64,000 nt of DNA, taken from the NCBI GenBank assembly GCA_964035015.1, contig OZ036005.1:12512468-12576467 (forward strand), written 5' to 3'. This stretch comes from Corallium rubrum (lineage: Eukaryota > Cnidaria > Anthozoa > Scleralcyonacea > Coralliidae). A model generated the notes under the pieces. It worked only from the letters and a program-made list of their open reading frames with translations. It was not told where the DNA came from and did not search any database. Positions 1 through 64,000 of the stretch are shown piece by piece. The position numbers and the translations under genes were made by a program. Position 1 is the first letter of the stretch. Each line of letters starts with the position of its first letter.

Positions 1-1298
1 TTGTGAATTGATTCATAAGTTGTCAAAGGTAAGACGTTCAGTAAATATAACTCATACTTGACTTCTCTGCTCCCTGTGCCTTCTCTGATAAATCATTATG
101 CACATGTGACGTCAAGTTGTTTAATTTACATTTCAAACAAACTGAAATATCTCAACAACGAAGCAAGGAAACGAAAAACTGCAAAAGATGTTACTCTATC
201 ATTTTAAGTGTTCTTTCAAATAAGACAAACTTAATTTTCGTTTCATGTGCACTTTAAGTCGGTCAATGTAATTATAAGGACCACCCACCCCCTCTATGTA
301 GCAGGCCACTGACCCCACAGTTTGTGAGTACGACTGACCTAGCAATGTTTAGCCTGCGAGCCGGCTCTTGGGAGCGGGAGGTGAAATAGAGCCTGCACGC
401 ATAGCTATCAAATTTGAATGCCGCCCCTTCTAACGGGTTGTCAAAAGTGACCAATCACAAACCAGACACGCAATGTAAACAAAGAAACGGTTTTACTTCC
501 TCGCCAGACGAATACGCTAATGAAATCTTATTTTGGAACAGTGGTTCGCACATTTTGGACAGTATAACAGGTTTCATAAAACGCAGATTCTTGAACTCCA
601 CATCAAATGAAAGCTCATTCAACATATAACAGCATACGTGCACAATATATTTCAACGATGTGTAGTTCTGAAATTAGTAAGTCATCTTGTTCCACAAATG
701 ACAAGATAATGATATGCCGCCGTATAGCCGCCGTGCCACTTCGGTACGCCCTGTCTGACTTTTTCCTATCTTTATTTTCACACATCGAGCGGAAGAACTG
801 AAAAGAAGGAGCCGGAGTCTTTCAGACTTCAACTTTGCCTGGCCATAGGAACTTCAGTCATATAAATAATAATTAAGTTGGAATACAAAAAATATTGTGG
901 TACCCGCAAGCTTTATAACAACAAATCAGTTTATAGGCATGCAAGATTTAATAATGCTATCGGTTTGCTACAAAAAGCTGTGTGTATTGCAGGCGAATAT
1001 GGTGTTTCGAACCTGATCGTTAGTTTTATAGAAATAATATTTTCTCAATCGTAGGAAGTTGTCCTTTGATACCAAATTCTCAATTAATTGACTTATCCAT
1101 GAGACGACGATGTGCTTTCACACTAATGATGAAGGACTCCCCTCGAAACGTCAGTATTTCGTTTCAAAATGATTCGGGTCTATTGATCTGGGTCTATCCT
1201 AATAATATGATTACAGTTCGTACAACCCTAGCTTGATAAATAGTAAAAGATATTAAAAATATTTACCTGATGGATGTATCTTTCAGACACAAATGCAC
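1..1298. other. Left flank without a recognisable gene
   Basis: Short open frames occur but none shows a domain, a repeat pattern or splice logic. A short repeat around 343-405 (with the core GCCTGCGAGCCGGCTCT) recurs in inverted orientation around 11371-11440, on the other side of the 10-kb transposon, so that family is present on both sides of the insertion. A motif around 1128-1155 (a 'gaagg...cgaaacgtcag' string) resembles one near 45570-45600. Confidence 0.6.
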
Positions 1299-1343
1299 TT
1301 AAAGGAGCAGTGTCATCCACTGCGCATCTCTTATGCGCACAGT

Positions 1344-1380
1344 AAACTTGAAAAACTACAGCCTGTAGTTTTTCAAGTTT
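1344..1380. repeat. Perfect 18-bp hairpin in the transposase leader
   Basis: The arm at 1344-1361 is the exact reverse complement of 1363-1380, with one base between them. It lies 12 bases upstream of the proposed start codon at 1392. It could form a very stable RNA hairpin or a subterminal transposase-binding palindrome; neither role is shown by the sequence. Confidence 0.75.
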
Positions 1381-1391
1381 ATCAAACAAAG

Positions 1392-4300
1392 ATGGCGGCA
1401 ATTCAAGGCGATACGCACGGTGGCAGGCGTGATAACTCTGGCCGAAAAAGGAAACATGAACCTTCCAGCTCAGCACAAAGGACGTGGAATAGTCGACATA
1501 AGCGTGTTTATTTGTCATTGACAATATTTGAGTCGTGGAAGGAGGCAAAAGTCGTTGCTGGATATGGAAATTCTAGCGATAATGACTTCGCAGCACACTT
1601 GCTCTCTCTGGAGTATCGTAGAAGGTATGTATTGTTGAAAGTTATACTTTTCGTGTTTCATTCTATTATTTAGCTGCACTTTACTACAAATTTTACGATG
1701 TTTATTTAAGAGCTGAACTAAGAAATAACCGGGTTGAAAATTATGAAATACAGCCAGAAGACTCCGAAAATGCGCACGGGGAAGGAGCAGTTATGGAAGG
1801 CAAGAAATTTGCATGTATTTAACATTTTAGACACGTGTCGAAGACTATATCATACAATGAATAAATTACAATATATTTTTGCTTAGATGTGCAAACCTCT
1901 ACACCATTGAGAGCTAGAGTTACCCTACCTGAAGTGACAGAATCTCCGATAATAGATTTTGAATGTGTGTCAGAAAACAGCGACATTTTAGTAGATCCTG
2001 GCATAGAGTCTGATATACCCCATGAAGAAAGGTATGTTGCGGTTACGAATGTAAACACAGTCACTGTCTATGTATTCAAAGTGTAATTGTGTAAATTATT
2101 TTATGCTTCTTTAATAATTCTCGAACAATTTGTGAATCTGACAGCTACATGTATATGAGATTGGACACTTCTTTGTTCACCGATGATGAGGGAAACAGCA
2201 GTGATGATCTAGGTAGTCTTGCTGAACAGGAAAACAGGTATTGAATATAGAAAATCCTGTTACTTTGCCATATTATATTGATGGTTAATAGTTAATTTTA
2301 TGGAACTTTATTGAGCCTATGTCAATGCAGTTTACTACTTAAAAACATTTTGGTAGTGCATGTTGCTTTTAATAATTGATCACTGTATACAATTTACCTA
2401 TTTTCCAGTCAGCATGACATATCACAGGCCCTGGAGGAGTTGAATGAAGATAAAGAGCTTGAAGGAAACAGCTCAGATGATGATATGTAAGTTTGATGAA
2501 AAAAATGAAGTAGATTAATAAATTGACCAATAGACGGCCGACCAAGTTCCGAAGATGTTATCGTTGATGGCATTTTTTGTTACAAGCTGCCAACAATGCT
2601 AAATAGCCTTCAATAGTGTTTACCTTGAATGTGAGGGTTGTTGGCACCTGTGATTCTGAGTTTTAATGCTCATATTTTTGAGTTTTCTACAGCCACTTTG
2701 CGCACATCGACTCCATTGCGAAATCGAACATCGGTTCCTCCTTCGCTGTTGCCATGCAGCAGTTGCTAAATGCTGATTGGCTAACTTGAGAGTGCTAACC
2801 AATCAAGACGCGTAAAATGCTGTAACCTTGACTGCCCTTTGACAGTCTTAGCAACGGCAAAAGAACACAGAAATGAACATGGCGCTGAGTCACGAAGAGA
2901 TATAGTAGCTTTTTATCGCAGTAATACACAATGGAAAACACTAAAATAAGGTAAGTTAAGTAGATACATAACGTAAGAAGGACGCGATTAATGTTGTTTA
3001 TTGTTTTTTGACAACACGACTGAATGTTGAGTGCAATTATTATAACTTCGATAATGTTCGATTGTTTACGAGTCACGAGTAGAAGATTTGAAGCCTGAAG
3101 TCGCTAGACTTTCTTCCCATAGGCTAGGTACTTTATCAAAGCCTGGCTGTTGATCGTGTGTAGTCGGTTCAAACTATATTGTTTAGAAAACAACAATAAT
3201 TCGCAACGAAGTCGCCACAGCCTGTCATGTTGAACAGTCTCATGCTTTTATACACCTGAAAGGTTATTTATGATGGAATGCTCGCTCTAATACTATCATA
3301 CAAAGGTAAATTAGTAGAGCAGATATAAAGTTATTTATGTTGAAAATGCTGTGTAAGTGTCGTTTGAAGATTGCTCTTCCGAGGCTTGTCTTGTTCCATA
3401 TAAAATGGCACAATGTTTTAATATGTCCAGTTTATATCCAGCTTTGTAGCAGTACGGGCGTATGTTCTTTCTGCACGACCTGTTGCTCCGATGTAGACCA
3501 AATTCACAAGGAACGACGGTGGCGCTGACAAATTGATTTTTTCTGTTCGCTTCTTTTCAGTCTTGGTTTGGTAGTCTTTGTTTAGTACTCCAGTCTTTAT
3601 TTATTATGGCTGACTTTGATGTTAGGTGAAGCTGGGCCAATATAATGATAGAGTTCTGAGAGGTTTTGAGTCAACATTTCTTGCTAACCATTTCTTGTTA
3701 GTTCTTGATAGAGATATTTAAGTTCTGTATTAACATGATGGTGCTCCAAGTTGGCAGTTCAGTTAAGTTCCCAATTTTCCAGATCACAGTTCTGTGTTGG
3801 TCATACAGGAGGTTTTCTTTTTTCAGAGACCATCCACTGTGTGCGATGCTTGATGTATATAATAATGTTGTGTTTTATTTTCAATGGTGAATTGGATTGA
3901 AATATATTGTCTGTTGAGGTTTGTAAGAAGTTTCCAGTTTTTTTAGACCACGTATTGAATGTAATGTACATATAATATGTAAACAAAACTATTCCACAGA
4001 AGTACCAACCTATAAATGACACTTGAACAGCACTTTTAACATAAATAACTGTATATCTGCTGTGCCAATTATTAGTTAATACCATAACATTAAATTACTT
4101 TTAGACATTCAATCAACAGTCATGCCTTGATAACTATCCTAGTCTACAGGATGAAAGCCCAGTGACAAAATTGCCATGAAAACGTTGAAATCTTTATTTA
4201 CATATCATTTAAGTGAGCATGCTGCTTACAATAATTGCACATGCAAGTACAAGTAATGCATGCTCAGTATAAGCCATGGTATTGGATGATCAATTGTACA

Positions 4301-7300
4301 TGAATTATCTAAAATTTATTTGACTTAATGTCATTTAACATTTGTCTTTCCAGTGCTACTTCGAGAACTCTGCTTCGTCCTTCCTCCGTGGCGCTACTCA
4401 GATCGCTGGGTTCTCCAGCTTGGCAAAACAGACAAACATCATCAGATAACTCAGTGACAGTGTCTGCTTCTTCCTTTCTCCTTTTCAACACAGTTACTGG
4501 ACTGATTGGAGCTATTTCGGTCTTCCTTTCTGACCTCGATTGTCGAATCCATTACTGTTTGAGTTTTTGCTGCATAGTGTGAAAGAACAGTTCGAGAAAC
4601 GAACCCCTGTTTGGGTCGTTTGGAAGAACTCTCTACATGACTAAGCTGAAAACTGTGTTCAGTAGAGCAGTAAAATAGCTTTTGTTTACTTATATGTAAA
4701 TACCTATAAAACACGCAGTGAAAGCTGTGAATATAAATCAAATCAAATCACACAGAGTCATATGTCACGACGGGACACGAACGTAGTTACATTATACAAC
4801 AACTAACACGTTAAAAGATTGTATTAAATAAGTAGAAGAAAGATTTTACAAACTTTCCCGTGTGAATAGTCTTCTCTTTTAAAGTTAAACTTCGGATTTT
4901 GCTTTGTATTTCTTTTCGACAGATTGACTGAACACATGTTTTAATGCGGCTCTTTGTTGTATCCAAGGGGCGTTTCTTTATGCACTTGACACGCGAGCGT
5001 TCATTGGTTGTTTGTTTATCGTTAGCCAATCACGGTTAAGTATCCGCTGCATAGCAACCTCAAGAGAAAGCCTAGCGTGAATGTTTGACAATATTCGAAG
5101 CGCTTGCGATGGCTACGGAAAAACGTTAAATTTAACCTTCAAAGCCGAAACCCAAGGTGCCAACAACCCTAGCGTGTTTGATAAATGTCTATACAATGTA
5201 TCTATGTTTGTTGTTTGTTTGTAACAAAGAATGCCATCAAAGATTTTTTAGAGCGCTTTTTGCGATTGTGGCCGGCCGTCTACAAGTAGACCGCTGTAAA
5301 TAGAGAAATTTTAATCTGTAATTCAAATCTACATGTTACAGAGACCAATGATTGTATACTGTTTTGTTTTATAGTTCTCTAGACTCCACTATTCACCAAA
5401 CTGGTTCCGACCCAGATGATGATGAATTAGAAGATGATGTAGAGTAAGTACTGTTGCTGTACATGGGTTGCTTCTAAAAGGATCTCAAATAGAACATTAA
5501 CCCATTTATATGCTAGACTCTCCCCTTGATGAGTAAAATTGTCTGGCGTTGGACAGAGTAAGAGAATATAGTCGGATGCATTGGGGCGCATTGCCAGTCA
5601 ATGGGTTAACAAGAGGAATTGGCAGATAGGTTTGTTAACCCATTAAGCTGCAACTCCTGCAAGACTCCCCCCTTGACAAGTAAAATTGTCTGGTGTTGGA
5701 CAGAGTAAAAGAGTATAGTCAGACGCATTGGGGCACATTGCTGGTCAATGGGTTAAGACATTATTTATATTATATATAATTAGGATAAGTTGATTTCATT
5801 TTTTGCAGACATAATTTTGCATTTTTATTTTGGTATAGCTTACTAGATTGTGATGGTGTAAATACCATTGAAGATGAGAACCTGATTCAAGAGTCACATG
5901 ATCACAGCATTGCCTACGGACCACACAAGAAACTAAGCAGAGGTGATGATATGTATGACATTAGAGAAGAGTTTGGAATGGTAAAAGAAAGAAAGGTTAT
6001 CTGCTCAATTGAGTTGTTGCTGGAAGTTTTCCGAGCTCGCTGTCAAACACCTGGATGCACAGCCATTCCTGTAGTCCATCATCATGCAATTAGTACAACT
6101 GTGGTTATCACTTCCTTATGCTCATCTGGCCATGAATACAAGTTCTGTTCATCTCACGAGGTTAATGGAATCTATGCCAACAACCTACAAGCAGCTGCAT
6201 CATTAATGTTGTCAGGCAACAATTTTGCTAAAATCAAGAGAATGGCCAATTTCTTTGGACTTCATTTCTTGTCAAAGTCAACTTACTATAGATTGCAGCG
6301 ATTGTATTTAATCCCTGAAATTGATGATTGGTGGTGTTGGATGAGAAAGGAACTGCTTAAAGAATTTGAAGGGCAGGACATTATTCTTGGTGGTGATGGG
6401 CAGTGCGATTCTCCTGGTTTCAATGCAAAAAATCTCTGCTACTTCTTGGTGGAAGTTAATACGGGGTATATAATTGATATTGAAATTTTGGACAAAAGGC
6501 ATGTTGGACTTATCTCCACCAATATGGAGAAAGAAGCGATCAGAAGAGGGCTGGAAAAGGTGACGAAAGAATTGAAAGTTGTGGAATTGGTCACAGATGC
6601 ATCAACATCGGTAAAAGCATTGATGGGTAAGTACCTACTAAGTAAATGTTGTATTAACCCATTAAAGCGCAAGACTCTTCCCTTGACGAGTAAACCTGTC
6701 TGGTGTTAGACAGAGTAAAAAACAAAAGTAGGGCGCATTGCAGCTTAATGGGTTAAGTAACAAGGAATGGACATACAGTACCCAGCAAGGGCGGGGGTTG
6801 TAATAAAAGGTGAAAGTTGCATTTTGGTCACTAGAAAGTGGCTGAAAACTCTTACTGACTCTATATTTACAAAGTTTTCAATTGTTTACATATGGTGCAA
6901 TAGAAAGTGACATTAAAAGTTAAGCTTGCAATAACAAGAATTATTTAATCAATTATAGAAGCTGAATTTCCAGACATTGTGCACAGCCTTGATGTCTGGC
7001 ACAAATCTAAGAGTATAAACAAGTGTCTTGCAAAGGTATGCTATTTACAGAATGATTTTATTTTTATAAGTAATAACGTGGCATTCAGGTCGATTAGTGA
7101 TTAAATGTACCTGAAAGCTGAGGAAGGTTTAGTAAAAGTTCCGAGGGACTTTTACTAAACCTTCCGAGGCTTGAGGGACAATTCATCACTAATTGACCGT
7201 AATGCCATGCTATCACTATTATTACCGAGGAAATGGGAAATACCAGGACGACCTGAAAGATAAAGCATATACTGTATACAAATTCTCGATGTTTTGAGCC

Positions 7301-9165
7301 CTTCTCTATTCAGTCTGGAAATAATAGGTGAGTAATAAATAGTTAAGACTTAAGTGTTTGATCAAGATAAACTTAGATGTTTGGTAATAGATAAACTTAA
7401 GTGTTTGGTCAAGGTTTGGTGGTTTTTGACTCATACATGAAGAAAGCAAAGTTTTTTGCATAAACATGAGGTATGATTAGTTACTACTAATCACACCATG
7501 GTATGATTAGTTTCTAATCGTACCTCATGTTTTAGTAATGAGGTAAATTAGTCATTAATCGCACATCGCAAGACAAAGGATTTTGAGGTAGCTATGATAC
7601 TACAGAAAAAATGTTGATAAATGTTGCAAATTTTTTTATCATGCTAGTTGGGAAAACCAAAAGCAATGCATAAAGTGAAAGATTGGTCAACCCATATTGT
7701 GAGGCACTTTTGGCACTGCTCCAATGTGTGTAGAAAAGATGCAACATCTGACATTGAGGCATTAAAAGTAATGAAGGTACAGAATTTCTTATTTTTTTGT
7801 AACATGACATGTACTGCATTATTACTGAGTCATGAGTTAGAGTTTGGTCAAAAATTACTATACACATTAAATTGTGATGTTGCTACTCTGAGTATGTCCA
7901 ACCGGGCAAGCTAACAAATTAGCTTGACCACGGTGGGAACCGAACCCGCAACCTTTGGTTGTCTAGACCAATGCTCTACCACTATCATCATTAAGCTTAT
8001 GAAGCAGCACCACCATCATTAAGCTTATGAACTTTAGAGATATACAGATATCGAAGGAACTAGATTGAGTTCTGAAATATCATACACTCGAACCAGCTTG
8101 ACCTTGTAGCTCAGTTGGTAGAGCATTGGACTAGACAACCAAAGGTCGCGGGTTCGATTCCCACAGCTAATTTTTCAGCTTGCCCAGATGGACATACTCA
8201 GAGTAGCAACATCACAGTTTCACTTCACCTGAGTACATATGCACCACCATCATTAATACTATACACATATTCTGCCCTGTCACTGGTGTACAAATGACAA
8301 ATGTTCTGCCCGATAATTATTTAGGATAAGTGGCTGGGCTTATTGCATCATGTATGCAATGAGCATGAGTGGTTGGGAGGAAAGTGTGATCATGACATTG
8401 ATGACCATGATGAAAGCTTGCCTTGGTTCGATCGAAGGGACAAGGATTTCCAAGAGCTGCAGAAAATAATATTGAACCCAGAATTACTTAAAAGCTTTCG
8501 ATATTATACAAGGTTCAGGTAAGTTATGGTAACCCATGAATGACCGTCAGTTGCACTTACAGCTAGTCTTGCCAATTAATTTTGGGTAATTGTGACTAGG
8601 AAACTGTGCTTATTCTATTTTTCTCCTTTTATTATATGCAGACACACTGGTATGATTGAATGTGCGAATAGTCTAAGTTTGGTTTACACACCAAAAAGAA
8701 TGCCTCTATGGTAGGTATTCTATTGCAGTGCTACACACTTCTGCAATTGTGACACTGTAACAGACCCTTTATTTCCACATTTTTCAACAATTTACATTGT
8801 GTTTTGATTTTAGCTATAAGGTGTACAAATCCAGGAAACAACTCACATCCATTGATTGGAATTATCACATCAACCTTCCAACAGCAAAAGGAAAGACATC
8901 TGGTCAGGACCTGGTCTCAAGAAAGTACAACCCAAGGACCAGACAATGGGATGTAAAGGTGATGAAGGTTGACAAGGGATATGAATACATACCAATCCTG
9001 ATTGCAAAGATTTTGAAGAGGAGAATGGAGGATGTAGACTGTGTTACACGAAATGTCTCTCTCAATGAAAGTGACCCAGCTATAATTGCCCCAACCATTG
9101 CACACATTGCACCACCCCCTCTGAATGAGATTATAAAAAGAAGGAGCAGGTTTTTAAAGGAATAA
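1392..9165 (+). CDS. DDE-type (RNase H-like) transposase, Kolobok-like, 12 exons
   Basis: Proposed exons: 1392-1624, 1711-1799, 1887-2031, 2145-2237, 2409-2486, 5375-5443, 5839-6626, 6959-7035, 7648-7776, 8325-8518, 8642-8710 and 8814-9165. Together they give 2316 nt, an uninterrupted 771-residue protein, and the phases agree at every junction. All introns are GT-AG except intron 2, which starts GC. The N-terminus is basic and the following ~200 residues are acidic and Ser/Asp-rich. A Cys/His cluster (CQTPGC, then CSSGHEYKFC, about residues 304-340) may bind zinc. The catalytic core shows GGDGQCDSPG (D422), LVTDAS (D489) and HSLDVWHKSK (D510, H513), a pattern I associate with Kolobok-type transposases; the assignment of the catalytic acids is inferred. 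The protein would act in the nucleus on the element's own ends. The start was chosen as the first in-frame ATG after the hairpin; an upstream ATG at 1293 lies outside the element. Confidence 0.8.
2531..5282. mobile_element. Nested 2.75-kb DNA element in transposase intron 5 (CAA duplication)
   Basis: The left end TAGACGGCCG (2531-2540) is matched by CGGCCGTCTA ending at 5282. Subterminal inverted matches also occur, for example GATGGCATTxTTTGTTACAA near 2567-2586 against its complement near 5219-5240, and a GTTGTTGGCACC block near 2638 against 5155-5168. Both ends are flanked by CAA, a 3-bp target duplication. No intact transposase is visible. A short open segment on the minus strand (4309-4491) contains a CLFCQ motif typical of the start of some cnidarian repeat proteins, but it is too short to assign. 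Superfamily unknown; a 3-bp duplication fits PIF/Harbinger or CMC-type elements. Confidence 0.7.
7077..7212. repeat. Foldback (MITE-like) sequence in transposase intron 8
   Basis: The two halves are imperfect inverted copies. They contain GTGGCATTCAGGTC on the left with its counterpart near 7195-7212, and a central near-perfect stem (AGGAAGGTTTAGTAAAAGT against ACTTTTACTAAACCTTCC). A second, smaller palindromic stretch built on ATGATTAGT / ACTAATC words follows at about 7467-7540. No coding content. Confidence 0.6.
7868..7982 (-). mobile_element. tRNA-derived SINE, minus orientation
   Basis: The reverse complement reads as a tRNA-like head, with an A-box-like GTGGTAGAGCATTGG and a B-box GGTTCGGTTCC, followed by a short body ending in GAGTAGCAACATCACA. 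It lies in intron 9 of the transposase and forms an inverted pair with the copy at 8102-8218. Confidence 0.75.
8102..8218 (+). mobile_element. tRNA-derived SINE, plus orientation
   Basis: The head contains TAGCTCAGTTGGTAGAGC (A box) and GGTTCGATTCC (B box). The body matches the inverted copy at 7868-7982, including CATACTCAGAGTAGCAACAT. The spacing between the two boxes and the short tail fit a tRNA-derived SINE rather than a functional tRNA gene, since no well-paired acceptor stem is evident. Confidence 0.78.
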
Positions 9166-9206
9166 CTTGAAAAGGACATAATTTAAATGAGTTTTAACTT
9201 ACTGTA

Positions 9207-9771
9207 ATGCATGAGTCAATATTAACCCCCACTCCCCCCACCCCGGGGAAAGGTGGGGATTTGTTTTTGCCACCACCCAAATACACACCAAAGTCCCCAT
9301 ACCTGGGGAATGATTTCGAAAACAAAACTCAACAAATAGGCCTCTACCTGGGGCCGTCAACCTGATTATAAAAGCAGATAACATAATGTCCTTTAAATAA
9401 ACATACAGAGTACAGACAACTGTACAACACACTATCTACACAAAATTTGAGATATTGTACCATATATAAATAGATATGTAAAAGACACTTTATACTTGAG
9501 AAAATAGAATTTCAAACTGCCAAATGGCCAAAGCAATCCAAAAGGATGAAAATATCTGATGCTTGCTTGTGGCTTCTTTTAAGCTTTGTGTCTGCAGTCT
9601 TTATGGTCAGCAGCCTTACACTATACAAAGCCCCTACCCCCAGGGATCCCCAACGATCAAACTCCTCCAGAGCCTCGGGAACACATTCCCATCAAATCCC
9701 CTGCTATTCCCCCTGCTGTCCCCACCTTTCCCCGGGGTGGGGTGGGTGGGAGTTAATATTGACTCATGCAT
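9207..9771. mobile_element. MITE-like element between the two transposon genes
   Basis: The left end ATGCATGAGTCAATATTAAC and the right end (...AATATTGACTCATGCAT) are inverted repeats that continue into C-rich/G-rich arms (CCCCGGGGAAAGGTGGGG type). The interior has no supported gene. It lies in the gap between the 3' ends of the convergent transposase and P2X7-like genes, so it interrupts neither. Confidence 0.7.
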
Positions 9772-9833
9772 AAAGTGTGATGTAAATAAGGAATACACTT
9801 TTATAATATTTCCAATAATAAAATTACTTAATG

Positions 9834-11158
9834 TTACCTGTATCCCATGTATACTCCAGTGACTGAAGGATAACGTTTTCTGATTTCCAAAACAACACAA
9901 GATGGGCATACTCGCCTATTGCCTTTACCCAAATGCCCATGACGAGCCAGTATAAATTGTCTGTAGGCAGCCTTCCTAAAGGCCCTCGTACTATTATCCT
10001 CTCTGTCATTCCGGATGTCACTGGTACTGCGAATGCACAGTTCTAAAACATCTGGATCGAGACAGATTTTAGCAAACCGAGATGAATTAGTTATGCAAGT
10101 CTTTTGTTTGCAGCATTTATTTTCAATTTCTTGCGGCATTGGCTGGCATTTGCCACATTTGCACCATTCTGGCAACGTTTCACGTGGAGGGACTTGTGTT
10201 GTGTTGACATTTGATTGTGACTCGGTTGCACCACACTGAGCTGTCTGTAATGTCTCAATCTCTGAGGACTCTCCAAACTCGTGCATGTTCTCTTCATCAT
10301 CATCGTCATCTAGATCATCTTGCATAATCAACAGTGTGTCTATATAATCCATGCTTCCTATACCCCTACGTAGACTTCTGATGGCAAGCTTTTTTACCAT
10401 TTTTTCATCAAGTGTCTCGATGAAATTCTAAAAAGATACTCATTGTCAATGACTGTGATGTACAGTACACAAGTGTTTCATATAGGGTACACAAATTAAT
10501 ATCCGGCCGGTCTTGCTATTTTATATTTTTGCAAAGTTGTAATGTGTATAAATATATAAATCCAGAAATAGAACATAAATGTTTATATAGAGTATTTGGG
10601 TATGTAGGCAACATGCATTTACCAATCGTTTTGCAGACCAAAAAATCTGAAAAATATTTGTCCGCGGCATAAGCGTCACTACTGTACCTTAACATCTTTA
10701 TGTTCTTTTTCCCGTTGTTTTTCCTCCGACTCTCGAGGCTCGTGTGACAGACGAAAACCTTGGTTGTTTTTGCCACGTTTTCTGCTAGGCAGATTTCCAT
10801 CGCGGCTTTCGCGTTGTCTTTCTTCGTTCTCCACGATTCCCTACAACGAAACAATATAGCATCGGTTATCTAAACACAATTGAATCAGTATTCAGATAAA
10901 TGTTGAATACTTATACAGAATATGAATAAAACGCACCTTATTTTGACATGGTTTATCACGAGTACCGCACCGACAGTCGGCAGAACACTCTATATTTTTG
11001 CCTTTACAAGGGCAACCTCGCTTCCCATTTTCTTTTCTTTTCATGCTGCACGAACTTTTACACCCGCACTTGACGACCTAATGCAAAGTTATGATATCTG
11101 AAACATGATACATGATACATGCAAATATATGCAAATTTTGACTCACTGTGGAAGACAT
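9834..11158 (-). CDS. P2X7-receptor cytoplasmic-domain-like zinc-binding protein, 4 exons
   Basis: Proposed exons on the minus strand: 11158-11147, 11077-10937, 10840-10688 and 10427-9834. All junctions are phase 0 with GT-AG introns, giving an open frame of 299 residues. Exon 2 is a cysteine-rich segment (KCGCKSSC ... CPCKGKNIEC ... CRCG) resembling CXC/tesmin-type motifs. Exon 3 is charged, rich in Arg/Glu/Lys. Exon 4 has an acidic stretch and then the hallmark region EWCKCGKCQPMP, KCCKQKTCIT, DVLELCIR, STRAFRKAAYRQFI and RRVCPSCVV. This is the Cys-rich zinc-coordinating ('ballast') domain known from the C-terminus of vertebrate P2X7 and from many invertebrate proteins that lack the channel. 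No membrane segment is present, so it is not an ion channel. Its position inside the transposon, reading inward from the right end, suggests a transposon-encoded accessory protein. Its role is unknown. Confidence 0.82.
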
Positions 11159-11494
11159 TGTCGCTTCGTTCGCACTCCTAAACAATGGCGTACTATAGAA
11201 TCCGACAGATTTACGACAGTTTCCGATGAATTTTTGTTATGCGCAGAAAGAGTGCGCAAACGATGACACTGCTCCTTTAATATTAATTACAAATTACGTC
11301 AACAATCAGCATCTCGTCCAATCAGTAAGCTGCGTCCCAATTTGGAACGCTACTACTCAAAAAACAATACTACGCGTGCAGGCTCTCCTTCTCCTCCTCT
11401 CCCCAATCCCCCAAAGGAGAGCCGGCTCGCAGGCTAAGCAATGTTCTATGGATATCATCCTATCATCACTAGAAATATCAGTATAACATGATCT

Positions 11495-12166
11495 CTAACG
11501 TTTCGAGCGAAGGCACAACGCCAAACATGTAGAATTTTCAAGTGATTGACGCATTAATTGGGATTTACACTCGTATAGCAATTTACGTTCTTTTGGATCT
11601 GATAAAATATATACACACCCCACTGCAGCAACGACGTCAGCATGAAGATATGTCCGCGTAAAAAGTGCATAGTTTTGGACAATAATGTAAGGAATCCGTG
11701 CAGCTATGAAAACTAGTGTGATTAACAACATACTAGTGAGCTTCTTCTTGTTTGATATATCTTGCGGCTGTCCAGTTGTTTGGCTGCAAATAGTTTTCGT
11801 TGTATGAACACCAAGAATTATCTTACTATAGCAAAATGCTGTGACGACTACAGGAACGACAAAAGTTAGAATGTACCAAGTGAAAATGGATACCCCTTTA
11901 CGCTTGTGCGAAAGTGGCTGCTTCTTGGCCTTGTGTTACATGTTTTGCAGCAGCGCACATGCACCGCCATGCACAAGAACCGCTAGAATGAGCGCACTTA
12001 ACCAAATCGCGCAGATCGCGATCTTTGCACACCGTTTGCTCAATTTTCGCTGTATTTTCATCGGGTTAACCAAAGCATTGTAGCGTTGAGTTGCTAACAG
12101 AGTCAGTGTAGTAATCGACGAAATAGCACTGAAGAAAACCGATGTTGCATACGAAACAGACTGCAT
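11495..12166 (-). pseudogene. Truncated rhodopsin-like GPCR relic with one nonsense codon
   Basis: One reading frame on the minus strand covers TM3 (ending LLATQRYNALVNP, the degenerate DRY region), TM4 (IAICAIWLSALILAVLV), TM5 (WYILTFVVPVVVTAFCY), a long third intracellular loop, TM6 (KLTSMLLITLVFIAARIPY) and a degenerate TM7 (GCVYILSDPKERK, where NPxxY-type residues would be expected). A single in-frame TAA at 11936-11938, just after TM4, interrupts it. TM1 and TM2 are missing. About 55 bases upstream of the surviving part, the Helitron-like DNA begins at 12221. The family is clear but the ligand class is not. The relic is probably unrelated to the neighbouring transposons apart from being damaged by insertion. 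Confidence 0.72.
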
Positions 12167-12220
12167 TTCCTGTGTTGTAAAAGTCTATGGCCAGCACAAT
12201 AATGGTAGAACAAGGTGTAA

Positions 12221-12368
12221 TCCCCGAGCCAGGCGACGGGCCGAAGGCCCGGAGCCCGGTGAGGGTGCTAATCTCGACACGCGTGGAGCCATTTTACACG
12301 CGTGGACAAACGTGATATGCGAACGAATTTCTGTGATCTGAATATTTATTTATTTATTTATTTATTTA
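12221..12368 (+). mobile_element. 5' fragment of Helitron-like element, ending in (TTTA)n
   Basis: Starts TCCCCGAGCC, preceded by A, and matches the first ~85 bases of the full copies at 12369 and 32160. After that it diverges and ends in a TTTA microsatellite (about 12341-12368), into which the next copy is inserted. Confidence 0.65.
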
Positions 12369-13110
12369 TCCCCGAGCCGGGCGGAGGGCCGAAGGCCCGG
12401 AGCCCGGTGAGGGTGCTAATCTCGACATGCGTGGAGTCCATTTTACACGCGTGGAGAAAAAGGGAAGGGAGACGTAATCTCGGAAATAGTTTATATATAT
12501 ATATATGTTCGGGACGGTGTCACGCGGTAAGAATTGTTGGACACTGGTGACTAGCGATGCAGAAAACTATAAACTCTCAAGCAAATGAAATAGTATTTTC
12601 CTTTCGTTTATTTAAACGAAACGAAATGGAGCACGAAGAAAAGAAGGATACGAACAACCCGTTTAATATATCTTGAAGAGAAACCAGAGAACTTGAAGAA
12701 ACCAAACGACGTATGGTAAACAAAAACTCGATCTGAATTACAGTGATTCCGTGGTCAAAAGTTAACGGTAGGATTTTGTTTTAAAGTTTTCTCTTAACCT
12801 AAACAACATACTGCTTCACGTTTTCGTGCTTTCCCTTTGCTCGTCCAAACCATAAATCAGCTTAACTAAAGCTAACTTAAAACACTACCTTTATAAGCTT
12901 ATGTAGACGTGATGATTTTATTGGCATTGCAATCACCTTTTGTTATTAAATACTCATGGGCTTTGGCCATTTTTTTGGCTGTATTTCCAAATTTTCGACT
13001 GAAACGTTGTCTGTTTACCGAATTGTTTTTATCCTGGACTCTTTTATAAATGTAATTTTTGAGCTGTTGACATTTAATTCTGCCTTTGCAAAACATATAT
13101 GCAAGGGGAA

Positions 13111-16100
13111 TATTATAAATGATATTGGGCATTTCACTCGATTACACAGCATGTTCTGAGGATTTAGGTTGAAGGAAGATTCGAGTGTAGAATATATACA
13201 TTTTAAAACCAAACCGGGAGCAGTTGCGAAAAATGCAACTACATAGGCCCTCCGGCAGGAATTGAACCCACGACCTTGCGATTCTAGTGCAATGCTCTGA
13301 CCACTGAGCCACGGAGGCCGTTGCCGAGAGCTCGATCGCGAGTTCTGTATATATAATAAGGTGGTAATGCCAGGAGAGAATTGGGTATATTATAAATGAT
13401 ATTGGGCATTTCACTCGATTACACAGCATGTTCTGAGGATTTAGGTTGAAGGAAGATTCGAGTGTAGAATATATACATTTTAAAACCAAACCGGGAGCAG
13501 TTGCGAAAAATGCAACTACACAGGCCCTCCGGCAGGAATTGAACCCACGACCTTGCGATTCTAGTGCAATGCTCTGACCACTGAGCCACGGAGGCCGTTG
13601 CCGAGAGCTCGATCGCGAGTTCTGTATATATAATAAGGTGGTAATGCCAGGAGAGAATTGGGTATATTATAAATGATATTGGGCATTTCACTCGATTACA
13701 CGGCATGTTCTGAGGATTTAGGTTGAAGGAAGATTCGAGTGTAGAATATATACATTTTAAAACCAAACCGGGAGCAGTTGCGAAAAATGCAACTACACAG
13801 GCCCTCCGGCAGGAATTGAACCCACGACCTTGCGATTCTAGTGCAATGCTCTGACCACTGAGCCACGGAGGCCGTTGCCGAGAGCTCGATCGCGAGTTCT
13901 GTATATATAATAAGGTGGTAATGCCAGGAGAGAATTGGGTATATTATAAATGATATTGGGCATTTCACTCGATTACACAGCATGTTCTGAGGATTTAGGT
14001 TGAAGGAAGATTCGAGTGTAGAATATATACATTTTAAAACCAAACCGGGAGCAGTTGCGAAAAATGCAACTACACAGGCCCTCCGGCAGGAATTGAACCC
14101 ACGACCTTGCGATTCTAGTGCAATGCTCTGACCACTGAGCCACGGAGGCCGTTGCCGAGAGCTCGATCGCGAGTTCTGTATATATAATAAGGTGGTAATG
14201 CCAGGAGAGAATTGGGTATATTATAAATGATATTGGGCATTTCACTCGATTACACAGCATGTTCTGAGGATTTAGGTTGAAGGAAGATTCGAGTGTAGAA
14301 TATATACATTTTAAAACCAAACCGGGAGCAGTTGCGAAAAATGCAACTACACAGGCCCTCCGGCAGGAATTGAACCCACGACCTTGCGATTCTAGTGCAA
14401 TGCTCTGACCACTGAGCCACGGAGGCCGTTGCCGAGAGCTCGATCGCGAGTTCTGTATATATAATAAGGTGGTAATGCCAGGAGAGAATTGGGTATATTA
14501 TAAATGATATTGGGCATTTCACTCGATTACACAGCATGTTCTGAGGATTTAGGTTGAAGGAAGATTCGAGTGTAGAATATATACATTTTAAAACCAAACC
14601 GGGAGCAGTTGCGAAAAATGCAACTACACAGGCCCTCCGGCAGGAATTGAACCCACGACCTTGCGATTCTAGTGCAATGCTCTGACCACTGAGCCACGGA
14701 GGCCGTTGCCGAGAGCTCGATCGCGAGTTCTGTATATATAATAAGGTGGTAATGCCAGGAGAGAATTGGGTATATTATAAATGATATTGGGCATTTCACT
14801 CGATTACACAGCATGTTCTGAGGATTTAGGTTGAAGGAAGATTCGAGTGTAGAATATATACATTTTAAAACCAAACCGGGAGCAGTTGCGAAAAATGCAA
14901 CTACACAGGCCCTCCGGCAGGAATTGAACCCACGACCTTGCGATTCTAGTGCAATGCTCTGACCACTGAGCCACGGAGGCCGTTGCCGAGAGCTCGATCG
15001 CGAGTTCTGTATATATAATAAGGTGGTAATGCCAGGAGAGAATTGGGTATATTATAAATGATATTGGGCATTTCACTCGATTACACAGCATGTTCTGAGG
15101 ATTTAGGTTGAAGGAAGATTCGAGTGTAGAATATATACATTTTAAAACCAAACCGGGAGCAGTTGCGAAAAATGCAACTACACAGGCCCTCCGGCAGGAA
15201 TTGAACCCACGACCTTGCGATTCTAGTGCAATGCTCTGACCACTGAGCCACGGAGGCCGTTGCCGAGAGCTCGATCGCGAGTTCTGTATATATAATAAGG
15301 TGGTAATGCCAGGAGAGAATTGGGTATATTATAAATGATATTGGGCATTTCACTCGATTACACAGCATGTTCTGAGGATTTAGGTTGAAGGAAGATTCGA
15401 GTGTAGAATATATACATTTTAAAACCAAACCGGGAGCAGTTGCGAAAAATGCAACTACACAGGCCCTCCGGCAGGAATTGAACCCACGACCTTGCGATTC
15501 TAGTGCAATGCTCTGACCACTGAGCCACGGAGGCCGTTGCCGAGAGCTCGATCGCGAGTTCTGTATATATAATAAGGTGGTAATGCCAGGAGAGAATTGG
15601 GTATATTATAAATGATATTGGGCATTTCACTCGATTACACAGCATGTTCTGAGGATTTAGGTTGAAGGAAGATTCGAGTGTAGAATATATACATTTTAAA
15701 ACCAAACCGGGAGCAGTTGCGAAAAATGCAACTACACAGGCCCTCCGGCAGGAATTGAACCCACGACCTTGCGATTCTAGTGCAATGCTCTGACCACTGA
15801 GCCACGGAGGCCGTTGCCGAGAGCTCGATCGCGAGTTCTGTATATATAATAAGGTGGTAATGCCAGGAGAGAATTGGGTATATTATAAATGATATTGGGC
15901 ATTTCACTCGATTACACAGCATGTTCTGAGGATTTAGGTTGAAGGAAGATTCGAGTGTAGAATATATACATTTTAAAACCAAACCGGGAGCAGTTGCGAA
16001 AAATGCAACTACACAGGCCCTCCGGCAGGAATTGAACCCACGACCTTGCGATTCTAGTGCAATGCTCTGACCACTGAGCCACGGAGGCCGTTGCCGAGAG

Positions 16101-19100
16101 CTCGATCGCGAGTTCTGTATATATAATAAGGTGGTAATGCCAGGAGAGAATTGGGTATATTATAAATGATATTGGGCATTTCACTCGATTACACGGCATG
16201 TTCTGAGGATTTAGGTTGAAGGAAGATTCGAGTGTAGAATATATACATTTTAAAACCAAACCGGGAGCAGTTGCGAAAAATGCAACTACACAGGCCCTCC
16301 GGCAGGAATTGAACCCACGACCTTGCGATTCTAGTGCAATGCTCTGACCACTGAGCCACGGAGGCCGTTGCCGAGAGCTCGATCGCGAGTTCTGTATATA
16401 TAATAAGGTGGTAATGCCAGGAGAGAATTGGGTATATTATAAATGATATTGGGCATTTCACTCGATTACACAGCATGTTCTGAGGATTTAGGTTGAAGGA
16501 AGATTCGAGTGTAGAATATATACATTTTAAAACCAAACCGGGAGCAGTTGCGAAAAATGCAACTACACAGGCCCTCCGGCAGGAATTGAACCCACGACCT
16601 TGCGATTCTAGTGCAATGCTCTGACCACTGAGCCACGGAGGCCGTTGCCGAGAGCTCGATCGCGAGTTCTGTATATATAATAAGGTGGTAATGCCAGGAG
16701 AGAATTGGGTATATTATAAATGATATTGGGCATTTCACTCGATTACACGGCATGTTCTGAGGATTTAGGTTGAAGGAAGATTCGAGTGTAGAATATATAC
16801 ATTTTAAAACCAAACCGGGAGCAGTTGCGAAAAATGCAACTACACAGGCCCTCCGGCAGGAATTGAACCCACGACCTTGCGATTCTAGTGCAATGCTCTG
16901 ACCACTGAGCCACGGAGGCCGTTGCCGAGAGCTCGATCGCGAGTTCTGTATATATAATAAGGTGGTAATGCCAGGAGAGAATTGGGTATATTATAAATGA
17001 TATTGGGCATTTCACTCGATTACACAGCATGTTCTGAGGATTTAGGTTGAAGGAAGATTCGAGTGTAGAATATATACATTTTAAAACCAAACCGGGAGCA
17101 GTTGCGAAAAATGCAACTACACAGGCCCTCCGGCAGGAATTGAACCCACGACCTTGCGATTCTAGTGCAATGCTCTGACCACTGAGCCACGGAGGCCGTT
17201 GCCGAGAGCTCGATCGCGAGTTCTGTATATATAATAAGGTGGTAATGCCAGGAGAGAATTGGGTATATTATAAATGATATTGGGCATTTCACTCGATTAC
17301 ACAGCATGTTCTGAGGATTTAGGTTGAAGGAAGATTCGAGTGTAGAATATATACATTTTAAAACCAAACCGGGAGCAGTTGCGAAAAATGCAACTACACA
17401 GGCCCTCCGGCAGGAATTGAACCCACGACCTTGCGATTCTAGTGCAATGCTCTGACCACTGAGCCACGGAGGCCGTTGCCGAGAGCTCGATCGCGAGTTC
17501 TGTATATATAATAAGGTGGTAATGCCAGGAGAGAATTGGGTATATTATAAATGATATTGGGCATTTCACTCGATTACACAGCATGTTCTGAGGATTTAGG
17601 TTGAAGGAAGATTCGAGTGTAGAATATATACATTTTAAAACCAAACCGGGAGCAGTTGCGAAAAATGCAACTACACAGGCCCTCCGGCAGGAATTGAACC
17701 CACGACCTTGCGATTCTAGTGCAATGCTCTGACCACTGAGCCACGGAGGCCGTTGCCGAGAGCTCGATCGCGAGTTCTGTATATATAATAAGGTGGTAAT
17801 GCCAGGAGAGAATTGGGTATATTATAAATGATATTGGGCATTTCACTCGATTACACAGCATGTTCTGAGGATTTAGGTTGAAGGAAGATTCGAGTGTAGA
17901 ATATATACATTTTAAAACCAAACCGGGAGCAGTTGCGAAAAATGCAACTACACAGGCCCTCCGGCAGGAATTGAACCCACGACCTTGCGATTCTAGTGCA
18001 ATGCTCTGACCACTGAGCCACGGAGGCCGTTGCCGAGAGCTCGATCGCGAGTTCTGAATATATAATAAGGTGGTAATGCCAGGAGAGAATTGGGTATATT
18101 ATAAATGATATTGGGCATTTCACTCGATTACACAGCATGTTCTGAGGATTTAGGTTGAAGGAAGATTCGAGTGTAGAATATATACATTTTAAAACCAAAC
18201 CGGGAGCAGTTGCGAAAAATGCAACTACACAGGCCCTCCGGCAGGAATTGAACCCACGACCTTGCGATTCTAGTGCAATGCTCTGACCACTGAGCCACGG
18301 AGGCCGTTGCCGAGAGCTCGATCGCGAGTTCTGTATATATAATAAGGTGGTAATGCCAGGAGAGAATTGGGTATATTATAAATGATATTGGGCATTTCAC
18401 TCGATTACACAGCATGTTCTGAGGATTTAGGTTGAAGGAAGATTCGAGTGTAGAATATATACATTTTAAAACCAAACCGGGAGCAGTTGCGAAAAATGCA
18501 ACTACACAGGCCCTCCGGCAGGAATTGAACCCACGACCTTGCGATTCTAGTGCAATGCTCTGACCACTGAGCCACGGAGGCCGTTGCCGAGAGCTCGATC
18601 GCGAGTTCTGTATATATAATAAGGTGGTAATGCCAGGAGAGAATTGGGTATATTATAAATGATATTGGGCATTTCACTCGATTACACAGCATGTTCTGAG
18701 GATTTAGGTTGAAGGAAGATTCGAGTGTAGAATATATACATTTTAAAACCAAACCGGGAGCAGTTGCGAAAAATGCAACTACACAGGCCCTCCGGCAGGA
18801 ATTGAACCCACGACCTTGCGATTCTAGTGCAATGCTCTGACCACTGAGCCACGGAGGCCGTTGCCGAGAGCTCGATCGCGAGTTCTGTATATATAATAAG
18901 GTGGTAATGCCAGGAGAGAATTGGGTATATTATAAATGATATTGGGCATTTCACTCGATTACACAGCATGTTCTGAGGATTTAGGTTGAAGGAAGATTCG
19001 AGTGTAGAATATATACATTTTAAAACCAAACCGGGAGCAGTTGCGAAAAATGCAACTACACAGGCCCTCCGGCAGGAATTGAACCCACGACCTTGCGATT

Positions 19101-21175
19101 CTAGTGCAATGCTCTGACCACTGAGCCACGGAGGCCGTTGCCGAGAGCTCGATCGCGAGTTCTGTATATATAATAAGGTGGTAATGCCAGGAGAGAATTG
19201 GGTATATTATAAATGATATTGGGCATTTCACTCGATTACACAGCATGTTCTGAGGATTTAGGTTGAAGGAAGATTCGAGTGTAGAATATATACATTTTAA
19301 AACCAAACCGGGAGCAGTTGCGAAAAATGCAACTACACAGGCCCTCCGGCAGGAATTGAACCCACGACCTTGCGATTCTAGTGCAATGCTCTGACCACTG
19401 AGCCACGGAGGCCGTTGCCGAGAGCTCGATCGCGAGTTCTGTATATATAATAAGGTGGTAATGCCAGGAGAGAATTGGGTATATTATAAATGATATTGGG
19501 CATTTCACTCGATTACACGGCATGTTCTGAGGATTTAGGTTGAAGGAAGATTCGAGTGTAGAATATATACATTTTAAAACCAAACCGGGAGCAGTTGCGA
19601 AAAATGCAACTACACAGGCCCTCCGGCAGGAATTGAACCCACGACCTTGCGATTCTAGTGCAATGCTCTGACCACTGAGCCACGGAGGCCGTTGCCGAGA
19701 GCTCGATCGCGAGTTCTGTATATATAATAAGGTGGTAATGCCAGGAGAGAATTGGGTATATTATAAATGATATTGGGCATTTCACTCGATTACACAGCAT
19801 GTTCTGAGGATTTAGGTTGAAGGAAGATTCGAGTGTAGAATATATACATTTTAAAACCAAACCGGGAGCAGTTGCGAAAAATGCAACTACACAGGCCCTC
19901 CGGCAGGAATTGAACCCACGACCTTGCGATTCTAGTGCAATGCTCTGACCACTGAGCCACGGAGGCCGTTGCCGAGAGCTCGATCGCGAGTTCTGAATAT
20001 ATAATAAGGTGGTAATGCCAGGAGAGAATTGGGTATATTATAAATGATATTGGGCATTTCACTCGATTACACAGCATGTTCTGAGGATTTAGGTTGAAGG
20101 AAGATTCGAGTGTAGAATATATACATTTTAAAACCAAACCGGGAGCAGTTGCGAAAAATGCAACTACACAGGCCCTCCGGCAGGAATTGAACCCACGACC
20201 TTGCGATTCTAGTGCAATGCTCTGACCACTGAGCCACGGAGGCCGTTGCCGAGAGCTCGATCGCGAGTTCTGTATATATAATAAGGTGGTAATGCCAGGA
20301 GAGAATTGGGTATATTATAAATGATATTGGGCATTTCACTCGATTACACGGCATGTTCTGAGGATTTAGGTTGAAGGAAGATTCGAGTGTAGAATATATA
20401 CATTTTAAAACCAAACCGGGAGCAGTTGCGAAAAATGCAACTACACAGGCCCTCCGGCAGGAATTGAACCCACGACCTTGCGATTCTAGTGCAATGCTCT
20501 GACCACTGAGCCACGGAGGCCGTTGCCGAGAGCTCGATCGCGAGTTCTGTATATATAATAAGGTGGTAATGCCAGGAGAGAATTGGGTATATTATAAATG
20601 ATATTGGGCATTTCACTCGATTACACAGCATGTTCTGAGGATTTAGGTTGAAGGAAGATTCGAGTGTAGAATATATACATTTTAAAACCAAACCGGGAGC
20701 AGTTGCGAAAAATGCAACTACACAGGCCCTCCGGCAGGAATTGAACCCACGACCTTGCGATTCTAGTGCAATGCTCTGACCACTGAGCCACGGAGGCCGT
20801 TGCCGAGAGCTCGATCGCGAGTTCTGAATATATAATAAGGTGGTAATGCCAGGAGAGAATTGGGTATATTATAAATGATATTGGGCATTTCACTCGATTA
20901 CACAGCATGTTCTGAGGATTTAGGTTGAAGGAAGATTCGAGTGTAGAATATATACATTTTAAAACCAAACCGGGAGCAGTTGCGAAAAATGCAACTACAC
21001 AGGCCCTCCGGCAGGAATTGAACCCACGACCTTGCGATTCTAGTGCAATGCTCTGACCACTGAGCCACGGAGGCCGTTGCCGAGAGCTCGATCGCGAGTT
21101 CTGTATATATAATGAGGTGGTAATGCCAGGAGAGAATTGGGTATATTATAAATGATATTGGGCATTTCACTCGAT
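13111..21175. repeat. Satellite array: about 29 tandem copies of a 277-bp unit
   Basis: The same word recurs at exact 277-bp spacing from 13142 to about 21170. There are about 29 full units plus a partial unit of ~32-35 bp; the first and last stretches share the words ATTATAAATGATATTGGGC and CACTCGAT. Units are almost identical. Visible variants are CACGGCATG for CACAGCATG (near 13701, 16194, 16748, 19518 and 20349), CTGAATATA for CTGTATATA (near 18056, 19996 and 20827), and CATAGG for CACAGG in unit 1. A GGGGAA string occurs on both sides (13105-13110 and 21176-21181). The 115-codon open frames that repeat on the minus strand are a by-product of the repeat, not genes. Such homogeneity indicates recent amplification. 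Confidence 0.97.
13246..13319 (-). repeat. tRNA-like sequence in the first satellite unit (repeated every 277 bp)
   Basis: On the minus strand the 74-base segment starts GGCCTCCG, contains TGGCTCAGTGGTCAGAGC (A box) and GGTTCAATTCC (B box), and ends CGGAGGGCC. The ends can pair as an acceptor-like stem, and TTGC/GCAA can form an anticodon-like stem. Each unit therefore carries an internal RNA polymerase III-type promoter. It is probably a SINE head rather than a working tRNA gene; no 3' CCA logic or standard variable arm was established. The same segment recurs about 29 times. Confidence 0.75.
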
Positions 21176-21628
21176 GGGGAAGCCATTTAAAGCTTGTTAA
21201 AAATAATCCCTTTTGAAACTTAAAAACATATTTTGTACAACCAGAATTTAATAATGAAATCTATAAGTTTTGCTTTGAAATGTTAAATCAGTTTAGTCAT
21301 CTTATAAATTATAGACTTATCTTGAGGATTATTTGTTTTTATATCTGTTTGTTTTTATATTGGGCTATTATTGGTTGTATATCAGATGTGCTTATTTTAA
21401 TCATGGTAGGTGGGTGGGTGCATGGGTGTTTCAAAAAACCATTTAATAAAAGCGGGGTATTTCTAGTTTATTTGTAGGGACCTTAAGATCTACGACGGCG
21501 ACGTGTACCTAGAACGTCATGTCCGTGGGAGCCCTGGGGAGAGGACGCCGTTCTATGCGCGCGAAAATTTAACTTAAGATGGACGACGGCAACTTCTTAA
21601 CTCCATAGAGAACGCTCGAGTAGTCGAG

Positions 21629-24106
21629 TTGTGGCCCGAAATGAACTTTCGCGAAATTCAAGAACTCATTACAGTACTGTACGATGGTGGATATGTTAGT
21701 GATGAAGAATTTCTTCTTCTTTACGAAACATATTCATCAAAAAATCTAGACTTACCATACAAAGAATACGGTAGATTTAAGCTTGAAGAGATTGATCCAG
21801 ACGAGTGCATTGACAAATTCCGTTTAAGAAAGGATGATATCTCCCTTTTACTGGACGTTTTACAAATACCAGAACTGATTAAGTGTCCACAAGGAAGTCT
21901 ATTCAATGGTTTAGAAGGGTTGTGTTTGTTGCTAAGAAGACTGGCGTATCCTTGCAGACTTAGTGATCTAATTCCAATGTTTGGCCGACCTCCCCCTGAA
22001 CTTTCCATGATAAACACCGAAATGATCAATATTTTATATGATTTACATGGCCACAGGCTAACAAACTGGAATCAATTTCTATTGAATCCCCATAACCTTG
22101 AAAGATATGCAAACGCAATTGCAGACAAGGGCGCTGCGTTAACAAATTGTTTTGGATTTATCGATGGCACGGTTCGACCGATTTGCAGACCAGATAAAAA
22201 CCAGCGGGTGATGTACAATGGCCATAAGAGAGTGCATGCCATTAAATTCCAGTCATTATCCCTACCTAATGGATTGATTGCCAACTTGTATGGTCCAGTA
22301 GGTAAGATATATTTTTTATATTTTGAATGTTTTTCACTTTATATGTCATTTACAAATTAAGACAATACATGTATAGGTTTATTGAGAATAAAAATATATC
22401 GTATCTCCTCTATTTAGCCCCCAGCCCGCTTCTAAATAGCCCCCAGGCCCACCCTCTATTAAGCCCCCCCCCCCCCCCATCTATCTCTAAAGTATAACGT
22501 TTTATGAAGAATTGCTTTACTGTATAAAGGTAAATTTGGATAAATGTTTAGGTTAATTTTCAAAAATGCATTTAAAAGCCCCACCCTCTATTTAGCCCCC
22601 CCCCTTCTAATAAGCCTCCAGTACAGAAGCGCTGAAAAAAAGCATGCAGGGGCTAAATAGAGGAAATACAGTATTATATATGAGCATGGTATTAATACAT
22701 CAATAAAATATTCAAGTAGCAACTTAAACATCAGGGGTGCCGAATATTTGACAAAATAATATAATCAATATAGAAAATGCAACATTACTTCATAATTATA
22801 TGAAGTCTAACAGTTATGTATCAGTCAAATCCATCCCTTTGGGACACCATGGGGCATTTTACCCTTTGGTACATCCCAGGGGTGGGGCATGTGAAAGAAA
22901 ATATTTGCCTAGGGGTGGGGCATTAGACAATCTTATTATGTTCCAAACTTGTTCCTTTTGAAGCAACCTTTTGTAGACAATTTCACTATATTAAAAGCAA
23001 GCTCCAGAGAAAATAATCTGGCAGATCTCAATTCAAGATTCAAATTAAAACAACAAAACAAGGGAGATACATGTAAAAGTAATTTTTTTGTACTTTTCAA
23101 TTTTTTATTTTACTTTTTTTACAGCTGCATTGCAGAGTCCAGCTTTACCTAGGTGCGTGAATTTGCCAAAGATTTTTTGCCTCACCAGGGTCATTTTACC
23201 TAATTTCCATCCCCACCGTGGGGAATTAACAACATATTTGGAAATTCTGCCAAATGCCAGGGGGATGGGCACACTTGGATCTGACTGATTCATTATGCAC
23301 CTATCAATGTTAAGCCCAGGGGGGGAGGTTGGGCATATGTGGGGCATTTGATTTTCATGCAAATTTTTTATCAAATGCCCTGTCGGGCCATAAATGTTAG
23401 TCAAATGCCCCCCTGTGGGGCCAAAATATTGGACAAATCATAGTCAAATGTATACAAATGAGTTCAAACAGCCTTACCCTGGAGCTGAAAAAAACAACCA
23501 AATGCCCCAGGGTGGGGTGACAAGAAATGATCAAATAATGCCCCATCCCCCCTGGGGCTTAACATTGATAGGTGATTAGAGGGGCTGGGAAGTTTACTTT
23601 ATTGCATGTTTTTCAAAATTTTAACCTAGCTATCATAATCTACCCCTAAAACTTGTAAATGATAGGTGTATTTCTTATACTCATTTTCAGAGGGTAGAAG
23701 GCATGATAGTGGTATATTGGCTGACTCTGGACTTCTTAACGATCTTGAACAACATGCATTTTCCCCTGGTGGTAATCCATTATGTATTTATGGTGATCCT
23801 GCGTATCCTTTAAGGGTGCACTTACAGTGCCCTTTCAGAATGGTTGTGCCAAATCAAGATATGCAAGAGTTCAATGCTTCCATGAGTGCTGTCAGGGTTT
23901 CTGTGGAATGGCTGTTTGGTGATATAGCTGCTAATTCATTTAAATTTATAGATTTTAAAAAAAACTTAAAGATAGCTTTGAGTTCTGTTGGAAAAATGTA
24001 CATTGTTGCTGCTATGTTGAGAAATGCAATCACTTGTCTTTACGGTAATTCAACATCTAAATTTTTCAACCTGAACCCACCTAGTCTTCAGGAATATTTT
24101 GCTTGA
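21629..24106 (+). CDS. PIF/Harbinger (HARBI1-like) DDE transposase, 2 exons
   Basis: Exons 21629-22301 and 23691-24106 (phase-1 GT-AG intron) give an open protein of 362 residues. The N-terminal third is helical and probably helps bind DNA (AYPCRLSDLIPMFGR is the conserved pre-catalytic helix-turn-helix segment). The catalytic triad is visible as FIDGT (D179), YGDPAYPL (D260) and SVEWLFGD (E297), as in the DDE_Tnp_4 family. Length fits the family. The intron holds two MITEs. It should cooperate with the Myb-like protein encoded at 25174-25899, as is known for Harbinger transposases. An internal Met at residue 5 is an alternative start. Confidence 0.9.
22394..22676. mobile_element. MITE in the Harbinger 1 intron (TIR CTCTATTTAGCCCC)
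   Basis: CTCCTCTATTTAGCCCC on the left (about 22406) is matched by GGGGCTAAATAGAGGA on the right (about 22648-22664), with related ATACTGTAT words outside. The interior is C-rich and repeats the 'ttagcccc' word. Non-coding. Confidence 0.6.
23293..23575. mobile_element. MITE in the Harbinger 1 intron (TIR CACCTATCAATGTTAAGCCC)
   Basis: CACCTATCAATGTTAAGCCC at the left end is matched by GGGGCTTAACATTGATAGGTG at the right end, and GGGGCATTTG words occur inside. A shorter relative with the same ends lies at about 41893-42090. Upstream, 22800-22930 carries similar 'ggggcat' words without clear ends. Confidence 0.65.
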
Positions 24107-24294
24107 AAGTGAACTGTTGTAGAAATGACACTGGATATATTAATCACAGACCTTACCTTGAGCTTTTGTATGATGACTTGTATCTATGTCACATTTTTCA
24201 TATTTGTTTTGTAAATAATTATTGGTTTCAGCTTGTGAGTTGTGATTATTATTTTCATGATTCATGAATATATTTCCTGTATATATTATAATAT

Positions 24295-24298
<4 letters not shown>

Positions 24299-24350
<52 letters not shown>

Positions 24351-24375
24351 TATAGATATATATATATATAGATAT

Positions 24376-24416
<41 letters not shown>
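24299..24416. repeat. (TA)n microsatellite
   Basis: Alternating TA with a few GATA interruptions, just after the Harbinger 1 transposase. Reading frames across it (runs of Tyr-Ile) are not genes. Confidence 0.95.
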
Positions 24417-24418
<2 letters not shown>

Positions 24419-25173
24419 GTAATAAAATACTGCCAGTGTGTGCAAATGCAAATAATTTTTTCCTTCAATTTATTTTAAATGAAAGAAAACATTTAAGTTG
24501 GTATTTTCTGAGGGGGTAAATAAAACATGTTTAGGGAATTAGGGAAGAATATCAAATGGGGACATGCAATTTCTGTGTTCTGGAAAATACCCAGTCACCC
24601 ACACCCTTTACTTTAGGTTAATTACCCCCTTATGTAAATAAAAATCATTAGTAATTGTGTAATCCAAAATATTTGAAAATAAAAGAACCATAGACAAATG
24701 TGTATAAAGATGTTCATACTTTTCATATTTCTTCAACTCAATGCAAACATTGCATAACAATAAAAACATAATTATGGACATCTCAATGTTGCGCTGGCAG
24801 AGGCAGAGCATGTGTGTGGGATTTGACCATTGTGACAGAAGTTTGTGTCAAATTCCCCCCCCCCCAATATTATTATAGGTAAAATATTTTAAAGGTATAG
24901 TACCAGTATATACCTTATATATTGCTTTTGTCAAATATTTTAGCCCATGGCACTGTACTGGTCATCAAATGCCCCACTTGCCGGATATATTTTTGTGTCA
25001 AATCCCAGCCTCCTGCCCTGCCTCCCCCCTGCCAGCCTAACATTTATAGATGCATCACCATAATATGATAAAACAACAGTTATACTATTATACTTTTTCA
25101 TATATTAAAGATGTTCATACATGCAAAACAATAAAAACATCATTTCCATGACATGATAAAACAAACACAACAG

Positions 25174-25899
25174 TTAAACTTTTTTCACTACACTTTCCAA
25201 TAAAGAAACAAGTAGCTGACTTTGCTGCTGCTGACCTTGCATAAAGTTCAACTGCATCTGCTGCATCTGTTGCTGTTGCCTCTCCATAAGTGCTATGACA
25301 TCACTGTGTTGTTTATCAGCTAAGACTTGCTTCTGAACCTCTTTTTCTTGATCTTTCTGTTTAATTTCGAATTCCTTTTCTCTCAAGCGAGCTTCCATCT
25401 CCATTTTCTCCCTCAAATACTCAACGGCATCGGATCCCCTTGATTTCTTGCGCTTCTGTTTCTCTCCATCTTCCCCTTTTCTTTTGTTGTTTTCCTTCAA
25501 AGTTTCCATCGCTTTGAGTCTCATATCCGCAGCTACAGCCTTGCTTTGATCAGCTTTCTTTTTGTTTTCTGCTGTAATATTTTGGTAAGTTTCTTCAGAA
25601 TGCTCTTCTTTCGCGAGTATTTCTTCAATTAAAATATCGAGCTCAGTAATTTCTGTGTCAATTCCTGAAGCCTTCTCTTCGTTTCTTGTTTTCTTCTTGA
25701 ATTTTTCTGCCAGTAAAGCATATCGCTCGCGTACTCCACGTTTACTGACCTTAAATTTTAGTTCAACACCATCATTCAAATGATCAGCGATAGACTGCCA
25801 GAGCTTACCACGTTGAACTGTGCGCTGTTTTGACTGGAATGGATCTGTAACAAGGATCTCCCTGCATAAAACAACATCGTGGTTCTCCGTCCAGTCCAT
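25174..25899 (-). CDS. Harbinger Myb/SANT-like accessory protein
   Basis: A single open frame of 241 residues. Residues ~1-75 are Myb/SANT-like (WTENHDVVLCREILV ... RGKLWQSIADHLN ... GVRERYALLAEKFKKK), with the conserved Trp/aromatic spacing of a trihelix-type DNA-binding domain. The middle and C-terminus are a long charged coiled coil (EKMEMEARLREKEFEIKQKDQ) ending in Gln-rich stretches (QQQQMQQMQLNFMQGQQQQ). It converges on the transposase gene. In known Harbinger systems the Myb-like partner binds subterminal sites and helps nuclear import of the transposase; that role is inferred here. A diverged, broken relative is at 38587-39345. Confidence 0.85.
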   Translation of the reverse strand: MDWTENHDVVLCREILVTDPFQSKQRTVQRGKLWQSIADHLNDGVELKFKVSKRGVRERYALLAEKFKKKTRNEEKASGIDTEITELDILIEEILAKEEHSEETYQNITAENKKKADQSKAVAADMRLKAMETLKENNKRKGEDGEKQKRKKSRGSDAVEYLREKMEMEARLREKEFEIKQKDQEKEVQKQVLADKQHSDVIALMERQQQQMQQMQLNFMQGQQQQSQLLVSLLESVVKKV

Positions 25900-26207
25900 G
25901 ACACAACACTTCCTATGGAAATGTATAAAAAATCAGTTTTCTTTCGCTAAAAATGTTCATCACAGCTTCGCGGCCTATAATTGTAATGAATTTAGTGATG
26001 TACTTACGATTTTGACTGATTTTCTGACGAATTTTCTGCATTTTCCATCGCGTTCTCTCGACAACGTCAAATGCCCTGCTTTCACGTCTTCGACGGCAGG
26101 AGGACGGCTGGCATTTTGACCTTGCGCATGCGCACTAAACTAAAACATGTCAAAATCACTTCCTGTTGCCGTCGTCGATGACAGCCGTCGTAGATCTTAA
26201 GGTCCCT

Positions 26208-26948
26208 TGTTGTGTGTGGACGGACCATGCGCGGTTAAGATTGTGGGGCACTGGGGGCAATATAGTTCTTGACAAAAAGATTTGAACTAACAACATAATT
26301 TATTCTTGACAAAAAGACTTGAGAAAGGAGTTTTCGGGAAACGTATATCACTTTTGAAAGAATAGAAACAAATCAACGTCTACGTATAAAGCAAAACAAC
26401 GTCTTGAGTAGAAGGAAACCTGTCAAACCGAAACTCAAAAGGAGGAGAAAGCAAGAGTGAAACTTGAAAACCGACGAAGAAATAAAGGCCGGCGAAACGG
26501 TTTAAGTTTACGGTAAAAATATAAAGCAGCCGCTCTCAGTAATCACGAACATTTAGTAGCAAAACTGTTCGAGTTTCCCACGTTCCTTATGTATATCCTA
26601 TCACTGTTAATTTTGTTTTCTCTTTTGTGTGTCCTTAAAATTTTATCTGTGGCTGCCGCCTTAATATCTTTTTTCAAATAGTTTTCTTATTGTCAAAACC
26701 ACTTGTGACTGACGTAGCTTGTCCATAATTTGGCATAAAAATCGGAAAAGGAGCATTTTTTCTTCTGTAAAACGTACAAATGCTGTTGAAATATTTATTA
26801 ACATGTAGGTGAAAACAATTTCAGCACTTTGAAATGTCATAAAAGAATATTGCCGTGGCAGGCAAAAATTTTTTCAGATGCTGTAGCGATGTTTTTTGTA
26901 AACATGGAGAGAAAGAAGTGTACAATATAACCCTAATATTTTGACAAA
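26208..26948. other. Non-coding stretch
   Basis: No gene or clear repeat seen. A short direct repeat of 'attcttgacaaaaaga' type occurs near 26270-26320. A+T-rich. Confidence 0.5.
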
Positions 26949-27046
26949 ATTTTGCCGCCTGCCTCGGTAGTCTGGTGGTTAACATAGTCGGCTTGCACGG
27001 TAATATGGTCGAGTTCAAACCCTGGAAGCGACGTGCAATTTCCTTT
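26949..27046 (+). mobile_element. tRNA-derived SINE head (third family)
   Basis: GCCTCGGTAGTCTGGTGGTT (A-box region) and GAGTTCAAACCC (B box) have tRNA-like spacing. It differs from both the 277-bp satellite tRNA-like segment and the intron-9 SINEs. The 3' limit is uncertain. Confidence 0.6.
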
Positions 27047-27251
27047 ATCTCAATATTTTTCACGAAATATCATCCTTAAATTTTTCTTTGTTCCTCGTTA
27101 CTTTTTCCTTCAAAAAATAGATTTATTAAAACTGCAGTTTTTTTTATTTCAAATATTCTACTAGAATTAAAACTATATTTTAATCAACAGGAGTGGCTAT
27201 TTCCAGTCCCCCAATAAAAAAGAGCGCAAGGGAAATATCAGGAGGTATTTA

Positions 27252-27303
27252 CAAAAATTCATGCAAAAGTGGGCGAGGGGTTATTGCGTTCATGTATTTC
27301 TAG
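27252..27303 (+). mobile_element. 3' end fragment of the Helitron-like family
   Basis: The last ~50 bases match the 3' end of the copy at 32160-33500 (GGGCGAGGGG ... TTCATGTATTTCTAG). They end CTAG at 27300-27303 and are followed by T, as in the other copies. No matching 5' end was found nearby. Confidence 0.55.
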
Positions 27304-27705
27304 TTATAAGCATGAAGATAGCGTCCGGTAGGGCAACACTGGACAAAAGTAAGTTGGTTGGATTTTGCATTGTTTTGTTTTGTTTTTCCAAACGACCACA
27401 TAACCAGTAGATTACCATGCAACTGCACCAAGTACCTTGGCTAAACCCGATAGTTTACGTATCCTATAATACGAACTACAGAGAAGGCGTGAAGAGCTTG
27501 CTGAGAAGTTGTTGCAAGAGAAGATGGTTAATCAGAATAGGAGCCGGAGCAGTAGCAGATTAACCTAGGGCAACAGGAGCACGTGAAGGAATGACGAATG
27601 CAACGAAATATAATATTCAGGAAAGACAAGAAACCATTTAGAAAATGAGAAATCTTGAAATACTTCACAGAATCTTATACTAAAGCCTAATATTAACTGA
27701 GTAGT

Positions 27706-27806
27706 CTGTACGGGAAAATATTTGCCTGAGGTTTTCGTACAGCGGACCGAACGACAAAGGAGCGAGTTTTGTGCGATAAACCGAAGGCAAATACATTCCC
27801 GTACAG
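27706..27806. repeat. Palindromic element
   Basis: GTACGGGAAAATATTTGCCT on the left is matched by an imperfect inverted copy (AGGCAAATACATTCCCGTAC) on the right, about 60 bases apart. Non-coding MITE-like structure. Confidence 0.55.
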
Positions 27807-28018
27807 ATCGAGCAAACGAGGTTAATAATAAGAAATTTATTATATGGCTATTGGTTCATTCTATTTTTAAGTTTCGAGCGTTGTTTTCGTCTTCAGAGTA
27901 TGCTGTTTCCCTTACCTGTTAACCTTTTCGTGTCGCTTCTTGGCCTTCTTGTTTACACCAGTTTGGCTTTTATTTGTCGTATTTTTAGATATTAAACAGT
28001 TCAGAATATTTGAATAAA

Positions 28019-28670
28019 GATATATCCAATAGGCGAGTTTCAGGGTGTTGTGCACGCATCGTTTTGCAAAGGAATTGGCGGGCTGTTGGCGGGCTCCCCA
28101 CGAAGTAAGCAATAGCAAACAGACTTGCTAGCAAGCTAACACCAACAGAATAACAATGTTAAACATCCAGAAACTGTATCTATACTTTGCTTATATCTTC
28201 AACAGTTATGTTTACTTTGAGTGGAGCTTGCCAGTTTCTTTGAAAAATAGCTAGGACCTTAAGATCTACGACGGCAACTTCAACGACGGCATCCTCCAAA
28301 TAAAAGAATTCTAGTTGTGAAACAAAGTGAATGAATAATTTGTAACCCCAAGAGTAATCTCGACACCGTCCTCGTTCTTTGTGCAACGCCACTTACTTCA
28401 CGACGGCGTCGACCGCGAAAAGATGAGAACTGTTGCTTGTGATTGCATGACTTCAATACAAACACTACAATCATTTTAGCAGTACTAGCTGGGACGTTTT
28501 AAAAATCATGAAACTAACTTTAAATATCAAATATAATAGTTAGTTAACCGTGACGTTTTTCAGTTATAGCATTTTTGTTGCTTTTTAAGCGCCGTCGTCG
28601 TCGTAGCATCTTAAGGACCCTAATGATGCGCGCGCAACACCCTGAAACTCGCCTATTCTCTTTTATTTAT
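28019..28670. mobile_element. Foldback element carrying a nested Harbinger MITE
   Basis: AATAGGCGAGTTTCAGGGTG near 28029-28048 is matched by its inverted copy near 28637-28656, and the similarity continues into GCACGCATC / GATGCGCGC. Inside, at 28253-28622, lies a second element whose ends (AGGACCTTAAGATCTACGAC and ...CATCTTAAGGACCCTA) closely resemble the terminal repeats of Harbinger copy 1. It contains no transposase and is therefore a probable non-autonomous Harbinger relative. Confidence 0.7.
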
Positions 28671-30267
28671 ATTCAAATCAACTCAGAAATTTTCTCGCCG
28701 AAACTTACAGGGCCGAGAAAAAAGCGTATGGACCGGTCGGTCAATATCGTAAAATGCAGACCGCTTTGGAATCAATCAGCACGCGTCGTTTTGCGTACGG
28801 ACCGGAAATCAAACTAGTTTTATCTGCAATGTGGAAAGATAGGTTTAGCCAGATAGGTTTTTCTTGTAATTCTCTAGTTTCAAGAATTCAAAAACCTTTT
28901 TCATTGTTGTTGTTGGTTTGGTCTTAGCAGAAGTAAATACTGTGTGGCCATCTTGTAGTACCTCGCACTGGCATAGTGGTCCAAATTCACCTAATTCACT
29001 TTGTTGTGTTAGTTGACATGACACTTCATAGGATTTTCCATTGCGCTGAAATAGACAGTGATCTCTGTATTACAATAATTTACTAATACTCTATGAGGTA
29101 AAGGTCAGTAATACCAAAGTAAATAAGGATTATTGGAGATTACTTCTATCTGTACTATACATGTGTATATATCTATGCATTTATACTTGATCTGTATATA
29201 ATTAAAGGTGCACCATTGCCAAATATTTGGGGGAAAATAAGAACAAATGAAAATTTTCCAAAATTGAAAATGTATTTCGAGGATTGATGACTGGTTGTCA
29301 ACATCTCAAAAAAATTGACCACTTGCTTCTGCATAGCTAACAGCATTTACTAAGGTCAAAATGTCTAAGACAGCAATAGATTTTCAAGGGCATGAACAGG
29401 TAAGTGAGATTGTAATGCCCAAACTTATATCATAGCCTGCGGTCCAGCATTACTCATTAGAGAATTGACTGTGGCTGATAGGTCGCTTTACAATGGTCAG
29501 TGATCTGATCCCCCTAACAACCAATAAAACAAAATGTTGTTTGGTTATATCAATTTATTATTATCAGTGCAGTCATACAGATGGCAAATAACCAGTACTA
29601 TACAGTAACTATACCTCACACAGTGAAAATTTAGTTTACCATCAGGACTACTGGTATGACTTGAAAATGTTTTGAGTTGCAATTCTATATTTGCAAACCC
29701 TAAAGAAGGTTGGTCAGGTCAGAGGTAATACTGTACCTATCTGGTTTCATAACAAGGTGTGATAAACCAGAGTTTTCTTGGGATAATCCCTCTACTTTTG
29801 AATGCTTTGTAAATTTCAACAGAAAAAACATAATTAATATTACGTGTTAGTAATGTGCAACGTGTTCTTGGTATATGACAACTGTCAACATATGTTCAGT
29901 ATATTAAGTAGGATACGTACATTATATGTATAATCGTGTCTTGGGGTGCGCCTCCTGGGAGATATCTTCTGAATTGCAGTATATGTATAAGCTCCCCAGT
30001 ATACAATGTTTTGGAATATTACAAAAATAAAATTGACATTTGATGCAATAATTAACCACTGGGAGTTAGTCAACATTTATGGCAACTTAAACTGTATTCT
30101 GACCATTTCCTTGTATCATGATTCATTGATTACTGATACCTCCAAGAATGTCATATTTCCCAAAATCACCAGTGAAATGATTAAATGAAGTCAGAAATTG
30201 TAGACACAGTGCGTGCAGTGGGTATATGCCATTCGGTGGCAGAATGCCTTCTCAAGAATTTAGCAGT
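28671..30267. other. Non-coding stretch
   Basis: No supported gene, RNA gene or named repeat. A+T-rich with scattered short open frames only. No splice-consistent protein segment was found. Confidence 0.45.
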
Positions 30268-31452
30268 AATTAGCTTCATATCAACGAATAATAACTAATA
30301 AACAATTTGCTTACAGCATTCCAGTACCACAAAATGTTTGTAATTTTTCAAACGATATCGATAAAGGGTACCCATATGGAGGCATGTATAATATATTGCT
30401 CATACGTATCGTTGTATAATGCAATTAGCAGTGGAGGTGCTAGAAATTTATAATTACATATTTTACCTAGGATGGGGTCCTTAAAGCTTTACTACATAAG
30501 TGACAGTTTTAACTCTAATATTATCATATATACCTATGGTGGAATATACAAATACAGATTAAAATGCCTTTTCAGGTAATGCATATCAAACACCCACTTC
30601 TGTGGGAGCCGCGGCTCCCCCCCCCCCCCCTTTTTGATATAAAACAACAGACATGTAACTACAAAACTGATGCAATATGCCATTGTGTCAGGAAATAAAC
30701 TGTCAACAGTGTATTCAATCTACTGAAGTGTATGCATTTTGAGTATCAATGTGACGTTTGCATGTTTTGAGTAATTTATATAACGTTTTTAGCCTTTAGA
30801 GTCTGTAAAATCTTCCTCCAAAAGCCAGGAAATGGCATTTCAGCGACTTCCGATTTCAAAATTTCCCGGGGTAGCACACCCCCGGACACCCCCCCCCTTT
30901 CAGAATCCTGGCTACGTGCCTGCACTCTACCAAGGTTTCTTTTTTCATCTATTACTCCTTTGCTTTAAATAAGCTCAAGGAATATAATTCTGTAAGCAAA
31001 ATCGTTTACAAGAATTGAGACGTTGGTAATTATCACTATACTGCACAGTTGTGACTCATCACCAATTTGAATAAGGTATAATCACTGGGAATAGGATTAC
31101 TAAAATTAGAATAAGTTTCTATTGTATAATATCATTGCATAATAGAAATATGGGAATATAATCCTAATACTCAAGACAATATGTTGCCCAACATAAAAGT
31201 AGGTACACCTATATATGCAACATGTACATTGTCTGCCTCTTTAGATAATATCTATCAACTGAAAGTTTGGCATTTCTACCTGCAAAAATTACTTGTTTTA
31301 TTATGTGTGAACAGGGCTTTGAAGTCTCATGTTACTCCGTAGTGATAATGACTGAAGTTAGTATATACTAACTGGATGGGCGGCCTGGAACAATTCGCCT
31401 TGCGAGGTTTGACCCGGCAGCCATGTATGGTACACCCAAAAGAATCTCTCAA

Positions 31453-31692
31453 TCAATCAAAATGCAATAATTTTGTCATGCATATTATAAAGATAATTAT
31501 TATCTTAATACAAGATGGACGCGGGGGTTGGGGGAGTGAAATAACCGAAATATCGAATTCAGCCATGATTTTAAGCATCAGACATTGCATAATCATTGCA
31601 AAACCAAATTTGAAACTCGAAATAGCTATCTGGACCAACCTGGTGGAATATTGCAGTCTTCCATCGAAGGAAATTAATTTTATTTGGTTCAT
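31453..31692 (-). other. Conserved open frame of unknown meaning (paired with 49896-50150)
   Basis: The S1 and S2 copies share a minus-strand frame containing KLISFDGRLQYSTRLVQI and IMQCLMLKI, with several differences. No domain is recognised. It diverges from the zinc-finger gene. Preservation could simply reflect young duplication, so it is not called as a gene. Confidence 0.3.
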
Positions 31693-32159
31693 GTTGTTTT
31701 CGTTCTCTTGGGTAAACCGACATGGCCGCCGGTGAGGTCAACTGATAGATCGCCCCTCCTACTGCTAATGGTAGCGACCACTGACTTGTATTTATCGCAG
31801 GCCTTGGAATTTTGGATCCTTTTAGCTTAAACTTCGTTTACCGTGATACCCTGGCCCGAGGATTTTACTAAATGACCCTCATCGAGCGGCTCGTTTAAAA
31901 GCTAAAACACCTCTTTATGATATTACTTATAATTATATGTGTAGACCTCACTGGTTCAAACTCTTTCACCACCTTCTGCGCCTGCAGTATATATGAAGTA
32001 TTTTATAAAGCTGGCATTCCTTTTCGCGCGAATCGACTTTCTATTGTTAGAGTTCAGTAGACTGTAGATTTCTAATTAATCGGTTTAGCCCCAGTCCAGA
32101 GGCCAGAGCTTATAACTACGACAGAAAAAGTCGCTTCGCGCAAAAAAAGTTGATGCTTG

Positions 32160-33500
32160 TCCCCGAGCCGGGCGGAGGGCCGAAGGCCCGGAGCCCGGTG
32201 AGGGTGCTAATCTCGACACGCGTGGAGTCCATTTTACACGCGTGTAGAAAAAGCGAGGGAGACGAAATCTGGGAAATAGTTTATATATATATTTATATAT
32301 ATGTTTGGTACGGTGTCACGCGGTAAGAATTGTTGGGCACTGGTGACTAGCGAAGAAGAAAACTATAAACTCTCAAGCAAATAAAATAGTATTTTGCTTT
32401 CGTTTATTTAAACGAAACGAAATGGAGCACGAAGAAAAGAAGGATACAAACAACCCGTTTAATATATCTTGAAGAGAAACCAGAGAACTTGAAGAAACCA
32501 ATTAAACGCCGTATGGTAAACAAAAACTCGATCTGAATTACAGTGACTCTGTGGTCAAATTGTCATCATTTTAAAGTTAACGGTGGGATTCTTGTTGTTT
32601 TTAAGTTTTCGCTTAACCTAAAAAATACACTGCTTCACGTTTTCGTGCTTTCCCTTTGCTCGTCCAAACCATAAATCAGCTTAACTAAAGCTACTGCCAT
32701 TTGCATGCCACCGTTAGGCGAGCGATTTTTTTCATGTTTGTTTACGTTTGAAAGTTGCACGTTTCACACGAAAACATTGAACGTTTAAAAACAAATCAAT
32801 CAACTTGCGGCGTCATTTTGACAGGTTTCTTTGAACTGACGCCGAAACTTGATTTAAACGTTCAACGTTTTCGTGTGAAACGTGCAACTTTCAAACGTAA
32901 ACAAACATGAAAAAAATCGCTCGCCTAACGGTGGCTTGCAAATGGCAGTAATTTAAAACACTACCTTTATAAGCTTATGTAGACGTGATGTTTTTGTTGG
33001 CATTGCAATCACGTTTTGTTATTAAATACTCATGGGCTTTGGCGATTTTTTTGGCTGTATTTCCAAATTTTCGACTGAAACGTTGTCCGTTTAATACTTC
33101 TTTCTAGAAACCGATTCTACCAAATTGTTTTTATCCCGAACTCTATTATAAATGTAATTTTTGAGCTGTTGACATTTAATTCTGCCTTTGCAAAACATGT
33201 ATGCATAGGGAAGCCATTTAAAGCTTAAAAATAATCCCTTTTGAAACCTCCTAAAAACATATTTTGTACAACCAGAATTTAATAATGAAATCTAAGTTTT
33301 GCTTTGAAATGTTAAATCGGTTTAGTCATCTTATTCATAAATTATAGAATTATCTTGAGGATTATCATTTGTTTTTATATCTGTTTGTTTTTATATTGGC
33401 TGTATATCAGGTGTGCTTATTTTAATCAGGGTTGGGTGGGTGTTTCAAAAAAGCATGTAATAAAGGCGGGCGAGGGGCTGTTGCATTCATGTATTTCTAG
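32160..33500 (+). mobile_element. Helitron-like element with precise empty site in the window
   Basis: TCCCCGAGCC at the 5' end and TTTCTAG (CTAG 33497-33500) at the 3' end. The duplicate locus reads straight across the junction (G50698 | T50699, ...GATGCTTG|TAATAAATG...), so the insertion is exact, adds no target duplication and lies before a T. No coding gene. It contains a nested 255-bp MITE. The lack of duplication and the TC...CTAG ends are the evidence for a Helitron. Insertion between G and T instead of A and T is atypical. Confidence 0.72.
32694..32948. mobile_element. 255-bp MITE with ~100-bp inverted repeats and TA duplication
   Basis: CTGCCATTTGCATGCCACCG at the left end is matched by ...GGTGGCTTGCAAATGGCAG at the right end. 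The arms are almost perfect over about 100 bases (through CGTTTCACACGAAAAC). TA flanks both sides. The paralogous Helitron copy has the empty site with one TA at 12873-12874. The TA duplication and long arms suggest a Tc1/mariner-type MITE. Confidence 0.85.
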
Positions 33501-33618
33501 TAATAAATGAACAGCAGGACAGAGTATTTGTGGTACTTGAAGTATTAATCTTAGGGATCGCGGGCTCTGAAACTGGCAATGGATGTCAGGGTAATTCAAC
33601 TGTCAAGGAAGTAATACC

Positions 33619-34602
33619 ATGACTGGAAAATCTGATAAAGCTAAGGGAAATCCTATTTGGAATGAAAAGTCCTATAGCTCTTCTGTCTGCATCAAGACAT
33701 TTGGTTATTTATCGGGTTTAAGACGTCATATGTCAACACATTCCGAAGAGAAACCATTTAAGTGTGATATCTGTGACAAGACATTTTCTTACTCAAGTCA
33801 CTTACTAGTTCATAAAAGAACACATACTGGAGAGAAACCATTCAAATGTGATGTCTGTGAGAAGACATTTTCTCAGTCATGTAACTTACTAGTTCATAAA
33901 AGAACACACACTAGAGAGAAACCATTCAAATGTGATATCTGTGACAAGTTGTTTTCTCAGTTAGGTACCTTGGTATTTCATAAAAGAACACATACTGGAG
34001 AGAAACCATTCAAATGTGATATCTGTGCGAAGACATTTTCTAGGTCACATCACCTGGTAGTTCATAAAAGAACACATGCTGGAGAGAAACCATTCAAATG
34101 TGATATCTGTGAGAAGACATTTTCTATGTCACATCACCTGGTAGTTCATAAAAGAACACATACTGGAGAGAAACCATTCAAATGTGATATCTGTGAGAAG
34201 ACATTTTCTCACTCAAGTAACTTACTAGTTCATAAAAGAACACATACTGGAGAGAAACCATTCAAATGTGATGTCTGTGACAAGACATTTTTCCATTCGG
34301 GAAACTTAGTATATCACAAAAGAACACATACTGGAGAGAAGCCTTTTAAATGTGATGTTTGTGACAAGACATTTATACAATCAAGTAACTTACTTTCACA
34401 CCAAAAAGCTCATACAAAAGAAAAAACCTTCAAATGTGGTTTCTGCAATGGAACATTTGGTAGTGAAATATTTGATAGACATTTGTTAATCCATGAACTG
34501 GAAGCTACTGAACCAACTGGGATGGAATACATATGTTTACAATGTGATGCCAGATTTGACTTAGCCCGTAATTTGGTAAGTCATGTGAACAAAGGTCATT
34601 AA
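33619..34602 (+). CDS. C2H2 zinc-finger protein, 11 fingers, intact copy
   Basis: A single-exon frame of 327 residues. After a ~25-residue basic start comes a degenerate finger in which the first Cys is Ser (YSSSVCIKTF; the S2 copy has YSCSVC), so it probably cannot bind zinc. Eight classical fingers follow (FKCDICxKTFSxSxxLLVHKRTH type) joined by TGEKPF linkers; one linker reads TREKPF. Two more divergent fingers close the protein (FKCGFCNGTF...H-x3-H and YICLQCDARF...H-x4-H). It is presumably a nuclear DNA-binding protein; targets are unknown and there is no KRAB, BTB or SCAN domain. The start is the ATG of MTGKSDK, which aligns with SVTGKSDK in the S2 copy. It could be a lineage-expanded zinc-finger gene. 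Confidence 0.88.
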   Translation: MTGKSDKAKGNPIWNEKSYSSSVCIKTFGYLSGLRRHMSTHSEEKPFKCDICDKTFSYSSHLLVHKRTHTGEKPFKCDVCEKTFSQSCNLLVHKRTHTREKPFKCDICDKLFSQLGTLVFHKRTHTGEKPFKCDICAKTFSRSHHLVVHKRTHAGEKPFKCDICEKTFSMSHHLVVHKRTHTGEKPFKCDICEKTFSHSSNLLVHKRTHTGEKPFKCDVCDKTFFHSGNLVYHKRTHTGEKPFKCDVCDKTFIQSSNLLSHQKAHTKEKTFKCGFCNGTFGSEIFDRHLLIHELEATEPTGMEYICLQCDARFDLARNLVSHVNKGH

Positions 34603-34761
34603 AGAGTTAGTGTACGATATTCACGCAAACTGTTAAAATTAAAGCACCCCCAGCATACTTTAATAGTTTGGGTGCAATTTTATCTGGTCCATATGCTTTA
34701 TCAGCCTTAAGTTTCTTCATGTTCTACTGTATGAAATAACATCATTCGATTGACAATGCAA

Positions 34762-34887
34762 TGGGTCACTCCAGAATAGATCCATAACACCCCCCCCCCC
34801 CCTGAGGAAATTTTTTGAAAGATGGTTTAATTCGTTTGCAAAGTTTTATCCTGGCCTGGGGGATGGATCTTTTCTGGAACGACCCAA
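34762..34887. mobile_element. Short MITE (TGGGTCxxTCCAGAAxAGATC ends)
   Basis: The left and right ends are inverted copies (GGGTCACTCCAGAATAGATC and GATCTTTTCTGGAACGACCC) around a C-run. The S2 locus has the same ends but about 850 bases apart (52171-53018), so one copy was internally deleted or the other expanded. Confidence 0.65.
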
Positions 34888-35714
34888 TGTACATCACTGT
34901 ATGTATAACACCAACAGTGTATAAGTGTGTAATTATATATATACAATAGTTGCAATAGTTGTAAGATATTTAGTAGAATAGGACATTATAATATAACAAA
35001 AGAGCCCCAACTCAGTTTCATTTTAGCCTGAGCAGAAGGTGGGGGTAAAAATTTGCACTGAGAAGGGCCAAGAACATGTGCTCAAGAACATCAACTGTAT
35101 TACTACCATAACAAGAAACCTGGGTCAGGTGTGCACTCGGGCTACTGGAAAGTGCAGAGGTCTCTATAACGCATGAGCAAAGAGGTGGGAGTGGGCCGAG
35201 GAAGATCAGATTGAAGGCTGAATGTGGTGCAGGACTACGGTATCCTGAATTGTCAATTTCAAGTGTCTAGAATTGAGGTCAGGGTCTGAGAGGTGGAGCT
35301 TTCTCCCTGGGGTGTTGCGGTTAGATTTAGGGTTACCTGGGGTTGTCATTAGGTTTAGGGTCGGGTTTAGAGGTGAAGGTCAGGGTTGCATGGGTTTCAT
35401 TTTCTTTAATATTCAGGATTATCTGGAATTCTAGACCATAAATTCACAATTCAGGTACAGATGCAGATGCACTAGCAAATATGCAAAACATGACTAGTAA
35501 AATATACCCACACCCTACATCTATGCAATATCTTCATACAACATGAATCCTGATTCCATGTTTTTGCTTTAGAGTGTGTTAGTGTGCTCTGGTACTGTAG
35601 GTGAATGTCAGACACTGTAATTTCTCTATAGATTTTGGTACCATCAGCATATAACACAGTCACTTGGCTGTTGATGTTATAATGGCCAATATGTCACTAA
35701 TGTATTATTGTGTG

Positions 35715-35803
<89 letters not shown>
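35715..35803. repeat. (TA)n microsatellite
   Basis: Uninterrupted TA dinucleotides. Open frames across it are artefacts. Confidence 0.97.
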
Positions 35804-35806
<3 letters not shown>

Positions 35807-36648
35807 GAACATGATTGGTTCAAAGTTATTTCAACAATGAATATCTTAATACTCAATATACATACTTGTGACAAAATTACATACTCAAAGGTTCAAAGCA
35901 CTTACAACATTGCATATGAATCGTAATGGATCAATAAAGCTACTGTCCATTGCCGATCTCAAACTCAAAAACAAGCAACAGTCAGTAAAAACACAAATGG
36001 TACATAGAACATACATTTGTATACAAGCTTCCTACTCTGCATAACAAATATAAAACTCGTTTGACGTTTAGTAATAAAGCATGTAAATAATAATTCAAAA
36101 ATATAAAGATACTGTTAATGTCAACACACTGTTTCCTCAAAGTCTGTCATCTTTATGAATGTTCCTTTTGTTCTCACATCTTGGATTTTGTTTGCAATCG
36201 GTTTTCATGAGGTCGTTCAATAGTCACAGACAGTCGTGAGCCAGATCATTGAACAACTGTTCTAAAGGCATCAGAAAGTGTATACAGTGCCAATATAAAG
36301 AACCAGAACGTTGGCGTTTTGATCCTCATATCTAGAATATAGAGACCTGCTAGCCATGAGAAAAATATAAGCTTACTGGCAGTATATTGTTGTCGGTTGT
36401 TCGGTTGCCACTTGGATGCATGAACATACAGCTTCGGCCAGCTTTGCCTTCGACGAAATTGTTGATAGGTTTTCCAAGTAAGTTGCTTATATGGTTGATC
36501 AGTAATGTGCTTGATACAACCACAGAATAGGAACGAAGGAACATGACTGTCGATGAATTTTCGAAGTGATCGAACACTCGGAGTGTAGGCTCCATATATG
36601 TGAGGTATTGCGCAATTTTGCAGTTTTGTGTGGCGAAGAAAATACAGT
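35804..36648. other. Non-coding stretch before Harbinger 2
   Basis: Only short open frames without domains; nothing else recognised. Confidence 0.45.
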
Positions 36649-36659
36649 AGGGACCTTAA

Positions 36660-36809
36660 AGCCGGTTTTCCACTAGGCGACTTTTTTCGTGCGAAGCGAC
36701 TTTTTCTTTTGTCTCATGAGCTCTGAGCTGGAACTAATCAGAAATCTATTGAATCCGAACAAAAGAAAGTCGCTTCGCGCGAAAAAAGTCGCCTAGTGGA
36801 AAACCAGCT
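36660..36809. mobile_element. 150-bp MITE inserted in the Harbinger 2 terminal repeat
   Basis: AGCCGGTTTTCCACTAGGCG on the left and its complement ending ...GTGGAAAACCAGCT on the right give arms of about 30 bp with GCGAAGCGAC words. The flanks read TTAA on both sides (strictly TAA if the repeat ends AGC...GCT). Removing it restores AGGGACCTTAAGATTTGGCG, the complement of the right end. Older relatives with the same 'gtcgcttcgcgc' words lie at about 32010-32157 and 50545-50697. Confidence 0.8.
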
Positions 36810-36950
36810 TAAGATTTGGCGACGCGCCCGTCTAGGACGCGTCGATTTACGCGGTCGGACTAAGGAGAGTCGCGTCGTCGCACGTGTGCAAAAGTTGTTA
36901 AGATTTTCAACGACGCGGACGCCGATTCCTATATTCAATGATCTTTAAAA

Positions 36951-38186
36951 ATGTCTTCTTTCAAAAAAGCTAGAAATGCTCTTCATCTGGCCTACGATGA
37001 TTCATTGATAGACGACGAAGAGTTCGTGGTATTATACAATGCTTCTCGCTCGAAGAATCCAGAGTTACCGTATCAAGATTACCCAGCTTTTGATCTAGAA
37101 CAAATGCACGAAGCTGAATGTTTTTTAGATTTTCGGTTTAGAAAAAAACAAATTCCAATTCTTGCTCAAGCATTGGATTTACCGGAAAAGTTCACTTGCC
37201 AACAAGGGACGGTTTGTGAAGCTACAGAGGCTGTGTGTATGGTTCTTCGCCGATTTGCCTACCCTTGTAGGTACAGCGATTTAATTCCTCAGTTTGGCAG
37301 GCCAATTGCTGAGATGAGCATGATAACAAACACCGTTGTCGACTTCATCTACGAAAGGCATGGGGAAAAAATAACAAGATGGAATCACGAGCTTCTTCGC
37401 CCAGAATCACTGCGACTATATGCCGAAGCAGTAAAGAGAAAAGGGGCAGCTTTGAATAAATGTTTCGGTTTTATTGATGGGACAGTTAGACAAATCTGTC
37501 GTCCAGATCAGATGCAAAGGGCTGTTTACAACGGTCATAAGAGGGTACATGCCTTAAAGTTTCAATCTGTTACCATACCCAATGGAATCATTGCCAACAT
37601 GTTTGGGCCTTTAGGTATGTTTATTTTACTTTTTCTATTTTTCCTTAGCTAAAACTGCTTAACTGCATGAATAAAATGCACCATTTGGGGGCTGTAAAAT
37701 GCCATTGTATAATATATTAAATATAATACATAATAATGTCATAGTAATTTATACTTGTTATTGATATGTTTTTAGAGGGAAAAAGACATGATGCAGCAAT
37801 GCTAGTAGACTCTGGGCTATTGAACGATTTGGAGCAGTATGCCTTTTCCGATGGTCAGCCCATGTGTTTTGTATGGTGACCCAGCCTACCCTTTGCGGGT
37901 ACACCTGCAAGCACCATACAGGAACCGGCAGCTTACACCAGCAATGACAGCATTCAACAAGTCCATGAGCGCTGTCCGCGTCTCAGTTGAATGGATCTTT
38001 GGTGACATAGTAAACTATTTTAAATTCCTTGACTTTAAAAAAAACTTGAAAATTAGTCTAAGTAGTGTTGGGAAGATGTATATAGTGGCTGCCCTCTTAA
38101 GAAATGCTCTTACTTGTCTACAGTCCAACTCTACGTCTACCTTTTTTGAATTAGAACCTCCTGCTCTTGGAAATTACTTTTCTTAA
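36951..38186 (+). pseudogene. PIF/Harbinger transposase, frameshifted
   Basis: Exon 1 36951-37614 and exon 2 37776-38186 with the same phase-1 intron position as copy 1. FIDGT, YGDPAYPL and SVEWIFGD carry the catalytic acids. Compared with copy 1 (PLCIYGDP), the sequence around 37862-37872 has one extra T in a T run (tgttttgtatgg), which shifts the frame just before the second catalytic Asp. The rest is well preserved, so the lesion may be recent or could be a sequencing or assembly error in a homopolymer. Confidence 0.82.
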
Positions 38187-38586
38187 ACATTAGCACCACA
38201 TTTATCTGTCTTAGCCAAATAATTTTATTGTGTAAACTGTTACTGTAATCGTTTATTTATTTATTGACATACTACCACACTTTATTCACACACTACCACA
38301 CTTTACTCATACACTACCAAATAAATAAACACAACCAAATAATTATTGAATAATAGACAAGTCATTTGTTATGGGCTGAATCAGGTAATGGAAATTTGAA
38401 TGTTATATTTTAGTATAACATCGGTAATTAAATAACACCAATGAAAGTATATTATTGTATACTTTACACTGGATACAACCCATAAAAAATGTCTGGTCTA
38501 TTAAAATGTAAATAGTTTTCTATGTAAATAAAATTGAAATAATTTGTTTAAAAGGTTTTTAAAAATGCAAACTATGAGCATTGTTC

Positions 38587-39345
38587 TTATTTTTCAAGCA
38601 ATTTGCTCAAAAGAGCCATGAATGCCTGTCCTTGTTGTTGCTGCTGTTGCATCATCACCATTTGGTTTGCCTGCATTTGTTGGCTTTGCTGTTTTTGCAT
38701 CTCGATCATCGTTGCAAGCATTTGGTTCTGTTGATTTGCAAAACGTTCGTTGTTCTCCTTTTCCATTTCTATTCGCTGTTTTTCTACCTCCATTCGTTCA
38801 CTCTCTAATCTGTTACTCTCAGTTTTCAACTTGTTGTCTCTTTCTCCCTTCACCTTCAAATATTCCAACGCAGCATCCCCTCCCTTCCTAACTTTCCTCT
38901 TATTCCCACCTTGTTCGCTTGTGTTCCTTTTCTTGGTTTCTGCCAAATTTTCCATGGTCCTTTTCTTCATTTCCTCCGCTGCCTCCTTATCTGACTCCAC
39001 CCGTTTCTTTTCCTCTGCTCCAACTTCTGCAGCTATGGTCTCTGATGCCTCTTCTCTTGCATTTATTTCCTCCAAGAGGACATCCAGTTCGGTCTGCGCT
39101 GGTGAGATGCCAATCGCATTCCCCTCTTGCCTATTCTTCTTCTTAAATTGTTGAAGCAATTTCCTCAGTCGGTCCCTCACAGATCGTTGATCAACCCGAA
39201 AGCACGGTTACTCCATATTTTCTAGTTTTTTGGCAATGGCTTCCCAAATTTTGCCTCTCTCCATAGACTTTTTTTTTGTCTCGAAAAGTCTCGAGACCAA
39301 AACTTCTTTGGCAAATTCTATGTCATGTTGTAATGACCATTTCAT
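38587..39345 (-). pseudogene. Harbinger Myb/SANT-like accessory gene with one nonsense codon
   Basis: Reading from MKWSLQHDIEF at 39345, the Myb/SANT-like domain (ERGKIWEAIAKKLENM ... RSVRDRLRKLLQQFKKKNRQE) is interrupted by an in-frame TAA at about 39208-39210. The frame is otherwise open to 38587, through a charged coiled coil and a Gln/Met-rich C-terminus (MQKQQSQQMQANQM), parallel to the intact copy at 25174-25899. Confidence 0.8.
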
Positions 39346-40199
39346 AACAAAGCAAGTTCTAAAGAAAAGCAAATTAAATGTGTAAATGACTATGTACAGC
39401 ATGAGCAAACAAGTGTTTATTATTTTTGTATTATAAACTACATTTGGATGATTAAATTCAGCCATAACATAAGACCATAGACCCCTAATACAGATAGAGT
39501 TAAACAGGTAATCATTGACTATTTATCTTTGACCAAGAAACAAACAAACAACGACGTCAATAAGACTACTAATTTAGCATTTAATTAGGGAAAGGCACAA
39601 TGAAAGCTTCAGCCGTAATAGGTTGTTAAATTTCACAACAATTAATTGAGATAAACGCAACTTACGGTGATTTACTTCCAGCATTCAAAGACGAAGGCGA
39701 TTGCTTGGCAGACATTTTTGTTGGTCTTGTTGAGTAAACTAATAAAAACAGTAAAATTGAACGGTTTTAAGGACATTCAATCGAAGAAATAAGTCGACAA
39801 CAAGAGTTCACCAAATTCAGAACATATAAGTTTAAAAAAGCGTGATAAAACTCACCTTTCGAAGCGAGAGATGTGGACAACTTCACAGTGATCTACGACG
39901 ACGCTAAAAGAACCTAAAACGCAGCGTCGCAGATCGACGATGAGATTCAAGGACGCGCGCGCATGCGTATTTCCACTAAGATCACTTCCGGCCGCGTCCC
40001 AGATGAGCGCGTCGCCAAATCTTAAGGTCCCTAATAACAAACGGAGCCGAAACCTAGACTCGGCCACCACAGTAGCCCGAGTAATAATAGACCTTTTCAA
40101 GGTTTATTCCGCCATCTTGTAAGGGGTGCAAAAACATTGGGGCGAGCGCGCGGCCTCGCAGAATATGCATATGGAGGACACGGTTGATTAGCTACTGTA

Positions 40200-41628
40200 A
40201 TGCCAAAACACGCTCGTTGTGCGGTTGGATATTGCGACAACGACCGACGATATCCAGATTACTTCGTCAAAAGATCTCACGTTTCGGAACTGATGTTTCA
40301 CAAGTTGCCCAGGGACACCAGTTTGGCAGAAATTTGGCGAAAGCAAGTGGCCAAAAGTGGGAGTGACAATTAACTTCAATCCAGTGCCTGGCGCTCAGGG
40401 AACTTATGTCTGCTCAAATCATTTTCCTCTTGGGAATAGAACTCCAAAGAAACCAGAAACAGACTACCCTTAAACAATGTCGGAACATTTTCATTCCAAT
40501 ACACCGAAAAAGCGCAAACCAATTCGTCTAGAGGAAGAAAAGACGCGCAATCCGAAACGTAGTTTGGCCATCGGTACTGATAGTGATGATACTGATAGTT
40601 CTGAATCCGGTGAAACATCTGACAGTTCAAGCGACGATGAAGCGGATCCTTCTGTAAAGATTCCAATGAGATTTGAACAGCTAACCCGGGAATCCGATGT
40701 AAAATTTTATACTGGCCTACCATCTACCCAATCCTTCAAGTGTTTGTTCGAATACCTTCTTCCAAAAGCTCAAAACATGCAATATTGGCGAGGAACAAAA
40801 CAAACTGAGAAAGAAACTCCAAGAGTCCCTTCACCATTCCAACAGTTTGCTGGACGAAGTGATATAAGAGCAGGCCCACCAAGGAAATTACTATTAGAGC
40901 AAGAATTTCTTCTCACCCTGATGAAGTTAAGACTTGCTCTGCTGATTGAAGACCTTGCATTTCGTTTTGAGGTCTCATTATCTACAGCAAGTAGCATATT
41001 TACAACTTGGGTCAAATTGTGTTCAAAGGAACTTTCTGTTCTAATTATTTGGCCTAGCCGTAGCCAAGTCAGGAAGACCCTTCCTGGATGTTTTCAGAAG
41101 CTTTACCCAAAAGTGAGATGCATCATTGACTGCTTTGAGTGCTTCACAGAAACCCCAAGTGGTTTAAACCTGGCAGCAACCATGTGGAGTGAATATAAGC
41201 ACCATTACACTCTTAAAGTATTGGTTGCCATCACCCCAAATGGAGCCATATCCTATATATTACCTGCCTATGGAGGCAGAGCAACAGATATTTTCATTGT
41301 AAGAAAGAGTGGATTCTTGGGTTACCTAGAACCATACGACGAAGTAATGGCTGACAGGGGATTCAAGATACGAGAGGACCTAATGATGAAAATGGTTACC
41401 TTATGCACACCACCCAGTAAAGCAGCTTCCATGCAGATGCTTCCTTCAGATGTGAGAAAGACATCAAGCATAGCAAACGTGCGGATATATGTTGAGCAAG
41501 CAATTGGCAGAATCAAAGTTTTCCATGTACTAAAACATGAATTGCCAATTAATCTGCTCCCTCTGGCTGATGACATTGTTAGGGTATGTTCTGCTTTATG
41601 CAACCTTCTTCCACCACTTTGTATATAG
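40200..41628 (+). pseudogene. THAP-domain DDE transposase (ISL2EU type); catalytic part open, THAP part broken
   Basis: A THAP-like zinc finger begins at 40200 (MPKHARCAVGYC ... FHKLPRD ... IWRKQV ... VCSNHF), with the C-x4-C and C-x2-H spacing. A one-base frameshift near 40360 and an in-frame TAA just before 40477 break it. From the ATG at 40477 a 383-residue frame is open. It has an acidic Ser/Asp stretch, a helix-turn-helix (LIEDLAFRFEVSLSTASSIF) and a DDE_Tnp_4-like core with RCIIDCFE (D218), VMADRGF (D293) and YVEQAIGR (E340). The shorter protein could still be made but would lack the DNA-binding finger. A small intron that repairs the THAP region cannot be excluded. Confidence 0.8.
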
Positions 41629-42299
41629 ATTTTTTCTAAATTAATAATATTAAATTTGTACAATTCTAAAATTACTTTTTGCTTTCCATTATTGCAACTA
41701 GCAAGAATAAGTTGATTAAATAAGGGATTTCAAGTTATATCATGTACTAAAAACAACTGGGATAAACCAAGACATTCACATGTACTATATTAGTTATCCA
41801 GTACCTTATTAATTATAGTATTTGTTAATTAAATACACCAAAAATTATCCATTAAGAACTAAAATGTTTGTTTATGTTATTAAATAAATACACTATGCGC
41901 CTATCAGGAGGTTGGACATATGTGGGGCATTTGACAATTCATTTCATTCCAACCTGATTTGTGTTGTTTATGCGGATATTTAATTAAATTTGATGAAGAT
42001 TTATTGCACACCTAAAATTTCATGGATATTCAAATGCCCCACATAATCACGCAACTTTGCCCTTGGGGCTTAACATTGATAGGAGCATCAGTATTATATA
42101 AATATAAAACATTCTTCTTATGTCTTTCAACAATAAGGCTTACTAGCTAGAATGTTCATATGTTCATATTGCAAGAAAACATTAGTTATCGAATGAGGAA
42201 TAGTAACATATTTTACAGCTTTAACTATCAAGTATCAACAATATTTGCACTATAATGTACATACAGTAAATGTAAAATATTCACTGTACTATTGAATAA
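41629..42299. other. Spacer between the ISL2EU genes, with a nested MITE
   Basis: A+T-rich. About 41893-42090 is a MITE of the CACCTATCAATGTTAAGCCC family: the right end GGGGCTTAACATTGATAGG is clear, the left end is shortened to GCGCCTATC, and a GTGGGGCATTTG / CAAATGCCCCAC inverted pair lies inside. It is related to 23293-23575. Confidence 0.6.
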
Positions 42300-44546
42300 T
42301 CAATTGTTTGAACAATAATTACAAACTAAATTTGCCGAACTTGTAATGTCTTCGTGATTACTGCACCAGGCATGTACAGCATTTCTACATACAGAACAAA
42401 CATGCTCCCCACCCACAGGAATGCTGTCTAGTAGACAAACTGAACAAATATTTCCCATTACCCTTCTAGCACCATGGGATGTGGTTGGGGTGTCAGGATT
42501 AACAGTGACGGTAAGGTTGTCATCAACAGTGGCAGCAAGGGTGTTGTCATCAATGGGGTGATCATCATCACTTTCATTACCCCCCATTGTTGCCGTATCT
42601 GCCAAACAACCAAAACACATCCATGCACCCGTAGACTTGGCTGCTTCGTCAGTTAACCCGGCACATGGCAAATGCCACCATGTATTTCAGTTAGCACATG
42701 AAACACTGTTTTCTTGGGCTGGTTTGTTGATCTCATTCTCCTCCAAAATTACTTTCTCACACTTGGGACATTGACATATGTCCCGGAATCCCAACAAACA
42801 TGGCAAAACATAACTCTTATAGAACCCCGTCAAATTACCGACTACACTTTCACAGAAGGTGGAATCAAATTGAATGTGCTCATAGAAAGGTTTGTGGCCT
42901 TCGGTCCACACAATGAAATAGCAATGGGAAACATTACATACCCACATCTGTGCCTGCACTTGTGTGTAATATTTATGTGTCCTTTTTAATCTTGGCTGGC
43001 CATTGTCATTTTCAAGGAAATCTACTCTCTTGTAAACATTGGCATTCAGGATATTCTCTGTTCGAACTGAATAGGGGCATTTGACCTCAATCGTTGCAGG
43101 ACCACGGCATCGGCATTTGAAAAAACCATCTGGAGAACCAGCAAGGTAAGGGTACTCAGGCTTTACAAATAATCTACACTGTTGAAATCCCTGCAGACCA
43201 TCCTCGTGTTGACTTGCAATGTCAGCCATAAATGATTTGATGCCATCTTTTTCATGGGCAATACCCCATGCAATTGGTGGGAGGTGGGATATGTCTACAG
43301 ATCGGTAGGAAGCTTGGTAACCTGCTGTATTGAGGTTTCTTCTTAGACCTTCGAGTACTCTTCGTGATGCTCTGAGTTAAAGTTGAAACTGGATGGAAAT
43401 TTGACGCTGTTATTCTTCCCACTCTTGGTCCATCCACATGGCATTGGACTGCTGTCCTCTTGTTACAACCTCAATCCTACGAACCTGCTCTTGATTCATG
43501 TGACAGTGTTGGATAAACAAAGGAACAGCTTCTTCCAAAGGTTTGTCTTTAACATTATCAGATGACATGAATTCCAATCCCCTTTTTGGCAAAGGCAAAG
43601 GAAGACCATCATCTTTACCATGTTCAATGGAAAGAAGAACACAGGCAGAGGGGGTTGTTTTCTCAATGTTATTCAAGAGAGCTGACACTCTATCATTGGA
43701 AATGGCTCTAATCTTCTGGCTTCCTAGGATCAAACTGTTTTCTTAAAGTCTGGTCCATGCTTGGGTTTCTTGCACTCTTTTTTCTTGACTTATAATCTTT
43801 TCTGAAAGTTAAATTCATCAGTTTACCAGGTTCTACCTCCTTTTTCGTTCCCTGGTTCCACCCTTGAGGAATACTTGTGCAGGCAGGTGAAACATACTGC
43901 TTGTTGAATGCATAGTTGACTTTGTAAAGAACTGCTATAACGTGGTTGCATACTTCAGCAGTACCAGCTAGCAAGTACACCATGATGTTACGATACTGCA
44001 ATCCTCTTTACCTTTCACGCATATCCAGATCTCATGGGGATCATCACGTAGCTTCTGTGATGGACAGACCTTGCTTTTGGGAAATGTTAGTGTCTTATCT
44101 GACAGGCACTTTGAAACATAGACTGTATCGACAAATCCACTCATCCAATACGAATAGGCCTTCTGGTCTTTATATTTGCCGATGTAGTCCACGTCTACAG
44201 CTTTCACGCGAAGAATATAACTAAATAATTTCCCATCGTCGACCTGAGGCCATTCTTGCACGTTGTCATCCCACACATTGTCTTGTAGAGTGTTTGGGTC
44301 GGTTTTGATGCCATTCACCCTCAGCCTTCTCGTGTATTCTACTTTGATATTTTCAAATATCTGTTCCTGGGAAACTTCTTTGGCGCTCCAAGTTCATGCG
44401 CTCCAAACGCTCTGGCAATAAGTTGGGCCTTTATCCCACTTTGTTTTAATTAAACCACGAATTCCAAGGTAGTCCTTTAGCGAAGTCACCGTCCATGTAA
44501 GAAAATCCTCATACTCTAGCTTTGCTTTGGGTTGTCTGGTAGCCAT
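42300..44546 (-). pseudogene. YqaJ-type nuclease with SWIM and PHD-like zinc motifs, multiply frameshifted
   Basis: Read from MATRQPKAKL at 44546. In order: an N-terminal SAP-like segment (TSLKDYLGIRGLI); IGKYKDQKAYSYW and GFVD; a SWIM-type zinc motif (SWCTC ... AGTAEVCNH); and a YqaJ exonuclease core (GRITASNFH ... YLAGSPDG ... ATIEVKCPY ... YYTQVQAQMWV). The C-terminus has PHD-like and C-rich zinc motifs (CQCPKC ... WWHLPCAG ... WMCFGC, then CSVCLLDSIPVGGEHVC). Frame changes occur near 44390, 43972, 43720, 43435 and 43340, and a TGA replaces an expected Cys codon at about 42688. In ISL2EU elements YqaJ is the accessory nuclease. This copy cannot make the full protein. Confidence 0.78.
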
Positions 44547-44758
44547 GACATGTTCAAAATCACCACAAAGGACACATGTTGAAGCAAAATGCTGAATGCA
44601 CAAGATTTGGAAAAGAAACCAGCACAACATTCAGTAAAGTTCGGAGCGAATTGTCAGAAACCACAAGGGAAAACAAAGGACGCCATATGAGGCCGCGCGC
44701 TCGCCCCAATGTTTTTGCACCCCCTGCAAGATGGCGGAATAAACCTTGAAAAGGTCTA

Positions 44759-45000
44759 TTTTAATGAGGTTATTAGATAACCAAGGTCAACAACTAATGA
44801 ACTGCACAGGGCTTGGGCCTCTCTCATATAACCACTAGCACTCTCGCCACACCACGCTTGCCTGATGACCACCGATCATCAATAATCGGATCATTGCAGT
44901 ATCAATATCATACAAGAAGTAAAGAAAATGAGAATTCTGCGTGGGCCTAAGCCAAGTGGTAGCGCAAGCAGTGGCTCAAGCGATTGGAAAGCAGCCCCTA
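44759..45000. repeat. Repeat shared with 53278-53370
   Basis: ATTTTAATGAGGTTATTAGA and the following ~60 bases (to TGAACTGCACAGGGCTTGGG) recur at about 53278. The rest up to 45000 has no recognised content. The ISL2EU element lies directly beside this block. Confidence 0.6.
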
Positions 45001-45893
45001 ACAGCCGGTGTCACAGGAAATATGTCCCCCAAAAATGTGCCCCCCCCGGGACACATTTCCTAGGAAATATGTCCCCCCCTTCGGAAATTTGCTTCCCCCC
45101 CCCCCCTCCGAATGATTCCTTACAGGATAATTTATATGCGTGTAATGTGGACAATACTTTTTAAAAGTGAAAAATATATATTTCTGAATGATAAATTATA
45201 ACAGCTAAATATATATTTACAAAAACTACAATATACAAACTTATTTATTTAAATAAAAACTTTGGCTTAATTGGACTGTCACTAAACTAATCATTTTTAC
45301 GAAGTTTTGATGGAGCACGTGAATCGCAAAGCCATTCCTGATCATTCTCAGCCAGAACTTAAATTAAGACAAGGAAGATGGTACCAGTTGTCACAAAGAT
45401 CACACTGAACCATATCACCATATTCTGGAAAAAAAACACGTACAAAATGTCTGTATGACTAATTCATGCGCTTCCAATAAATACTTCCGAATATACCGTT
45501 TTTTCAAAAACGGCAAACTGCACTGTTATATTAATAACAAAGCAAGAAAATGGTGAGCTGCCGAGAATTTCGACAACGAAATACTGACGTTTCACGAGGA
45601 GCCCTTCATTAACCTTGACCCAACGCGCTCGTTAGAACGCGAAAAAGAGTTTCTTATCTAAATATATATTTAGCTGTTATATAATTTATCATTCAGAAAT
45701 ATATATTTTTTACTTTTAAAAAGTTTTGTCCACATTACACGTATATCAATTGTCTTGTAAGGAATCATTCTGAGGAAGGGGGGGGGGGGGGGGCAAATTT
45801 CCGAAGAGGGGGACATATTTCCCAGGGAATATGTCCTGGGGGGACATATTTTTTTTGGGGGGGGGGACAAATTTATTGGAACACCGGCTCCGA
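45001..45893. mobile_element. Foldback element with ~240-bp inverted arms
   Basis: AGCCGGTGT at the left and ACACCGGCT at the right bound two arms. These contain the same C-rich/G-rich stretches (AAATATGTCCCCC) and a shared A+T-rich part (CTGAATGATAAATTATA / TATAATTTATCATTCAG). The ~430-bp centre holds no gene, but carries the ACTGACGTTTCACGAGGAGC motif that resembles one near 1130-1155. Confidence 0.72.
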
Positions 45894-46124
45894 CTCTTGT
45901 CACATCTTTGGAGCGATTGAAGCGGCATTCTCCTGGTTGCCACATCAAGTAAAGCACTGACGCCAAGCCCAGCCCGCACAGCAATCAAGGTATGTTTCTT
46001 CTTCGTGTGGCAAATACTTCGGCTACTTTCGGGACAGAGGTAAGACAAAACCAGGGACTAAGACATTGCGCGAAGAGAAGTACATGTAGAAAAGCGCCAG
46101 AAGTTGAGCACAAAAGTCACACAC

Positions 46125-46516
46125 CATGCGGTTACTTCCCCATGGGCCAAATGCGCTAACCGATACGAATTTTGTCAAGTTGCTTGAGGAACAAAGGGGA
46201 ATACCCAAGAAATGTCGTGTTTTCGTTGCGACAAACGAAGATACTGTGCCCAAACTGCAAAGCAGCCACGACCTGCTACGAGCGTTGTGACAGTATATGG
46301 CGCCATTGGCGGCGACTTTACACACGTAAGCGAAATCGCAAAGAATCAACAGCAAAGAAACTCCGCACACGACACTGGGGACAGACCCAGGCCGAGAATA
46401 GGTGCTGTGCATTATTCGGGAGGAATACGCTTTGCCGTTTTGGCTTGAGACTCTACAGCATGCGACGCATAAGAATCATAGCTGGAGCGACTGAAGAATA
46501 CCGGTCCATTTTTTAA
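46125..46516 (+). other. Unassigned open frames
   Basis: Overlapping frames (one begins MRLLPHGPNALTDTNFVK at 46125) show no recognised motif and no splice pattern. They may be remains of a gene or chance. Function unknown. Confidence 0.2.
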
Positions 46517-46519
46517 GCT

Positions 46520-46745
46520 GTTATATTAAAAGATACGCGGATACGCAGATACGCAGTCGCGGAATGATTTAAGGAACGAGGCATTATAGGGCTAAGTAAC
46601 AAGAATCGTCATTAACAAAGAAAACTTAGGTTTATTTTTGGTGGATACGCGGATACGCAGTCGGCATTATTTAAAGAACGAGGCATTATAGTAACTAAGT
46701 ATAACAAGAGTCGTAATTAATAAAGAAAAGTTAGGTTTGTTAATT
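46520..46745. repeat. Minisatellite, ~2 units of ~105 bp (GATACGCGGATACGCAG)
   Basis: Each unit starts with GGATACGCGGATACGCAG and continues through ATTTAAAGAACGAGGCATTA and AACAAGAGTCGTAATTAA. The same unit forms a longer array at 54115-54530. Confidence 0.8.
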
Positions 46746-46790
46746 TGCGTTGTTTATCTGATCCTCGGATAAGTGATTCTGGGTAACTAG

Positions 46791-47411
46791 CTAGAAGACG
46801 CCGTATGTTGTTTGACACTGATCTGTGGCAAGGGCGTCGATAGCATTCCTCATATTGCGGTTTCTGGCAGACTGAATGTCGTTTGGCCACGATGAGAAAA
46901 GAGCAGGCATCCTCTTTACGAATACACGAGTAGGCTGTGAAGCTCGCGCTGCCCGGACAGAAATAGTGTGGCCATACACTGGCTTTAGTTGATCAGTAGC
47001 GAAGACAAACTCAGTATTGGCAATGCCGCGGATGAGACGAGGTCCACTTTGTTTGAAGGCCCTATACGTAAGCACGGGTCCAGCTAGGGAAGAGAAGAAT
47101 GGCGGTTTTGATGTCGGTAGTTGAGGGTTGAGATCTTGCAGGGTCGCATACATCACTTGTAATTGATTTTAAAAACTGAAGTGAAATAAAGAGAGAAATG
47201 AAAGATTAGATGTGATGGTGATGGTTTTGGATAATCGATAATAAATTAAATATTGAATAAAATTATTTTTGTGATAGAATAACGTTTGGGTAAATGTGAT
47301 GTGGGTTGCATACCTCACAAAACATGTGCTTCTGGCTTTCGAGATAGCAACGTAGGATTTGGCACGTAGGAGAGTTTCTTTTGAAACGGTTGGTGGAATA
47401 ATTAGCTTCAT
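46791..47411 (-). other. Unrecognised gene fragment with a rearranged paralogue at 55880-56880
   Basis: Two minus-strand open segments: 47411-47320 (MKLIIPPTVSKETLLRAKSY ...) and 47156-46791 (121 residues; LIRGIANTEFVFAT, QLKPVYGHTISVRAARAS, FVKRMPALFSSWPND). They are separated by about 160 A+T-rich bases with a possible GTATGC donor, but the obvious splice does not keep the frame. No family is recognised. The second segment is duplicated at 55880-56600, where it is partly inverted and split by a SINE. Confidence 0.4.
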
Positions 47412-48589
47412 ATCAACGAATAATAACTAATAAATAAATTTACTTACAGTATTCCAATACCACAAAATGTTTGCAATTTTTCAAACGATATCAATAAGGG
47501 CACCCATATGGAGGCATATATAATATATTGCTCATACGTATCTTGGTATGATGTAGTTAGTAGTGAAGGTGCCAGAAATTTATAATTACATATTTTACCC
47601 AGGATGGGGTCCTCAAAGCTTTCCTACATAAGTGACAGTTTTAACTCTAATGTTATCATATGTACCTATGGTGGAATATACAAATTCAGATTAAAATGCC
47701 TTTTCAGGTAATGCATATATCAAACATCCATTTCTACATGGCTGTACATTATGGTATGGAGTATAATGCGTAAGTTTATGAAACTGGATAATAATAATAA
47801 CGTACGTAGTGTGTTGGGTGAAATTTTGCAATTGGGCAACAGTTTTAGGATAAAGTAACATACATACTTGAAACCCAATATGGCCCAATATTATCAATTT
47901 GGGAAATTGTACAGAAGATAACTTTGCTACAAATATTTCTGCAACAGTTAGTCATAGTTATGAAATCTACTACAAGATGACAACTAAAAATCTGCATATG
48001 GTACACAAATCGATGAACATATATAATACAATCAATGTCACCAGTATACTGGTGTGGGATGTGGATGCCATATATGGAACTTTAAGATTAGTTTCTGTAT
48101 AAAACTACACTCTACCAAGCTTTCTTTTTTCATCTATTAATCCTTTGCTTCAAATAAGCTCAAAGAATATGATTCGATAAGCAAAATAATTTCAGTACAA
48201 GAATTGAGACGTTGGTAATTATCACTACTATACTGCACAGTTGCGACCCATCACCAATTTGAATTGAATAAGGTAATCACTGGGAATGGAATTACTAAAA
48301 TTAGAATAAGTTTCTATTGTATAATATAATTGCATAATATAAATATGGGAATATTGTAACCTAGGTATAATAATCCTAATACTCAAGATAATATGAGGCC
48401 CAACATAAAAGTAGGTACACCTATATATGCAACATGTACATTGTCTGTCTCTTTAGATAATATCTATCAAATGAAGGTTTGGTAATTTCTACCTTCAAAA
48501 ATTACTTGTTTTATGTTATGTGAACAGGACTTTGAAGTCTCATGTTACTCCGTCGTGACGATGACTGATGACGTAGTAGAATTCTAAAA

Positions 48590-48850
48590 TTAAACGAAAG
48601 TTACCTGTAAGTTGAGGTTTGATTGGGATTCTACTAGTCATCAGTCAGGAACGAAGGAGTAACATGAGATGCGCGCGCGTGCAGCTCCAAGCTGTTTTCA
48701 AAGTGACTATGTGAATAGGAGTAACGGAACGAAGGAGTAGGGTAGGGAGGGAAAAAATACATGGGCATGTTACTCCTTTGTTCCTGACTGATGACTAGTA
48801 GAATCCCAATCAAACATCAACTTACAGGTAAGTTTCGTTTAATTTCAAAA
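48590..48850. repeat. Inverted-repeat element whose core matches the LINE 5' end
   Basis: Arms of about 85 bases (ATTAAACGAAAGTTACC ... GTCAGGAACGAAGGAGTAAC and the inverted ...GTTACTCCTTTGTTCCTGAC) surround a ~115-base core. The core runs GATGCGCGCGCGTGCAG ... AAATACATGGGCAT and closely matches the start of the minus-strand LINE at about 62430-62540. One arm alone borders the LINE tail at 58690-58766. Confidence 0.7.
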
Positions 48851-49385
48851 TTTTGACGGATGGCATTTTCCAACCTCGTACCCAGGCTCTTTCTGCACAA
48901 AATAAACAGATATGGCGACCATGATTTGAAACGGAGAAGAACAATTTGTTAAAATTTGATGCTAATTATTTTTTATTTTTGTCAAGTAAAGTTGCAAGTA
49001 AACTAGAAGATTTTTAGTGATTTTACTAAACTTTCTCGAGTAGTGGTAGAAGAAGCAAAGCGTTTGTAATTCCTGTCCGAATCGGTCTTTTGTGTTTTAT
49101 TCTGGCTCACGCCATACGATTTTATTCACCTCTGGGGAGGCTGCACTGACCTATATATAACTGGACTGCGGGTGCTGCCCAAAAATGTGTGACCATTTTC
49201 AGATTCAAAATGGCGGCATTTATAGGTCCTACTCACAGATCGCTATACTAACTGGATGGGCGGCCTAGAACAAATCGCCTTGCGAGGTCTGACCCCACCG
49301 CCAGCCATGTTAGTACACCCCAAGGAATCTATCAACCAATCAAAATGCAATAATTTTGTCATGCATATTATAAATATAATTATTA

Positions 49386-49890
49386 TAAATAAGTTTTGTG
49401 GAAACACCACGTAAAATATTTCTTTGCTAAGCTTTCGGCCTGTTGACTCAGACCTTCATCAGAGCAATTGTTGGCTCACGTCATTTATAAGCTAAGCAAC
49501 TGATCAATTAAATCACGTAAGAATACAATGGCGTATCACGTTAATTTTATTAATTAGAAAACAGAAATCAAGAATAATTGTCAGTTGTTTGCTGCACAAG
49601 CCGTGCCAGCTAGCAACACTCAGAAAAACTCTGAGCTCCAACAACTGACAATTATTCTTGATTTTTGTTTTCTAATTAATAAAATTAACGTGATACGCCA
49701 TTGTATTCTTACGTGATGTAGTTGATCAGTTGCTTAGTTTATAAATGACGTGAGCCAACAACTTGTTGTCATTGCTCTGATGAAGGCCTGAGTCAACAGG
49801 CCGAAAGCTTAGCAAAGAAATATTTTACGTGTTGTTTCCACAAAACTTATTTATATTACATTATCGCCATGAAAACTTTCAAAGAATTAA
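49386..49890. mobile_element. ~500-bp foldback insertion in S2
   Basis: ATAAATAAGTTTTGTGG on the left is matched by CCACAAAACTTATTTAT on the right, with arms of about 200 bases (GCTTTCGGCCTGTTGACTC / GAGTCAACAGGCCGAAAGC). It interrupts sequence that is continuous in S1 near 31490-31500. ATATAATTATT occurs on both outer sides, consistent with an ~11-bp target duplication, if the short non-inverted tail after 49857 belongs to the element. Confidence 0.72.
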
Positions 49891-50433
49891 TATAATTATT
49901 GTCTTAATACAAGGAGTGAAATAATCGAAATCTCGAATTCAGCCAGGATTTTAAGCATCAGACATTGCATAATCATTGTAAAACCAACTTTGAAACTCGA
50001 ACTATGTATCTGGACCAACCTGGTGGAATATTGCAGTCTTCCATCGAAGGAAATTAATTTCATTTGGCTCATGTTGTTTTCGTTCTTTTGTGTGAACCAA
50101 CATCCATGGCCGCCGGTGGGGTCAACCGGTAGGTCATCCCCGCCTATCAATTGGTATGGAGATCAGTAGTCCTACTGCTAATGGTAGTGACCACTGACTT
50201 GTATTTATCGCAGGCCTTGGAATTTTGGATCCTTTTAGCTTAAACTTCGTTTACCATGATACCCTGGCCCGAAGACTTTACTAAATGACCCTCATCGAGC
50301 GGGACGTTAAAAAGCTAAAACACCTCTATATGATATTACTTATAATTATATGTATAGACCTCACTGGTTCAAACTCTTTCACCATCATAGGGCCTAGATG
50401 AAAATTACGCTTGTAATTCTAGTTACCCTGGTT

Positions 50434-50442
<9 letters not shown>

Positions 50443-50492
<50 letters not shown>
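50443..50492. repeat. (ATT)n microsatellite
   Basis: About 16 ATT units upstream of the zinc-finger pseudogene; absent at the corresponding place in S1. Confidence 0.95.
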
Positions 50493-50776
50493 CATTTTTG
50501 TGAAAATCACACTTCTGCGCCCGCAGTATATATGAAGTATTTTATAAAGCTGGTATTCCTTTTCGCGCGAGTCGACTTTCTATTGTTAGAATTCAGTAGA
50601 CTGTAGATTTCTAATTAATCGGTTTAGCCCCAGTCCAGAGGCCAGAGCTTATAACTACGACAGAAAAAGTCGCTTCGCGCAAAAAAAGTTGATGCTTGTA
50701 ATAAATGAACAGCATGACAGAGTATTTGTGGTACTTGAAGTATTAACCTTAAGGATCGCGGGCTCTGAAACTGGCA

Positions 50777-52019
50777 ATGGAATCAGTGACTGGAAAATCT
50801 GATAAAGCTAAGGGAAATCCTATTTGGAATGAAAAGTCCTATAGCTGTTCTGTCTGCATCAAGACATTTGGTTATTTATCAGGTTTAAGACGTCATATGT
50901 CAACACATTCCGAAGAGAAACCATTTACGTGTGATATCTGTGACAAGAAATTTTGTAAGTCAAGTAACTTACTAGTTCATAAAAGAACGCATACTGGAGA
51001 GAAACCATTCAAATGTGATATCTGTGACAAGTTGTTTTCTCACTCAGGTAACTTACTAGTTCATAAAAGAACACATACTGGAGAGAAACCATTCAAATGT
51101 GATATCTGTGACAAGTTGTTTTCTCACTCAGGTAACTTACTAGTTCATAAAAGAACATACTGCAGAGAAACCATTCAAATGTGATATATGTGACAAGACG
51201 TTTTCTTACTCAAGTAACTTACTAGTTCATAAAAGAACACATACTGGAGAGAAACCATTCAAATGTGATGTCTGTGAGAAGACATTTTGTCAGTTAAGTA
51301 ACTTACTAGTTCATAAAAGAACGCATACTGGAGAGAAACCATGCAAATGTGATATCTGTCACAAGTTGTTTTCTCGGTTAGGTACCTTGGTATTTCATAA
51401 AAGAACACATACTGGAGAGAAACCATTCAAATGTGATATCTGTGCGAAGACATTTTCTAGGTCACATCACCTGGTAGTTCATAAAAGAACACATACTGGA
51501 GAGAAACCATTCAAATGTGATATCTGTGAGAAGACATTTTCTCACTCAGGTAACTTAGTAGTTCATAAAAGAACACATACTGGAGAGAAACCATTCAAAT
51601 GTGATATATGTGACAAGACATTTTTCCATTCGAGTAACTTAGTATATCACAAAAGAACACATACTGGAGAGAAACCATTCAAATGTGATATATGTGACAA
51701 GACATTTTTCCAATCGAGTAACTTATTATATCACAAAAGAATACATACTGGAGAGAAACCTTTTAAATGTGATGTTTGTGATAAGACATTTAGACAACGA
51801 AGTAACTTACTTTCACACCAAAAAACTCATACAAAAGAAAAAACCTTCAAATGTGGTTTCTGCAATGGAACATTTGGTAGTGAAATATTTGATAGACATT
51901 TGTTAATCCATGAACTGGAAGCTACTGAACCAACTGGGATGGAATACATATGTTTACAATGTGATGCCAGATTTGACTTAGCCCGTAATTTGGTAAGTCA
52001 TGTGAACAAAGGTCATTAA
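50777..52019 (+). pseudogene. C2H2 zinc-finger gene, 14 fingers, broken by a 2-base deletion
   Basis: Paralogue of 33619-34602. The first frame (50777-51184) starts MESVTGKSDK, keeps the first finger's Cys (YSCSVC) and ends after finger 4, where AAAAGAACACATACTGG is reduced to AAAAGAACATACTGC by loss of two bases near 51157. The remaining ten fingers continue in another frame to 52019, including a CKCDICHK variant and the same two divergent C-terminal fingers. Fourteen fingers against eleven in S1 shows gain or loss of whole 84-base finger units since duplication. A shorter protein might start at an internal Met, but no good start precedes the open part. Confidence 0.85.
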
Positions 52020-52170
52020 AGGGTTAGTGTACGATATTCACGCAAACTGTTAAAATTAAAGCACCCCCAGCATACTTTAATAGTTTGGGTGCAATTTTAT
52101 CTGGTCCATATGCTTTATCAGCCTTAAGTTTCATGTTCTATGAAATAACATCATTCAATTGACAATGCAA

Positions 52171-53018
52171 TGGGTCATTCCAGAAAAGATCCATACCCCC
52201 CCCCCCAAGGAAATTTCAAATGGGTCCCCCCCCCCCCTCTTAGGACATCCAGAGACAAGTGAACACCCCCCTCTCCCTGGACAGTGAAAGCTAAAATTCC
52301 ACCCTCAGACAGTTTTTTTGTCAGTGGTTTTTTGAAAAATGGTTTAATTAGTTTGCACAGTTGTATCCTGGCAAAAAACGGTCTCTGCAATCATTCCATA
52401 CAGATGACATAGAGTTTTCCCTGACGTCAATGCTCAGTTTCTGTCTCAAATTCCAAAGCGAAAGCTTAGTTATTGCCAAACAAAGGAAAACAGATAGCTG
52501 TTCTTCTCACTACGAGTTCGATTTACGATAAATTGCAAGATTTCCTATCGAAATCGAATGATTTTCCAGTCATCAAGCGGGATTTCCTGTCCAAACAGTT
52601 GAATATTATTCTCGTGGTTGAGTGAAATTTGAAACGTAGGTTGCTAAGGTTACGACTATTTAAAGATTCAACAGGAAGTCCCACTTGATATTGACTGGCA
52701 AATGGCTCGTGGATATTTCTATTTTCTGTTGATATTTTAGACAACTAATATAGTTTTGTACTTGTTATGTATCTATGACTTGTTAAATCTTATTATTAAA
52801 AGTTGTGTTTACTTACCTGTTTAATATTTTGATATTTCTGAAGCGATGTTGGCATCAGATTTGGACTATTGGATGAACTTTATTTCCAACTACTCCCTAC
52901 CCCCTCGGACATCTAAAGTAAATTTCCACCTTCCCCCTTTCTGGACAGCGAACATTTCTTCTGTGGGGGGTGGGGGGGGGGGGGGGGGGGGGGGATGGAT
53001 CTTTTCTGGAACGACCCA
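52171..53018. mobile_element. Longer version of the TGGGTC...GACCCA MITE
   Basis: Same inverted ends as 34762-34887, with about 700 extra bases inside, including G/C homopolymer runs (about 52966-52994) and no gene. Confidence 0.6.
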
Positions 53019-53276
53019 ATGTACATCACTATATGTATAATACCAACAGTATATAAGTGTGTAATAAGGAAACTGTAATTAACAATAGTTGTAAGATATT
53101 TAGTAGAACAGGACATTATAATATAACAATACAGTTGATGTTTGCAGGCATAAATATGTTTTTGGCCCATGTCAGTCTCATTTTAGCCTGAGTGGAAGGT
53201 GGGGGTTAAAATTTGCACTGAGAAGGGCCAAGAACATGTGCTCAAGAACATCAACTGTATTACTAGCTACCATAAT

Positions 53277-54114
53277 GATTTTAATGAGGTTATTAGATAA
53301 CCAAGGTTATCAACTAATGAACTGCACAGGGCTTGGGGCGAGAGTGCGAATGGTTATATGAGAGAGGCACAAATCCATTTTTGCTGCGAGCCGTAAGGCG
53401 AGCAGCTCACTAATTTTGACGAGGTCTGGGCCGAGTTTATATGCGTTCACAAACTCGATTTAGGATTTCGTGGGCGATGATCTTCGGTATACGCAATGTC
53501 TACCGATCAGCGGCAGGCATTGTTAAATTGTGCGCTACGCTACACCTGGGCCCCTGGCATTGTTTGGCGCTGGAATATATTGATTTATTAAAGAGAAGTG
53601 TATTTTTCTACTATACAAAACACTATTATATCAAACACAACTCTATTTGTTGTTGGAAGTATATATCAAGGCCACAAAAGGCTAAGCGACATTTCGAGGG
53701 GCAGACAGTGTATTTATACGAGTCTTCGTTCATTAATTTTTATATGACGTACCACACCATTGTGCCAGATGATTTCACTCAACATTTTAAGCATGTGACG
53801 TTATTGTCAACACTCACATCACGCCTATAGAATTGAGCCATTAAAGATGGCAACAGCCGCTATTGCTGCAAATCAACAACCTAAAACTGCATAGATTGCC
53901 GTTCTTCACTTCAAGCAAGAGTGCTGACGCCATCACTCTAAGTCTTTAATGGCTCGAGTTTATACGCGTGACGTCCATATGTTGAGTAAAACGTCGCATG
54001 CTTAAGCTCTTTAATTGAAAATGCTTCGGACGATAACAAGTATTTTACTACTAAATAGTAAATGGTAGCAACTCGCAGCACTTCACTTTTGATAAAAACT
54101 TCTAGTTTAAGCTG
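53277..54114. other. Repeat remnant and non-coding DNA
   Basis: 53278-53370 repeats 44759-44850. A 129-codon open frame at 53441-53830 has no recognisable domain and is probably chance. ATTGAGCCATTAAAGA near 53835 and TCTTTAATGGCTC near 53941 form an inverted pair. Confidence 0.4.
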
Positions 54115-54530
54115 TTATATTAAAAGATACGCGGATACGCAGTTGGAATGATTTAAAGAACGCGGCATTATAGGGCTAAGTAACAAGAATCGTCATTAAC
54201 AAAGAAAAGTTAGGTTTATTTTTTGGTGGATACGCGGATACGCAGATACGCCGTGGAGATTATTTAAAGAACGAGGCATTATAGTAACTAAGTAACAAGA
54301 GTCGTAATTAATAAAGAGAAGTTAGGTTTATTTCTTGGTGGATACGCGGATACGCAGTCGGCATTATTTAAAGAACGAGGCATTATAGTAACTAAGTAAC
54401 AAGAGTCGTATTTAATAAAGAAAAGTTAGGTTTATTTTTTGGTGGATACGCGGATACGCAGTCGGGTTTATGTAAAGAACGAGGCATTGTAGGGCTAAGT
54501 AACAAGAATCGTCATTAAACACGGAGCGAG
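54115..54530. repeat. Minisatellite, ~4 units of 103-112 bp
   Basis: GGATACGCGGATACGCAG recurs near 54126, 54229, 54341 and 54445. Units also share GAACGAGGCATTATAG and AAGTTAGGTTTATTT. It is the same family as 46520-46745 and, like that copy, is preceded by GCTGTTATATTAAAAGATAC. Confidence 0.88.
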
Positions 54531-55870
54531 CGCATAAGTACTGGCTGAGTACCTCAGACAATCCTGGCCAAACGCATGCATCTGATTAGTCCACACAGCT
54601 AAAATTACTTCCGGCCTTACCGAGGAACGTTGGATGAAGAGTGAAGACTGGAGTGGAGCTTTTGTGAGACTTGTTTACTGTTTTTAAATTAAACCTGCCG
54701 CTTTCCAAACGTTGAATTTGTCTTTTTCAAGTGTAACACATCATTTTGAGTAGAAAGACGGAAGAATTATGCCTTCAATAAGTCGAAACAAAACTAAGGT
54801 AAGGAAAAACCGTACGAAAAAGACCAAAATAATTATGCGACAGAAGCTGTACGAAGACATCTGAAGCTTCGTTCCTTTTATGCAACAAAAATGCGTATAT
54901 TAAGGTATGCTATCGGAAACAATTAGTACAGCAATGGGCATAGACAATGTATGTGTATGTACATGTGGTTGAAACTTATTGTTCGTTAGTAGGTCTCCAG
55001 TTTCCTATTAAAATGAAAACATGTTTTGGACAAATGTTCGAGCGTGCGGAAATATGTCAACACAAAGAGCAAAAACAGTTTTAATAGTGACGAAAGATTT
55101 TAGCAACAAACTTTGATATTAAATTAATTCCTATCTGCAGAACTGTCCGATTTTAAGACATGTTTTTAAAAAATCTTGAATCCTTGCCGGACACAACAAA
55201 ATGCACAAGCAAAAAGACCCAGTCATATTAAACAAATCACCAGCGATCGAGAACAAGAAACCAGTTATAGCTTAAGCAACATTTCAGTTCAAAATTTGAG
55301 TAGCCCGTGTCGATTTAGGCATAAGACATTTCAGACACTTAAGCTTAATAAACAATTATTGTGTTAGAAATAATGAGAAAAAACAAAAAGCCATATGTAT
55401 TCAATTCGCTAAAAAAGTTAGGCAGCCGTCTAGCAATGGAACGTTTGTAGCGTCTCACCGTTTTTGTTGAATGCAAATGATGTCTGTATTCTTCGCTTTT
55501 TTTATTCACATATTCCGTCCTTGTAATTATAAGACCCTTTTATGTACACCAAGAATGTTGATAATGAATATCTCCATGTAGATGTCTGAACATCATCTCA
55601 CTTTCAACGACGATTTGACGAAGCAAACAACTTTGTTTTTGCACGGCCGACAGTAAAAATATGGAACCCAGTAAGTGTTGTCTGGAAAGCCAGACAAATG
55701 GCTACTAAAAGTTCTCAATTATTTGTGATTTATTGACTTGCAAAAAGCAAAGTTCATATTATAACTTATTTATTGTCTTTGTTTAAATGGTCTGTTTTAG
55801 TTAAATATCAAAGTATTGTCTTTTATGTGGAACTCTATTTTAAAAAACGGCGAAAGACAAAGCAGCTAAA
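54531..55870. other. Non-coding stretch
   Basis: No supported gene. A possible tiny first exon (ATG at 54769 followed by basic codons and AAGGTAAGG) is noted, but no matching downstream exon was found. Confidence 0.4.
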
Positions 55871-55879
55871 GTGGACCTC

Positions 55880-56880
55880 GTCTCATCCGCGGCATTGCCA
55901 ATACCGAGTTTGTCTTCGCTACTGGCCAACTAAAGCCAGTGTATGGCCACACTATTTCTGTCCGGGCAGCGCGAGCTTCAGAGCCTACTCGTGTATTCGT
56001 AAAGAGTAATATTGGCATTTCACTCGATTACATAGCATGTTCTAGGGATTTTTGGTGAAGGAAAATTAGAGTGTAGAATATATACATTTTAAGACCAAAC
56101 CGGGACCAGTTGCGAAAAATGCAACTAGACAGGCCTTCCGGCAGGAATCTACACTCGAATTTTCCTTCACCAAAAATCCCTAGAACATGCTATGTAATCG
56201 AGTGAAATGCCCAATATTACTTCTAATAAACCCAATTCTCTCCTGGCATTACCACCTTAATATATACAGAACTCGCGATCAAGCCCTCGGCAACGGGCTC
56301 AGTGGTCAAGAGCATTGCACTAGAATCGCAAGGTCGTGGGTTCAATTCCTGCCGGAAGGCCTGTGTAGTTGCATTTTTCGCAACTGGTCCCGGTTTGGTC
56401 TTAAAATGTATATATTCTACACTCGAATATTCGTAAAGAGGACGCCTGCTCTTTTCTCATCGTGGCCAAACGACATTCTCTGCCAGAAATCGCAATATGA
56501 GGAATGCTACTGTATCGACGTCCTTGTTGAAGGCCCTATACGTAACCACGGGTCCAGGGAAGAGAAGAATGGCGGTTTTGATGTCGGTAGTTGAGGGTTG
56601 AGATCTTGCAGGGTCGCATACATCACTTGTAATTGATTTTAAAAACTGAAATGAAATAAAGAGAGAATTGAAAGATTAGATGTGATGGTGATGGTTTTGG
56701 ATAAGCGAAAATAAATTAAATATGCAATAAAATTATTTTAGTGATAGAATAACGTTTGGTTAAATGTGATGTGGGTTGCATACCTCACAAAACATGTGCT
56801 TCTGGCTTTCGAGATAGTCAACGTATGATTTGGCACGTAGGAGAGTTTCTTTTGAAACGGTTGATGGAATAATTAGCTTC
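55880..56880. pseudogene. Rearranged copy of the 46791-47411 fragment
   Basis: 55880-56520 matches 46835-47045 in inverted orientation, interrupted by the SINE at 56007-56427. From 56530 the match continues in the original orientation (TTGAAGGCCCTATACGTAA onward). A ~210-base inversion has therefore occurred relative to the other copy, destroying the reading frame. It continues into S3. Confidence 0.75.
56007..56427 (+). mobile_element. SINE related to the 277-bp satellite, with 13-bp target duplication
   Basis: TATTCGTAAAGAG lies on both sides (55994-56006 and 56428-56440), and the paralogue near 46915-46930 has it once, as an empty site. The insertion holds a partial copy in minus orientation (56007-56148) joined head-on to a fuller copy in plus orientation. 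The latter has the tRNA-like segment (GGCTCAGTGGTCAAGAGCAT ... GGTTCAATTCCTGCC) and ends TTCTACACTCGAA. Sequence is clearly homologous to, but diverged from, the satellite unit. The duplication length points to LINE-type retrotransposition. Confidence 0.85.
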
Positions 56881-58765
56881 ATATCTACGAATAATAACTA
56901 ATAACAATTTACTTACAGTATTCCAATACCACAAAATGTTTGCAATTTTTCAAACGATATCGATAAAGGGCACCCATATGGAGGCATATATAATATATTG
57001 CTCACACGTACCTTGGTATGATGTAGTTAGTAGTCGAGATGCCAGAAGTTTATAATTACATATTTTACCCAGAATGGGGTCCTCAAAGCTTTCCTACATA
57101 AGTGACAGTTTTAACTCTAATGTTATCATATATATCTATGGTGGAATATACAAATACAGGTCGAAATGCCTTTTCAGGTAATGGTAAAAAGATAAAGTAA
57201 CATACATACTTGAAACCCAATATGGCCCAATATTATCAATTTGGGAAATTCTACAGACGATAACTTTGCTACAAATATTTCTGCAACAGTTAGTCATAGT
57301 TATGAAATCTACAAGATGACAACTAAAAATCTGCATATGGTACACAAATAGATGAACATATATAATACAATCATTGTCACCAGTATATTGGTGTGGGATG
57401 TGGATGCCATATATGGAAGTTTAAAATTAGTTTCTGTATAAAACTACATTCTACCAAGGTTTCTTTTTTCCTCTATTAATCCTTTGCTTTAAATAAGCTC
57501 AAAGGCAAGAATTGAGTCGTTGGTAATTATCACTATACTGCACAGTTATATGACCCATCACCAATTTGAATTGAATAAGGTAATCACTGGGAATAGAATT
57601 ACTAAAATTAGAATAAGTTTCTATTGTATATTAGTATAAATTTACAAGTTTATAATGCAAATCCTCGAATTTCCTTGGCTATTGCAGGAGTTTATAATTG
57701 GTGATATAACCTCTGGGATAAACCAATGAAAGTCATTCTTTTAAAAAAATTGACCAATCACAAAATGCGTAGTATAACACGAACAATGATCATTAGAGCC
57801 AGCGGTTGTTCTTTTAAGCAACAATAGCGCCGAAATTATAACGGAGTGGGCAAATGAAAGAAGAAATTGAACATTTAGGCGAAGCAATACGTTCTACAGA
57901 AAACAAAAACGGCCACATAATGGTTAGAATGGAAATTATTAATTGTAAGACCGTTAAATTGTTTATCAGTGTTCGTTTAAAACGAAATAACTGCAAACAA
58001 AACACATTTCAAAATTACGCTTGCTGTTGACAAGATTTCGTGATGTAAACTATACGCTAAATTGAATGTTTCTTTCAACTTTTTGTCATTTTTACAAATC
58101 AAATGAGTGGATATATATTGTTTCAATATTGTACATGAGAATCCATGCTAAATTATACAAGAAAACTTTACTTTTCCATCAATTACTGAACGGGCCAAGG
58201 AGATGTCCGATATGACTGTTGAACGTTTGTTTTGGCAGTTAAAAAATGTATTAAACGAGCCTCAAAGAATATGTTATGGTCGAGAATTTATTTAACTTTT
58301 GTTGGTAAATTTATACTAAAACAATTAGACAACTCGCCCTCGTTTTCTATGAGCGATAGTCAACTCGGCGTCGCCTCGTTGACTATTCGCTCATAGAAAA
58401 CCCCAGCTCCTTGTCTAATTGTTAAATATCATTTCATAATAGAAATATGGTAATATTGTAACCTAAGTATAATAATCCTAATACTCAAGACAATATGTTG
58501 TCCAACATAAAAGTAGGTACACCTATATATGCAACATGTACATTGTCTGTCTCTTTAGATAATATCTATCAACTGAAGGTTTGGTAATTTCTACCTGCAA
58601 AAATTACTTGTTTTATTCTGTGTGAACAGGACTTTGAAGTCTAATGTTACTCCGTAGTGACGATGACTGATGACATAGTAGAATTCTAAAATTAAACGAA
58701 ACTTACCCGTAAGTTGATGTTTGATTGGGATTCTACTGCTCATCAGTCAGGAACGAAGGATTAAC
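56872..58765. repeat. Segmental duplication, copy S3 (partial)
   Basis: Parallels 47396 to about 48676 of S2 (and ~30268-31330 of S1). It includes an extra foldback at about 57635-58318 (ends AGTATAAATTTAC / GTAAATTTATACT) that the other copies lack. A further inverted stretch follows at about 58325-58425 (GACAACTCGCCCTCG / TTTCTATGAGCGATAGTCAA type). No gene. Confidence 0.75.
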
Positions 58766-58766
<1 letters not shown>

Positions 58767-58846
<80 letters not shown>

Positions 58847-58847
58847 T
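58767..58847. repeat. (AAT)n tail of the LINE
   Basis: About 27 AAT units, which read as (ATT)n at the 3' end of the minus-strand LINE. Simple-repeat tails of this kind are common in CR1/L2-type LINEs. Confidence 0.9.
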
Positions 58848-61800
58848 TTAATTCTTATACCGCGCATGTTTCATTCAAATATGTTCACATGCGCCCTTAA
58901 GACTTATTTACATAATGTAAAATATATAATATATAATCTAAGTTAAATTTAGATAACAAAATCTAGAATTATAATAGTATGAATTTAAGAATATAACAAT
59001 ATACTATCAGCAAAATGTAGAATTTAACCAAAAGATAATATAGGTAAAGATTATATAAATAGTAAGTAATCAACAAAAAGCTTTTTTAAAAAGATATGTT
59101 TTTAAGAACGTCTCAAACGTTGTAACTGATTCAGCTCTGCGGATATGTTGTGGAAGACTATTCCATAACGTTGGTGTTGCAACACAAAAAGACCTGTCGC
59201 CCAAGGTCTTCAAGCTACGGAATGTTGGTACTTGTAGCAGGAGTTCATCATCATTGGATCGGAGACTATATCTTGATGGGGATTTGACATTTATGAGTTC
59301 TTGCAGATAATCCGGTGCTAAGCCGTTTAAGGTTTTGTAAGTGATTAAAAGTATTTTGAAAGATATCCTAAATTTGATTGGTAACCAATGTAAGGCAAAT
59401 AATACTGGAGTAATGTGGTCAAATCGAGGGGTGTTGCAAATGAGCCTAGCGGCTGCATTTTGCACTCTCTGGAGCTTATTAATATGACACGATGGTAGTC
59501 CATAAATGTACTGTTACAATAGTCCAAGCGACTGATGACATAAGCATTCACAAGAACTTGTACAGCATCATAGCTGAGAAATTTTCTTATTCGTCTTATG
59601 TTGTAAAGATGATAAAAAGCCGATTTGCATGTTTTGATAATATGGGTATTCATTGTCAATTGAGAATCAAACCAACAACCTAAGTTGCGGACTTCACTAC
59701 TCAACGATATTTGAGTGTTTCCCACGGAAAGAGTGTCAAAATCAACCTTAGTAAACTGCTGTTTGGCGCCAATGATCGTAACCTCAGTTTTGTCATCATT
59801 TAATTTCAGTTTGTCTTTATATATCCATTTCTTGATATCATCAATACATTTCTGCATCGCTAGTACCGCTATTTCTTGGTTCGCACTGGCATCTGGTTTG
59901 AAAAACACGTAAAGTTGAGTATCATCTGCGTAAGCGTGAGTGTCAGGCAAATGTTTCTCAAGAATACGAAACAGCTCGCTGGAATACAGAACAAACAACA
60001 GTGGACCAAGGCATGAACCTTGGGGTACGCCATATTGTAGGTCAAACCGTATTGATGTTCCTCCATCCACTGAAACAAACTGCGAGCGGTTACTTAGATA
60101 TGACTTGAACCAGTTCAGGGCCTTGCCTGAGATGCCAAAACTTTAATGTAAGCGGTTGATGAGTAGTATATCATGATCTACAGTATCGAATGCAGAGCTC
60201 AGGTCAAGTAACACTAATAAGGTCACATGTTTATTCATGTTCATGAGTATATCTTGTTTGACGCGTAGAAGAGCAGTTTCCGTGCTGTGGTGTTCGCGGT
60301 AAGCAGACTGGATTTTGGGGTATAGATTATTGACAGATAAATGATCATGCATCTGGAAGCTGCCCTTTCAGTGAGCTTGGATGTAAACGCAAGATTACTA
60401 ATTGGCCTGAGGTTAGTGAAATCTCGCTCCAAACCCGACTTCTTGAACTTTGGACGAATATCAGCTTGCTTCCATTTATTAGGAAACATGCCAGAGTGAA
60501 GAGACAGGTTTACCATCCTGGTCAACACAGGCAGTAAAACATCAAGGCATCCAACCACCACGGAGGTTGGCATTGGATCTAGAGAGCAAGATTTTTTATT
60601 GGTCTTAGCAATCATCTGTGACACATTCTCCTCACTCAAGATATTAAAGGCGTCAAATTATGCCGGATGCAGTATATGTGAAATGTTCATTATAGATACA
60701 GATTCAGGCATCGCTAAGGCAGGTTGTATGATACTTGTCATGGAGGAGTCAAGGTCAGCACGAATGCCCTCAATCTTTTGGACAAAGAACTGACCTATAT
60801 CATTAGCGAGGATATTCGAGTCATGATAATCAGGAAATGTAACATCTGATGTCGGATTAAACAGAGTCTTTGCTGCCCAGAACAATCTTCGTTGGTCTCC
60901 ACTGTTTTCAGAAATGAAGTCTGTGTAAAATTGTCTTCGAGAGCGGTTTATTATGTGTGTCGCCTGGTTCTTCTTAGCTTTGTACGCTGAAAAGTCAGTG
61001 CTTAGCTTCGTTCGTCTCCATCGTTTCTCAGCAATCCGCCGCTGCCGTTTTGCAGTCTTTACCTCTTCAGTAAACCAGGGAACAGTGGGTCTTTTGACAA
61101 CAGTTTTGGTAATGAGGGGTGCATGACGATCTAACAAAGATGACAAGGTTTCACCATAACAGTCAACGAGATCAGTCAAAGTGAGTGATTGATAGTTTCC
61201 ATAGAGATTTTAGCTGGATAGATCTTCCCGTAAAGCCTTTAGATCAATTGATTTGATTTTCCTGTAGAAGATACAAGATTTCGTTAAAGTAGGTTTCTCA
61301 ATTTCCAGGTGACAGAACACTGGCAAATGGTCAAAAAATAGACAGTCCGTCCAGGGTGGTGATTTAATAATGTTATCCGACTGGCGAGTAATCACGAGGT
61401 CAAGAATATGACCATGGACATGAGTGGAAATTTTAACATGCTGTTCAAGCCCAGTACTTGCCAGAAGTTGCTGCAGTCGAATTACATCAGTGTTCTCTTC
61501 ACAGTCTATATGGATGTTGAAATCACCAATAACCAGGAGCGGTTCCATGGTCAGAACGGCTGATTCAAGAAACTCAGCAAACTCTGTGAAGAACGACCCA
61601 GTTGAAATCGGATGGTTGTCGGAGTATGGCGGCCTGTAGATTACAATTAATCGGACATACCGTGAGCCAGACTTCACTTTCCACTCTGAGTACTCAAAGG
61701 AGCGTAGCTCGGCGGCACTGACTTTAGTTACATCTAAGGAGTCTCGATATAGGACTCCGGTTCCGCCCCCGCAACGTCCATCTCGTGTATGGTCAGCAAA

Positions 61801-62540
61801 TTTATATCCAATAGGGCATACTTCAACTCTAACTGCATCATCATCTAAGCTTAGCCATGTTTCTGTAATCGCAAATAAATCCGCTTTGCATTCACAAACA
61901 AAGTCAAAGAGTTCCGCCGTTTTGTTTTTGATAGACCGAGCATTTAATAAACACAGGGTAAAAGAATTTCTTTGTTTTAGACCATTCGCTGAGTTATTGA
62001 CATAATGCATATTGAGTGGCGGATTTATTAACTGTTCTCTATTTGGTGTACTGCTGGTATCAGTCGTGGAAATATTATTATTAGAGTGATCTAGTATTGA
62101 AAAATCATCTTGATCTTGCGATCGCTGTTGAGGCAGCCTCAAAGTAGGAATTGGATTTCCGTTTACCTCTGTGTGCAATGAGGTGGAACCGTGGCGTTTA
62201 TTGATGTCGTTTATGTTTCGATTAACAGCCGAGGACTGATTCCTATGATAGCCCGCCCGATATCCCCTAGAGTGGAAGATTCCAGCTTGTTTCGGGTCGG
62301 TAAAGACAGAGTTAGACAACGTGATATTAGAGATACGTCGAATTTTAAATAGCTGTCCTCTTGTGTATGATCTTAGAGCTGTTAATTCCCTATTATGCAA
62401 ATTCACTTCGGTTTCATTACAGTATATGCCCATGTATTTTTTCCCTCCCTATCCTACTCCTTCGTTCCGTTACTCCTGTTCACACAGTCACTTTGAAAAC
62501 TGCTTGGGGCTGCACGCGCGCACATCTGATGTTACTCCTA
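58767..62540 (-). pseudogene. CR1/L2-type LINE, nearly full length, inactivated
   Basis: Minus strand from about 62540. A frame from 62433 contains an apurinic-type endonuclease (LCLLNARSIKNKTAEL, AITETWLS, RCGGGTGVLYRD, VIYRPPYS, VIGDFNIHID, HGHILDLVITR, DHLPVFC). A linker follows (VPWFTEEVKTAKRQRR ... RLFWAAKTLF) and then reverse transcriptase (KWKQADIRPKFKKSG, LRPISNLAFTSKL, YREHHSTETALL, DLSSAFDTVDHDIL, YGVPQGSCLGPLLF, YADDTQLY). The C-terminal segment (NAAARLICNTPRFDHITP, LHWLP, ATPTLWNSLP) ends at 59070. In-frame stops lie near 61210, 60658 and 60143, and frame changes near 60350 and 59500. There is no ORF1. The element is not competent on its own. Confidence 0.88.
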
Positions 62541-62764
62541 GAGTGTGAAGTAGAAATAACACTTTTTATTTTTTTATTTCCGGTCCGGAAGTGTTATTTT
62601 GTGATTTCCTGCAATTTGATTGGCCACGCGAGCGGGCGGCTTTTTACGATATTTAGCCGCGGGCAGGAGAGTTATTTTTTTGTTTACAAAGTTTTTACAA
62701 AGTGGCCTTTAATTTTGAAAATTGATTTAATGAGAATGTAAATTGTTCAAACTAGTGAAAAAAA
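62541..62764. promoter_or_regulatory. Probable leader region of the Crypton-like gene
   Basis: G+C-richer stretch between the LINE 5' end and the recombinase frame, with no open frame of its own. TTCCGGTCCGGAA is palindromic. Assignment as leader or promoter is by position only. Confidence 0.3.
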
Positions 62765-64000
62765 ATGTTCTCCGATGATATCTATCATAGTGAGAGCGAA
62801 TTTTACTACCCAGACGATTTAAACTCTCTGGAAAACGAGCCAATTTCAGCTTCAACGAGTTACAAAAACATTGAAAATGTCAACAACGACGAAATTGCGA
62901 GCGATATTCAAGATTTTATTTTATCAAAGCGCCCTGAAAACACAGTGAAAAAAACAAGATATGACATGTATGGCTGGGGAAGATACTTTGAATCTGAGAA
63001 CGAACAACGAAATATTGAAAACATACCTCCTGAGAGTTGAACGTATACGTTTGTCGATTTTTGATGCAAGCAAAAAAGAAAGATGGCACAGCGTATGAAC
63101 CAAACACTTTGACCTGTTTCGTGAGAAGTCTTCAGCGCTATCTGAACGACCAAAATTCCTTGATAAACATTTACAAAGACCAAGCATTCAACAAAGCCAG
63201 AGAAGTTTTGTCCGCCAAGCGAAAAGAAGTCGTGCGGGAAAACGCCAAGGGAAATCGACCACAAGCTGCTCGCGAGTTAACAGCAGACGAAGAAGATGAA
63301 CTTTTTCGTATTGGCGAGTTTGGTTACGGCAATCCCGAAGCTGTTCAGCGTACCGTATGGTGGCTTCTTTCCCTCCATTTTGGTTTTCGTGCCAGGGATG
63401 AAAGTAGACGTCTGAAGTGGGGTGATGTCAAATTGTGTGGAGACGAAGCAAACGGCGGCGAGTTTTTAGTTTGGCAGTCGGAACGAGGATCAAAAACACG
63501 CGACGGAAATGGTCAACAACGAGCATTTATAGCCCGGTTGCAGAGGCATCAAATGGCGAGCGTTGTCCCGTCCGAGTCTACAAAGAATTCACGAAACATC
63601 GACCCGATGAAATGATAGTTCCAGAAGCCCCGTTTTTTCTCGCAATTAACCACCAGAGAAGACCTGAAAATCCCGTATGGTATCGGAGAGCTCCGTTGGG
63701 AAAAAACGAGATTAGCAAATTTCTCTCGAAAGCAGCAAAAAATGCACACATCGAAGGCAACATCACTAACCACAGCGTGAGAAAAACCTGCATTTCCCGG
63801 TTGATGGATGCAGATATACCAGCCAACTTTGTAGCCCAGTTAAGCGGTCATAGGAATCTGAAGAGTCTCGCTTCGTATAAAACGGCTTCTCGCGTCCATC
63901 AGCGAAAAATGTCAAATGTGTTGAGCAGGTCATCTACATCGTATCAACAAAACAACGACGACGTTCCCGTGAGAAATCACATAGAATCACAATCGTCGAG
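62765..64000 (+). pseudogene. Crypton-type tyrosine recombinase gene, frameshifted, cut by window end
   Basis: An acidic N-terminus (62765 on) leads into SDIQDFILSKRPENTVKKTRY, WGRYFESENEQR and, after a one-base frame change near 63034, LNVYVCRFLMQAKKKDGTAY and SLQRYLNDQ, the core-binding domain. The catalytic domain has GFRARDESRRLKWGD (first Arg), and after a second frame change near 63530 continues with NGERCPVRVYKEF, NHSVRKTCISRL (HxxR) and GHRNLKSLASYKTAS (His and the likely nucleophile Tyr). This is the recombinase domain (DUF3504-like) shared by Crypton transposons and the host proteins ZMYM2/3/4, QRICH1 and KCTD1, which derive from them. The 3' end is beyond 64000. Confidence 0.82.

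Follow-up and report, generated by a model that had tools for sequence, protein, structure and literature searches.

The locus

The DNA analysed here (the window) is a stretch of 64,000 nucleotides from Corallium rubrum. It contains a 9,982-bp element at 1299-11280, with TTAA on each side and two convergent genes between its ends: a predicted transposase gene on the plus strand and, on the minus strand, a predicted gene of the KolX type, whose product resembles the ballast domain of the P2X7 receptor. The KolX start codon lies 118 bp from the last base of the element. Coordinates are collected in Table 1.

Table 1. Features of the element, in positions of the window
Feature	Position	Strand	Remarks
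Left TTAA target-site duplication	1299..1302		sequence and pattern search
Left terminal inverted repeat	1303..1317	+	AGGAGCAGTGTCATC, 15 bp perfect; imperfect match on to about 1346
Two TGCGCA boxes, left	1321..1339		1321-1326 and 1334-1339, bases 19-24 and 32-37 from the left end
Kolobok-type DDE transposase gene	1392..9165	+	predicted, 12 exons, 771 aa, open frame; residues assigned by eye
Transposase exons 1-6	1392-1624, 1711-1799, 1887-2031, 2145-2237, 2409-2486, 5375-5443	+	
Transposase exons 7-12	5839-6626, 6959-7035, 7648-7776, 8325-8518, 8642-8710, 8814-9165	+	
Nested insertion, transposase intron 5	2531..5282		2,752 bp; ~330-bp imperfect terminal inverted repeats beginning TAGACGGCCG
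KolX-type gene	9834..11158	-	predicted, 4 exons, 299 aa: 11147-11158, 10937-11077, 10688-10840, 9834-10427
KolX exon 4 with P2X7 ballast (P2RX7_C) domain	9834..10427	-	Pfam, PDB matches, Cys motifs
KolX exon 2 with nine-cysteine module	10937..11077	-	putative; CXC-like by spacing
Two TGCGCA boxes, right	11240..11258		11240-11245 and 11253-11258; distances from the right end equal those on the left
Right terminal inverted repeat	11262..11276	-	15 bp perfect
Right TTAA target-site duplication	11277..11280		sequence and pattern search

Ends and internal repeats

The original prediction described perfect 15-bp inverted ends flanked by TTAA, and this is borne out. TTAA followed by AGGAGCAGTGTCATC is found at 1299-1317 (plus strand) and 11262-11280 (minus strand) with 0 mismatches, and these are the only two matches in the window even if up to 3 mismatches are allowed; at that tolerance the window holds no second set of element ends. 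Shuffled sequences gave a mean of 0.04 matches, and none of 100 shuffles reached two. Beyond the 15 bp the inverted repeat is imperfect (77% over 48 nt). The termini read AGGAGC...GCTCCT, that is AG...CT, or 5'-RR and YY-3'.

A chance origin of the ends is rejected by the shuffle test, a result tempered by four further TTAA-bounded perfect 15-bp inverted pairs in the window, at 5635-6756 (in the element's own introns), 36809-40025, 49541-49688 and 56089-56404. With the element's own pair the window has five, whereas 30 first-order Markov sequences had none. Given that such a pair is not unique in the window, the case rests on the ends together with the two genes that they enclose.

The nested insertion is flanked by CAA on both sides, a possible 3-bp duplication. 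All recognised repeats and insertions are located in introns, 5' of a start codon or between the genes, and both frames stay open. Long terminal direct repeats are absent, as 0 of 18 direct-repeat families join the two ends of the element.

The transposase gene

The 12-exon, 771-residue model could be rebuilt with its frame open throughout. Its splice sites, like those of the other gene, were picked by eye and by open frame; of the 11 introns, ten have GT-AG borders, the exception being intron 2 with GC-AG. The transposase signature, which was assigned by eye and not from a Kolobok alignment, appears in the order D422, D489, DVWH (510-513), a Cys/His-rich stretch (547-590) and E638, spread over exons 7, 8 and 11. 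The Cys/His-rich stretch sits between DVWH and E638, and any zinc ligands in it are putative. Between D422 and D489 the only Cys or His residues are C425, C436 and H457.

Nothing in Pfam exceeded its cut-off with this protein (DDE_Tnp_ISL3 reached 17 bits against 23). A PDB search with exon 7 returned two matches (E 0.18 and 0.29), which we judge to be chance. Among viral contigs the exon 7 reading frame gave 2 pattern-matched stretches, of which 0 were confirmed.

The KolX-type gene

On the minus strand the predicted four-exon gene of 299 residues was likewise reconstructed as an open frame, with every intron GT-AG. When the start codon and acceptors were fixed and GT or GC donors were searched nearby, three open chains fitted, of 297, 299 and 304 aa. 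What sets them apart is the end of exon 2 and/or exon 3, while exon 4, which encodes the P2X7-like domain, is identical in all of them.

A profile search against the P2X7 intracellular domain, proposed along with the original prediction, matched the C-terminal end of the 299-residue protein to P2RX7_C (PF20478) with E 1.4e-26 and 94.1 bits against a cut-off of 23.5, and this was the sole family over cut-off. The match covers positions 52-192 of the 192 in the profile, the first 51 being unmatched. Against P2X7 chains in the PDB the best E was 3.1e-14, with 40 of 120 aligned residues identical (33%). The published motifs contain seven Cys (477, 479, 482, 498, 499, 506 and 572), and KolX shares all of them with vertebrate P2X7. 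Differences from the vertebrate ballast are H547 to Lys, R574 to Val, K583 to Ser and C573 to Val (the published consensus at the last is C or S), and in the second Cys cluster the CC-to-C spacing is two residues shorter. A P2X7 receptor would have a P2X channel domain with two membrane helices. Pfam matched no P2X channel family, and a crude hydrophobic-window count found no membrane-like stretch; the identity of a P2X receptor gene is rejected on these two grounds.

Channel-free proteins with a ballast domain occur in diverse animals (PMC7016195). Those of the ZCD or Nanor-like group (PTHR36981) are like KolX in that the ballast stands at the C-terminus with zinc-binding Cys and that 2 of 5 GDP contacts are retained, R546 and R578 alone. 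The passages of PMC7016195 used here mention no transposon link for them, whereas the KolX gene sits between transposon ends; Kojima and Bao do connect channel-free ballast-domain proteins to Kolobok (PMC9587614). Searches for relatives of exon 4 confirmed none among 7 pattern-matched stretches of a viral contig collection; with exon 4 and two P2X7 tails as an aligned query, 0 of 24 stretches in viral contigs and 0 of 18 in prokaryotic genome contigs were confirmed. These collections, which may leave out the window's own genome, are uninformative on abundance in animals.

Exon 2 contains nine Cys whose spacing fits what we take to be that of CXC domains (tesmin/TSO1/MSL2-type), with ranges set after the sequence had been viewed. 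A shuffle test of this spacing (0 of 100000) is given no weight, since the pattern was fitted to the KolX sequence itself. No CXC-type Pfam family matched the N-terminus, and the exon had 0 PDB matches up to E 10.

Family assignment

In our opinion there is, as judged from its predicted genes and ends, a probability of roughly 90% that the element is a Kolobok DNA transposon of the Kol0 kind, autonomous and apparently intact, with KolX as its second gene. Kolobok elements are characterised by TTAA, by RR/YY termini unlike those of piggyBac and by C/DxxH between the second D and the E (PMC9587614). Here we find a 4-bp TTAA duplication, 5'-RR and YY-3' termini and a DDD/E arrangement with DxxH in that interval. 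Almost all Kolobok lineages have a zinc finger between C/DxxH and E. The groups listed with a CCHC finger beyond the first D are KolobokP, E, D and 5, along with a few solitary families, Kol0 not being among them (PMC9587614). No CCHC finger fits between D422 and D489, but the cited passage does not state that such a finger precedes the second D.

Beside the transposase, Kol0 encodes a second protein, KolX, which resembles the P2X7 ballast (Kojima and Bao 2022, PMC9587614). The second gene of our element has that similarity, with the seven Cys. By its published description the Kol0 lineage, represented by Kolobok-1_XT, also shares TTAA, RR/YY termini, D-D-DxxH-E with a Cys/His-rich stretch before E and a second protein with the P2X7 ballast. 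KolobokP, KolobokE, KolobokD and KolobokH likewise have, beside the Kolobok transposase core, an accessory protein particular to each lineage (PMC9587614), but theirs are nucleases or a helicase while the one here is a ballast protein, and KolobokP has the long terminal direct repeats that this element lacks. The element is placed in a lineage by eye-assigned motifs and by its KolX gene rather than by a tree, and the Kol0 call is mainly owed to KolX.

The original prediction left the family unnamed; Kolobok, of the Kol0 kind, is the name given here.

Alternative explanations

It is unlikely, though it deserves consideration, that this Kolobok copy is decayed or inactive and that its frames are open in part through the choice of splice sites. 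In favour of this, three chains fit the minus-strand gene, one transposase intron requires a GC donor and intron 5 holds a 2.75-kb insertion. Against this, the 15-bp ends are perfect, the signature residues stand in the correct order across three transposase exons, and the ballast exon stays open as far as the last profile position (192/192).

We consider it very unlikely that one Kolobok copy captured a host gene with a ballast domain, or that such a gene inserted into it. In favour of this, such proteins without a channel exist in diverse animals (PMC7016195), but the same pairing of genes defines the published Kol0 lineage, whose hosts include vertebrates, annelids, cnidarians and sponges (PMC9587614), and convergent genes close to the ends, with a start codon just inside one of them, look organised. 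That this is instead a TTAA element of the piggyBac type, carrying a KolX-like gene as passenger, is largely refuted and hardly credible: the termini, the DxxH and the Cys pattern reject it, no piggyBac transposase family matched in Pfam up to E 10, and KolX-like proteins of piggyBac reportedly lack most of the seven Cys (PMC9587614), all of which are kept here.

Interpretation

A TTAA transposon encoding a DDE transposase and a protein with a P2X7-type zinc domain was the core of the original prediction, and the ends, both gene models, the PF20478 and PDB matches and the motifs support it. Its reading of the second gene as coding for an accessory protein agrees with the published Kol0 lineage (PMC9587614). 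Its term "cargo", on the contrary, is probably wrong, because an accessory gene common to a lineage belongs to the element itself.

The pairing is real, but it has been in print since 2022, as has the general claim of a mobile-element origin of the ballast: P2X7 is described as having arisen when a P2X4-like gene fused with the KolX gene from a Kol0 Kolobok (PMC9587614). Hence our element adds one more member to a known kind. Two minor details come from the present sequence, namely the paired TGCGCA boxes, placed equally far from the left and the right end, and the putative nine-cysteine module at the KolX N-terminus; we found no mention of either in the main text of PMC9587614.

Mechanistically, the transposase would bind the ends of the element, perhaps via the symmetric TGCGCA boxes, excise the element and then insert it at TTAA. 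KolX may be a soluble protein, stabilised by zinc, that acts as a partner in the nucleus. Its N-terminal nine-cysteine module may bind DNA and its ballast domain would mediate protein contacts, so that KolX would help in assembly at the ends or in regulation. A bolder version, which we regard as improbable, is that KolX consists of two modules, a CXC-like DNA-binding zinc cluster and the ballast, that it recognises the boxes at both ends and helps to pair them, and that the ballast later fused to a P2X channel started out in a factor that binds transposon ends, as the half making protein contacts.

One raw window thus independently shows the pairing behind the published view that the ballast domain of P2X7 came from a transposon. 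The copy is apparently intact, with perfect ends and both predicted frames open, and intact copies are material for testing what the ballast domain did before it joined an ion channel.

Identity of the element and its second protein

The TTAA-flanked transposon at 1299-11280 is very probably a Kol0-type Kolobok element with KolX, its transposase residues being assigned by eye. It has the anatomy, the domain identity and the expected catalytic and zinc-binding residues. According to Kojima and Bao (PMC9587614), the Kol0 families first described encode two proteins, a transposase and KolX. The central inference of the original prediction, a P2X7-type domain as a transposon-encoded accessory protein, was already published in that paper, and little surprise is left. 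Our literature searches for KolX, and for Kolobok with purinoceptor, returned this paper alone, and the viral and prokaryotic sequence collections scanned yielded no relatives.

The P2X7-type domain had been proposed from the sequence, and the profile search bears it out. Residues 160-299 of KolX match the P2X purinoreceptor 7 intracellular domain, or ballast (Pfam PF20478), at E 1.4e-26 (94.1 bits, cut-off 23.5), over profile positions 52-192 of 192, the first 51 being unmatched; exon 4 alone gives 3.6e-28. When KolX was compared with PDB by phmmer at E <=10, four of the five distinct sequences matched were P2X7 (best 3.1e-14), the fifth being a ribosomal protein (E 1.1), and identity to the best P2X7 chain is 40 of 120 aligned residues. 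KolX retains all seven cysteines of the three published motifs, as well as R546, A549, Y550, R578 and P582, whereas H547, C573, R574 and K583 are lost and the second cysteine cluster is two residues shorter. Only R546 and R578 remain of the GDP contacts, which is what Rump et al. (PMC7016195) describe beyond deuterostomes, in the passages concerning these contacts.

The transposase

The Pfam scan of the 771-aa transposase found no family above cut-off, DDE_Tnp_ISL3 scoring 17 bits against 23. Its motifs, set by eye, follow the order GGDG (D422), VTDAS (D489) and DVWH (510-513), then a stretch rich in Cys and His (547-590), and finally MIEC (E638). For Kolobok, Kojima and Bao (PMC9587614) list TTAA duplications, RR/YY termini, a DDD/E triad with C/DxxH and a zinc finger between C/DxxH and E; the element agrees with this list, its Cys/His-rich stretch being a candidate for the finger. 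In our protein the interval between the first two Asp contains no more than two Cys and one His, too few for a CCHC finger in that interval. The same authors, who list this finger for lineages P, E, D and 5, place it after the first Asp without stating on which side of the second it lies.

Borders of the element

Counting the TTAA on each side, the element measures 9,982 bp. The perfect 15-bp inverted ends with TTAA of the original prediction hold: the 19-mer TTAA+AGGAGCAGTGTCATC stands inverted at both borders with 0 mismatches, and no third site occurs in the whole window at <=3 mismatches. Shuffled sequences gave a mean of 0.04 matches, and two were reached in 0 of 100. The inverted repeat extends further inward (77% over 48 nt), and two TGCGCA boxes lie on each side, occupying bases 19-24 and 32-37 as counted inward; these four are among nine in the window, two others lying within the element and three outside. 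As a check on these ends, TTAA-bounded perfect 15-bp inverted pairs were counted, giving five in the window against 0 in 30 Markov sequences; such pairs therefore arise from other repeats too, and the ends by themselves are no proof of a transposon.

Gene models and insertions

Both open frames claimed earlier could be rebuilt from predicted splicing. Twelve plus-strand exons give exactly 771 aa for the transposase (10 GT-AG introns and one GC-AG), and four on the minus strand give 299 aa for KolX. When the KolX start codon and acceptors are kept fixed, chains of 297 and 304 aa are also open, which diverge in where exon 2, exon 3 or both end. All recognised repeats and insertions lie outside the coding exons of both genes.

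Repeats and insertions within the element
Feature	Position	Location
19-bp palindrome	1343-1381	upstream of transposase start codon
Nested element, 2,752 bp	2531-5282	transposase intron 5
Direct repeats	5511-5756	transposase intron 6
Direct repeats	6668-6766	transposase intron 7
Palindrome	7069-7217	transposase intron 8
Foldback	7869-8220	transposase intron 9
Foldback, 53-nt arms, 94%	9207-9771	between the two convergent genes

The 19-bp inverted repeat inside the left end is perfect, has a 1-nt spacer and stops 10 bp before the start codon. The nested element has long imperfect inverted repeats with CAA flanking each side; 11 ORFs of at least 60 aa lie wholly within it, and the four scanned gave no Pfam match. 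The arms of the intron 9 foldback contain a stretch that is tRNA-like by eye, where ARAGORN called no tRNA.

Other features of the window

The stretch 13106-21175 is a large tRNA gene array, with about 29 near-identical 277-bp tandem units in which 29 tRNA-Ser (AGA) genes are called, all minus-strand. Another TTAA-bounded perfect 15-bp inverted pair, at 36809-40025, encloses an ORF with a sub-threshold DDE_Tnp_4 match and a Gln-rich minus-strand ORF; the whole resembles a Harbinger-type element. Close to each other are an ORF with DDE_Tnp_4 and HTH_Tnp_4 (40474-41628, plus strand) and a YqaJ-domain ORF (42687-43376, minus strand), a pairing like that of ISL2EU-type transposons. Two C2H2 zinc-finger array ORFs (33595-34602 and 51144-52019) look closely similar, the Pfam scan covering the first. 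An ORF at 63034-63615 matches QRICH1 above and DUF3504 below cut-off. GPCR-like ORFs occur in the window as well and, with the introns and the C2H2 zinc-finger arrays, suggest an animal host.

Possible mode of transposition

By analogy with established DDE transposon biology, the element would move by cut-and-paste into TTAA. Residues 8-48 of KolX form a nine-Cys module that may resemble CXC domains, a likeness to which the Pfam profile and PDB searches lent no support. Very tentatively, KolX may be a partner that binds the ends or has a regulatory role; locally, nothing but the symmetric TGCGCA boxes and this N-terminal module hints at it.
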